Shown: one piece after another, positions 1-64,000 of the stretch
How positions within the stretch are numbered: position 1 is the stretch's first letter
How the letters are laid out: every line of letters begins with the position of its first letter
DNA from: Manihot esculenta
Taxonomy: Eukaryota; Streptophyta; Magnoliopsida; Malpighiales; Euphorbiaceae
DNA length: 64,000 nucleotides
Direction of reading: 5' to 3'
NCBI RefSeq assembly: GCF_001659605.2
Contig: NC_035162.2
Coordinates: 23,920,661-23,984,660, forward strand
Made by a program: the position numbers and the translations under genes
The notes under the pieces: generated by a model
Seen by the model: only the letters and a program-made list of their open reading frames with translations
What the model was told of the DNA's origin: nothing
Databases searched by the model: none

Positions 1-514
1 ACACTACTAGAAGTCATCTGCTGGGACTGTGCCAATCAGGGCCGCAGTAGGACACTCACATAACATGAGTCCTTCCTGCTCGCATCTATACATGCCGTAG
101 TCCCATACCAACAGACTACTTTCATGTAAACTCCACGCCTCACGCATCCAGAACTATCTGAACTAGAGCTCAATCGCCACCTAATCCCAGACTAAACTGA
201 AATCTCTTCCTAAACTGATACTTACTTTACATGTATTCTATTCTGTTCTTTCTCTGCTCTGTTCTATTTCACTTACTCTTCTCGTACTTACGTTTCTTCT
301 TTTTCTTACTTTTCACTTTCTTACACTATTCTCTGCCTTAGTTCTTTACTTGAGGTCTATACGCAGAGATGAGAGATCACTCTCTCTCTACCTGGATGTA
401 TAAAATCCACGGCTATAGCTTTTAAGCTCTTTCCTGGCTCACTAACCTTATTCTCACATCAACTGATATTCTACTAGTGTCCAGAAAACCATACACATCA
501 GAACACTCAAAAGT
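1..514 (-). pseudogene. Degenerate gypsy gag/protease fragment, left edge
   Basis: Read on the minus strand, roughly 1-180 resembles the nucleocapsid (zinc-knuckle) part of a chromovirus gag. A second, better preserved copy of the same region lies at 690-860, so the nucleocapsid is present twice. The stretch 190-510 shows no clear domain; its right end, next to 515, continues the protease-leader sequence seen in element C at about 23641-23690. It is either an internal duplication of element A or a further broken insertion. The window edge hides the rest. Confidence 0.5.
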
Positions 515-1918
515 GAGCTTACCTGGCACCACTGTGTTCGGTGTGTCTGTCTCTGGTTGATCCTGGGTGAAAATCCGAGCCGAAACTGACGGATCTTCAC
601 TTAAGGCACCTACTGAAGAAGGGCCTACCCCTCTTTCTCTACCTCTGCCCTACACCGAGGCTGGAGCTTCTGGTGGAATTATATTGTGTGAGGATGTCTG
701 TGGGAACTGTGCTGACACGGTCATAGTGGGACACTCTCGTGCCATGTGCCCCTCCTGTCCGCACCTGAAACATGCTGTTGTCCCAGCCCGACAGACTCCT
801 TTGTGCCTCCTACCGCACTTCGCACATCTAGAACTATCCCAACCAGAACTTGAACCCTCGCGACAACTCATGCCAAACTTTACCCTATTCCAGAACTCTC
901 CTTTCTTTGACCCTTTCAGGCCTCTCACTTTCTTTTTATTCTTTGCAGCAGCCTCACCCAAAGGGAAACGGTCACTATTTTCTGGGTCATTTTCTACACT
1001 CATGTTTTCTGTCTGCCCTAGCTGCTCACATTCACTCTCTTTATGCTCCCTTGAGCTCTCTGGACAAGCCCATCCTGCAAACTCTGTAGCAAACTGCTCC
1101 CAGGATAAGCTTTCTACCCTCGGGTCCACATACTGAGTGAACCATTCCCTTGCCTTCTAACATTTCAATGTAACCCCTGCCATCTGAATGGCTCTACTCT
1201 CACTGGCTCCCAACTCATCAGTTATCATCTTGACCGTTCTAAGATACTCAACAGGGTCATCACCTGTCTCAAATTTGGGAACATCCAACCTCAAATAGTC
1301 TGTCATCTGCACCATACGTTCTCCAGGTGAACTAGGCTTAGGTGTTTGGACAACATGCCCCGGGTTAGGGGTTACTGACCCTGGGTAACAAAAGAAGGGT
1401 GGAAACATGGTATACTGTGGATATGGCGGGTAAAAGGAAGGATGGGGCATAAAGGTGGGATATGGGTTATACCTAGGAAACTCTGATGTACCCCTCATCA
1501 AGTACTCTGCCCCCCACGGGTAGGGTGGATACTGAGGTGGAACAAATCTCGAGGCCTGAGTGCCTCCTTGGGACTCACCCATATCTCCTCCTAACCTGCT
1601 CATGCCAAAACTACCATCTCTACTCTGCTCATCCTCCTCTAGTTCTCTCATAAACCCTGACACACCACTCTGAACAACTCCCCTTCTACTCTCATCAACA
1701 GCCCTTCTAGGGTCCCTTGATGTACCTTCTCTGCTTAATCTATCTGATGTTGCCCTTTGCAGAACGGGAAGATGGACATCCATGTCCTCATCCTCCGGCG
1801 GAGCTCCAGTCAATCTAGCAAATCGACGAGTTCCTCTCATCCTGCCTCTGAAAAACACAACATCACACACAAAACTATCATCAAATGATCCATGTGAGAA
1901 CACATGAATCCGCAGCAC
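515..1918 (-). pseudogene. Broken gag of element A (Ty3/gypsy chromovirus)
   Basis: Two minus-strand open stretches together resemble the gag of the intact element at 27440. The first, 1918-1157, carries the MRGTRR-type start and the proline/tyrosine-rich spacer, then reaches an in-frame stop at 1157 where the intact copy has a Cys codon. The second, 1129-650, contains part of the gag core and the knuckle [14 protein letters not shown]. About 100 residues of gag core between the two are missing, so this is a deletion derivative with stops. It encoded a capsid/nucleocapsid protein and is not expected to be functional now. Confidence 0.8.
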
Positions 1919-2122
1919 ATATCAAACATATCAATAATGCACATGCAACTCATCATGGCATTTCACATCATCATGCAAGACAGGACACCACATCCTATCC
2001 TAGTGGACATGATTTTACCTATTGTGCTTCCCCTCCTATACAAGACAACACCTCTTTCCGATGTGGGATATCTCTAGCCCTTGAGCCTCTTTGCTCAACA
2101 CATCGTACTCTTAAGGCCCTAT

Positions 2123-2135
2123 GCTCTGATACCAA
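2123..2135 (-). other. Primer binding site of element A
   Basis: On the minus strand this reads TTGGTATCAGAGC, the usual plant gypsy primer site complementary to the 3' end of initiator Met tRNA. It lies two bases inside the LTR edge at 2138, which fixes element A as minus-oriented with its 5' LTR to the right. Confidence 0.8.
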
Positions 2136-2137
2136 TC

Positions 2138-4404
2138 TATAACAGCCCGGAAACCGGTACCCCTCAGTAACGGTCCGAACCATCACTGGCACTAGGATCC
2201 AGATCGGCTTAAGGCCGCCGGGACCCGTAGTCAGCCAACTATACTCTCTATGTACTTGATAAATCCCATACATGATACAAAGATACTCAACAATCCTGTA
2301 AAACTCTGTAGGCTTAACTACTGCTACTCAGATATGTCAATCTGAAATGGCCCTCAGGGCCTATACCAGGGACTACTATCTGCTGTGGTTCAAGGGAGTA
2401 AACCCTTTTTACTCTGTAACACATCCCACTGGTATCTCAGAAGCCATACATTAAGCCTAACTCACACATTTCTCATCAAGAAACGTAAAACAGGATTCAT
2501 GTACAAGGAATTAATCATACACCACACTGTAGTAATGACACTAGGGAAAGCACAAGTCTATCCAGTATATGCCAGTACATATCTATATATTACATCACAG
2601 CTATTCTTTTAATTACATCATGTCCACTATGCTATTACAACATACATTCATGCATAACTTTCCTCTGTACTCTTGCTGACTTTGACTTCCCATAGCTCTC
2701 TCAGGACCTGCAAAACTGGGGTTAAGGGAGTGGGATGAGCTCTAGAGCCCAGTGAGGAGGAACAGTAAAACAATTCATTCATTACATGTTTTCATGAAAT
2801 GCATCACATCACAAACATATCATCTCACGGATGAATTTGTCACCAATAGCCCTCAACTCCATGTTATAATATGACCAACTGTGCCAAGGAGACTATGTTA
2901 TCACCTGGTCTACTCTTAACTCTGATATCATAACATGACCAACTGTGCCAAGGAGACTATGTCATCACCTGGTCTACTCTTAACTCTGATCTGACAGAAT
3001 CTCTGTCTCACTCATAGTACCAGGAGCGACCTGGCCTATCCAGGGGCGACCTGGTATGGCTATCTCATGCCATAACTCTGTATCTGATCTCTATCAAGGG
3101 CTAAGGATCATCCAACATTCATCCACAGGAACAACATCTTATGCAATGCATCATATTCGTAAATTCTAATGCAACACAACCTAATACATAACATGGCAGT
3201 TTATGATGCATGGATCATGCTAGAATCGTGTCATTTCTCAAGATAACTCACCTGTAGCCAAGCAGTGGCTAGTTCTGGGCCAACTCTAACTCTGAAGCAG
3301 TTACTACTACTAACCTCTTCGGTTCCTCGGGTCCAATCCTACAATGGAGGACGCAAATGAGGCACCAAATATACGCTATACAACTGATCAATAACTCCCC
3401 AAATACCCCCTAAAACATCCTAGAACAATCACACAAAGCATGCAAAAGAAGGCTGGACAGAATACTTTCGGCGGCAGGTTCAGCGGCCGAATGTCCTCTC
3501 TAGAGCCGAAACTCAAGCACCTTCGGCGGCCGAATGCTCCTTCGGCTGCCGAACCGGAGTTCATCCAGAACTCAGCCCCGACGGCAACCTCCCTCCTTCA
3601 TCCACTTCTAACTCTCAAAACATGCATAACTCCTCCCTCAACTCATATATACTTAAGTATCTACTCAAAGGGGTCTAAAACTACCTAACAACCCCAACAC
3701 AAACAACAAACATACATATAATCATGTTTACACCATTAAAACACCATAAAAACATCAAAAACTAAACTTTACAACCTATATATGCAACTCTACCCTTAAC
3801 CTCTTTAAGAGCTTTAGAAATCAGGAAAAGAAGTTCAAAACCTTCCCTTACCTTCTGAAACCAGAAGAGGAACAACCTGAAAGCTGATCTATAGACCAAC
3901 ACCTCTTCAAAAGCTCCAAACCACCAAACCTCTCCTTTTGATCCAAAACCGTCAAAATCACTTTTGAAAAACACCAAACCTGTGCATGGGGTGATAAAAC
4001 CCTGCAGATGACTCATGAGAGACGTGGCCTAATCCTCTGTCTGTGATTTGGAAGCAACACCTGGCCATTTCGTCGACTGAGGAGTGCACAATAGCTAGCT
4101 GACCAACTCAACTTCGGCTGCCGAATCGCATGCAAAACCATGCAACATTCGGGGGCCGAACTTGAACTTCGGGGGCTGAACATTGGGCACTTTCGGCGGC
4201 CGAACTTTACCTTCGGCGGCCGAACATGGCAAAATGCCTCCTTGGCCTTTTCTCTTCAAAACTCAATCCCTTTCCATTCTAAACCTTTAAAATACTTGAA
4301 AACATTTTAGAAAACCTTTCTCTTAACCTGCTAGAAACCTCTGACATCCTTGAATTCCACCGGATGGTAGCAATTCCGATGTCTGAATCTAGCCGGGAAT
4401 TACA
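2138..4404 (-). repeat. 5' LTR of element A (2267 bp)
   Basis: On the minus strand it starts with the family end TGTAATTCCCGGCTAGA and finishes ...CTGTTATA, a point variant of the usual TGTTACA. It keeps the family order: palindromic GCC-box cluster (4110-4230), predicted leader intron 3339-3851 with donor AAG|GTAAG and acceptor TTGTAG|GATTGG, CCAGG/CCTGG minisatellite (about 2860-3060), and the conserved terminal block CTGGATCCTAG (2194-2204 on the plus strand). It is inserted in LTR B. The matching TSD copy and the 3' LTR lie left of the window. Confidence 0.85.
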
Positions 4405-5851
4405 ATCAAGTTATGCAATGCAACATATTCGTGAATTCTAATGCAAACAACCTAGTATATCTCATGGCATACGTGATGCATGTATCATGCTCAAAATTTA
4501 TTTATTTGCTTTGAAACATAAAGAGTTATTCCACTCACCTCTAGCTGAAGCTCTAATGACTCTGAAGCAGCTATCTCACTATTGAGGTCCTTGGTTCCTC
4601 GGGTCCGAACCTACACAGGTGGACTCAAATGAGGTACCAAACAAAGAATAACATAACTCTAAACTGCTCCCCAAAAACCCCCTAAAACATCTTGGAACAA
4701 CCATAGAAATCATGCAAAGGAAGGCTGAACAAGGCACTTTCGGCGGCAGGTTCGGCGGCCGAAAGTCCCTCCAGAGCCGAAACTCAGCCACTTTCGGCGG
4801 CACCTTCGGCAGCCGAAAGTGGGTTCCAGAGCCGAAACTCATGCATGTTCGGCGGCACCTTCGGCGACCGAAATTCCCTTCCAGAGCCGAAAGTCCACTT
4901 TCGAGGGCAGGGTTCGGCAGCCGAAAGTTGGCCTCCACAAGCAGGTTCGGCGGCCGAAAGTCCCTTCGGCTGCCGAACCTGAGTTCTCCCAAAGGGGCAG
5001 AAACTCAGCTCCAACATGCACAAATGCCTCCCAAACTTTCAAACATGCATCCAACCCTCTCAAATCATGCATACACACATACATCAACACATAGGGGTCT
5101 CAAACTAACCTAAACCCCAACAACAACACAAAACAAGCAACTCAGCAACCTACATTGTCCAAACTCACATAAAAACCTAATAATGCTCAACTAACCTAAA
5201 CATGCATTTCTACCCCATGAATCCTCTTAAAACTTGCTTAAAACATAGAATGAGCTCAAGATCGACTCTTACCTCTTGAAGATCGAGAGAGAGTGTGACT
5301 TAACTTAGAGATTTGGGGAGGATGGGTTCCTGAGGTCTCCAAGCTTCACAACTTCGATCTAAGCTCGAAATCTTCAAAAACCAAGTGAAAACTCATAAGA
5401 AGATCATGAAGATTCGAAGGAAGAAGCTCAAAACCGATGAGGGATGGCGGAGAACTCACCTTGGCCGAAAACGGGGAGAAAAGCTCACCCATTCGGACAT
5501 GGGGACCCCTTCATAGGTGGCTGGCCAGGCCACTTTTGGGGGCCTAACGTGCCTCCGCATGCATGCCATGTTCGGCGGCCGAACCTGGACTTCCCTTTCT
5601 CATGCCTTCAGGGGCCTAAAGTACTCCCGAAATGCATGCATGTTCGGCAGCCGAACTTGAGGTTCGGCGGCCGAACCTGGATCTTCCTCCAAGGTTAATT
5701 TCATACAAAACTCATTTCCTTCTTGCTTAAAACCATAAAATACATTAAAACATTTTATGAAAACATGGTTTTACCCTTCTAGAGGTTTTCGACATCCGAG
5801 ATTCCACCGGACGGTAGGAATTCCGATACTGGAGTCTAGCCGGGTATTACA
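4405..5851 (-). repeat. LTR B, right part, interrupted by element A
   Basis: The sequence resumes in the middle of an LTR (compare 11680 onward in LTR G) and ends at 5851 with TCTAGCCGGGTATTACA, the reverse complement of the family LTR start. It holds both palindromic clusters (4735-4985 and 5560-5685) and a predicted leader intron 4611-5272 (donor GAG|GTAAG, acceptor TGTGTAG|GTTCGG). The missing inner end, about 0.8 kb, should lie beyond element A, outside the window. Whether it is a solo LTR or part of a full element cannot be seen. Confidence 0.85.
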
Positions 5852-5995
5852 GAGATAATCATGCTTTCTCCTTCCCCTTCTCCACCTGAAATCAAGGTAA
5901 CAGCCCCTTCTTAGCCCGAGTCTTCTAAGGATTCTCTTACCGCAATCCCTACTTAAGAGGCTATGTTGATGCAGTATGGTCCTGGGGCATCCAAC
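5852..5995. other. Pre-insertion sequence left of element C
   Basis: This short stretch is not LTR sequence. It continues at 36443 on the other side of element C, as shown by the ATCTA duplication. I see no intact frame. The joined sequence may be an old gag-like or gene fragment. Confidence 0.5.
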
Positions 5996-6000
5996 ATCTA
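5996..6000. repeat. Target-site duplication of element C, left copy (ATCTA)
   Basis: ATCTA directly precedes the C 5' LTR, and an identical ATCTA follows the C 3' LTR at 36438-36442. This pairs two LTRs more than 28 kb apart. Confidence 0.9.
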
Positions 6001-7680
6001 TATAATACCCGGCTAGATTCCGGCATCGGAATCCCTACCTTCCGGCGGAATCTCCACCTTCCGGCGGAATCTCCGTTGGAATCGGGAGTTCTGAAGATGC
6101 CAAAGGCTTCTAGAGGGGTAAAATGTATTTTCTAAAATATTTTTACTGATTTTATGGTTTTAAATGGAAAAAAGAATTGAGTTTTGAAAAGAAAAGACCA
6201 AGGAGGCATTTGCCAGGTTCGGCCGCCGAAAGTGAAGTTCGGCCGCCGAACATGGGAAGGCTTCGGTAGTGCCTTTGGCCTCCAAAAGTCTTGTTTGAAC
6301 GAGCCAAGGTTCGGCCGCCGAACCTCAAGTTCGGCCGCCGAACATGCATGAGTTTAGGGGGCACGTTAGGCTGCCGAAGGTCGTTGACCAGGCCACTTAT
6401 AAAGAGCCCTCAGATCGGAAATGGGCGAGTTTTCTCCCCATTCTCGAGCTCAGAGTTTTCAAGTTTAGATCTAAGTTTTGGGAGCTTGGTGACCCAAGGA
6501 GTAGTTTCCTCCCATCTCCAAGTTAGGGATCACACTAACCCTCGAGCTCCAAGAGGATTAGACCCGAGGGACCGAGGAGGCCATCAGTGTTAGCAGTTGC
6601 AGAGTCGGTCCAGCGTCTGCCAGAGGTGAGTAGAACTAACTTAATCTTTTATTTTACGAAATCAAATGCCTAAAGCATGTTCATGCATCATGTTTATATG
6701 TAATAGGTTGACTGCACTAGTTACACGAATATGACGCATTACATAATATGATGAATGTGATGATGTGAATGGACCAGGGCGACCCCACTAGCCCTAGAGA
6801 TGTTGTAAGACCTGGCTGGGCCAGGCATACACATACAGATGTTGTAAGACCTGGCCGAGCCAAACATACTGAGGTTTTAAGACCTGGCCGGGCCAGGCAT
6901 ACTGACACTGGAGGGAGTTTTGGGGTTAGGTCCAATCCGTTATGTGAATTGTTTGTGCTGTGGCGCATTTCATGAAAGCATGTAATTAATGAACTATTTT
7001 CTTTGTTTCTACTCACTGGGCTTTTTAGCTCACCCCTCTCCCCTAACCCCAGTGTTGCAGGTAGAAGGTCGACCAGGAAGTCTCAAGAGTTAAGGTTGTG
7101 CTTATGTAATAGATTAGAGTTGTGTGGACATGTAATGTGAATTGAGATAATGGATTGTAATGTAATGTAAAGTAAAGTAGAGTTATGTTTATGGATTAGA
7201 ACTGTGCTTGGCCCTAAGACTTGGCTAGTCCCTTTTTAATACATGATGTATGTAATGTTTTAGATGTTGAGTTGTGTTTGAACTAAACTGGTGGCATGTG
7301 TTATTTACCACGCTAGTGTTTGATGAGGACCCTAGTGGAGGTCTTATGTTTGTGGTTTTGATGCATGCACAGGTTAGGTTCTAGTTCTTTGGATGTGACT
7401 CCGGCTTGATGTATGTTATGTTGACCCAGCTAGAGTCTTGATGAGGGCTCTAGTAGGGGGTTTTTGATGTTTTCAGTTATGTTGCATACAGGTCAAGCTC
7501 GGTATTTACATCATATGTTTAAGTTTTATGTTAATGTTTTGATCATGTATGGGATTTAACCAGGTGATAGGAGGTATGTTTGGCTTGCTACGGGTCCCGG
7601 CGGCCTTAAGCCGATCTGGATCCTAGCGCCGGTGGCGGTTCGGGCCGTTACAGAGGGGTATCGGTTTTCGGGTTGTTACA
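6001..7680 (+). repeat. 5' LTR of element C (1680 bp, intronless type)
   Basis: It runs from TATAATACCCGGCTAGA (variant of TGTAATACCC) to ...CGGGTTGTTACA. It is about 560 bp shorter than the LTRs of D, F, G and H because the segment that is a predicted intron in those LTRs is missing at 6555/6556. It has palindromic units at 6217-6350, a TATA box near 6399, a minisatellite of about 30 bp at 6800-6905 (GACCTGGCCGGGCCAGGC core), and the conserved 3' terminal block at 7585-7660. Confidence 0.92.
6399..6405 (+). promoter_or_regulatory. TATA box of C 5' LTR
   Basis: TATAAAG lies about 55 bp downstream of the last palindromic unit, at the same relative place as the TATAAAA boxes in LTRs F (9618), H (25375) and I (38824). 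Confidence 0.6.
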
Positions 7681-7682
7681 GA

Positions 7683-7695
7683 GTGGTATCAAAGC
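7683..7695 (+). other. Primer binding site of element C
   Basis: GTGGTATCAAAGC starts two to three bases after the LTR end TGTTACA. It is the tRNA-Met-type primer site with one change (CAAAGC for CAGAGC). Element D has the same variant. Confidence 0.75.
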
Positions 7696-7751
7696 TTTGG
7701 GCCTCGAGAGTACGGTGTGTTGCACATCGGAAAGAGGTTGGTTTAGAGGTC

Positions 7752-7756
7752 ATAGA
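7752..7756. repeat. Target-site duplication of element D, left copy (ATAGA)
   Basis: ATAGA lies next to the D 3' LTR and is repeated at 22666-22670 after the D 5' LTR. Removing D rejoins the leader of element C, which then aligns with the leader of H (27256-27340). Confidence 0.92.
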
Positions 7757-8012
7757 TGTAACGACCCGAAAATCGGACCGCTACCGGCGCTAGGATCCAG
7801 ATCGGCTTAAGGCCGCCGGGACCCGTAGCAAGCCTGACATAGAACCTGTAAACCTGTATAATCCCATACATGATCAACAACATACATAAAAAAATTAAAA
7901 CTTTTCTTTCCAAATACATCAACCAAACTCAACCTGTGCATATACATTAACATAACATTGATCCCTCTGTAGTATCTCATCAGTGCCCCTAATGGGTGAC
8001 ATAACATAAGTT

Positions 8013-8017
8013 GAGTT
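8013..8017. repeat. Target-site duplication of LTR E (GAGTT)
   Basis: GAGTT at 8013-8017 and 8470-8474 flank LTR E. The uninterrupted site is visible in the partner LTR of D near 20668 (AAGTTGAGTTGGTTTAC). Confidence 0.92.
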
Positions 8018-8469
8018 TGTAATACCCGGCTAGACCCCGGTATCGGAATTCCTACGTTCCGGCGGATGTTCCGTTGGAAGTCGGGATTCGAGGATGTCGG
8101 AGCTTGCCCTAAGGGTATAAAAAAGGTTTTTAAGATGTTTTTGTTAAGTGTTTTTATCATGTTTGCATGTTTTGAGTTAAGAACATTAAGTTTTGAAATG
8201 AAAAGGCCAAGGGGACAAAAGCCAGGTTCGGCCGCCGAAGGTGAAGTTCGGCCGCCGAAAGTTGCATGGTTTCGCATGCACGTTAGGCCGCCGAAGGAAG
8301 AGTCGGTTGGCCACTACAAAAGCCCCTTTGCCCGAGACTTGAGTGTTAAACACTCTGTTTTTGGGTCAAAGGTAGGTTCAAGCTCTCCTTGGTGTGATTT
8401 CTCATGTTTTCCTCAAATCTTGCATGTTTTAACTTGATTTGAGCTTTGTTTTAGAGATTTTCTGTTACA
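8018..8469 (+). mobile_element. LTR E: compact 452-bp solo LTR or minimal element
   Basis: It starts TGTAATACCCGGCTAGA and ends CTGTTACA, like the 2.2-kb family LTRs, with TSD GAGTT. It has palindromic units TTCGGCCGCCGAA at about 8226-8260 and a TATA-like CTACAAAAG near 8314. It then stops after about 150 bp of leader: the intron region, the minisatellite and the conserved CTACGGGTCCCGG block are all missing. It may be a solo LTR of a separate short-LTR subfamily. It has no coding capacity. Confidence 0.85.
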
Positions 8470-9256
8470 GAGTTGGTTTACATAAACATCATAAAAGTCT
8501 ATAAGATCATGTAATAAAAGGGATAACAACAATCTATGGTCAAGCACACCTCTAACATCCATAAACATCATCTCATTACATATCTATACTGATTAAGACA
8601 TTACATTACAATTCGATCATGTCCATTGCTAGCTATTACATAAACATGACTTCTTTACTCTATCCGGACTCCTGCTCTATACTGTACCTGCAAGCCTGGG
8701 GGTAAAGGGAGAGGGGTGAGCTAAAAGCCCAGTGAGCAGAACTATAAAACATATTAACACTATGCTTCAATGAAATGCATCATAACACAGACAATTCACA
8801 TAAGGGTTGGGTGAACTTGTCACCAATTAGTCCAAGCTAACTCTGTGCCAGGCCGTAGCATGGGGTCCTGGTCTTCCTGTCATAACATACATTACTTACC
8901 ATTGTCCCAGGGCCTCCTCTGGGCTCCTGGTCTTCGAGTCCCATAACCGTGCCAGGCCGTAGAATGGGGTCCTGGTCTTTCCTTACTCTGTGCCAGGCCG
9001 TAGAATGGGGTCTTGGTCTTCCTGTCATGGACTAATTGGGTCATCCAAAATTCACCCACATCAACAACAATCGATGCAATGCGGCATATTCGTGAAAACT
9101 AATGCAATCATCCTATTGCATAATCATGATGCATGAAACATGATAAGACATTTAATTTCTCAATTTAAAAGATTAAGTTTAGTTCCACTCACCTCTGGCT
9201 GACTCTAACAACACCGAAGCAGCTGAACTCACTGCTGGGGTCCTCGGTTCCTCGGG

Positions 9257-9261
9257 TCCGA
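9257..9261. repeat. Target-site duplication of LTR F (TCCGA)
   Basis: TCCGA at 9257-9261 and 13859-13863 flank LTR F. The empty site reads GGGTCCGAACCTACAC in the other D LTR near 21455. Confidence 0.92.
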
Positions 9262-10792
9262 TGTAATACCCGGCTAGACTCCGGTATCGGAATTCCTACC
9301 GTCCGGTGGAATCTCGGATGTCGGAAGCCTCTAGTAGGGTAAAACCATGTTTTCACAAAATGTTTTAATGTGTTTTATGTTTTAAGCATGAAAGAAAATG
9401 AGTTTGGCATAAAAATTGCATTGGAGGAAAACTCAGGTTCGGCCGCCGAATCCCAAGTTCGGCCGCCGAACATGCATGCACTTCGGGAGTGCTTTAGGCC
9501 CCCGAAGGGCAAAAGTGAGGGAAGTCCAGGTTCGGCCGCCGAACCTCAAGTTCGGCCGCCGAACATGGCATGCATGCGGAGGCACATTCGGCCCCCGAAC
9601 GTGGTCTGGCCAGCCACTATAAAAGAGTCCCTTAGCCGAAAACGGGCGAGCTTTTTCCCCATTTTCGGCCAAGGTGAGCTCTCCGCCGCCCCTCACCAAT
9701 CCTTGATGTTCTTCCTCTAAATCTTTCAAGATTTTCACTTGTTTTAACTTTGTTTTGAAGATTTGAGCTTTTGAGCAAAGTTTTTGGAGCTTGGAGGTCC
9801 AAGAACCCAATCTCTCCCAACTTCGAGTTTAGGTCGTTTCTCTCTCGATCTTCAAGAGGTAAGAGCCGATCCTAAGCTCATTTCATATTTAAAGTAAGTT
9901 TTAAGTAGATCTATGGGTTAGAATGCATGTTTAGGTTATGGTTATGTTTATGGGTATAAATGTATATTCTTGAGCAATGTGGATACTTGATGTGTTGTAG
10001 ATGGGGTTTATGATGGTTTGAGGCCCCTAGGAACATGTATGCTTGTGTTTGTGTGTTGTAGAATAGGTTTGTTGCATGTTTGGAAAGTTTTGAGGCGAAA
10101 TGTGCAATGGGAGCCAAGTTTCTGCCCTTTGGCAGAAACCAGGTTCGGCAGCCGAAGGATTTTCGGCCGCCAAACATGGCTGGGGAAGCAGCCTTTCGGC
10201 TGCCGAAGCTTGCCCCCGAAAGGAGACTTTCGTCTCTGTTTGGCAGTTTCGGCCGCCAAAAGTACCGCCGAACATGCATGAGTTTCGTCTCTGTCTGGGA
10301 GTTTCGGCCGCCGAAGGTGCCGCCGAACCTGCCTGACTTTCGGCTCTAGAGGGACTTTCGGCCGCCGAACCTGCCGCCGAAAGTGCCCTGTCCAGGCCTC
10401 CTTTGCATGTTTTTCTATGGTTGTTCCATGATGTTTTAGGGGGGTTTTTGGGGAGTAGTTTATAGTTATGTTCAGGTATGTTTGGTCCCTCATTTGAGTC
10501 CACCTGTGTAGGTTCGGACCTGAGGAACCGAGGACCCCAGCAGTGAGTTCAGCTGCTTCGGTGTTGTCAGAGTCAGCCAGAGGTGAGTGGAACTAAACTT
10601 AATCTTTTAAATTAAGAAATTAAATGTTTTATCATGTTTCATGCATCATGATTATGCAATAGGATGATTGCATTAGTTTTCACGAATATGCCACATTGCA
10701 TCGATCGTTGTTGATGTGGGTGAATGTTGGATGACCCAATTAGTCCATGACAGGAAGACCAGGACCCCATTCTACGGCCTGGCACAAAGTAA

Positions 10793-10797
10793 GGAAA
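10793..10797. repeat. Target-site duplication of LTR G (GGAAA)
   Basis: GGAAA at 10793-10797 and 13086-13090 flank LTR G. G inserted into the minisatellite of LTR F, between AAGTAA and GACCAGGACCCC. Confidence 0.92.
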
Positions 10798-13085
10798 TGT
10801 AACGACCCGGAAATCCGACCCGTTACCGGCGCTAGGATCCAGATCGGCTTAAGGCCGCCGGGACCCGTAGCAAGCCTACATACTTCCTGTAAACCTGTGG
10901 AATCCCATACATAACAACATATACATGATCTGTAAAAATTTTCTTTTTGTCTTATCCAAGCAAAACCTGTGCATGCACAAAATCATACATAAACCCCACA
11001 CTGGAGTCCTCATCAAATACTCCAATGGGATATCATCATCATACATAACAGCTTGGATAATCATGGTCATCAACATCATTACTCATTAAACACTCTGTAC
11101 ATAATGGGGATTCACACACCTCTAGGTCAAGCACTACTATAATCCTCAATACATCATCAAATCATTCATTACATTACATGGTCATAAATACTCATTACAT
11201 CATGTTCATGTCCACTACTATCTATTACAACATACATGACTTGACTTCACTCTAGCCGACTTCTCGATCTATCCTGTACCTGCAACTCTGGGGATAAAGG
11301 GAGTGGGGTGAGCTACTAGAGCCCAGTGAGCAGAAACTAAAAACATTTGTTTTAATTCCTCCATTTTTAGGTATATTATTATTCATTTTATTATTATTAT
11401 CATTTAACTTTTTCTTTCTTTTTCTTATTCATGCTTTCATGTATGCGCCATAACACAAACATTTCACAACAAGGATGAACTTGTCACCATTTAGCCCCTA
11501 TCTTTCTTACTTATACAGGCCGGGGGCGTAGAGCCGTAGCAGGCACACCCGGACTTCCATAATCAATCATAGTGCCAGGGGCGTAGAGCCGTAGCAGGCA
11601 CACCTGGACTCACATAGGCTATCGTGACATACAAGGGCTAATGGATCATTCAACATTCATCCACATCAACAACAAAGTATGCAATGCAACATATTCGTGA
11701 ATTCTAATGTAAACAACCTAATATATCTCATGGCATAATGATGCATGGGCAATGCTTTATGATTCATTCATTTATTCATTTACTTTAAAGCTTAAGGGGT
11801 TGTTCCACTCACTTGGTAACTGAAGCTTTAACAACGAACTCTGAACGACTATCTCACAACCGGGGGTCTCGGTTCCTCGGGTCCGAACCTACACAGGTGG
11901 ACTCAAATGAGGCACCAAACATACATGAACATGACTCTGAAATATTCCCCAAAAACCCCCCCTAAAACATCCTGAAAACATCACATGAAAACATGCAAGA
12001 AATGGCTGAACAGGGCACTTTCGGCGGCACCTTCGGCGGCCGAAAGTCCTGGACAGAGACGAAACTCAGGTAGGTTCGGCGGCACCTTCGGCGGCCGAAA
12101 GTGCCAGACAGAGACGAAAGTCTCTTTTCGGGGGCAACTTCGGCAGCCGAAAGGCCTGCCTCCCCAGCCATGTTCGGCGGCCGAAAGTACCTTCGGCTGC
12201 CGAACCTGGTTTCTGCCAAAGGGCAGAAACTTGGCTCCCTTAGCACATTTCGCCTCCAAACCTTCCAAACATGCATATTGTTCAACCAAAGCATGCATAC
12301 AAGTTCCTAGGGGCCTCAAACATGCATATACCCCATCTACAACACTTCAATCACACACAATCAAGCTACATTGTTCAAGAGTCATCAAAAACCCATAGGT
12401 AAAACATATACCCTAACATGCATTCTACCCCTTAAAACTTCATAAAACTTGTTTAAATCATACATTGAGCTTAAGATCGGCTCTTACCTCTTGAAGATCG
12501 AGGGTTGAGGAGATCTAAACTTGGAGATGGGAGAAGTTCCAACTTTTGGTCTCCAAGCTCCAAAACTCGTTCTAAGCTCCAAGATCTTCAAAAACAAAGT
12601 TATAAACTTGTAAAGATCAGGGAAAAAGGAAGGAAAACTCAAGATTGGGGAAGGATGGCGGAATGCTCACCTTGGCCGAAATGGGGAGAAAAAGCTCGCC
12701 CATTTTCGGCTAAGGGACCCTTTTATAGTGGCTGGCCAGACCACGTTCGGGGGCCGAATGTGCCTCCGCATCCATGCAAATGTTCGGCGGCCGAACATGA
12801 GGTTCGACGGCCGAACCTTGACTTCCCTCACTCATGCTTTCGGGGGCCTAACGTGCCTCCAAAAACGCATGCATGTTCGGCGGCCGAACTTGACTTTCGG
12901 CGGCCGAACCTGGGTTTCCCTCCAAGGACTTTTCATGCAAAAACTCATTTAATTTCTTACTTAAAAACATGAAATACATGAAAACATTTCATAAAATCAT
13001 AGTTTCACCCTTCTAGAGGTTTCCGACAACCGAGATTCCACCGGACGGTAGGAATCCCGATACCGGAGTCTAGCCGGGTGTTACA
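10798..13085 (-). mobile_element. Solo LTR G (2288 bp)
   Basis: This is a complete minus-strand LTR, read on the plus strand from TGTAACGACCCGG to TCTAGCCGGGTGTTACA, with TSD GGAAA and no internal region. The predicted leader intron is 11889-12487. The intronic palindromic cluster is at about 12020-12206 and the U3 cluster at about 12782-12908. It is the innermost insertion of the D-F-G nest, so it is younger than F. Confidence 0.93.
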
Positions 13086-15059
13086 GGAAAGACCAGGACC
13101 CCATTCTACGGCCTGGCACGGTAATGGGACTCGAAGACCAGGAGCCCAGAGGAGGCCCTGGGATAATGGTAAGAAATGTATATATGACAGGAAGACCAGG
13201 ACCCCATGCTACGGCCTGGCACAGAGTTAGCTTGGACTAATTGGTGACAAGTTCACCCAACCCCTATGTGAATTGTCTGTGTTATGATGCATCTCATTGG
13301 AGCATAGTGTTAATATGTTTTATAGTTCAACTCACTGGGCCTTTAGCTCACCCCTCTCCCTTTTACCCCCAGGCTTGCAGGTGCAGGATAGAAGAGGAAG
13401 TCGGTTAGAGTAAAGCTTGTTTATGTAATAGATAGAATGTGGACATGACAAATCTTAGAATGATGTAATGTAATAGTACAGTATAGTTATGTAATGATGT
13501 TTATGGATATTAGCGGTGTGCTTGACCATAGAATGTTATTATCCCTTTTAATACATGATCTTGAATATTTTATGTCAATTATGCAAACCAACTCAACATA
13601 TGTTATGTCACCCTTTTGGGGGCACTGATGAGATCCCACTGGGGGATCAAGGTTTATGATTTATGTATGTATAGTGCATGCACAGGTTGAGCTTGGTGTA
13701 TGAATGGAAAGAAAAGTTTTAAATTTTATGTATGTTGTTGATCATGTATGGGATTATTCAGGTTTACAGGTTATATGTCAGGCTTGCTACGGGTCCCGGC
13801 GGCCTTAAGCCGATCTGTATCCTAACGCCGGTAGCGGTTCGATTTTCGGGTCGTTACATCCGAACCTACACAGGTGGACTCAAATGAGGGACCAAACATA
13901 CTAGAACATAACTATAAACTACTCCCCAAAAACCCCCTAAAACATCATGAAACAACCATAGAAAAACATGCAAAGGAGGCCTGGACAGGGCACTTTCGGC
14001 GGCAGGTTCGGCGGCCGAAAGTCCCTCCAGAGCCGAAAGTCAGGCAGGTTCGGCGGCACCTTCGGCGGCCGAAACTCCCAGACAGAGATGAAAGTCTCCT
14101 TTCGGGGGCAAGCTTCGGCAGCCGAAAGGCTGCCTCCCCAGCCACGTTCGGCGGCCAAAAGTCCTTCGGCTGCCGAACCTGGTTTCTGCCAAAGGGTAGA
14201 AACTTGGCTCCCTTTGCACATTTCGCCTCCAAACCTTCCAAACATGCATCAAACCTATTCTACAACACACAAACACAAGCATACATGTTCCTAGGGGCCT
14301 CAAACCATCATAAACCCCATCTACAACACATCAAGCATCCACATTGTTCATGAACATACATATATACCAAAAAACATAACCATAACCTAAACATGCATTC
14401 TAACCCATAGATCTACTTAAAACTTACTTAAAACATGCAATGAGCTTAAGATCGGCTCTTACCTCTTGAAGATCGAGAGAGAGACGACCTAAACTCGAAG
14501 TTGGGAGAGATTGGGTTCTTGAACCTCCAAGCTCCAAAACTTTGCTCAAAAGCTCAAATCTTCAAAACAAAGTTAAAACAATTGAAAATCTTGAAAGATT
14601 TAGAGGAAGAACATCAAAGATTGGTGAGGGGCGGCGGAGAGCTCACCTTGGCCGAAAATGGGGAAAAAGCTCGCCCGTTTTCCGCTAAGGGACCCTTTTA
14701 TAGTGGCTGGCTAGACCATGTTCGGGGGCTGAATGTGCCTCCACATGCATGCCATGTTCGGCGGCCGAACTTGAGGTTCGGCGATCGAACCTGGACTTCC
14801 CTCACTTATGCTTTCGGGGGCCTAAAGCACTCCCGAAGTGCATGCATGTTCGGCGGCCGAACTTGGGGTTCGGCGGCCGAACCTGAGTTTTCCTCCAATG
14901 CTATTTTCATGCAAAAACTCATTTTATTTCATGCTCAAAACATAAAATACGTTAAAACATTTTATAAAAACATGGTTCTTACCCTCCTAGAGGCCTCCGA
15001 CATTCAAGATTCCACCAGACGGTAGGAATCCCGATACCGGAGTCTAGCCGGATATTACA

Positions 15060-15077
15060 TTCTCCCCCCCTTAAGAA
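15060..15077 (-). other. Polypurine tract of element D
   Basis: On the minus strand this reads CTTAAGGGGGGGAGAA directly before the 3' LTR and is the primer for plus-strand DNA synthesis. Just upstream (15077-15098) lies a perfect 8-bp stem, GAACATTC/GAATGTTC, also present in H. Confidence 0.85.
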
Positions 15078-15209
15078 CATTCGTCCCCGAATGTTCCTCA
15101 ACTAGCACATGCAAGGCATACAACATAACATACACATAAAACTCATAAGAAACTAACCTTAGAAAAGATAAGGGTACTGCTGGAGCATGGACTCCCGTGT
15201 CTCCCAGGT

Positions 15210-18200
15210 TCATTCCTCCATACTGTGGTGGTTCCACAGCACTTTCACCATCGGGATTTCCTTGTTTCTCAGCTTCCTGATTTGAGTGTCCAGAATCCGT
15301 ACCGGCTGCTCAACATAGGTGAGATCCTCTTGGATCTCCACATCAGGCTCACTAAGAACCTTGCCCGGATCTGACACGAACTTTCTCAACATAGAAACAT
15401 GGAAACCGGATGGATTCTCTCCATTGAAGCAGGTAAATCCAGCTTGTACGATACATTCCCAATCTTTTGCAAGACTTCAAAGGGTCCAATGTACCGCGGA
15501 GCCAGCTTACCTTTCTTCCCAAACCGAACCACCCCTTTCATTGGAGACACCTTGAGCAATACCAGATCCCCCTCCTGAAACTCTACTAGTCTTCTGCGGA
15601 TGTCTGCATAACTCTTCTGTCTGCTTACAGCAGTCTTGATTCTTTCTCTGATTAAGGGTACCACCCTGCTGGTGATCTCTACTAACTCAGGCCCTGCCAA
15701 GGCCTTTTCTCCAACTTCTTCCCAGTAAACAGGTGATCTGCACTTCCTTCCATATAAAGCTTCATATGGAGCCATCCCGATGCTAGCATGATGGCTGTTA
15801 TTGTAGGCAAACTCCACCAAAGGTAGATGCTGCCTCCAAGAACTGCCAAAGTCCAGCACACACATTCTTAGCATATCTTCTATGGTTTGGATGGTCCTCT
15901 CCGACTGTCCGTCTGTCTGTGGATGGAAGGCAGTACTGAAATCCAACCTGGTACCCATGGCATCCTGCAGACTCCGCCAAAACCTGGAGGTGAACTGGGG
16001 TCCTCTATCTGACACTATAGAAACAGGAACCCCATGCAGTCTGACGATCTCATCAACGTACACCTACGCCAACTTGTCCACAGAATAGCCACTCCTGACA
16101 GGGATGAAGTGAGCAGATTTGGTGAGTCTGTCCACAATCACCCATATGGAGTCCAATCTGTTGGACGTCGCCGGTAACCCCACTACGAAGTCCATAGCTA
16201 TATTCTCCCATTTCCATTCTGGAATAGGTAGCGGGTTAAGCATTCCAGCAGGCTTCTGATGTTCCAGCTTCACCCTCTGACACACTTCGCAGGCTGACAC
16301 AAACTGTGCCACTTCTCTCTTCATAGCTGGCCACCAATAAACCTTTTTCAGATCCTGATACATCTTGGTGGCTCCGGAGTGAACGCTGTATCTTGCATTA
16401 TGAGCCTCTCTCATAATGTCTCCTTTTAGCCCTATGTCATCTGGTACACATAAACGACTTCCATAGCGGAGGATCCCCTTGTTGTCGAATCTGAACTCGC
16501 TGTCTTTGCCTGACTGAACAGTCCTGGCAATCTTCACTAACTCTGGATCCTCATGCTGTTTCTGAGCCACCTGCTCCAAAAACACGGGCGTCACTTTCAT
16601 CTGAGCAACTAAAGCACCTGTACCAGATAACTCCAACTGTAGACCTTCCTCAATGAGCTTGTAAAACTCCTTCACCACTGGTCTCCTCTCTGCCGTGATG
16701 TGGGATAGACTGCCTAGTGACTTCCAGCTTAGGGCGTCTGCCACGACATTCGCCTTACCCGGATGATACTGAATCTTGCAATCATAGTCACTCAGCAGCT
16801 CTACCCATCTCCTCTGTCTCAAGTTCAAATCTCTTTGACTCAGGATGTACTGCAGGCTTTTATGATCTGTGAAGATCTCACATTTTACCCCATAGAGGTA
16901 GTGCCTCCACATCTTCAGTGCAAAGATTACTGCTGCCATCTCAAGGTCATGTGTGGGGTAATTCAACTCATGCTTCTTTAGCTGTCTAGAAGCATAAGCA
17001 ATCACCCTCTCATTCTGCATTAGTACACAACCCAGTCCCACACGGGACACATCACAAAAGACTGTAAAGTCTGCATCACTAGATGGCAGAGCTAACACTG
17101 GTGCTGAAGTCAACCTCTTCTTAAGCTCTTCAAAACTCTCTTCGCATTGGTCAGTCCACATGAACTTCTGATTCTTCCTGGTCAGTCTGGTCAGAGGAGC
17201 TGCTATTTTCGAGAAGTCCTGAACGAACCTCCTGTAGTAACCTGCCAAACCCAAGAAACTTCTAATCTCTGTCACTGAAGTGGGTCTAGGCCAGTTAGCC
17301 ACAGCTTCTACCTTCTTGGGGTCTACCTCTATACCATTTTCTGACACCACATGCCCCAAGAATGAAATGCTCCTCAGCCAGAACTCACACTTGGAGAACT
17401 TGGCATACAAGCCATGTTCCCTTAAGGTCTGCAGAACCAACCTCAGATGATGGGCATGCTCCTCTGCATTCCTGGAATACACTAAGATATCATCTATGAA
17501 GACAATAACGAAGTGATCCAGGTACTGGCTAAACACTCTGTTCATGAGGTCCATGAATGCTGCAGGGGCGTTGGTTAACTCGAATGGCATCACAAGGAAC
17601 TCAAAATGCCCATATCTGGTCCTGAAAGCTGTCTTCGGTACGTCTTCTTCTCTGATCCTCAGCTGATGGTACCCCGATCTCAGATCTATTTTGGAGAAAC
17701 AACCCGCTCCTGCTAGCTGGTCGAATAGATCGTTGATCCTTGGCAAAGGGTACTTGTTCTTGGTAGTGACTTTGTTCAACTGCCTGTAGTCGATACAAAG
17801 TCTAAGGGATCCATCCTTCTTTCTGACAAACAAGACTGGAGCACCCCAGGGTGAGGTACTCGGTCGGATGAAGCCCTTGTCTACCAGCTCCTGTAATTGC
17901 TCCTTCAACTCTTTCAATTCTGCTGGCGCCATCCTGTAGGGAGGGATAGAGATCGGTCGGGTTCCAGGCATCAGTTCTATCTCGAACTCTATCTCTCTAG
18001 CAGGTGGTAAACCTGGCAGCTCGTCTGGGAACATATCTAAGAACTCTCTAACCACTGGCACCGAGGCGGGCTCTCTAACCTGACTGCTAAGCTCTCTCAC
18101 ATGAGCCAAATACCCCTGACATCCCCTCCTGAGCAACCTTCAAGCCTGAAGAGCTGATATTAGACCTCTAGGTGTACCCCTCCTGTCTCCTCTGAAGACA

Positions 18201-20152
18201 ACCTCAGACCCATCCTGAACTCTGAACCTGACTACCTTGTCCCTGCAGTCCAAGGTAGCACCATGGGTAGATAACCAGTCCATCCCTAGAATGACGTCAA
18301 AATCTGTCAAATCTAGAACCACTAGGTCGGCGGACAAGCATCTTCCCTCAACAAACACAGGACTACACTGGCAGATTGACTCTGCCACTGATGGATCACA
18401 CTTGGGTCCACTGACCCAGAGAGGACACTCTAACCCAGAAGTCATCAGACCCAACCTCCCCACGGCTCTCGGGGCAATAAAAGAATGAGATGCACCAGGG
18501 TCCAACAAGGCATACACATTTGAACAACCAATGACTAAGTTACCTGCCACCACGGTGTTAGATGCATCTGCCTCCTGCTGTGTCATTGTGAAGATCCGTG
18601 TTGGAGCCGATGGACCTTCACCTCTGAAACCCGCTGAAGAAGAGGCTGCCCCTCTCCCTCTACCTCTGCCACTGGCCTGAGTCATGGCTGGAGCTGCTGG
18701 TTGCGCTACACTGCCTGAAGCTGTCTACTGGGACTGAGCCATCGGGACTGCTTTTGGACATTCTCGAGCCATATGCCCCTCCTGACCACATCTGAAACAG
18801 GCGTTCGTCCCAAACCGACATACTCCCTTGTGTGGCCTACCACACTTCGCACAAACTGCATTATCCGCACCAGAGCTTGAGCCACTTCCAAATCCCAGAC
18901 TAGACTTGACTTTGCTCCAGAACTTGTTCTTCTTACCCTTGGGTTTACCCCATCTCTTACTGCCTGAAGCTGCTGCACTCAGGGTAGAGGGATCTAACCT
19001 TCCCCCACCCGGAGTTTTAGAGCCGGAAGGCTGTGCCACTGTCTGCTTAACTGCCCCCTGAATGATGGCACTGGCCTCCATTTTCCTGGCCATATCTACT
19101 ATGGCATGGAAGCTCTCCCTGTCCACGGACTGAATCAAGGAGGAATACTTGGAATGAAGTTTCATGACATACCTCCTTGACTTCTTCGAATCTGTATCCA
19201 GACTCTGCCCAGCAAAAGGCAACAGCTCCAAGAATCTGTCGGTGTACTCCTCTACACTCATATCCTCCGTCTGCCTCAACTGTTCAAACTCTATCATTTT
19301 CAGCTCCCTTGAACTATCGGGAAAAGCCCATCCTGCAAACTCGTTCGCGAACTCTTCCCAAGACATGCTGTCCACTCTCGGGTTCACATAATTCTTGAAC
19401 CACTCTCGTGCCTTCTTGCACTTAAGCGTGAACCCGGCCATCTGAATGGCTCTACTGTCATCAGCCCCAATCTCCTCTGTGATCACTTTAACCCTTTCAA
19501 GATACACAAATGGGTCATCCCCTTTTTCATATTGAGGAGCCCCCAATTTCATGTAGTCAGTCATCTTAACCTTGCTCCCACTGGCTGAGCTAGGTCTGGA
19601 TGGCTGAGCAACTGGGGCTGCTGGTTCTGCAGGTGGTGGAGGTGGTGCAACATTTTCTGAGGTAGGGTTTGCTGGATTTGGATAGTAAGGTGGGGGTGGA
19701 TACATTGGGTATTGTGAATATGGTGAGTAGTATGGTGGGTATGGCATCTGTGTGGGATAAGGGGTGAAGCTAGGGTAATCCGATGTACCTCCTATCGAAT
19801 ACCCGGGATGTTGTGAAAAGTGTGGGTAGTGGGGTGGCTGAACAAATCCCGAGGCCTGAGTGCCTCCTTGGGACTCTCCCATACCTTCCTCTGACATGCT
19901 AACTCCCAGACTGCCATCCCTCCTCTGCTCTACATCTATATCATCCCTCAAGTCTTCTGACATACCTCCCTGAACTGTTCCCCTCACTGATCTGCTTCTA
20001 CCCAGATCCAGAGACCTTCTAGGGTCTCTTACTGCTCTTTCTCGGTTAGACCTACTAGACATCGCCCTAGGCAATGTAGGAGGACGGGCGCTCATGCCCT
20101 CATCCTCAGGCGGCACTCCAGCCAATCGTGCAGATCGACGAGTCCCTCTCAT
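15210..20152 (-). pseudogene. gag-pol pseudogene of element D
   Basis: On the minus strand, in order: gag from MRGTRR (20152) with knuckle [14 protein letters not shown]; a stop at 18725 (CAG to TAG relative to H); aspartic protease with DPGASHSF, ending at a stop at 18140; RT with FIDDILVYS, RNase H and the integrase zinc finger, ending at a stop at 16064 (CAG to TAG); the integrase core with DRGPQF and GQSERT, ending in a one-base deletion near 15407; and a chromodomain-like end stopped at 15210 (TGC to TGA). One RT position reads MPFELTNAP where H has MPFGLTNAP. All domains are present, but the protein cannot be made in full. Confidence 0.93.
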
Positions 20153-20401
20153 CCTGTTTTCTGAAAAACAACACATAACAAACAAACATTAGCATCTTAT
20201 GGTTCATGTGGGCACACATGAACCCGCATTACATACATCACATATCATTAATGCACATGCATATTATCATGGCATTTCACATCATCATACAAGACAGGAC
20301 TCCACATCCTATCCTAGTGGACATGATCTTCCTATTGTGCTTGACCTTCTATAACATCTATGAGCCCGACACTCTAGGTCCGACCATATGAACCTAGGGC
20401 T

Positions 20402-20411
20402 TTGATACCAC
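20402..20411 (-). other. Primer binding site of element D
   Basis: On the minus strand this reads TGGTATCAAA, three bases after the LTR end. It is the same CAAAGC variant of the tRNA-Met primer site as in C. Confidence 0.75.
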
Positions 20412-20413
20412 TC

Positions 20414-22665
20414 TGTAACGACCCGAAAATCGGACCGCTCCCAGCGCTAGGATCCAGATCGGCTTAAGGTCGCCGGGACCCGTAGCAAGCCTGACATGGA
20501 ACCTGTAAACCTGTATAATCCCATACATGATCAACAACATACATAAAAAAATTAAAACTTTTCTTTCCAAATACATCAACCAAACTCAACCTGTGCATAT
20601 ACATTAACATAACATTGATCCCTCTGTGGGATCTCATCAGTGCCCCCAATGGGTGACATAACATAAGTTGAGTTGGTTTACATAAACATCATAAAAGTCT
20701 ATAAGATCATGTAATAAAAGGGATAACAACAATCTATGGTCAAGCACACCTCTAACATCCATAAACATCATCTCATTACATATCTATACTGATTAAGACA
20801 TTACATTACAATTCGATCATGTCCATTGCTAGCTATTACATAAACATGACTTCTTTACTCTATCCGGACTCTTGCTCTATACTGTACCTGCAAGCCTGGG
20901 GGTAAAGGGAGAGGGGTGAGCTAAAAGCCCAGTGAGCAGAACTATAAAACATATTAACACTATGCTTCAATGAAATGCATCATAACACAGACAATTCACA
21001 TAAGGGTTGGGTGAACTTGTCACCAATTAGTCCAAGCTAACTCTGTGCCAGGCCGTAGCATGGGGTCCTGGTCTTCCTGTCATAACATACATTACTTACC
21101 ATTGTCCCCGGGCCTCCTCTGGGCTCCTGGTCTTCGAGTCCCATAACCGTGCCAGGCCGTAGAATGGGGTCCTGGTCTTTCCTTACTCTGTGCCAGGCCG
21201 TAGAATGGGGTCCTGGTCTTCCTGTCATGGACTAATTGGGTCATCCAACATTCACCCACATCAACAACAATCGATGCAATGCGGCATATTCGTGAAAACT
21301 AATGCAATCATCCTATTGCATAATCATGATGCATGAAACATGATAAGACATTTAATTTCTCAATTTAAAAGATTAAGTTTAGTTCCACTCACCTCTGGCT
21401 GACTCTGACAACACCGAAGCAGCTGAACTCACTGCTGGGGTCCTCGGTTCCTCGGGTCCGAACCTACACAGGTGGACTCAAATGAGGGACCAAACATACT
21501 AGAACATAACTATAAACTACTCCCCAAAAACCCCCTAAAACATCATGAAACAACCATAGAAAAACATGCAAAGGAGGCCTAGACAGGGCACTTTCGGCGG
21601 CAAGTTCGGCGGCCGAAAGTCCCTCCAGAGCCGAAAGTCAGGCAGGTTCTGCGGCCGAAACTCCCAGACAGAGACGAAAGTCTCCTTTCGGGGGCAAGTT
21701 TTGGCAGCCGAAAGGCTGCCTCCCCAGCCACGTTCGGCGGCCGAAAGTCCTTCGGCTGCCGAACCTGGTTTCTGCCAAAGGGCAGAAACTTGGCTCCCTT
21801 TGCACATTTCGCCTCCAAACCTTCCAAACATGCATCAAACCTATTCTACAACACACAAACACAAGCATACATGTTCCTAGGGGTCTCAAACCATCATAAA
21901 CCCCATCTACAACACATCAAGCATCCACATTGTTCATGAACATACATATATACCCAAAAATATAACCATAACCTAAACATGCATTCTAACCCATAGATCT
22001 ACTTAAAACTTACTTAAAACATGCAATGAGCTTAAGATCGGCTCTTACCTCTTGAAGATCGAGAGAGAGACGACCTAAACTCGAAGTTGGGAGAGATTGG
22101 GTTCTTGAACCTCAAAGCTCCAAAACTTTGCTCAAAAGCTCAAATCTTCAAAACAAAGTTAAAACAATTGAAAATCTTGAAAGATTTAGAGGAAGAACAT
22201 CAAAGATTGGTGAGGGGCGGCGGAAAACTCACCTTGGCCGAAAATGGGGAAAAATCTCGCCCGTTTTCGGCTAAGGGACCCTTTTATAGTGGCTGGCCAG
22301 ACCACATTCGGGGGCCGAATGTGCCTCCGCATGCATGCCATGTTCGGCGGCCGAACTTGAGGTTCAGCGGCCGAACCTGGACTTCCCTCACTTATGCTTT
22401 CGGGGGCCTAAAGCACTCCCGAGGTGCATGCATGTTCGGCGGCCGAACTTGGGGTTTGGCGGCCGAACCTGGGGTTCGGCGGCCGAACCTGAGTTTTCCT
22501 CCAATGCTATTTTCATGCAAAAACTCATTTTCTTTCATGCTCAAAACATAAAATACGTTAAAACATTTTATAAAAACATGGTTCTTACCCTCCTAGAGGC
22601 CTCCGACATTTAAGATTCCACCGGACGGTAGGAATCCCGATACCGGAGTCTAGCCGGGTATTACA
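20414..22665 (-). repeat. 5' LTR of element D (2252 bp)
   Basis: It is bounded by TGTAACGACCCG (20414) and GCCGGGTATTACA (22665). The predicted leader intron is 21464-22048. Compared with the 3' LTR it has lost one palindromic half-unit near 21645 and gained one 21-bp unit near 22452-22487. The minisatellite lies at 21044-21235. Confidence 0.93.
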
Positions 22666-22670
22666 ATAGA

Positions 22671-24943
22671 AGGGCAAGCACAATAGGAGGAATCATGTCC
22701 ACTAGGATAGGATGTGGAGTCCTGTCTTCTATGATGATGATGTGAAATGCCATGATATTATGCATGTGCATTAATGTTATGCTATGTATGCTATGTATGT
22801 TGCAGGTTCATGTGTTTCCACCTGAACCGTATGGTGCTAATGATTGTTTGTTTGCTTGTGTGTTGCTCTTCAGAGGAGCCAGAATGCGAGGTGCTCGTCG
22901 ATCTGTGGAATCGACTGGAGTCCCATCTGAGAGGGAAGGTATGGACACCTTTCCCCCTGCTCTGCCAAGAGCGCAGTCGTGGGGAGTCAGCAGATGGGGA
23001 GCATCAAGGGACCTTGAAAGGTCTTTTGATGTAAGCAGAGAAGGGATGGCTCCAAGGAGGATGTCAGCTAGTATGAGGGAAGTAGAGATGGGTGTTCAGA
23101 GAAGGGATGTCAGTTTGGGAATCAGAGTGCCAGAGGAAGGCATGGGAGATTCTCAGGAGGATGCTTAGACTCAGGATTCCAGGATCTCAGGTTCAGGGGG
23201 GATTGATCCCTCTACTCTGAGTATAGCTGCCACAAGAGATAAAAGGTGGGGAAACACCACTAAGAAGTGAAGCAGAGGCCTCAGAAGGTCGAAGAAAAGT
23301 TTTAGAAGAATTTGAAGGCTAGTCTGGGTTTTGGTGGCTCAAGCTCTGGCTCAGGCAGTTCAAAATGCTTGAGGTGCGGTAGGCCGCACAAGGGAGTCTG
23401 TTTGGTGGGGACAACGGCATGTTTCAGATGAAGGCAGGAAGGACACATAGCACGTGAGTGTCCTACTGTGCCCCGGGTAGCACAGTCTCAGCCAGCGGCT
23501 TTAGCCATGTTTCAGGTTAGTGGTCGAGGCAGAGGAAGAGGGTCAGCCCCTCATTCCTCAGGTTTTCGTGGAGAAGGTCCGTCAGCTCCAGCTCGGATCT
23601 TCACCCAAGCTCAGCAAGAGACAGACACATCGAACACAGTGGTGCCAGGTACGCTCACTTTTGAATGTTCTGATGTGTATGTTTTGTGAACTCTGGTGGT
23701 TCTCTTTCTTTAGTTGCTCTAGGAGCCGTCGAGAGGTTGAGTTGATAGCTTTTGGGCTAGAGTGTTCTCTTTGGGTCAGTGGACTCACGTGTGATCCATC
23801 TGTGGCAGAGTCAGTCTGCCGGTTCAGTTCTGTGTCAGTTGAGGGTAGATGCCTTCCACTTGACTTTGAGGTCCTAGACTTGACTGTCTGGACGTCAATC
23901 GAGGGATGGATTGGTTTCTGCTCGTGGTGCTATCTTGGTCTGTAGAGACAAGGTAGTCAAGTTCAGAGGACAGGATGGCTCAGAGATAGTCTTCTGAGGG
24001 AACACAGTAGTGATGCCTAGAGGTTTGATGTCAGCCTGTCAGGTTCGTAGGGTGCGTAGGAGGGGTTGTCAGAGGGTTCGAGTTCTTGTTGAGAGTTTAG
24101 TAATCGGGTCGAGGAACCAGCCTCAGTGCCAGTTGTAGAGAGAGGTAGTAGTCAGAGTAGGGGCGAGACTTGGTAGAAAATGGGGTTTTATCCGACCTAG
24201 TACCTCACCCTGGATTGTTCTAGTGTGGTGGTGGGAAAAGAAGGGTGAATCCTCGAGACTTTGTAACGACTGTAAGCAGTTAAACAGGGTCACTACCAAG
24301 GGCAGGTATTCCCATGCAGGATTGATGATCTATTGGATCAGCTAGCAGGGGCTGGTTGTTTTCCTAGATAGATCTGAAATTCGGGTACTACCTGTGAGAG
24401 TTAGAGTTAGTTTTGGGTTAGCAGTGAGAAGAAGCCAGTTAGTAAAGATGAAGAGAAGAGTAAGGATCAGAGAAGCGCAGTGGAAGTCAGTGGAGTTCAG
24501 GAGTAGGTTGGGTATTGCTAAGGTGGTTCTTTTGGCAAGGGTGATTTCCCTATGGAGAGAATCCATTCGGATTTCCATGTTCCTATGTTATGGAAGTTCG
24601 TGTCAGATCCAAGTAGGGTTCATAAAGAACCAGAGGTGGAGATCTCAAGGGATCTCACCTATATTGAGCAGTTAGTGCGGATCATGGACACATAAGTCAG
24701 GAAGTTGAAGAACAAGGAATCCTGATGGTGTAAGTCCTTTGGAATCACCACAGTATGGAAAGGTGTGCTTGAGAAACCCGGGAGTTTATACTCCAGCAGT
24801 ACCTGTGTCTCTCTTGAGAGAGAGGTTTTAGGTTTTGCTTGCTGGTTTTGCTTGCATGTTCATGTATGATTGATGTTATGTTTTGAGATTGCCTGTTTGT
24901 TTGTGGAACATTCGGGGACAAATGTTCTTAAAGGGGGGAAGAA
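22671..24943 (+). pseudogene. Decayed gag-pol of element C
   Basis: The leader resumes after D. A gag start (MRGARR, 22884) follows a CTCTTCAG acceptor-like site, and the frame is open until a stop near 23166. The gag core is missing. Nucleocapsid remnants with a first knuckle ([13 protein letters not shown]) lie at about 23360-23460, where the second knuckle is lost. Protease-region and RT fragments ([13 protein letters not shown], [14 protein letters not shown]) follow at 23560-24380 with many stops and frameshifts. The frame then jumps to the integrase end and chromodomain region (24500-24830). RNase H and the integrase core are deleted. No complete protein can be made. Confidence 0.85.
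24929..24943 (+). other. Polypurine tract of element C
   Basis: TAAAGGGGGGAAGAA lies directly before the 3' LTR start at 24944. The preceding GAACATT/AATGTTC stem is one base pair shorter than in H and D. Confidence 0.85.
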
Positions 24944-25011
24944 TGTAATACCCGGCTAGATTCCGGCATAAAAATCCCTACCTTCCGGCGGAATCTCCGT
25001 TGGAATCGGGA

Positions 25012-25016
25012 GTTCT
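25012..25016. repeat. Target-site duplication of element H (GTTCT)
   Basis: GTTCT at 25012-25016 and 34862-34866 flank H exactly. Confidence 0.95.
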
Positions 25017-25374
25017 TGTAATACCCGGCTAGACTCCGGTATCGGAATTCCTACCGTCCGGTGGAATCTCGGATGTCGGAGACCTCTAGAAGGGTAGAAT
25101 CATGTTTTATAAAAATGTTTTAATGTGTTTTATGATTTTGAGTATGAAATTGAATAAGTTTTTGCATGAAAATAGCATTGGAGGAAAACCCAGGTTCGGC
25201 CGCCGAAGGTCAAGTTCGGCCGCCGAACATGCATGCGTTTTGGAGGCACGTTAGGCCCCCGAAAGCATGAGTTAGGGAAGTCAAGGTTCGGCCGCCGAAA
25301 GTCAGGTTCGGCCGCCGAACATTGCATGGATACGGAGGCACATTCGGCCCCCGAACGTGGCCTGGCCAGCCACC

Positions 25375-25381
25375 TATAAAA
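25375..25381 (+). promoter_or_regulatory. TATA box of H 5' LTR
   Basis: TATAAAA in the context CCACCTATAAAAGGGTCCC, 18 bp after the variant palindrome CATTCGGCCCCCGAACG. By position, transcription should start near 25405. The 3' LTR has the same box at 32981, pointing out of the element toward 36 kb. Confidence 0.75.
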
Positions 25382-25615
25382 GGGTCCCTTAGCCGAAAAT
25401 GGGCGAGCTTTTTCTCCCCATTTCGGCCAAGGTGAGCATTCCGCCATCCTTCCCCAATCTTGAGTTTTTCCTTCCTTTTTCCATGATCTTTACAAGTTTA
25501 TAACTTTGGTTTTGAAGATCTTTGAGCTTAGAACGAGTTTTGGAGCTTGGAGACCAAAAGTTGGAACTTCTCCCATCTCCAAGTTTAGATCTCCTCAACC
25601 CTCGATCTTCAAGAG

Positions 25616-26213
25616 GTAAGAGCCAATCTTAAGCTCAATGTATGATTTAAACAAGTTTTATGAAGTTTTAAGGGATAGAATGCATGTTAGGGCATATGTT
25701 GAACCTATGGGTTTTTTATGACTTTTTGAACAATGTAGCTTGATTGTGTGTGATTGAAGTGTTGTAGATGGGGTATATGCATGTTTGAGGCCCCTAGGAA
25801 CTTGTATGCATGCTTTGGTTGAAAAATATGCATGTTTGGAAGGTTTGGAGGCGAAATGTGCTAAGGGAGCCAAGTTTCTGCCCTTTGGCAGAAACCAGGT
25901 TCGGCAGCCGAAGGTACTTTCGGCCGCCGAACATGGCTGGGGAGGCAGGCCTTTCGGCTGCCGAAGTTGCCCCCGAAAAGAGACTTTCGTCTCTGTCTGG
26001 GACTTTCGGCCGCCGAAGGTGCCGCCGAACCTACCTGAGTTTCTTCTCTGTCCAGGACTTTCGGCCGCCGAAGGTGCCGCCGAAAGTGCCCTGTTCAGCC
26101 ATTTCATGCATATCTCTATGTGATATTTTCAGGATGTTTTAGGGGGTTTTTGGGGAATATTTTAGAGTTATGTTCAGGTATGTTTGGTCCCTCATTTGAG
26201 TCCACCTGTGTAG
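25616..26213 (+). other. Predicted intron in the H LTR leader (598 bp)
   Basis: It starts AAGAG|GTAAGAG and ends CCTGTGTAG|GTTCGG. The flanking sequence CTCGATCTTCAAGAG + GTTCGGACCCGAGG is found joined in both LTRs of element C (6555/6556 and 35308/35309), where only this segment is missing. Equivalent segments with the same borders exist in A, B, both D LTRs, F, G and I. It contains the array of TTCGGC-N-GCCGAA inverted repeats. Splicing is inferred from sequence only. Confidence 0.7.
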
Positions 26214-27258
26214 GTTCGGACCCGAGGAACCGAGGACCCCAGCAGTGAGTTCAGCTGCTTCGGTATTGTCAGAGTCAGCCAGAGGTGAGTGGAACTATAA
26301 CTTAATCTTTTAAATTAAATGTTTTATCATGTTTCATGCATCATGATTATGCAATAGGATGATTGCATTAGTTTTCACGAATATGCCGCATTGCATAAAT
26401 TGTTGTTGTTGTGGGTGAATGTCGGATGACCCAGTTAGTCCAAGACAGGAAGACCAGGCCCCATGCTACAGGCCTGGCACAGAGTAAACAAGTCCAGGCC
26501 CCAGTCTACAGGCCTGGCACAGAGTAAGGCACGGTTATGGGACTCGAAGACCAGGAGCCCAGAGGAGGCCCTGGAAAATGGTAAGTAATGTATGTATGAC
26601 AGGAAGACCAGGACCCCATGCTACGGCTTGGCACAGAGTTAACTTGGACTATTTGGTGACAAGTTCACCCAACCCTTATGTGAATTGTTTGTGTTATGAT
26701 GCATTTCATAGAGCATGGTGTTGATGTGTTTTAATAGCTCTACTCACTGGGCTTTTAGCTCACCCCTCTCCCTTTACCCCCAGGCTTGCAGGTACAGTAT
26801 AGTGCAGGAGTCCGGATAGAGTAAAGAAGTCATGCTTATGTAATAGCTAGCAATGGACATGATCAAATTGTAATGTAAAGTATTAATCAGTATAGTTATG
26901 AGACGATGTTTATGGATGTTAGAGGTGTGCTTGACCATAGATTGTTGTATCCCTTTTAAACATGATCTTAGAGATTTATATGATGTTTATGTATACCAAC
27001 TCAACAGATGTTATGTTGCCCATTGGGGGCACAGATGAGATCCCACAAAGGGATCAATGTTATGTTAATGTTATGCACAGGTTGAGTTTGGTTGATGCTT
27101 ATGGAAAGAAAAGTTTTAATTTTTATGCATGTGGTTGATCATGTATGGGATTATACAGGTTTACAGGTTATATGTCAGGCTTGCTACGGGTCCCGGCGGC
27201 CTTAAGTCGACCCGGATCCTAGCGCCGGTAGCGGTCCGATTTTCGGGTCGTTACAGAA

Positions 27259-27271
27259 TGGTATCAGAGCC
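27259..27271 (+). other. Primer binding site of element H
   Basis: TGGTATCAGAGCC begins three bases after the 5' LTR. It is complementary to the 3' end of plant initiator Met tRNA. Confidence 0.9.
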
Positions 27272-27439
27272 CTAGGTTCATATGGTCGGACCTAGAGTGT
27301 CGGGCTCATAGAGGTTATAAAAGGTCAAGCACAATAGGAAAAGATCATGTCCACTAGGATAGGATGTGGAGTCCTGTCTTGCATGATGATGTGAAATGCC
27401 ATGACTTTATGCATGTGCATTAATGATATGCTATGATAT

Positions 27440-30400
27440 GTGATGGATGTGATGCGGGTTCATGTGTGCCCACATGAACCATATGATGCTAATATTGCTT
27501 GTGATGCGTACTGTTTTTCAGAAAACAGGATGAGAGGAACTCGTCGATCAGCAAGGTTGACTGGAGTACCACCTGAGGATGGGGGCATGAGCGCCCGTCC
27601 TCCTACATTGCCTAGGGCAATGTCAAGCAGGTCCAACAGGGACAGAGTAGCAAGAGACCCTAGAAGGTCTCTGGATCTGGGTAGAAGCAGATCAGTCAGA
27701 GGAACAGTTCAGGGAGGAGCGTCAGAGGATATGGGGGATGATATGGAAGTAGAACAGAGGAGGGATGGCAGTTTGGGAGTCAGTATGTCAGAAGAAGGGA
27801 TGGGAGAATCCCAAGGAGGCACTCAGGCCTCGGGATTTGTACAGCCACCTCACTACCCACATTTCTCACAACATCCCGGGTATTCGATGGGAGGTACATC
27901 GGATTACCCTAGTTTCACCCCTTATCCCACACAGATGCCATACCCACCTTACTACCCACCATACTCTCAGTACCCAATGTATCCACCTCCACCCTACTAT
28001 CCAAATCCAGCAAACCCTACCTCAGAAAATGTTGTACCACCTCCACCACCTGCAGAACCAGCAGCCCCAGTTGCTCAACCACCTAGACCTAGCTCAGTCA
28101 GTGGGAGCAAGGTTAAGATGACAGACTATATGAAGCTGGGTGCTCCCCAGTTTGAAACCGGTAATGATCCGTTCGTGTACTTGGAGCGGGTCAAGGCAAT
28201 TACAGATGAGATAGGGGCGGATGACAGTAGAGCCATTCAGATGGCCGGGTTCACGCTTAAGTGCAAAAAGGCACGGGAGTGGTTCAAAAATTATGTGAAC
28301 CCGAGAGTGGACAACATGACTTGGGAAGAGTTTGCAAATGAGTTTGCAGGATGGGCTTTCCCTGATAGTTCAAGGGAATTGAAGATGATAGAATTCGAGC
28401 AGTTGAGGCAAACTGATGACATGAGTGTAGACGAATATACCGACAGATTTATGGAGTTGCTGCCATTTGCAGGGCAAGACCTTAGCACAGACCAGAAGAA
28501 GTCGAGAAGGTATATCATGAAGCTCCATCCCAGGTATTCCTCCTTGGTACAGTCGGCAGATAGAGAGAGTTTTCACGCCATAGTAGATATGGCTAGGAGA
28601 ATGGAAGCTAGTGCCATCATTCAGGGGACAGTTAAGCAGACAGTGGCGCAAGCTTCTGGTTCTAAAACTTCGGGTGGGGGAAAGTTAGATCCCTCTACCC
28701 TTAGTGCAGCAGCTTCAGGCAGCAAGAGATGGGGGAAACCCAAGGGTAAGAAGAATAAGTTCTGGAACAAGGTTAAGTCCAGTCTGGGATTTGGAAGTGG
28801 CTCAAGCTCTGGTGCGGATAATGTAGTTTGTGCGAGGTGTGGTAGACCACACAAGGGAGTATGTCGGTTTGGGACGAACGCCTGCTTCAGATGTGGTCAG
28901 GAGGGGCATATGGCTCGAGACTGTCCAAGAGCGGCCCCGATGGCTCAGTCCCAGCAGACAGCTTCAGGCAGTGTAGCGCAGCCAGCAGCTCCAGCCATGA
29001 CTCAGGCCAGTGGCAGAGGCAGAGGGAGAGGAGCAGCCTCTTCTTCAGCGGGTTTCAGAGGTGAAGGTCCATCAGCCCCAGCACGGATCTTCACAATGAC
29101 ACAGCAGGAGGTAGACGCATCCAACACCGTGGTGGCAGGTAATCTCGTCATTGGATGTTCGGATGTATATGCATTGATGGACCCTGGTGCATCTCATTCT
29201 TTTATTGCCCCGAGGGCCGTAGAGAGGTTGGGATTGATGACTTCTGGGTTAGAGTGTCCTCTCTGGGTCAGTGGACCCAAGTGTGATCCATCAGTGGCAG
29301 AGTCAGTCTGTCAGTGTAGTCCAGTTTTTGTTGAGGGGAGATGCATGTCCGCCGACCTAGTGGTTCTAGATTTGACAGATTTTGACGTCATTCTAGGGAT
29401 GGACTGGTTATCTACCCATGGTGCTACCTTGGACTGCAGGGACAAGGTAGTCAGGTTCAGAGGTCAGGATGGATCAGAGGTCGTCTTCAGAGGAGACAGG
29501 AGGGGTACACCTAGAGGTATGATCTCAGCTCTTCAGGCTCGTAGGTTGCTTAGGAGGGGATGTCAGGGGTACTTGGCTCATGTGAGAGAGCTTAATAGTC
29601 AGGTTAGAGAGCCCGCCTCAGTGCCAGTGGTTAGAGAGTTCTTAGATGTGTTCCCAGACGAGCTGCCAGGTTTACCACCTGCTAGGGAGATAGAGTTCGA
29701 GATAGAACTGATGCCTGGAACCCGACCGATCTCTATCCCTCCCTACAGGATGGCGCCAGCAGAATTGAAAGAGCTGAAGGAGCAGTTACAGGAGCTGGTA
29801 GACAAGGGCTTCATCCGACCGAGTACCTCACCCTGGGGTGCTCCGGTTTTGTTTGTGAGAAAGAAGGATGGATCCCTTAGACTTTGTATCGACTACAGGC
29901 AGTTGAACAAAGTCACTACCAAGAATAAGTACCCATTGCCAAGGATCGACGATCTATTCGACCAGCTAGCAGGAGCGGGTTGTTTCTCCAAAATAGATCT
30001 GAGATCGGGGTACCACCAGTTGAGGATCAGGGAAGAGGACGTTCCAAAGACGGCTTTCAGGACCAGATATGGGCATTTTGAGTTCCTTGTAATGCCGTTC
30101 GGGTTAACTAACGCCCCTGCAGCATTCATGGACCTCATGAACAGAGTGTTTAGCCAGTACCTGGATCACTTTGTTATTGTCTTCATAGATGATATCTTAG
30201 TGTATTCCAGGAGTGCAGAGGAACATGCCCATCATCTGAGGTTGGTTCTACAGACCTTGAGGGAGCATGGCTTGTATGCCAAGTTCTCCAAGTGTGAGTT
30301 CTGGCTAAGGAGCATTTCGTTCTTGGGGCATGTAGTGTCAGAGAATGGTATAGAGGTAGACCCCGGGAAGACAGAGACTGTGGCTAACTGGCCTAGACCC

Positions 30401-32524
30401 ACTTCAGTGACAGAGATCAGGAGTTTCTTGGGTTTGGCAGGTTACTACAGGAGGTTCGTTCAGGACTTCTCAAAGATAGCAGCTCCTCTGACCAGACTAA
30501 CCAGGAAGAATCAGAAGTTTCTGTGGACCGACCAATGCGAGGAGAGTTTTGAAGAGCTCAAGAAGAGGTTGACTTCAGCACCAGTTTTAACTCTGCCATC
30601 TAGTGGAGAGGACTTTACAGTCTTTTGTGATGCGTCTCGTGTGGGACTGGGTTGTGTGCTTATGCAGAATGAAAGGGTGATTGCTTATGCTTCTAGACAG
30701 CTAAAGAAGCATGAGTTGAATTACCCCACACATGACCTTGAGATGGCAGCAGTAATCTTTGCACTCAAGATGTGGAGGCATTACCTCTATGGGGTAAAAT
30801 GTGAGATCTTCACCGATCATAAAAGCCTGCAGTACATCCTGAGTCAAAGAGATTTGAATTTGAGACAGAGGAGATGGGTAGAGTTGCTGAGTGACTATGA
30901 TTGCAAGATTCAGTATCATCCGGGTAAGGCGAATGTTGTGGCAGACGCCCTAAGCCGGAAGTCACTAGGCAGTCTATCCCACATCACGGCAGAGAGGAGA
31001 CCAGTGGTGAAGGAGTTTTACAAGCTCATTGAGGAAGGTCTACAGTTGGAGTTATCTGGTACAGGTGCCTTGGTTGCTCAGATGAAAGTGACACCCGTGT
31101 TTCTGGAACAGGTGGCTCAGAAACAGCATGAGGACCCAGAATTAGTGAAGATTGCCAGGACTGTTCAGTCAGGCAAGGACAGTGAGTTCATATTTGACAG
31201 TAAGGGGATCCTCCGCTATGGGAGTCGTTTATGTGTACCAGATGACATTGGGCTAAAAGGAGACATTATGAGAGAGGCTCATAATGCAAGATACAGCATT
31301 CACCCCGGAGCCACCAAAATGTATCAGGATCTGAAGAAAGTTTATTGGTGGCCAGCTATGAAGAGAGAAGTGGCACAGTTTGTGTCCGCCTGCGAAGTAT
31401 GTCAGAGGGTGAAGCTGGAACATCAGAAGCCGGCTGGAATGCTTAACCCGCTACCTATTCCAGAGTGGAAATGGGAGAATATAGCTATGGACTTCGTAGT
31501 GGGGTTACCGGCGACGTCCAACAGATTGGACTCCATATGGGTGATTGTGGACAGACTCACCAAATCTGCTCACTTTATCCCTGTCAGGAGTGGCTATTCT
31601 GTGGACAAGTTGGCGCAGGTGTACATTGATGAGATAGTCAGACTGCATGGGGTTCCTGTTTCTATAGTGTCAGATAGAGGGCCCCAGTTCACCTCCAGGT
31701 TTTGGCGGAGTCTGCAGGATGCCATGGGTACTAGGTTGGATTTCAGCACTGCCTTCCATCCACAGACAGACGGACAGTCAGAGAGGACCATCCAGACCAT
31801 AGAAGATATGCTCAGAATGTGTGTGCTGGACTTTGGCGGTTCTTGGAGGCAGCATCTACCTTTGGTGGAGTTTGCCTACAATAACAGTCATCATGCTAGC
31901 ATCGGGATGGCTCCATATGAAGCTTTATATGGAAGGAAGTGCAGATCACCTGTTTGCTGGGAAGAGGTAGGAGAGAGGTCCTTAGCAGGACCCGAGCTAG
32001 TAGAGATCACCAGCAGGGTGGTGCCCATGATCAGAGAAAGAATCAAGACAGCTGCAAGTAGACAGAAGAGCTATGCAGACATCCGCAGAAGGCTAGTAGA
32101 GTTTCAGGAGGGGGATCTGGTATTGCTCAAGGTGTCTCCAATGAAAGGAGTGGTTCGGTTCGGGAAGAAGGGTAAACTGGCTCCGCGGTACATCGGACCC
32201 TTCGAAGTCTTGCAAAAGATTGGGAATGTATCGTACAAGCTGGATTTACCTGCTTCAATGGAGAGAATCCATCCGGTTTTCCATGTTTCTATGTTGAGAA
32301 AGTTCGTGTCAGATCCGGGCAAGGTTCTTAGTGAGCCTGATGTGGAGATCCAAGAGGATCTCACCTATGTTGAGCAGCCAGTGCGGATTCTTGACACTCA
32401 GATCAGAAAGTTAAGAAACAAGGAAATCCCAATGGTGAAAGTCCTTTGGAACCACCACAATATTGAAGAATGCACCTGGGAGACACGGGAGTCTATGCTC
32501 CGGCAATACCCTCATCTCTTTTAA
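27440..32524 (+). CDS. gag-pol polyprotein of element H
   Basis: A single frame of 1694 residues encodes the capsid and enzymes of a Ty3/gypsy retrotransposon. Residues about 31-500 are gag (start probably M31, MRGTRR, at 27530), with a Pro/Tyr-rich spacer (130-200), the gag core (about 260-360) and zinc knuckle [14 protein letters not shown] (482-495), preceded by a CX2CX3HX3C motif (464-475). The aspartic protease has D581 (DPGASHSF). RT has FIDDILVYS (915-923). RNase H has D1064, E1101, D1126 and D1169. Integrase has the H1281/H1288/C1318/C1321 zinc finger and D1412/E1448 spaced D-X35-E, with D1351 as first acid. Residues 1645-1694 look like the C-terminal chromodomain of Tekay/Del chromoviruses. 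Gag and pol are fused without stop or frameshift, so processing must be proteolytic. Confidence 0.95.
27515..27521 (+). promoter_or_regulatory. Conserved splice-acceptor-like site before gag
   Basis: TTTTCAG lies after a T-rich tract and eight bases before the ATG at 27530. The same arrangement precedes the gag start in D (TTTTTCAG), C (CTCTTCAG) and A (TTTTTCAG), although the sequence further upstream differs. Joined to a donor in the LTR it would bring the cap close to the gag ATG and remove the upstream ATGs and primer site. Use of the site is inferred. Confidence 0.5.
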
Positions 32525-32585
32525 GGTTAGTCTCTATGTGTTTTAAGTGTATGTTATGTTATTTGCTATGCATGTGTTAGTTGAG

Positions 32586-32622
32586 GAACATTCGGGGATG
32601 AATGTTCTTAAGGGGGGGAGAA
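32586..32622 (+). other. Hairpin plus polypurine tract of element H
   Basis: A perfect 8-bp stem (GAACATTC, loop GGGGAT, GAATGTTC; 32586-32607) is followed by CTTAAGGGGGGGAGAA, the polypurine tract, ending at the 3' LTR start (32623). D has the same stem with loop GGGGAC; C has a 7-bp version. Confidence 0.8.
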
Positions 32623-34861
32623 TGTAATACCCGGCTAGACTCCGGTATCGGAATTCCTACCGTCCGGTGGAATCTCGGATGTCGGAGACCTCTAGAAGGG
32701 TAGAATCATGTTTTATAAAAATGTTTTAATGTGTTTTATGATTTTGAGTATGAAATTGAATAAGTTTTTGCATGAAAATAGCATTGGAGGAAAACCCAGG
32801 TTCGGCCGCCGAAGGTCAAGTTCGGCCGCCGAACATGCATGCGTTTTGGAGGCACGTTAGGCCCCCGAAAGCATGAGTTAGGGAAGTCAAGGTTCGGCCG
32901 CCGAAAGTCAGGTTCGGCCGCCGAACATTGCATGGATACGGAGGCACATTCGGCCCCCGAACGTGGCCTGGCCAGCCACCTATAAAAGGGTCCCTTAGCC
33001 GAAAATGGGCGAGCTTTTTCTCCCCATTTCGGCCAAGGTGAGCATTCCGCCATCCTTCCCCAATCTTGAGTTTTTCCTTCCTTTTTCCATGATCTTTACA
33101 AGTTTATAACTTTGGTTTTGAAGATCTTTGAGCTTAGAACGAGTTTTGGAGCTTGGAGACCAAAAGTTGGAACTTCTCCCATCTCCAAGTTTAGATCTCC
33201 TCAACCCTCGATCTTCAAGAGGTAAGAGCTGATCTTAAGCTCAATGTATGATTTAAACAAGTTTTATGAAGTTTTAAGGGATAGAATGCATGTTAGGGCA
33301 TATGTTGAACCTATGGGTTTTTTATGACTTTTTGAACAATGTAGCTTGATTGTGTGTGATTGAAGTGTTGTAGATGGGGTATATGCATGTTTGAGGCCCC
33401 TAGGAACTTGTATGCATGCTTTGGTTGAAAAATATGCATGTTTGGAAGGTTTGGAGGCGAAATGTGCTAAGGGAGCCAAGTTTCTGCCCTTTGGCAGAAA
33501 CCAGGTTCGGCAGCCGAAGGTACTTTCGGCCGCCGAACATGGCTGGGGAGGCAGGCCTTTCGGCTGCCGAAGTTGCCCCCGAAAAGAGACTTTCGTCTCT
33601 GTCTGGGACTTTCGGCCGCCGAAGGTGCCGCCGAACCTACCTGAGTTTCTTCTCTGTCCAGGACTTTCGGCCGCCGAAGGTGCCGCCGAAAGTGCCCTGT
33701 TCAGCCATTTCATGCATATCTCTATGTGATATTTTCAGGATGTTTTAGGGGGTTTTTGGGGAATATTTTAGAGTTATGTTCAGGTATGTTTGGTCCCTCA
33801 TTTGAGTCCACCTGTGTAGGTTCGGACCCGAGGAACCGAGGACCCCAGCAGTGAGTTCAGCTGCTTCGGTATTGTCAGAGTCAGCCAGAGGTGAGTGGAA
33901 CTATAACTTAATCTTTTAAATTAAATGTTTTATCATGTTTCATGCATCATGATTATGCAATAGGATGATTGCATTAGTTTTCACGAATATGCCGCATTGC
34001 ATAAATTGTTGTTGTTGTGGGTGAATGTCGGATGACCCAGTTAGTCCAAGACAGGAAGACCAGGCCCCATGCTACAGGCCTGGCACAGAGTAAACAAGTC
34101 CAGGCCCCAGTCTACAGGCCTGGCACAGAGTAAGGCACGGTTATGGGACTCGAAGACCAGGAGCCCAGAGGAGGCCCTGGAAAATGGTAAGTAATGTATG
34201 TATGACAGGAAGACCAGGACCCCATGCTACGGCTTGGCACAGAGTTAACTTGGACTATTTGGTGACAAGTTCACCCAACCCTTATGTGAATTGTTTGTGT
34301 TATGATGCATTTCATAGAGCATGGTGTTGATGTGTTTTAATAGCTCTACTCACTGGGCTTTTAGCTCACCCCTCTCCCTTTACCCCCAGGCTTGCAGGTA
34401 CAGTATAGTGCAGGAGTCCGGATAGAGTAAAGAAGTCATGCTTATGTAATAGCTAGCAATGGACATGATCAAATTGTAATGTAAAGTATTAATCAGTATA
34501 GTTATGAGACGATGTTTATGGATGTTAGAGGTGTGCTTGACCATAGATTGTTGTATCCCTTTTAAACATGATCTTAGAGATTTATATGATGTTTATGTAT
34601 ACCAACTCAACAGATGTTATGTTGCCCATTGGGGGCACAGATGAGATCCCACAAAGGGATCAATGTTATGTTAATGTTATGCACAGGTTGAGTTTGGTTG
34701 ATGCTTATGGAAAGAAAAGTTTTAATTTTTATGCATGTGGTTGATCATGTATGGGATTATACAGGTTTACAGGTTATATGTCAGGCTTGCTACGGGTCCC
34801 GGCGGCCTTAAGTCGACCCGGATCCTAGCGCCGGTAGCGGTCCGATTTTCAGGTCGTTACA
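32623..34861 (+). repeat. 3' LTR of element H (2239 bp)
   Basis: Same length as the 5' LTR and identical except for three bases seen by eye. The predicted leader intron here is 33222-33819. It is followed by TSD GTTCT and the rest of the C 3' LTR. Confidence 0.95.
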
Positions 34862-36437
34862 GTTCTGAAGATGCCAGAGGCTTCTAGAGGGGTAAAATGT
34901 ATTTTTTAAAATGTTTTTACTGATTTTATGGTTTTAAATGGAAAAAGAATTGAGTTTTGAAAAGAAAAGACCAAGGAGGCATTTGCCAGGTTCGGCCGCC
35001 GAAAGTGAAGTTCGGCCGCCGAACATGGGAAGGCTTCGGGAGCGCCTTTGGCCTCTGAAAGTCTTGTTTGAACGAGCCAAGGTTCGGCCGCCGAACATGC
35101 ATGAGTTTAGGGGGCACGTTAGGCTGCCGAAGGTCGTTGACCAGGCCACTTATAAAGAGCCCTCAGATCGGAAATGGGCGAGTTTTCTCTCCATTCTCGA
35201 GTTCAGAGTTTTCAAGCTTAGATCTAAGTTTTGGGAGTTTGGAGACCCAAGGAGTAGTTTCCTCCTATCTCCAAGTTAGGGATCACACCAACCCTCGAGC
35301 TCCAAGAGGATTGGACCCGAGGCCATCAGTGTTAGCAGTTGCAGAGTCGGTCCAGCGTCTGCCAGAGGTGAGTAGAACTAACTTAATCTTTTATTTTACG
35401 AAATCAAATGCCTAAAGCATGTTCATGCATCATGTTTATATGTAATAGGTTGATTGCACTAGTTACACGAATATGACGCATTGCATAATATGATGAATGT
35501 GATGATGTGGATGGACCAGGGCGACCCCACTAGCCCTAGAGATGTTGTAAGACCTGGCCGGGCCAGGCATACACATACAGATATTGTAAGACCTGGCCGG
35601 GCTAGGCATACTGAGGTTTTAAGACCTGGCCGGGCCAGGCATACTGACACTGGAGGGAGTTTTGGGGTTAGGTCCAATCCGTTATGTGAATTGTTTGTGC
35701 TGTGGCGCATTTCATGAAAGCATGTAATTAATGAACTGTTTTCTTTGTTTCTACTCACTGGGCTTTTTAGCTCACCCCTCTCCCCTAACCCCAGTGTTGC
35801 AGGTAGAAGGTCGACCGGGAAGTCTCAAGAGTTAAGGTTGTGCTTATGTAATAGATTAGAGTTGTGTGGACATGTAATGTGAATTGAGATAATGGATTGT
35901 AAGATAATGAAATGTAATGTAATGTAAAGTAAAGTAGAGTTATATTTATGGATTAGAACTGTGCTTGGCCCTAAGACTTGGCTAGTCCCTTTTTAATACA
36001 TGATGTATGTAATGTTTTAGATGTTGAGTTGTGTTTGAACTAAACTGGTGGCATGTGTTGTTTACCACGCTAGTGTTTGATGAGGACTCTAGTGGAGGTC
36101 TTATGTTTGTGGTTTTGATGCATACACAGGTTAGGTTCTAGTTCTTTGGATGTGACTCCGGTTTGATGTATGTTATGTTGACCCAGCTAGAGTCTTGATG
36201 AGGGCTCTAGTAAGGGGTTTTTGATGTTTTCAGTTATGTTGCATACAGGTCAAGCTCGGTATTTACATCATATGTTTAAGTTTTATGTTAATGTTTTGAT
36301 CATGTATGGGATTTGACCAGGTGATAGGAGGTATGTTTGGCTTGCTACGGGTCCCGGCGGCCTTAAGCCGATCTGGATCCTAGCGCCGGTGGCGGTTCGG
36401 GCCGTTACAGAGGGGTATCGATTTTCGGGTTGTTACA

Positions 36438-36442
36438 ATCTA
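36438..36442. repeat. Target-site duplication of element C, right copy (ATCTA)
   Basis: Identical to 5996-6000. Confidence 0.9.
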
Positions 36443-36849
36443 GCGCTGGCTCTGACTCAGACTACCTCCCTTCTTAAGAGCCCTGCCTATCTATTCTTAT
36501 TTCAAAGGACGCTCTAAGGCCTGGGTACCGTCATCGCCTGAATGCTATCAAAAACGACAATCTCTACGACAACATTATCCACTTTGCAATGGAGAGTGCT
36601 CTCTATGCATACATGGCCAAGAAGCATAATAAGGTTCTGAGGTGCGAGTTCGGTGCACAATAGACGAATCAGAATCTCCTTCGGGAAGAGTGCTTGAGGC
36701 TGAAGGCTCGAGTTGATGAAGTGGTTGGCGCCTATGCAGCCTCTCTGATACTCAAGTTAGTAAACTGCATAAAAGAGCAAATGTAAGAAATTGCTTAGAA
36801 TTCAAGAGTAGCATCTTCCTTCTAAGAGCAAAGGGATTAGATTCATAAA
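36443..36849 (+). other. Unrecognised old fragment right of element C
   Basis: This continues the sequence at 5852-5995. A short frame around 36590-36660 (MESALYAYMAKKHNK) ends at a stop at 36661. It is weakly gag-like, but I cannot assign it. GC content is higher than in the AT-rich DNA that follows, which suggests an old coding or transposon fragment. Confidence 0.4.
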
Positions 36850-38400
36850 AAATAACATGCATTGACTCTTCAACTATCAAAATTTCTTATTGAATACTCT
36901 ATATGATTTACTAGTTATCCTAAGAAAATACTTTCATCGATTTTAGAATCAAATTTATCCAAATTATCCTTATTGTTTAAGATAAAACATTTACAATCAA
37001 AAACTCTAAAATAACTAACTGTAAATTTTCTTCCATTTCAAAGCTCATAAGGGGTTTTATTTAAAAAATGTCTAATTAAAACTCGATTTGAAACTTAACA
37101 AGCTGTATTAATGGCTTCCACACAAAAATAGGTAGGTAAATTATATTCTCTTAACATAGTCCTCTCCATATCTAAAAGAGTTCTATTTTTTTTAACACCA
37201 TTTTATTGGGGAGTACTAAGAGATGAAAAATTAAGAGTGATTCCTAACTTATTATAAAAAACTTTAAATTTCTCATTTTCAAATTCTGTACCATGATCAC
37301 TCCTTATTGAAGAAATTTGATAACTTTTTTCATTTTGAACTTTTTTTGTAAAACTTTTTTTGTAAAACTTTTAAAAGTATCAAAATAATTATCCTCATAA
37401 ACAAGGAATATAACTAAAATATACCTAGAGTAGTCATCTACTATGACAAAACCATAATGCATGCCACCAAGACTAGCTATTTTAGTTGGACTAAACAAAT
37501 CCATATACAAAACAAGTGATTGCCTTGTTAATGGATTTAAAAGAGCTTCTAACTTACTCTCTTGACAAACACAACACACTTTGTCCTTTTCAAATTTGAT
37601 CGTTAGAAGGCCATCAACTAGCTCATCCTTATTCAAATTTTTGAGAAGATCCATACTAGAATGAGAGAGCCTTTTATGCTAAACCTAAGAATTGGTTAGA
37701 TATAGCTTGTAAATTAATAACGTAAATATTTTCAGCTCTTTCACCAACAAACAATGTTTTGTTATCCGGCATTCTAATGACAAAGCATGATTTTGGTTTA
37801 AAGATGACTCTACAACCTTTATCACATAATTGGCTTACACTTAACAAATTATGTTTTAAACCATAAACTAAAAGAATTTTATCAAGAATATGAGAGTTTC
37901 CTTATCAACCTTACCTATTCTCACAATTTTACCTTTTCTATTGTCTCTAAAGGTTACTTGTCAACTACTATCCTTTTTTTCAAGAGAGATGAAATGACTT
38001 GAATTTTCAATTATGTGTATTGAACAACTATTATCTAAATACCATTTGTTTTTAAGTTTTAAGGATTTCAAGCACACCTACAAAAAGAGATTAAACAACT
38101 TTAGGTACCCAAATATACTTGGGTTCTCGGGGGTTAGTCATTTCATTTTTCGATTTTCATATACTTTCATATCTAAAATGTACTTTTCTAATAGTACATG
38201 TATAGTTGGTATGACCAAACTTGTCACAATAATGACAATGACCATTAAACCTTCTTGGTCTAGGTCCATAAATGAATGAGCGTGCTTGTGTTCTCATATA
38301 ACTTTTTCTCCTTTGTCCATTATAAACATATGAGCAAGAGATATGACGAGTGTGATGATTATGTGAATTAGAAATATAATTTTTATTTTATTTAATTTTA
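36850..38400 (-). pseudogene. Ty1/copia pol remnant
   Basis: On the minus strand, from right to left: a zinc knuckle of CX2CX4HX4C type (CHYCDKFGHTNYTC, about 38215-38256), a protease-like WYLDNSCSIH near 38045, a GAG-pre-integrase segment, and an open stretch 37654-37304 with CQESK and the integrase-core sequence GFVIVDDYSRY. The frame then continues through a DHGTEF-like motif near 37290 to about 36900. Stops and frameshifts interrupt it, and RT, RNase H and LTRs are not seen. Domain order (protease, integrase first) marks it as Ty1/copia, unlike all surrounding elements. Confidence 0.85.
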
Positions 38401-38552
38401 AAATTAAAATTTATTTACTCTCAATCCTTTTAAGTGAAGTAGAAATATATTGATAAATTAAAATAAATTAGCATGAGAGTTTATATTTTATACTCTTGTG
38501 TATAAAACTTTTATTTCATTTAACCAATTTAAGAGAATATAAAAATTTAAAG

Positions 38553-38557
38553 TAAGC
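38553..38557. repeat. Target-site duplication of LTR I (TAAGC)
   Basis: TAAGC at 38553-38557 and 40704-40708 flank LTR I. Confidence 0.92.
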
Positions 38558-40703
38558 TGTAATACCCGGCTCGAGTCCGGCATCGGAATTCCTGTAGTCC
38601 GGTGGAATCTCGGGTGTCGGAACCCTCGAGAAGGGTAATGCATATGTTTTCCACGGTTTTTCACTTGTTTTCATGTTTTGAAGTGTTACAAGACTTGAGT
38701 TTTAAAAGAAAAGCAACAAGGGAGAAATGCAAAGGTTCGGCCGCCGAAGGTCACTTTAGGCCGCCGAACATTGCATGGTTGCGGCTTCACGTTCGGCTGC
38801 CGAAGGTGGTCTGGCCAGCCACCTATAAAAGGGCCAAAGGTCGGTGAGAGGAGGGTATTTTCTCCTCCACTTGCAGCCAGAGGTGAGTTTCAGCCTCTCC
38901 ACGTTGACTTTCATATTTTCCATGATTTTCATCAAATCTTTCAAGAGTTTTAAGAGTTTTGGTGATTTATGAAGGTTTTGAGCAAAAGAACCAAGTTTTG
39001 AAGCTTGGAGCTTTGGAAGCACTTTTCTTCCTATCTCCACGTTAGGATCCTTCATCCTTAAGTTCTTTAAGAGGTAAGTGAAGATCCTGAGCTTCTTTGA
39101 GGATTTTGAAAGGTTTTATGAAGTTTGTATGGGTAGTATGCATGTTTAGGTTTAGGTGAGGTTTTTGGTGATTTGTGGTGTTCCAGCATGGTTCAGTGTT
39201 ATGTGCTAGGTTTGTTTGGGGTTTTAGGGTAGTTTTAGACCCCTTTGTGCATATATATGTGTATATGCTAGTTGGGAGTAGTTGATATGCATGTTTGTAG
39301 GTTTTTGGGCAAAGTTTGCATGAAACAGAGCAGGGTTCTGCCCTTCGGGCAAAACCAGGTTCGGCCGCCGAAGGAAGGTTCGGCCGCCGAACCCTTTGTG
39401 GAGGCAGTTCGGCTGCCAAAGGTTGCCCCCGAAAGCTAGGCTTTCGGTTTAGAAAGGGACTTTCGGCCGCCGAAAGAGGGAGTTTGGCCGCCGAAAGTGT
39501 GTGAGTTTCGTCTCTGGACGAGACCTTCGGCCGCCGAAGGTGCCGCCGAACATGCATGAGTTTCGTCTCTAGAGCAGGGTTTCGGCCGCCGAATCTGCCG
39601 CCGAAAGTGCCCTGTCCAGCTTTCTTTTGCATGTTTTATGTGATGGTTTGAGGATTGTTTAGGGGGGTTTTTGGGGAGTTTCTTAGAGATGTGCTTGAGT
39701 GAGTTTAGTCCCTTATTTGAGTCCACCTGTGTAGGAACGGACCAGAGGAATCAGGGAGGTCAGCAGTGAGTCCAGTGTCAGAACCTGCAGAGTCAGTTCA
39801 GAGCTAACCAAAGGTGAGTGGAATTTAACTTAATGTTTTAATCTGAGAACGGAATATTTTATCATGCTTCATGCATCATGAATATGCTATAGGGTGAGTG
39901 CATTAGTGTACACAAAGATGATGCATTGCATTTATCCTTGTACTTGGCATTGCTCCTTGTACATTGTTTATGTGAGACGGCACGGACTTCGTGAGGATTC
40001 ATTAGCCCTCAGAGGAAAGACCTGGAACAGCCCTACGGGGACCAGGCACAACACAAAGACCTGGAACAGCCCTACGGGGACCAGGCAAATGGTACTCCGG
40101 TACCCCAGATGAGATAGAGGGATTTTTGATCCGTCCGGCCGAGGTGATGTGCTTATATGTTGCATTCCATGAGAGCATGTTTTATCACCTGTTATTTGAC
40201 TATTCTACTCACTGGGCTATAGTAGCTCATCCCTCTCCCCTAACTCCAGTTGTGCAGGTTCAGAGGTCAGAGAGAACTCAGCAGGGTACAGGAAGAGTAC
40301 AGAGTTTTGTAATAGCTAGTGTGGACATGTAATTGTATAGAGATAATGTATAGAAGGGTGCTTGATTCATAAGACTTGTAATCCCTTTGTGGAGTCACAT
40401 GATCAGTTTATGTATGTTTCTTTATTGTTGTATGTTTATGAGCAAAACCAGGCTTAACATGATGAGTTTGATCCGCCTAGGGCCATGAGGAGCTCTAGTA
40501 GGGATTAGTAGAGCCCAGAGAGAGTGCATGCACAGGTTAAGCCTTGGAATGAAGAAAAGTTTTATGTTTTTACAGCAATTGTATGATCATGTATGGGATT
40601 TCACAGGTCTACAGACAGGATAGCAGGCTTACTACGGGTCCCGGCGACCTTAAGTCGATCTGGATCCTAGTGCCGGTGGCAGTTCGGTTTCCGGGCTGTT
40701 ACA
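38558..40703 (+). mobile_element. Solo LTR I (2146 bp), divergent subfamily
   Basis: It runs from TGTAATACCCGGCTCGAG to ...TTTCCGGGCTGTTACA with TSD TAAGC and no internal region. It is clearly more diverged from H than F or G are. It keeps palindromic units at about 38734-38805, TATAAAA at 38824, the predicted leader intron 39074-39734 (GAG|GTAAGTG ... TGTGTAG|GAACGG) with its own palindromic cluster (39358-39605), and a two-copy 37-bp minisatellite at 40017-40088 with a GACCTGG...CCAGGC core. Confidence 0.93.
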
Positions 40704-40708
40704 TAAGC

Positions 40709-42480
40709 AGTTGATATAAATATCCTTGAACATATTATTTTAATAATCTTATTTTTAAAATTAATCTAGTAGCATTTTTATTAATTTAAGTATTTTTTTA
40801 TTTTTTTTCAAACTCCAAAATTAATTTAAGTAATAAAAATATCATCTAAATTATATCTTTATTTAAAAGATTTAATATCACTATATTTTTACATATATCT
40901 TTTAATTTTTTTAATTAATTATAAAATTAATTTAAATAATAAATTTATTATTTATTTTAATAAAATTATTATTTATTATCAACTATAAAATAATTAATAG
41001 CTATTGTAAATAAATAAAAGAGTTAAGGGCATTACAGAAAATTTTAATATTTTCCTCTCTTTTCACTTATATATATATATATATATATATAGTATAGATA
41101 AAATAATATTAAAATTAAAAAAATTAATTATTTTTTAAAATAATTTTAAAATAATCGAAAAATTAATTTTTAGTCTCTAAGGTACATCGTAATTAACGGA
41201 TTCATCTCTCTATTTTTAGAATTTAATACTTTCGTGTATATATATATATATATATAAAATAATAAAAAAATTAATTATTTTTTAAAATAATTTTAAAATA
41301 ATCAGAAAATTAATTTTTAGTCTTTAAGGTACATTGTAATTACCGGATCCATCCCTCTATTTTTAGAATCTAATACTTTCGTCTGAGATTTAATTCCGTC
41401 AAAATTAGAGATATTTCCATAAAAAAATACTGTTGATGATGGAAAAATGACCGAATTACTATTTTTAGAATTCAAAACTTTAGTTCATGAAATTTAATTC
41501 TTATAAATTTATATGTCACTCTCTCAAAGAATTAAAGAAAAAAATATATTTTCATCCCTAAAATATTATATAATTTCAATACTTTAGTCTCCGAAATTTA
41601 ATTTCGTCAAAATTCAAGGGAGAAAATCTCAAACTCAATCTCCATAAATAAATAAAAATTTCAATAGAAATAAAAATCAAAATATATAAAATTTAAATTA
41701 TTAAAAATAAAAAATTAAAATTCAATAGAAATAGTTTTTGTGATGCCGTTCGTTGTTGATCACGGCTTACTATTTAAAAAATTTATTAAAATGGCTGGTA
41801 TTTTAAAAAGTCTACTAATTAGTTTTTCTGTTAATTTTAATCGTTAAGTATTATAAAAAAAATCTAAAATACCTCTGATATGGAGGGACTAATTAGTAAA
41901 TTTTTTAATGATTTGAGGGACCTACTAATAATTTTTTCTAAACTATAGGGACTAAATAGTAAAATATTTAATGATAAAATTAACTGAAAAACTAATTAGT
42001 AGACTTTTTAAAATGTGAAAGATATTTTTTTCATATTATAAAGACTAAATATTAATTTTTTTATTTTATTATTGATAAGGATATTTTTAAATTTATATTT
42101 ATTCTCATTTTTTTTATGAAGCAGAAATAATTGACTTAATATAAATTTTTGATAGAGAAATTTAGATTTTGACAGAATTAAATTTAAGTCTAAAAATAGA
42201 GAGTTAAATCCATTAATTATACTATATTTTAAGAAATTTTTTCTAAAATAAATAAGAACATATTTTTTTTTTTGTATATTGTAATTCACCAAATATTATT
42301 ATAAAAATTTTATAAAATCCATTTAAATCCTATCAAAACTTTGATAGAATTGAAAGAATTATTTTAATTATGGGAGTTTTAATTGTAATTTAATTTTAAA
42401 TTTTTAAAATTAAAATTTGATTTCTATTTTTTTTTCTATTCGAACCAAATACCTTCAAAAAAATTTTAGAAATGGAAATT
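40709..42480. other. AT-rich intergenic DNA with small repeats
   Basis: No gene is visible. It contains a TA microsatellite near 41069-41090, an imperfect tandem duplication with a period of about 147 bp (about 41095-41390; marker GTCTCTAAGGTACATCGTAA at 41173 and its variant at 41320), a partial inverted copy of that unit at about 42185-42240, and a small foldback element at 41799-42016. It separates the retrotransposon nest from the gene. Confidence 0.7.
41799..42016. repeat. Small foldback (MITE-like) element
   Basis: The arms 41799-41855 and 41965-42016 are inverted copies of each other (AAAAAGTCTACTAATTAG and its complement) with a spacer of about 110 bp. It is non-coding, and I could not define a target-site duplication. 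Confidence 0.6.
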
Positions 42481-42499
42481 CAACCTAACACAGTGAAAA

Positions 42500-42505
42500 G
42501 GCCCA
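42500..42505 (-). promoter_or_regulatory. Site II (TGGGCC) element upstream of the NSUN6-like gene
   Basis: GGCCCA on the plus strand is TGGGCC on the minus strand, the plant site II/TCP-type element common in promoters of translation and ribosome-related genes. It lies 38 bp before the ATG at 42543, so it could be promoter or 5' UTR. No clear TATA box is seen. Confidence 0.4.
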
Positions 42506-42542
42506 AATGAAATTCCTGTTCAGTATACTGCCTTCGAATTGA

Positions 42543-45500
42543 ATGAAGAAAGCGAGGGATTTGCTTAAACCCACTCGTAGAGCCTTCCTTTCCCTGGCCA
42601 GACCTCCTTCTCCTTCTCCTACTGCTGTTCCTCTTCCTCCACAGGTACTCTGTTACTCCTTTCTTTCCCTCTTTTTCTTTCAATACATGAATCTTTAACT
42701 ATTTTGCTGTTTCAGATGGATCCATCAGAGCGCTACTGTTACAATCCGAGACTGCAATGGAATCCTGAGGTTGAAGACTACTTCATCAAAGCCTATGGAG
42801 CTGATAATTTCTCTCGCATTTCTCATGCACTCACGTACTTGCCTGATTCCTCTTATCTTCCTCATTGAAAGTCTTGCTTGTTGAATTTGGACTCTGCTAA
42901 AGCTTATTTTAGCTTACAAGAGTGACATAGGAAAGTATGAGGATAACAGTAATTTTTTCCCTAGTTGAACCAATTAACTACATTGGGCATTTTTATTTCA
43001 TTAACTTCTGGGTCTTGGTGGTAGTGTAATATGGTGATTGATTCTTGTTAGTTTTTACTGGGTTCTGTGCTTACATTGTTCTGATTAGGCGTCCTTCTAC
43101 CTATTCTTGCATTCGAGTCAACACACTAAAGACAACAACTGATGCTGTTGTTCAGAAGCTGAAGGCAATTATGAAAGAAACTGGGTTTGAAGATTGTACT
43201 ATGGCAGAAGATGGGCCAAATGATAATCCGACCAATGAGCTGGAGGATAGCTTGCAAAATAGCCCCATCGCTAAGTGCCAGATACCTGGGTTGGAATATG
43301 TTTTGTTTGTTAAGGGTTCGGGACCACACTCAATTGATTATGGTGTTGCACCAGGAGCACCTCCTAAGGAGGTAATTGTGAGTAGAAAATGTGCTGAAGC
43401 TGTTCTCCGAGGTGCTCAGGTAGGTAGTTTGTCGCAATAATTGTATGCATACAGTCAGTCTGTTATGCGGACGTATTCACACAAACATAACTATTGCAGT
43501 CAAATGGTTCGATTGCGTCTTAAACGTTAGGAAATTATTCTGTTGATTACTGTCTAATCAATATTACATTTGAGGTTTAAATAATTGTGTTGTTATTCTC
43601 AAAGTGCAGTGTAACTAATTTTTCTAGGTTTATATTGTGTTTGCTAGACTTTATTTGTCTTTCTTTTCTTCACACCATATATTGCTTCTTTTCCTTGTGG
43701 ATTTTTCTTATGAAGATTTGAACTTTAGTACTCAAAATGATCTTGTCAAGTAGAAAAATATAAAAAGTTTTGGTGTCATGAAGCACCAAAGGGATGTGAT
43801 TGCTAGACCAACTTTCTCTTGTTTTCTGGTGGTAATTTACTTGTAGGTATTTGTTCCTGGTGTAATGGCTTGTAGTGCACATGTTGAAAAAGGAGATGCA
43901 GTTGCAGTTTCAGTTGCTATAGAGCAACATGGTCCTGATGGTGGATGGGCTATTGGTATGACACGTGGGACTGTTCTACAAGGACTTCAGACAGGCAAGA
44001 AATATATTTTCTTCCCCACATGTACTTAAATTTGTTTTGTTACTTTGTACAAAATTATTGCGCTATTTCTTTTGTCCTTTATTTTAGGAAGTGATAACTC
44101 TTTATGGTGTATTTAGATCATTACATGTATGATTAGGTAATTTCAGTTTAATGTCTTTGATAACTTTGTGAATATTTCAAGTAAAATGTTTATTACTATG
44201 ATAGGAATACTAGATATATAAAAAATTAAAAGCAAAGGCTTTCTCAAAAAATCTATGAAAGATACAGATAAAAGCAAAATACATGAGAATGGCTTTCTAA
44301 TAATACTGGATATCGTTGCCTCAGAGTTTCTGAAACTGCATCCGAATGCATTGGTATCTCTTCCATGTCTATTTATAGAACAAATTAAAAACAGTATATA
44401 CATATATGTATGCATGTATATATATATGTATATACACACACATATAAAAGAAAAGTGGAGATATAGTACTTCATCTAGTTTGAAAGATTCTCACTGTTGC
44501 ACATATCTGATAGTCGACTGCAGTGCACTCCTTGGATGCAAAAGAAAAAAAACTGTCATGGTATGTTTACTGCTATGAGGAGTCAGCTCATTTACTGTTA
44601 GATGTAGTGATAAACAAATGTAAACATAGAATTGAAGTTTCAAATGGCTGTTATGAAATTATTATGTATGCTAAATCTGATTCAGGTTCTTTTGCTTATT
44701 TTTGTTGTTGCTGCTCACATATAATACTGGCTAAGTTTACTAGCCTGCCTTAATTTTTTTTTTTTTATACATTTTTACTGTAAGTTTTAAAAATTTAGAT
44801 GTGCCACCATTGATGAAAAAGTTACCATATGACAATATATTATCATGGGGGTATATATCAATATGTACTTGTTTCAGTTATATCTGTGTAAAGAATACAC
44901 AATAATTCAAAAAGTTAAAAGGCTGCTGTTTCAAAATGGAGGCATACTTATAACAGGATTCTGATTTCTGAAACTTTGAAAGAACATCATTTATTTGATG
45001 ATTGGACACAGACATTATCATAATATACTATTACTCGATTACATTTCAAAAGTATTAGATTATTTGTCTTATATGTGATGGTTTTCCATACCTAAAGTTG
45101 ATCACCAAACTGAAATATAGCCTAAATTCATATTTTATTTCCTTGTTAAAGTATACATAGCAATATCCCTGTGCAAACTTTTAAAAAAATGAAGAGTTGA
45201 CTGATGTTTGATATATTGTTGTAGATCCTTATTATTCTGAAAGATATGGCCTGTATATTGGTCAAGGTATAACAAAAATGTCAAGGGCTGGCATATTTCG
45301 TGTTTCAGAAGGAATTGCTGTGGATATGAATAATCGGGTGTTTAAATTGCCTTCTTTTCATGGTACAGTTCTCTCCTTATCAAACATCATTTTTTATTGG
45401 TATATTAGAGATGATTTACCATGTCAAATGGTTTGGTAGTGACTTTTTTTACAGCAAAGTAATGGCATTTTGATTTCTTTTTTTGTAGTTTCTCATGTTG

Positions 45501-48500
45501 TGAAGCTGTTGCACACAATATCTTTTTGGCAAGTTATTAGTTTATATTCAGTTATCTTTTCTCCTCAATATTTGGTATTTGCAATAGTGAATAGAGGTTT
45601 ATGATTTTTTAAATTCTTTTTGGTTATAATAAAAGAAAATCTTCAAATATGACATTAATATGCAACATTTTTATTAATTTTGAAATTCTCTTTAGTTATA
45701 TAACTTATTTTTGCATAAGCCGAAAACCAGCTGTGGAGCTACAGAGTCTAATAAATTGACAGTTTTTTAATGGTGTAGATGATTGCTTGTAATATTTTCA
45801 TGTCAAGATTCATTTTAAGCATCCATAATCAGTTTTGTTTAAGAACTTATATGTTTCTTTATATGTGCCTCCAATTTTTGTCTTAGCTTTCTCTTCCTTT
45901 TCTGGATAGCAGATGTGCTTGAGGGGGAAATATTTCTTCAGAACTTGCCTAGCATTGTCGCTGCTCATGCCTTAGGTATTCTTAATATAATTCTTGTTGT
46001 CAAAATAAATTTATTTGTACTATTGGTTACTTTTGATCCTTTGTTGTTTTCTAGGTTGTAGATCTGCATGTTTATCAAACATTTTGATGAAATATTAATA
46101 AATAAAATAGCAAAAGAAATGTGTTTGGATAAGAAACTAATCTTTGAAACTCATAGTTAACTGCTAAAGGAAATTACATTGGCCTAAAAAAAGTTACCTT
46201 TGTAATCCATAACTTCTTATTACACAGTATTTAAAACCAAGTTGACCTCTTGATTTTATTTTATTAGATGGTAGCAAAATCTTACTTCCAAATTAATTTG
46301 AACCTGTTTCTGCTTTAACCGAATCCTTTTGTATCTTTTCAAAGTTTGGCTTCTCTGGTTAGTCTTTAATGTGCAGTTTTTTATTTGGTTTCTATAGTCA
46401 AAATGGCTAGATTTTATATTTTCTCATTTATACCATGCTTGGAAAGGTTGAAAAAATGCTAGGAAAGAAAATAGGGGTTTTTAACTTTTTATTCTTTCAC
46501 TTTGTTTGAGAGATGAAAGAAAATGACAGGAGGGAAAATTATGGTGGACAAAAGGGATATGGGGCCAAAACTTTTATTTCCAAAATGAGGGAAAATGGCT
46601 CTAATTACCCCTTTAGTATGTACAATATTTTTAAGAAAAAAAGCCAGCTAAACATTTATTTTTATCTTATATAAAAACATTTTACCTTCTAGTTTTAGGT
46701 TCATGTTTCTTACTTATACTTTATATAACTAGTGCAATTTTTGTTTGGATTTTCTTGGTCAGAGTAGCAAATTTTATGTTTTCTCATTTGCACTTTGTTT
46801 GGAGGATGAAAACTTTGGAGAAAGAAATAGAAGGTAAAGAAAAAATGGAAGTTACTTTATTTGGTGGAGGGGGGAAATGGAAAAAGGTCCTCTTTGTTTG
46901 GAAGATGGTAGAAATGAGACCTTAGAAATAGGGACATGGACCTGTGGAAAATTTGTTTACAAAATGTAGAGAAACTGAGGGAAAATGTGGTAAATACTAA
47001 ATACCCATTTATCCATAATAGAAAGTTAACATGTAATTTACCTAATATACGAATAACTTAGCTAGTTGCAATTTAAGTTAATAACTTACTTAAATTATAC
47101 TAAATAATTTAGAAAAGAATATTTTAATATAGTATAAAAATTAATAAAAGAAATAATTTTAATATTTTGAATTGTAATAATATGAAAAAAATTGTGGCCG
47201 TAAATCCTAACAAAATCTAATAGCTAGTGGAAAGTTATTTGATTTGAGTATCTCTTTTTGTGTATGTATTACACCAAGTTATAAAAGTCACCCACTTGTA
47301 CAACCTTTTAACTAAAGAAGACAAAACAATGGCACTAAATTTTTTACTGAATTGTTTGTAAAAGACTACTTAAGAAGTTCGTAACTAAATTTGTGAGTGG
47401 ACAAACTTAATTTATTTATCTAATATTTTTATTTTATAACTCAATAAAAAGATAATTTAATAAATATTTAAATTACATGTTTAATTAAATTACATGTCAA
47501 AGTCGCGTCCAAGACTCCAAGTGCTTGGACGCTACTCGTAGTAGCTCAAAGCTGACATTTTATTTATCTATTTATTTTTTAAAAATTAGACAGATGCAAT
47601 TTTAAGTTATGTCTAGCTAAAAATCACCACTTTTTGGTCAATATATTTTAATTCAACACCTTTCGGTATATAAATTTTTGAAAAATTACCTTTTGGTCAA
47701 AGGCCCTACGAATTTGCAGTTGATTAATAAGAAAGCACTAAAGATTATAATCTTTTTAATAAATTCTTTACTTGAATCTTCTTTGTTTCTGTTCATAATA
47801 TTAACTAGCTTTGTCCTTTCGAATGGATAACTGTTGTAATATATAATATTTCGTTACTTTCTTTCCCTCCCCTCATAGAGCACTTCTCTAACCAAATGAT
47901 TATACTCTTTAAAATTTTGTCAACTATGAAAGATTTAACATACGCATTGTAGATTAATATTTGGGCTGCATTTTTTTTTTGTCTTAGATCCTCAAAAAGG
48001 TGAACGAATACTAGACATGTGTGCAGCACCAGGAGGGAAGACAACTGCAATTGCAATCCTTATGAAGGATGAAGGAGAGATTGTTGCAGCTGATAGATCT
48101 CATAATAAGGTACCACTTCTAAACAGTTGCTGCAATAATAGGATATTATTCATATCTTTTTCTTCCAAGCTATGTTTTAAACATTCTTCATGTGTGCATT
48201 AGATTTGATGTCAATAGATGAAATTGGTGTTAAGGAATCTTTTCTCTATGCCAAAGTTATGATGAGTTTGAAGCTTTCTAAAATTTAGATCGGCTGTTTA
48301 AGTCACATTTTGTTGCTTCTGTTGAATTATGCAGAGAGATAATACCAAAAGTACACACAATTGGTGATTATGTGTGTTGCATTTGATGTTCTAGTATAAA
48401 ATTGACTTTGTTAGTAGCTGTTGAATAGAAATACGTCAAGATCTCCTTGAGGTGCATACCATTTTTTCTGTGTTTTCTAGTTGTTGGAGAGCAGAGTTGG

Positions 48501-51500
48501 ATGGAGGAGGGAAGATATTGCTCTTATGAGCTACAAATTTAGGGAGTGGTGGTTGCAGGTAACAAAAAAACATGTAGTGGGCATAATGTAATAGTAACAG
48601 CCATCGGTATGAGAAATATTTGAAAATTTTGCTAAGTTCACAAAATAAATAGTTATTTAAAAATATAAGTAAAGATACACAACTAAATAAGCATAAAATC
48701 ATCAAATAAAAACGTTACCTCCTTATATTATTAGCATTAATCAATCTATAACTAAAATAACCATGTAGATAGTAAAGAATTAACCTTATAGTTAACCAAT
48801 ATTAATGAAACTTAAAAGTTCCTTTGATGTTAGTTACTAATTAATTATTTTTTGCTTAAAACCACAATCACGTAGACCCCCCCCCCCAAAAAAAAAAAAA
48901 AACAACAATATGTACTTTACTAAAAATTAGTATAATAAGAATAACTTATTGAATATTGATTGAGCAAACAAATGCTTCGTATTGTAATTCAACAAAGAAG
49001 CCATCAAACGTAATTTTATTCAACAAATAAAAAAAAAAAAAATTCATCTTTTGCAAGATATGTATGTGTCGAACTAGAAAGATAGTTTGGTTTGTGATCT
49101 TAGCTCGCTAGTTGATGATATGAGCTCTAGAGACAAGTGGTGAAAGAATTATAGAAAGAAATTTTAGATAGAAAATTAGAGAGAAAATGAGACACAGCAT
49201 GTTAAAACCCCCAAACTAAACAAAACATGAGGAAGAGTTGATGTCCCCACCAAAAAAGAAAGAGGCGATTGACTGTTACCACTTACCATTACTAGGCAGT
49301 AAATAAGGCTGTGCCTGTACTTGACAAAACCTTCCCCTCTCCCCCCCCACCCCTCCAAAAAAAGAAAAGTCAAGGTCAAAGTTTGTGTTCCTAGATCGTG
49401 GTTATCATTTGTTCTCTTGCTAAACTACTTTGTGGTTCATTTTGATTCCCTGTGTTCTATTCTAACGATAAAAAAATTTTGGGGTTCCATGGACTTATAA
49501 TGTTTTTGTACTTAGTATCAGCAATCACCTATTATATTCAATCTAATCACTTCTTATCTATTTTGCTAGCTTTGGCTTAGAATTACTTTGACAAGTCCGA
49601 TACTTTTTCTTCTCTCCCTAATTTTAATAATGGAAAATGTGGGATTCTTGATCTCACATCGAGAAATTAATGAAAGTTATAGTTATATATAATAATTAGT
49701 ACGAAACTAGTAAATAATTTGAGTTAACCATTTTGCGTCTAGTGGAAAGTGGGTTCAAAAGTTATTTAAGTCAGTTTTAGCTGGGTTGTTACAATTGATA
49801 TTGTAGCCATCCTGAGTCAAAAAAAATTGTGCAGAGCTAGTGGGTCTGTGAGAAAATAGCTACACATGAGAGACAAGGTGGGCTGTCCGAGGAGCTAGCA
49901 AACGACAATACTCGAGGGTCAGTCCTGGTTGCGAGGGGGATATCGCAAAATTGAATGGGGAAGAGTGTGGAGGATTCTTGGTCCCACATTGAGAACTTAA
50001 AGAAAGTTATAGTTATATATGATAGTTAATATGAAATTACTACATAATTTGAATTAACTATTTTGAGATAAATGAAAAGTGGGTCCAAAAGTTATTTAGG
50101 CCAGCTTTAGTTAAATTTTTATAGAAATTCACCAAAATAATCTTGGGCTTATTCCAGATTTATAATTGTGCTCGCAAACCCAATGACTCACTTTAATTTA
50201 TGCCTTTAACAATGAGGAGTAAAATTGTGCCCAAGCTACCTAAGTTCATTTAGTTACATGTGAAAATAATTGACAGAAAGGAAAGACAACAGTAAAAGAT
50301 TACACTCATTTGGTAGATTTTGCGCCTACTATCAATAGGTGTAGTTTTACATTTGCTAGTGACGTATTGGGATACTCTTTTTATTTTTTATGTGCGCGCG
50401 TGTGCACGCTGGGCGTGTGTAATTAAACAGCTTCTTTCACCCACCTGATAACTAAAGAAGAGATCAGAATTGGTCACAAAAGAATGGGGTAAATTACAAA
50501 TTTAGAAAAACTTCAAAATGTTTGGGCCATGGTTTTAAATAACGGCCGTTACGTAACGTAACGGCCGTTATGTAACGGATTTTTGGGGGGCCGTTACCCG
50601 TTATCCCGTTATACAACGGCCCCTCCTGATTTGCAGGCATAACGGCCGTTACGTAACGGTAACGGCCGTTACTAACCATTACATAACGGTAACGGCCGTT
50701 ACTAATAATTAAAATTTTTTTATATCCTTTATTTTCTGCTCCCTAATCTCATTTTTTTTAGTTTCTACACTTTTCAGCAGCTTTAAAGACTACATTTTTT
50801 AAGTTTTCCCTTTCCTTTCTCTTTCAAATTTCAATCTTCCTTGCATATTTCTCGTATAAACTTAGATCCATTATAAACTACTCTATTTCCAAGTTTATTT
50901 CTTCTAAAAAGTTAGTTAAATTTTATCTATTTTATTTTTTAATTGTTGTTTTTTTCCCTTTTTTTTATAAGTTTTTGTGGATTAAAGTGTTAGTTTTGAG
51001 TTAAAATTGTACTTTGAGCTATTAGTTTACTCGATCTACAAAGATTATGTTAATTTTTCTAATTTTAAACTATATGATGTTTAACTTAAGTTAAATAATT
51101 TATATTTTATATATTTATGTTTTGTTATGCATTTGTATACATTGTTCTGAATTAAATCTAATCAATATTATTTTATTTATAAACTTTGCAAATTTTTTAA
51201 AAAAATTTGCGTAGCGCCAGACCGCTACCGTTACGTTATGGCCATTACAGGTTTGTTTCCGTTACTCGCGACCGCGACCGCGAACGTGGCCGCGACCGCG
51301 ATTTAAAACCATGGTTTGGGCGATTAAACCTTTAATAATACAAATATGATTGCAAACTTTGAGAAAATAAATTTCTCCTTTTGTTGTCAGCTATTTTTTT
51401 TATTGATATACTTAGCTTTCCATTGCTTTGATAAAAGCTTATAATAAAATCCACATTTGCTCTCATCTCATTAAATTCAAGTGATTTTTTTGTTACACAT

Positions 51501-54500
51501 AGAAGTATTCGCAATTCCTTTCTGGTATTTAATTGTGCTAGTTAATTATATGAGATCCTTGATGTTTCATTAGGTTAATTTTAGGGATTAATAGACCTTT
51601 TTTAATTTCTAATTAACAATTGGAAATTTTTTCAATCATTATGACATCATTTAGCAATGGATAACTTTGGAGTTTGAACATCTGAAGTTTTGAGGATTTT
51701 GATTTCTTCCTTGTATAAAGGTGCTGGATATTCAGAAATTGGCTGCTGAAATGAGCTTGACATGTATAACAACTTATAAGCTGGATGCTCTCAAAGCTGT
51801 TCGTCGAAGAAATGAATCCAATGATAATGTCACTGTTCAAAGTTCTGAACCATTGAGGTTTCACGAGGAGAAAACATTTTCTACTGTTCAAGTGCTGAAT
51901 CCAGAAAAAGTACGCAATGAAATTGGTAGGCACAGTATACTTATGAACTTTTTGTATAAAGCAGTTAAGTTTGGTTTACTTTGGTGAGTTTCCATTGGGC
52001 TTATGTTCAATTTCACCCCTGTATTTATTGGGGAATGGGGATGATCAATTTAGCCTTTTTCAATCTTTTGCCCAAATTAGCTTAAAAGTTTTAATTTAAG
52101 GTTAATTAAGCCCAAAAATTAAGAAAAGAAATTGAGCTTCTAGATTTTTGGGCTAAATAAAAAAACCATGAAATTTAGCCTACAATTCAAGAAATTGAAC
52201 TTGATTTTGGGATAAATCAAGAATTTAGCTCATAATTTTTTTGATTTTGGGGCTAAATTAAGTTTAAATGGAACTTATGAGTTATTTGAATACGAGTTGA
52301 AAATGGACTAAATTGGATATCCCTAATAAGTATAGGGAATTAGGGATGATAATTGATATGAAAATTTGAACATTTAGCCGTTTCCATTGTTGAATAAAAA
52401 TTGTAATTCAGAATCTAAATACCTAGCAATCAGGGTTACAGGGGAATTATTTGTTCTGGTACTGTATAGCATTCTGTCCCTTCACCATCTACCTTATTTA
52501 AGAATAAATTGTGCTGCACATAGTCATTATTTGAACGATTCTCACGGTTTGGATTTTCTCATAGTTCATCAGCCATGGTGAGGTTCACATCATTGCCATA
52601 AGTTGCATGTTAAAGGACTTGTTTTAATTTTAAGAACTAACATCATTCTGTCTAGGCATAAAGTTCTTATTAGTCCTTGAACTTGTTATCAGTGTTCATT
52701 TGATCAATTTAATTCAATTTTTATCCAGAAAAAATGAAAATAATATATTGAATAAAATAATATATATTTTTATTTTTAATAATGAAAAATATTTTTGAGA
52801 ACTTCTCCTTCTTCTCCTTCTCCAAAATCAAAATCAAACTCCATTAATTTGACTATTTGAGATCTGGAGAGTGAGAGGTGAGAAGAGTGGAGGGAGGGAC
52901 TATTGGGTTTATGTGTAAAGGTGCCATTGATTTTGCAATGAAGACAAAGGCGAGGCGTCTTGATTCTTGTGATTGTATGAAAGCAATTTTGTGCATGTAG
53001 TGCGAGTACTTGCTAGATTTCAAGTTTTAGTTTTGGGACTTAAATTTTGGCTGGAAAAAATTAATTAATTGAAAAACAAAAGCAGACAGTAAAGAAGATG
53101 GCAACTAGCAGATCTAAAAATTATATATGTTTTTAATTTTTAATTAGAAATTGAGAAATTTTATTTTGAAAATTTTAATTATTTAGGAAATATAAAAAAT
53201 AATATTGTTTTCATTAAAAATGATTAATATTTTATAATAAAAATTTGGTTGATCCAGTTCAAAACGGACTATGCTAATTTCATCATAAAGGTGAAATTGG
53301 ACCACATTGGTTATTGACAATAAGTTTAGGGACAAATTTGAACTATATACCTTCTCTCTAAGAGCTTTTGAATGTACAACTGCCTTCAAGATGAGATACT
53401 TTGATTAATAACATGCTATAAACATTCTACTACACTCATAATCACTCTTGTACTACCAGCTATTTATACATGTATCACTTTTGTTATTTGTACTGACAGC
53501 ACATCATGTAGTAATTTGGATAGCTTGTAACAATATTCATTCTACCATCTTTGATCATGTGTGATAGCTTCAAACAACCAAATGTGATAACTCATCTTTT
53601 TGGTTCCATTTTAGATAGATGTAATCAATTTGTAGTCCTGATTCCTGAACCTTACTAGAAGTGGGCCCTGCCCCTGTCCAGATCAGGTGGCAATACCACC
53701 AACTCAGTTGAGCTGGGTTTGACTCCTCTCCACCCCCCCTCCCCCCCCCAAAAAAAAAGAAAAAAAAAAAACAACTATGGACATAAAAGAAAAGAAAAAA
53801 CTTACTAGAAGTGGAACATTTTTTTATAAACTTTCGTCATTTGTGTTATAGTCAACTACACTAGAATCACTTCCTTCTGTCGTAGACTGATATGGCTTTC
53901 ATAATTGCTCAGTGTCTTCTTTGGTGGATGAACTCAAATTCAGCATATTATTTGAATGTATGAATGCCTCTAGACTTTCTTTCCTAGGAGCCCACTTCTT
54001 TAGGACCATACTTGGCCCTTTTTATGATGTTTCAATGCATTTATTGAATTTAACTTCCTAATTGATACAATTACCATGCTTCTTTCCTCTCTCTCATTTT
54101 AAAACACATTACTCATTAAAACTTTCTCTACAATTTTAAATTTGTCTAATTTTCATTACTATAGTTAGCAATGAAAAAGAGAATGAGAGAACTTATGTTA
54201 GCAAAGCTGACATCAGGAAGAGTAACCGAAGAATGAGGAATGGGCCAGGAAGGAATCAGTGCCTGGGTGGTAGGGTCGAGAATTCAAAAGGTTTTGATCC
54301 TGACAGCTTTGATCGAGTTCTCCTTGATGCTCCTTGTTCAGCTCTTGGTTTGCGACCTAGGCTTTTTGCTGGAGAGGTAGAGCAATCTAAACTGAACTGA
54401 CTTCTTTTGTGCTGTAATGATGTATTCAGCCTATAATTTTGAAATTATTAATTATTATATTTTTAATTGCTGTTTGTAGAAATTTATTTATTTTTAGCAA

Positions 54501-57500
54501 TTTTTCTATTTAATAGTTTTGTGGTCTTTGTTCATAAGAAGTACTATTTCTTTCCATTAGGGATTTATTATTTTGAGGTTAATTGGCATAAAAAAGGCTA
54601 ACATTTACGTCATTATGCATTTTAATCCAAATGTTTAATTCTGTATGAATTGGCTTAATATTTCTGTTTGGATGTAATTTTGATCAATTTTCAAAAATCA
54701 AAATGTAGGAATTCAAGTAGCATATCACATGTAATGTTTTATTATTTTTTAAATATAATTAATTTCATATGTGAAAATAATATTTTCACTCGACTATAGT
54801 TAACTAACATATTTAATTTTAACGACAAGTGACCAAATTAATAAATATGCAGTTCACATCTTCAACAGTAGATAGATTTTGTTTTGCAATAGTAATTATG
54901 AAAATTTTGTAACATACATGTTATTTAACCAAACTAAATATCATTGATAAAGTTGGATTCAATAAGGTCAATACACACCAGGCCTTTAACTAAGGTTACC
55001 ATCCACAAAATATTTTCAAAATAGAAGCATACACAAAATAAGACCAAAATGCATGCAAAATAGCAGCGTATACAAATTAATCAAGAATAACATGTCTGCT
55101 ACAAAATCTTTATAATTATTGATGCAAAACAAAATCTATGTACTTTGAAGATGTAAACTGAATATTTAATAATTGGGTTGCTTATTTTTACTAAAATATA
55201 TTTGTTAATTGAAGTTAAGTGAGAGTTAGTATTATTTTTACATGTAGAATTATTTTATATTTAAAAATAATAAAATATTCTATGTGGCATGTCATCTAGA
55301 TTCTCACATTTTGATTTTGAAAATTGGCCAAAATTATACCTAAACACAAACATTGGGTCAATTCATCCAAAATTTAATCATTTGGATTAAAATACAAAAT
55401 GACATAAATGTTGGGCCTTTTTCAGCCAAATGGCCTTATTTTTATTATCTTCCTTTTGACAAAAGAATGTTGATTTGACCTTGTACAGAAGCTGAAGCTT
55501 TCTTTGTATTTCAAATTTAGCTCTAGGCAGAGGATCTCTTATTTTTTATCGTCAAATGCTTCCAAGCTGTTCTACACCTGTTAATGCTTTTCAAAGTTAC
55601 CAGATGCACAATTAGCATGAAAGTTTGGTTTCATAATAAACTGAATATCATATGATAACACCAGGAAGGGCAAAGGGAGAATTAATTCTGTACCCAAGAA
55701 AAAATGTGATATGTTAGGTAATTTTTGGAGTTAATTGAAATGAATCGAAAATTGATGAGCACCATTCTCCAATAAGTATGTGTGTGTTTATTAATTCTTC
55801 TTTCCTCTTCTTCCCCCATCTTATGTTTGCATGTGCCTGCCTCTGTAGCATTGTGTAGGGCTTGATCCCATTATAAAGTGTACATTTTTCCATTTGTAAT
55901 GAGATGATTTTTTTTTTTGCCAACTAATTACTTGCATTTTTCCATTTGTTTTCGTTGTCATATTTGTCCAGGAAACTGTAGGATCTTTAAGAAATCATGC
56001 AAAGTACCAGAGGAGAATGTTTGACCAGGCTGTTAAACTAGTTCGCCCTGGTGGAGTTATTGTGTATTCCACGTTCGTATCAAAGATACAGTATTCATTA
56101 TTTGGTTGTCAATGTTCTTTACAACTTGAAATTATTTTAAACAAGATTCCCACACATTATAATGAGGCATCATGTGTACACACCTCAATTGTGTTCTCAA
56201 TTGCAAGATGATACTTATGATATGACCGAGAGATACAAATTGAGAAATATTATAATAAAATGATGTATAATATATTCACATTAGATACCTTACTTGTGCC
56301 CAGCTTGCTGTGGGCAGTATGAAAATTTTAAGCCAGTAGTGTCTATTACTTTTCAATTATTTTATGCATCAATACAAACATTAAACTCAACTGCTTACTA
56401 TTTTTATTAATTTTTTATTTATCTAATTTTTCAGATGCACAATAAACCCCGGTGAGAATGAAGCACTGGTACGATATGCTCTGGATACATACAAGTTCCT
56501 CTCTTTAGCACAACAGGTTAGATTCTAAAGTTTCTTCTGCACATGTCACTGTCATGGCTAAAAATTGAACTTGTGCATATGAATTATAAATATGTTGCAA
56601 TGTTTGTACCAATTTATATTAGTGCTATGCATTATTGATCATTGTTTATGAATGTTACATCTGTGAGCTGAAAGGATTTCTTGACTGAAATCTAGGAAAT
56701 ATCAGAGTCAATGTTACACCTTGAGCTGAAAGGATTTCTTGACTGAAATCTTGGAAATGTCAGAATCTTAGCACATAATTTACTGATTGCCCTTCTTTTG
56801 TCACTGCAAGTTTTTACTTTAGTAAGTTTTGTGTAGGATCCTAAAGCATGGTACGATTTTTGAAGTGCTCTGTTTTTTGTCTGTAATGGCATGAATCTAA
56901 TCGAAGTACTTCTTTAGGTGGTATTATATAGTGTAGGATGTTTTCTAAAGTTAGTGCAAGTATTAAATGTTTCTTATAGCTATCTGTGATTTCATGATGA
57001 CCCTGAACACATTGACACTGTTTTATGAGGTTGGTCTGAATGCTGACTCCTCTAGTGGGGGAAGAGCGGGAAATGTTTACCTAAAGGGATGCCATGATAT
57101 TTATGGTGTTCTTATGGATGAAAAAGCTGAAAAGTCCTAAAGATCTCGCATTTGTGTTGATGGTTCATGATTGCTTAGTATTGGGTTAGTTCCTGGTGAC
57201 TTTGCCCTCAGTAAATTAAACAAACATCTGTGTCCAATATCTACATGCTTGCATGCATATTTTTGTGAGTTGCTCATGCTATTGATTGTGTTCTTATGAA
57301 GCAATTTTTTTTTTCTTAAAAATCTTGATGCATTTCAGCACCCAAGAATTGGAGGACCTGGCCTTATTGGTGGATATGAATTTCCTGATGGATACGTCGA
57401 GTGAGTACTGCAGTCCTTTTGATTATCATTTGAATTTTTTGAGCGCATTTTTTTCTGTTGTGTAAATTTTTGTACAAGTGATTCTCATTTGTATTGCATC

Positions 57501-58720
57501 ATTGATGAATTTAACTGTTTCATCTATACTTGTTTTCCTGAACTCAATAAATAAATTACTAAATGATAAATTGAAAAAGAATTGGTCTTTTTATGTGTGG
57601 GAGATGCTGAGCTTTATAGTCAAAATAGGATGGAACTGTCAGCTTCCTAATTTTGTTCTTAACTTCGAAAGTGCTTTGATGGTCATGTAAATGTTTCTAA
57701 TTATGTTCTGATAGGGTTCGTTAGACTGAATCTCCTGAAAATATAGTTCAAATTCCTTAATAAGCTTTGGTTTGTTTTCTCTCTCTCACAATCACAATAG
57801 CAATGGAACCGATGCAAACTTGTATTATGCGTGTCCAGTAAAAAGAAGTTTTCACTTCAATCAGTATGATTGTAGACCTTTTTCTTGATAACTAATGCTT
57901 CGCGTCCGGCAAGGATCTAAAAGGGAAAAAATTAATAAATAAGTAAATAACCTGGTATGTTTCTCAACATAGTTGTCGAGTAAATTCAAAACATTGATGA
58001 TGGATATAAAAGTAGAGTTTGCTTAAGAGTTACTTTAGGATTGTCTTTTGCCTTTTTGGTTATCTCCTTTCTTTTATTGAAGGATATACAAACATTTTAT
58101 GTATTCTTATATTTCCATCTTGTTCTATGTCAATTAGCTTACTTATTTAGCTTTAAGTAACATCTTCAACACTTTCGTTTAAAAAAACAAGGAAAGAAAA
58201 TATCATGTATGATACGCCAGGGATTTATTTTCAATTGTTCATATTGTTTCTTTACAATTTTTCTTAAAAATAATGCGGAGCTCAATTTTTATATTGACTT
58301 TTTCCTTACTGATGCAAGGCATAGCATACTGCTTCTTGATCTCAACCATATAAAGAAATGCCCAATCCAGTTTGTGTTAAATTTCCTGAGCATTCTTTTT
58401 GAATTTGTTTGGCTTTTGAAGTATTTATTTCTTAAGAAAAGATTAATGATTGGGAAATATAGTAAAAGAAATGCTTGTGTTCAGGCACCTTGTATGCTTC
58501 TTATATCATAAGTAGCTTATGAAATTATTGTGCAAGGCATTTATTATTAATTTTTATCCTTTATTCTCTTTTGCAAATAAAAAATCGTATTGCTTGTCTC
58601 CACAGGGAGTGGTTAAGACCTGGAGAGGAAGAACTTGTTCAGAGGTTTGATCCATCATCTCCCCTCGACACAATTGGATTTTTCATTGCCAAGTTTGTGG
58701 TTGGCCCCAAAAACATTTAA
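42543..58720 (+). CDS. NSUN6: NSUN6-like RNA (cytosine-C5)-methyltransferase with PUA domain, 13 exons
   Basis: Exons: 42543-42644, 42716-42834, 43089-43419, 43847-43994, 45225-45362, 45913-45975, 47988-48109, 51721-51925, 54165-54376, 55972-56072, 56435-56516, 57339-57400, 58606-58720. These total 1800 nt, 599 residues plus stop, and all phases agree. NOL1/NOP2/sun enzymes transfer methyl from SAM to C5 of cytosine in tRNA or rRNA. A PUA RNA-binding domain (about 137-235) precedes the Rossmann methyltransferase, as in NSUN6, which methylates tRNA C72 in animals; plant homologues have been named NOP2C. Seen: SAM motif LDMCAAPGGKT (309-319), acidic residue D336, motif IV DAPCS with C467, motif VI TCT with catalytic C515, split by intron 10. 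Residues about 355-455 form a basic, hydrophilic insertion between motifs I and IV. Intron 4 is GC-AG. The start could also be M35 (42716), since exon 2 opens with ATG. Confidence 0.93.
43995..45224 (+). other. GC-AG intron 4 of the NSUN6-like gene
   Basis: The donor reads ACAG|GCAAGA and the acceptor TTGTAG|ATCC. Only this junction keeps the frame (ACA G|AT CCT). The GC donor has an otherwise strong consensus (AG|GCAAG), typical of the small class of GC-AG introns. The intron holds AT-rich DNA with TA/CA microsatellite sequence around 44395-44445 and no recognised element. Confidence 0.85.
45976..47987 (+). other. Intron 6: non-coding with diverged duplicate
   Basis: A 2.0-kb intron without coding sequence. 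Two diverged copies of a purine-rich stretch (about 46405-46640 and 46760-46990, each beginning with a TTTTCTCATTT-like segment) lie in tandem. The rest is AT-rich. The acceptor is a T-rich run followed by GTCTTAG. The preceding intron 5 acceptor is a tandem TAG/CAG (45909/45912) that could add or drop one residue. Confidence 0.6.
49638..50123 (+). mobile_element. TRIM-like mini retrotransposon in intron 7
   Basis: Two similar direct repeats of about 156 bp (49638-49793 and 49966-50123) start TGTGG and flank a 172-bp spacer. The first ends TTGTTACA and is followed by ATTGATATTGTAGCC, a degenerate tRNA-Met-type primer site. The second is preceded by GAATGGGGAAGAG, a polypurine tract. Possible 5-bp TSD GAAAA/GAAAT (imperfect). 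There is no coding sequence. Length and parts fit a terminal-repeat retrotransposon in miniature. Confidence 0.7.
50528..51313. mobile_element. hAT-type MITE in intron 7 (786 bp)
   Basis: It has perfect 13-bp terminal inverted repeats CATGGTTTTAAAT / ATTTAAAACCATG and a perfect 8-bp target-site duplication GTTTGGGC (50520-50527 and 51314-51321). An 8-bp duplication is the hAT signature. The left subterminal region (50541-50705) carries several copies of TAACGGCCGTTACGTAACG-like inverted repeats. The right one (51210-51300) has CCGTTACGTTATGGCC and CGACCGCGA repeats. There is no transposase, so it depends on a relative for movement. Confidence 0.88.
52668..53336. mobile_element. Candidate MITE in intron 8
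   Basis: The left end TTAGTCCTTGAACTTGTTATC (from 52669) and the right end TTGACAATAAGTTTAGGGAC (to 53333) are imperfect inverted repeats of the TAGTCCCTAAACTT type common in plant DNA transposons. It encloses about 670 bp of AT-rich DNA. The target-site duplication is not clear. Confidence 0.5.
53648..53772 (+). repeat. Possible SINE-like fragment ending in C/A tract
   Basis: GGTTTGACTCC (53717-53727) resembles a pol III B box, and an A-rich tail (53749-53772) follows a run of C. An A-box-like AACTCAGTTGAGCTGG lies just before it at an unusually short distance. The assignment is weak. Confidence 0.25.
54583..55429. mobile_element. Long-TIR foldback element in intron 9 (about 847 bp)
   Basis: The first and last 125-130 bp are imperfect inverted repeats (left starts TTGGCATAAAAAAGGCTAAC, right is the complement of TTTGGCTGAAAAAGGCCCAA). 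The middle is AT-rich without a gene. Long terminal inverted repeats suggest a Mutator-like non-autonomous element. No target-site duplication could be fixed. Confidence 0.65.
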
Positions 58721-60474
58721 ATTTAATGGGAAAACATTACTACCCTTGTTGAGATCAGAACGAGGCTGGGAGGTCGGCAAAGTTTATGAAAATGCTCTCA
58801 GTGTCTCTGCTTAAGGTGACTATGCGTAGAGGCGTAGAGCAGAGTGCGTTACTGTCTGCATGGTGCAGGAATCATCAAAAGGATGGTTAATTATTTTACA
58901 TTCAATTTTTTTTTTCTTCCTTCAAATTTGTTAAGGAAAAGCTTAATTTTCTGCATTGGTTTGGAGCAAGATAAATTTTGGGTGTCCTTGTCTAATTTTG
59001 AAAAAATTTAAAAAAAAATATATATATTTTTTAAAATTTGTGTTTTGCAAGATTAATAGTGTAAGAATTTAATTATCTTGAATTCGTGTGGAAATTGATT
59101 TTGAATTAAAAGTAAATTTTGTTAAAATTATTAAAATTTTATAAGAAATTATTTTAATTGAGGCTATTTACATCAAAATTATTTAATTAGTATTTGAAAT
59201 TTTTTTGTTTTTTTTATTCTTTATTTTTTGTTTGTTTTAATTTTAAATTATTTTTTATTTTTTAATTAATAATTGAACTTCACAAAAGTTATTTTAATTT
59301 AATATTGACTATTAATATTTAATATATATATTTTTTTGAAATGGATATTTAATATATTTATAATTAAGAAATTTGTTATATTATTTTATTAATTTTAAAA
59401 AAATATTTTTTATATTTTTAATGATAAAAAATTATGTAAAATTTATATTTTAAATGTTATAAAAGTAATAATAATGATTTTTCAATGATAAAAATTATTA
59501 TTATTTATAAGAATGAATATTTACGTTTAGTTTGTTTAGTTTAAAATAATAAGAATGATGAGTAAATTAAATTAATTTAAATTTATTATTAATCTGTTTA
59601 ATATAAAAGAGGTGAATTGAATTCTATTATATTTAAATTGATTTTAAATAAAAGAATTTTTTTTAAATAAAAAACTCTTTCTTAAATAAAAATGAATTGG
59701 ATTTTATTAATAAAATTTAAAATAAGGGTAGTAAAAAATTAAAATTTTAAAAAATGATCATTTTATATGTTGCATAGAAAAATCATGATCTTTGTTTTAC
59801 TTGATTATGCTTTTGGCTCAATGCATATCTTTTAATCATAGAAGTCAACAATGAGATGAGGTGCTCTTAAAGTTGATGGTGCAATTGGATTTTTTTATTT
59901 TATTTTTTATTTTGTTAAATTAAGGGCATGGGTTAATTGCGCATTTTGCCCTTTTTCTTTTGTTGGTGAGAGCATGTTTACTGTATTTAGACCGCAAAAA
60001 GCGAGATAAAATGAAGAAATCATGAAGGAAAAAAAAGAGAAATAAGAAAATTTTGAAAGAAAATTAATTTATTTTTCATGCATAATAAAGAAAAACTTCA
60101 AGGAAAATAAATTTTGGGCCTCAGTTTTGGTAGGATCATTGACTAGTAGTTGCAACTGCTTTCTATCTAGGATAGCAAGTGTGTTGTGTACAAGATACAA
60201 GCAATCAAACACAATCACTCTTCCTCTACAAATATGTGAAATCCGTTGGAAAAATATTTACTCAATTACAATTTTTACACTAATATTAAATAGGCAAAAC
60301 TTGAATACGTTTACTTTGAAAAGCTCCAAAAAATATAAAGAAATGACGTGGAAAAACTGATAACACTATAAGATTAGTAGCAATAAGCCAACGAAGCGTA
60401 TTTCTTTCTAGGATTTTCCTTTTTTATTTTAATTTATCAATTTAAAATCATAAATTTATTTATTAAAAAATAAA
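58721..60474. other. 3' flank of the NSUN6-like gene, AT-rich
   Basis: The first 200-300 bp should be 3' UTR, but I see no strong polyadenylation signal. The rest is AT-rich with poly-A/T runs. I find no gene, RNA gene or clear transposon end here. Confidence 0.6.
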
Positions 60475-61216
60475 TTATATATTAGAAATCTAAGTTATAA
60501 AAGTACTTTTACTAATATATATATATTTTTTTATTGGAGGTTATAAAATTTATGCACTTTGATATATAAAATAAATTAAAATTTCAAATAATAAATAATT
60601 ATCAATGCAAGAGTAGGTTCCATCTCCCAGGTACAATTAGCAGGTTGGGGAAAATATAACAAGCTTGGGGAAGACAAAGTAGGTTCAAAGGAAATTAAGA
60701 ACTTAATCTCCTATGAGCTCTCTATGAGCCAAAACCCAAAAAATGGAAATTGATATACAACAAGAGATGATAAAATATGCAAGGACATGATTAGCAGTAT
60801 TTTATTTAAAATAAAAAAGTGATCGAATTGAATTAATTTAAAAATTTGATTTAATTTTTTATTTATTTCAGTTTAGTTTTTAATTTTAAAATTTTTGATT
60901 ACTAAATTTGATTCGATTTTAATAAAAAAAATAGAAAAAATCAAATTGAACCGATTAGTGATGATAGAATATTATTTTTGATAAATAGAGATTAGACCAT
61001 AATTAAAATTGAAATATTTCAATTAAATTAATACTAAAAGGAAGTTGTAAAAAATAAAAAATTCATTCAATTTCTTCTCAAAATGAGTTCAGTTCGGTTT
61101 TTAAAAATATTAAAATTTTAATTTTTAATTTATTATATTCGATTTTGAACCGAACCGACCGAATGTTTACCCTTATCAAAGACTATTTTTTCCTATATGG
61201 TCTTTATAGAAGGATT
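60475..61216 (+). repeat. Direct repeat, left copy (at least 742 bp)
   Basis: It matches 63219-64000 with point changes and a longer TA tract in the right copy; the window ends inside the right copy. It contains GAACCGAACCGACCGAAT near 61148-61165 and related ATTCGATTTT segments, a sequence type often seen in hAT-like MITE ends (GGGTAAACATTCGGTCGGTT on the minus strand). It could be an LTR pair or a tandem duplication with a period of about 2744 bp. Confidence 0.75.
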
Positions 61217-62099
61217 TCCGCTCTGATGATAACCAGGCCCTTAACACCCCAGCTCAGGCTAGGCCCGTGCTAGAAAGACCAAGCCTCAACTCTACTAAGA
61301 CCCAACAGTTAGGTCTATCTTACGTATAAGCCCAAAACTCACTTTGACAAGACGGACTGAGCTCGAGCCTACGCACTTGAGGCGTGATCCTATTTATTCT
61401 TCTAGTTCTGTGAGACAATAAATTCCGTGACGATCGGGATCGTGTCCACATGGCACCAGATGGAATTAAATGGTTGATTGACGATGGAAAATGACACAGT
61501 ACGTTCATACGTACGAATAGCGTGACTGTGGCAGGAGGATACAAATGCAGAATGACGATTATGTGTCACTAGAGGACAAAAGAAAAAAGGAATAAAGGAA
61601 GCAAGAGGGAGTCACACCAAACTAAACTTACCAAAATACACTTTGAGCCCACCATTTACTGGATCTCAAGATATTAATTGCCACCGTATGTGGGAATGAA
61701 GGAGATCTTTTCATCACTGAAGTTCTCATTCTCACCCATTATGATCTACATGGCCAACCACAGTGAAAACCATACCGAAAACACCTTAAATGACCCAAGT
61801 TTGACTTAAGAAGGACTACAGTTCTCATTTTCTAGTCCGACCGCTCCAATAAACCAGCCACCCACGTTATTTAATCCCTCGCCAACCTCAGCAGGGACTA
61901 TGTCCTGAACTACCTTATCTAGAAAAGAGCTGCAGAATATAGCTCTCCAATTACAGAACACCGCTCATTAGCTAGGCTAAATGCTGCAACAAAGAGGGCT
62001 CAGCACCCAGCTGAGCATACCACCCGCCGCTGAGGGGTTCAATGTCAACGAACCTCCGCCCACATTAAACTATCAAGCCCCTTAATAGAACAGTAGGAG
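61217..62099 (+). other. Non-coding leader or LTR part of the Tat-type element
   Basis: GC is higher than in the flanks. It begins near GATGATAACCAGGCCC (61225) and contains CCAGCTCAGGCTAGGCCCG, the style of Tat-lineage LTR/leader sequence. No open frame of note. LTR borders cannot be fixed because no second copy is in the window. Confidence 0.4.
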
Positions 62100-63218
62100 A
62101 ACAGATGATGAGGATGGAGAGGCCAATCGGAGAAACGAGCCAATAGCCAGAACAAGAGGCAGGATAGTGAGAGAGCTCATCGAGAATAATGGGGCTGAGA
62201 GCTATTCCTCCGAGCTAGTAGAAAGGTCGAAGAGTAAAGAGTTAGAAATAAACTACCGCTTGGAGAAGAGGCCCAAGAGGCAGGCCGTAGACATGATCAG
62301 AAGTTGGAAAGGCTAAAAGAACAACTACTAACACAGTTGGGAGCACGAGACAACAGTAGTCCCCTGTTACCAATCTCATCACCGTTTGTGAGACGAGTTC
62401 AACAAGAGACTATTCCCAAGAAGTTTATAATGCCAATAATGATGTCTTACTATGGGACGGGAAACCCCAGGGAGTATATCTTGAACTACAAGACATTCAT
62501 GGTACTGCAAACTCACTCGAATGCCTTGATGTGTAAGGTTTTTCCTATCACCTTAACAGGACCAGTTCAAGCATGGTTTAACAGCTTGGAGGCAGGAAGT
62601 ATTAAGAGCTTCATTGACCTAGCTAGCATGTTCATCAGCATATTCATCATCGGGGCCCCTACGGAGAAAAAGGTAAGCTATTTAGAGACTGTTCGGTAAA
62701 GGAGGAACAGTCCAGGTTCAACTCTGAGGCTTTGCAGATATTTGAGCTTGATGAAGGAAGAGCTGTAGAAGCTATGCAGAAGGGCACTACCTCCCTAGAG
62801 TTTTTCTGGTCATTATGTAGAAAGCCTCCTACCACCTTGGTAGAGCTAATGAAAAGAGCAGAAAAGTATATAAGGTAGGACGACGCCTTAACTACAAGTA
62901 GGTTTACTAAAGATGATAGAGACCGGGGAAGGGCCAGGGAGGACAAGAGACAAGACAGGCTAGAGAGGAGGCAAGATCAGGGACCGGAGGCATTGAACAA
63001 ACACTAGTGGGAGAGAAAGGAGTAAAGACTCTATAAACCCCGACTCCCCGCAGAGATCACTCCCTTAAATGTGTCCAAAACCGAAGTGCTCGTGGCGGTC
63101 TAAGACAAAGACTTCATACAATAGCCTAAACCCATGAAAGCAAAAGCAAACAGAAAAGACCGGGACGAATATTGCCAATACCATCAGACTTATGGCCATA
63201 TCACAAACAACTGTTACC
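62100..63218 (+). pseudogene. Tat/Retand-type gypsy gag remnant
   Basis: The open stretch 62304-62699 encodes KKFIMPIMMSYYGTGNPREY, LMCKVFPITLTGPVQAWFNS and an FI-GA segment, the conserved gag core of non-chromovirus Tat-lineage gypsy elements. After a stop at 62697 the same protein continues in broken frames (LEFFWSLCRKPPTTLVELMKR near 62797; YCQYHQTYGHITNNCY near 63170, a knuckle-like CX2HX4HX4C). Protease and RT are absent. Stops and frameshifts make it non-functional. It is unrelated to the Tekay-type family on the left. Confidence 0.8.
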
Positions 63219-63259
63219 TTTATATATTAGAAATCTAAGTTATAAAAATACTTTTACAA

Positions 63260-63308
<49 letters not shown>

Positions 63309-64000
63309 GCGGTTATAAAATTTATGTACTTTGATATATAAAATAAATTAAAATTTCAAATAATAAATAATTATCAATGCAATAGTAGGTTCCATCTCCC
63401 GGATATAATTAACAGGTTGGGGAAAATATATCAAGCTCGGAGAAGACAAAGTAGGTTCAAAGAAAATTAAGAACTTAATCTCCTATGAGCTCTATGAGCC
63501 AAAACCCAAAAATGGAAACTGATATATAACAAGAGATGATAAAATACGCAAAGATTAGGGGTTAGTAGTATTCGGTTCAAAATAAAAAAATTGATCGAAT
63601 TGAATTAATTTAAAAATTTTGTTTGATTTTTTTGTTCATTTCAGTTTGATTTTTAATTTTAAAATTTTCAATTATTTCAATTCGATTCGATTTTAATACA
63701 AAAATAGAAAAAATCAAACCGAACCGAACCGATTAGTGATGATAGAATATTATTTTTGATAAATGGAGATTAGACCATAATTAAAATTGAAATATTTCAA
63801 TTAAATTTTAGAATACTAAAAATAAAGTGTAAAAGATAAAAAAATCCATTCAATTTCTACCCAAAATTAGTTCAGTTTGGTTTTTACAAATACTAAAATT
63901 TTGATTTTTAATTTATTCGATTCGATTTTGAACCGAACCGATCAAATGCTTACCTTTACCAAGGACTATTTTTTCCTATATGGTCTTTATAGAAGGGTTT
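63219..64000 (+). repeat. Direct repeat, right copy, cut by window end
   Basis: Second copy of 60475-61216. It includes a pure TA microsatellite of about 42 bp (63261-63302) where the left copy has only a short TA run. The window ends at the point matching 61216 in the left copy. Confidence 0.75.

Follow-up and report, generated by a model that had tools for sequence, protein, structure and literature searches.

We identified intron-like segments in the leader of a family of Ty3/gypsy retrotransposons in Manihot esculenta, together with long terminal repeats (LTRs) from which exactly these segments are missing. The explanation we favor, with a probability of roughly 93%, is that the leader introns are spliced and that spliced RNA has been packaged and reverse transcribed repeatedly, giving rise to intronless LTRs. 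The initial annotation of the window (the whole 64,000-nt stretch of DNA analysed) had proposed that spliced leader RNA was reverse transcribed. This is by far the best explanation of an exact junction found at 113 places in the genome, of the loss of two neighbouring introns together and of the recurrence of such losses. The genome records exact single and double losses in scattered copies, in paired LTRs and between target duplications; from this record we infer the splicing itself and the use of spliced RNA as template.

The window consists of nested Ty3/gypsy LTR elements. One of these, element H (25017-34861), is inserted in the 3' LTR of element C, with the target duplication GTTCT at 25012-25016 and 34862-34866, and its two LTRs are 99.9% identical. 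Its features are as follows (slashes within motifs mark splice boundaries):

25017-27255, + strand: 5' LTR of H, TGTAAT...TTACA, intron-bearing (self-comparison and LTR ends)
25375-25380, + strand: TATA box CCTATAAAAGG
25432-25517, + strand: leader intron 0 of the 5' LTR, 86 nt, CCAAG/GTGAGC...TTTTGAAG/A
25616-26213, + strand: leader intron 1 of the 5' LTR, 598 nt, CAAGAG/GTAAGAG...TGTGTAG/G
27259-27270, + strand: primer-binding site TGGTATCAGAGC
27530-32524, + strand: gag-pol open frame, 1664 aa counted from the gag ATG
32623-34861, + strand: 3' LTR of H, with intron 1 inside at 33222-33819 (self-comparison)

Transcription of H was taken to start at about 25405, estimated as the TATA box plus about 30 nt. 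According to Pfam, the open frame contains gag, protease, RT, RNase H and integrase in a single frame and in Ty3/gypsy (Metaviridae) order. Matches to gag, RVP_2, RVT_1, RNase H and Integrase_H2C2 were all above the cut-offs, the rve match scored 28.9 bits, below its cut-off of 32.6, and a Chromo match at residues 1647-1693 of the 1694 in the frame (E = 8.1e-5) scored 22.9 bits, below the Pfam cut-off of 25.1. Judged from its sequence, the family is Ty3/gypsy and appears chromovirus-like, and it may belong to the Tekay/Del clade. The Ty3/gypsy hallmarks are present, namely TG...CA LTRs, a 5-bp target duplication and a tRNA primer-binding site, which we take to be of the initiator tRNA-Met type. 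The best protein relative is from Manihot esculenta (75% identity), and one motif search and one RT-region search of viral contigs returned no relatives.

Element D and its insertions appear to lie inside the internal region of C. F is a solo LTR within the D 3' LTR, with the target duplication TCCGA, and G is a solo LTR within F. The D 3' LTR also holds a 452-bp LTR-like piece at 8018-8469, TGTAATACCC...TGTTACA, with the target duplication GAGTT; it has a TATA-like box and a donor-like CAAAG/GTAGGT and is far shorter than the other LTRs. A direct repeat (60475-61217 and 63220-64000, 85% identical) reaches the window end and is perhaps another LTR pair.

Nine intron-like segments with matching borders had been listed in the initial annotation, and on re-inspection all of the coordinates and borders were correct. 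They are GTAAG...TAG segments in element sense, 513-662 bp long, one each in A, B, F, G and I and two each in D and H. Those outside H are:

3339-3851, - strand: intron 1 of the A LTR, 513 nt
4611-5272, - strand: intron 1 of the B LTR, 662 nt
9859-10511, + strand: intron 1 of the F solo LTR, 653 nt
11889-12487, - strand: intron 1 of the G solo LTR, 599 nt
13866-14462, - strand: intron 1 of the D 3' LTR, 597 nt
21464-22048, - strand: intron 1 of the D 5' LTR, 585 nt
39074-39734, + strand: intron 1 of the I solo LTR, 661 nt

The distance from the TATA box (in A and B a degenerate version of it) to the intron-1 donor downstream is about 240-250 nt, so that intron 1 would fall in the transcribed part of the LTR. 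All nine window copies have a branch-point-like CTCAT or CTTAT about 20 nt before the intron-1 acceptor. U2-type intron features are present (GT...AG ends, a plant-like 5' splice site and the branch-point-like motif, scored with approximate matrices), and the H intron-1 acceptor scores only rank 11 of 137 AG sites. Intron 1 of I is about 70% identical to that of the H/D/F/G/B group, and the upstream flank is 60-64% identical. Because intron 1 is conserved about as well as its flanks, it may hold enhancer-like sequence, which could aid its retention. The near-palindrome TTCGGCNGCCGAA occurs in H six times in U3 and five times in intron 1 and has no copies in the other parts of the H LTR or in the internal region, with up to 2 mismatches allowed throughout; the copies span 25195-25355 and 25900-26072 and resemble a regulatory array common to the two parts. 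Antisense open frames of intron 1 (eight copies checked, 97-187 codons from stop to stop) were set aside. Their lengths vary, the three tested matched no Pfam family, and we read them as a by-product of GC-rich repeats.

Element C has both LTRs without these introns. Its target duplication, ATCTA, is found at 5996-6000 and 36438-36442, and the first part of its 3' LTR, 24944-25016, precedes the H insertion.

6001-7680, + strand: C 5' LTR without introns 0 and 1; junctions 6453/6454 and 6555/6556
34862-36437, + strand: main part of the C 3' LTR; junctions 35206/35207 and 35308/35309

Both LTRs are joined at the intron-1 splice edges, and the flanks align across the gap. C had been described as lacking only intron 1. 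The joins at 6555/6556 and 35308/35309 are indeed exact, but about 83 nt just upstream are also gone, and comparison with loci L034 and L035 shows this to be a second GT...AG segment. The homologue of H intron 0 (83-84 nt) is absent from the C 5' LTR, from L013 (C11) and from L011 (C7) when each is compared with intron-bearing relatives. With gaps placed without a splice rule, the optimum for the C 5' LTR against H, F, the D 3' LTR, G and B starts exactly at the intron-0 donor and ends two bases before the acceptor, tied in H and G with another optimum; it falls elsewhere for the C 5' LTR against I, the D 5' LTR and A, and for the C 3' LTR against all eight copies. In our alignments the placement of intron 0 is settled by the close relatives L034 and L035, which share C's own exon 1b at 98%. 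The C 5' LTR is 96.1% identical to L034 over 459 aligned nt, and the only two gaps of at least 8 nt (83 and 806 nt) can be placed as CTCAG/GTGAGT...TTTGAAG/AGTTTTC and CAAGAG/GTAAGTG...TGTGTAG/GAT. The C 3' LTR shows two extra short gaps against L034, of 20 and 11 nt. The near relatives of C form a separate intron-bearing subfamily, represented by L034 and L035, and the earlier view of C as a sister of H is not upheld.

A search with the C exon region gave 40 scored matches, of which 8 span the junction and 32 match from exon 2 onward only. The former are both C LTRs and three other LTR pairs, on C7, C11 and C15. Introns 0 and 1 are present in all 22 of the exon-2-only matches inspected (L017-L038, of the 32), one of them having a single altered base at the intron-0 donor; L036 and L037 carry intron 1 with a variant acceptor. 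The C7 and C11 elements are without both introns and the C15 element is without intron 1 only. The internal region of C (22666-24943) is short, about 2.3 kb, and degenerate, and the C7, C11, C15 and L042 elements are similarly short-spaced; the C subfamily looks non-autonomous.

The 640-Mb genome from which the window comes was searched for both forms of the LTR. The exact exon 1b-exon 2 junction occurs at 113 places (up to 2 mismatches) and the intron-bearing 3' border at 36,143, with 0 places for the reversed-pattern control in each case. The intronless share is roughly 0.3% of recognisable LTRs, a rough figure since the two patterns differ in length. No place in the genome has a junction that still carries TGTAG, the final five bases of the intron. 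The alignment of LTRs suggested in the initial annotation thus bears out a junction shared by the intronless copies. With the exon-intron-exon region of H as query, the intron was kept in all 40 long matches, both H LTRs included.

The gap in C could instead have been caused by an ordinary deletion, through slippage between AGG repeats at the borders and later copying to both LTRs. AGG is indeed found at both intron-1 borders, and the two C LTRs differ from each other by ordinary short-repeat changes (11 bp in exon 2 and 20 bp in the U3 repeats). Loss from both LTRs had been taken as a sign of splicing; one splicing event would clear both, but an inherited deletion would be common to both as well. 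What tells splicing apart from an inherited deletion is the precision of the loss, its double nature and its recurrence. Two neighbouring GT-AG segments have been lost, the same junction recurs in scattered lineages, and no junction was found that keeps TGTAG. Such edges also have a low chance of arising at random. Among all distinct deletions of 50-1000 nt in five intron-bearing LTRs, with approximate splice matrices and equivalent placements at the shared AG/G counted once, the fraction having GT-AG edges that score as well is 6e-6 to 3e-5. We consider a deletion highly improbable.

Many of the intronless LTRs are paired. Among the 100 junctions listed of the 113, both C LTRs included, 68 form 34 same-strand pairs 1-50 kb apart. 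Seventeen of these have whole-element spacing (13 at 6.87-7.05 kb and 4 at 3.98-4.20 kb); the other 17 are spaced 1.4 to 42.7 kb, and some of them may be nested elements or chance neighbours. Several intron-bearing H-like pairs are about 7.6 kb apart, longer by about the intron length. As judged by eye, the 5-bp target duplications match in all 8 of the L044-L072 pairs for which both flanks were available, a set without L059/L060, and in the C7, C11 and C15 elements, making 11 pairs examined in all. They match also in the unpaired L048 and L049 and in the intron-bearing L042 element.

Aligned with an intron-bearing relative, some intronless copies have no gaps except the introns, as do L013 against L038, L015 against L022 and L011 against L032. 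L079 aligns with window G with a single gap of 599 nt, exactly the counterpart of the G intron (97.5% over 798 nt), and L086 shows against F intron 1 plus two further gaps of 20 and 91 nt.

A tree of U3 and exon 1 was made from 90 copies, 55 without intron 1 and 35 with it, the latter sampled out of about 36,000. It leaves out L056 and L070 (duplicates of L009 and L011), L001/L002 (the window H LTRs), L039-L043, L074 and L060, for which the neighbour's junction 1.4 kb away was taken instead, as well as 19 further listed junction places and 13 beyond the list, unless these are among loci already included. The initial annotation had asked whether intronless copies form one clade, and the tree contains several. 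The 55 intronless LTRs are scattered, with C beside L034/L035, L079/L080 beside window G, L086/L087 beside F and D, C7 beside L032, C11 beside L031/L038 and C15 within the C family. The tree has 25 maximal intronless clades and needs 13 changes under Fitch parsimony with regain allowed; once nodes with support below 95 have been collapsed and intronless clades sharing a node are counted as one, 14 intronless groups are left. These loss counts are rough, given the midpoint rooting, the thin sampling and the chance of regain or template switching. By TATA-to-junction spacing, intron 0 is also gone in 17 of the 55 (no TATA was found in four). For eleven of the 55, from six elements (C, C7, C11, C15, L079/L080 and L086), the sample includes an intron-bearing relative at least 94% identical in U3 and exon 1. 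For many others the nearest such relative is at 70-90%, and many have none above 80%. The copying of spliced RNA is supported, but what had been put forward as one recorded splicing event looks recurrent, given the several clades and these six elements.

Some copies have an exon-2 side that is nearest to a different subfamily. Since LTR parts recombine in the family, template switching may have passed the junction on to some of the intronless copies. Carried further, one or a few losses could have been spread by switching between co-packaged RNAs, and most intronless lineages would then not be independent. L052 and L062, whose upstream and downstream sides are nearest to different subfamilies, fit this picture, as does a single ten-LTR intronless clade formed by L046/L047, L050-L053, L062/L063 and L073/L075. 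However, L079/L080 match G on both sides of the junction (97.8 and 97.6%), L015/L016 likewise match intron-bearing relatives on both sides (94.8-96.2 and 97.0%), and the double-loss copies C, C7 and C11 differ in the type of exon 1b, which is located between the two junctions. We regard such spread as an unlikely origin for most of the lineages.

The window-only tree does not fix the deep placement of A, C and I or the root of the intron state, and this uncertainty would allow the intronless LTRs to be ancestral, with the introns gained. Against this, young intronless elements sit among intron-bearing copies, and the divergent A and I have intron 1 at the same place. The LTR pairs L050/L051, L052/L053, L062/L063 and L077/L078 are each 100.0% identical over compared stretches of up to 420 bp. 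Intron gain is very hard to reconcile with this pattern, and repeated loss by way of spliced RNA is preferred.

L048 is another LTR without both introns. Of 40 scored matches to it, 35 fit its exon 1a at 98-99% and then stop; 33 of these resume in exon 1b (77-99%) about 83 nt further on, which indicates that intron 0 is present in them. The same 33 stop at the end of exon 1b, which fits intron 1 and is no proof of it, since L048 has exon 2 of another type. One further place, G000:C6:12488438-12488742, matches L048 at 86%; exons 1a and 1b are contiguous there, and the match ends at the intron-1 site. This copy may have lost intron 0 alone, the reverse of the C15 element.

The leader appears to continue beyond intron 1 as follows:

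26214-26284, + strand: predicted exon 2, 71 nt, followed by the conserved donor GAG/GTGAGT at 26285
26285-27521, + strand: predicted last leader intron, spanning the LTR end and the primer-binding site, from the donor at 26285 to the acceptor TTTTTCAG at 27521
26783-26792, + strand: inner acceptor and donor CCCCCAG/GCTTGCAG/GTACAG, which could split the last intron

The donor at 26285 is at the same column in 8 of 9 aligned copies, and in A it is nearby. Of 30 junction loci, 28 have GTGAGT, the exceptions being L044 and L057; so do five of the six LTRs belonging to the C7, C11 and C15 elements, the sixth reading GTGGGT. A pyrimidine-rich acceptor block near 26791, CTCACCCCTCTCCC...CCCCAG/..TTGCAG/GT, is conserved in 7 of 7 copies. 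The spacing CCCCAG/NNTTGCAG/GT at 26783-26792 is kept in seven LTRs and may mark an 8-nt microexon or a site of recursive splicing. A third acceptor lies just before the gag ATG, as TTTTTCAG in H, D and A and as CTCTTCAG in C; the pattern was found in the C7 and C15 elements and L042 and not in the C11 element. A genome search for the spliced exon 2-gag junction gave 0 exact matches. The 46 matches with one to three mismatches, mostly TTCAG-AG-AAAACAGG, look like genomic acceptor variants (1 match for the reversed control). Counts of splice-like sites over the whole leader were not above dinucleotide shuffles in three of four LTRs, and a clear excess of donors was seen in H only (11, with a shuffle mean of 5.6), so raw site counts are not used as evidence.

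No ATG occurs in the 196 nt of assumed exons in H, and its whole leader contains 95; random placement of three such windows gave no ATG in 0.6% of trials. Ten of the 11 window LTRs are without ATG in the assumed exons. The other is A, which has two in an unsplit exon 1 and is without a recognisable intron-0 donor. The argument from upstream ATGs hangs on the assumed start, and in H and C an ATG stands a few nt before it.

If the primer-binding site lies inside one last intron, as these predicted sites suggest, fully spliced RNA could not be primed, which would explain why introns 0 and 1 have been lost and the last donor kept. The leader would then be a switch that sorts RNA by splice state. 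Fully spliced RNA would be a clean gag mRNA, RNA keeping the last intron would be the sole template, losses of introns 0 and 1 would be harmless leaks, and the last intron would never be lost by reverse transcription. We give this model even odds.

For the losses themselves, we propose that the LTR promoter would be followed by a leader with spliceosomal introns. These would be intron 0, about 85 nt long, and intron 1, whose length ranges over about 500-840 nt among the copies inspected; at least one further donor would follow. Replication would proceed mostly from intron-keeping RNA, and the introns would persist in the great majority of LTRs. Occasionally, RNA spliced for intron 1, and sometimes for intron 0 too, would be packaged and reverse transcribed. 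The R-U5 of both new LTRs would be copied from the 5' end of this RNA, leaving both without the intron, and such events would have happened several times independently in this genome.

In retroviruses such as HTLV and the foamy viruses, a splice donor lies in R and the unspliced RNA is the genome. That donor pairs with far-downstream acceptors, whereas here whole introns would lie inside the LTR. Among plant elements, the accessible parts of the literature describe splicing for Ogre, BARE1, EVD, CRR and Bagy2 (PMC6317226, PMC3735527, PMC12786077) and for sunflower elements (PMC7730604), as exceptions to a general absence of introns from plant LTR elements (PMC12786077). In these accounts Ogre (Ty3/gypsy, Tat lineage) has an intron between gag-pro and pol and is classed as a non-chromovirus, whereas the present family appears chromovirus-like and has its predicted introns in the LTR and leader. 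The Ty1/copia elements BARE1 and EVD, as described, resemble it in having spliced and unspliced RNA pools with different uses, for Gag (PMC3735527, PMC12786077). In BARE1 the intron falls within part of the gag ORF, in EVD the protease domain is spliced out, and no LTR intron is described in the parts of those papers available to us. Excision of an artificial intron from Ty demonstrated an RNA intermediate in 1985, as described in PMC12786077; that intron was engineered, whereas here the introns are natural and their losses are recorded in the genome. Our search of the open literature, judged by titles and abstract openings and with subscription papers mostly outside its reach, found no description of introns inside an LTR or of their natural loss.

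Intronless and intron-bearing copies of one family could be mistaken for different families, and annotation of such elements calls for caution. LTR introns can, it appears, persist although every cycle risks their loss. The family would provide a natural, genome-scale record of how frequently LTR-element RNA that has been spliced gets packaged and reverse transcribed, and near relatives would serve as its controls. How retroelements keep mRNA and genome apart, an old question, would thereby become directly testable in a plant.
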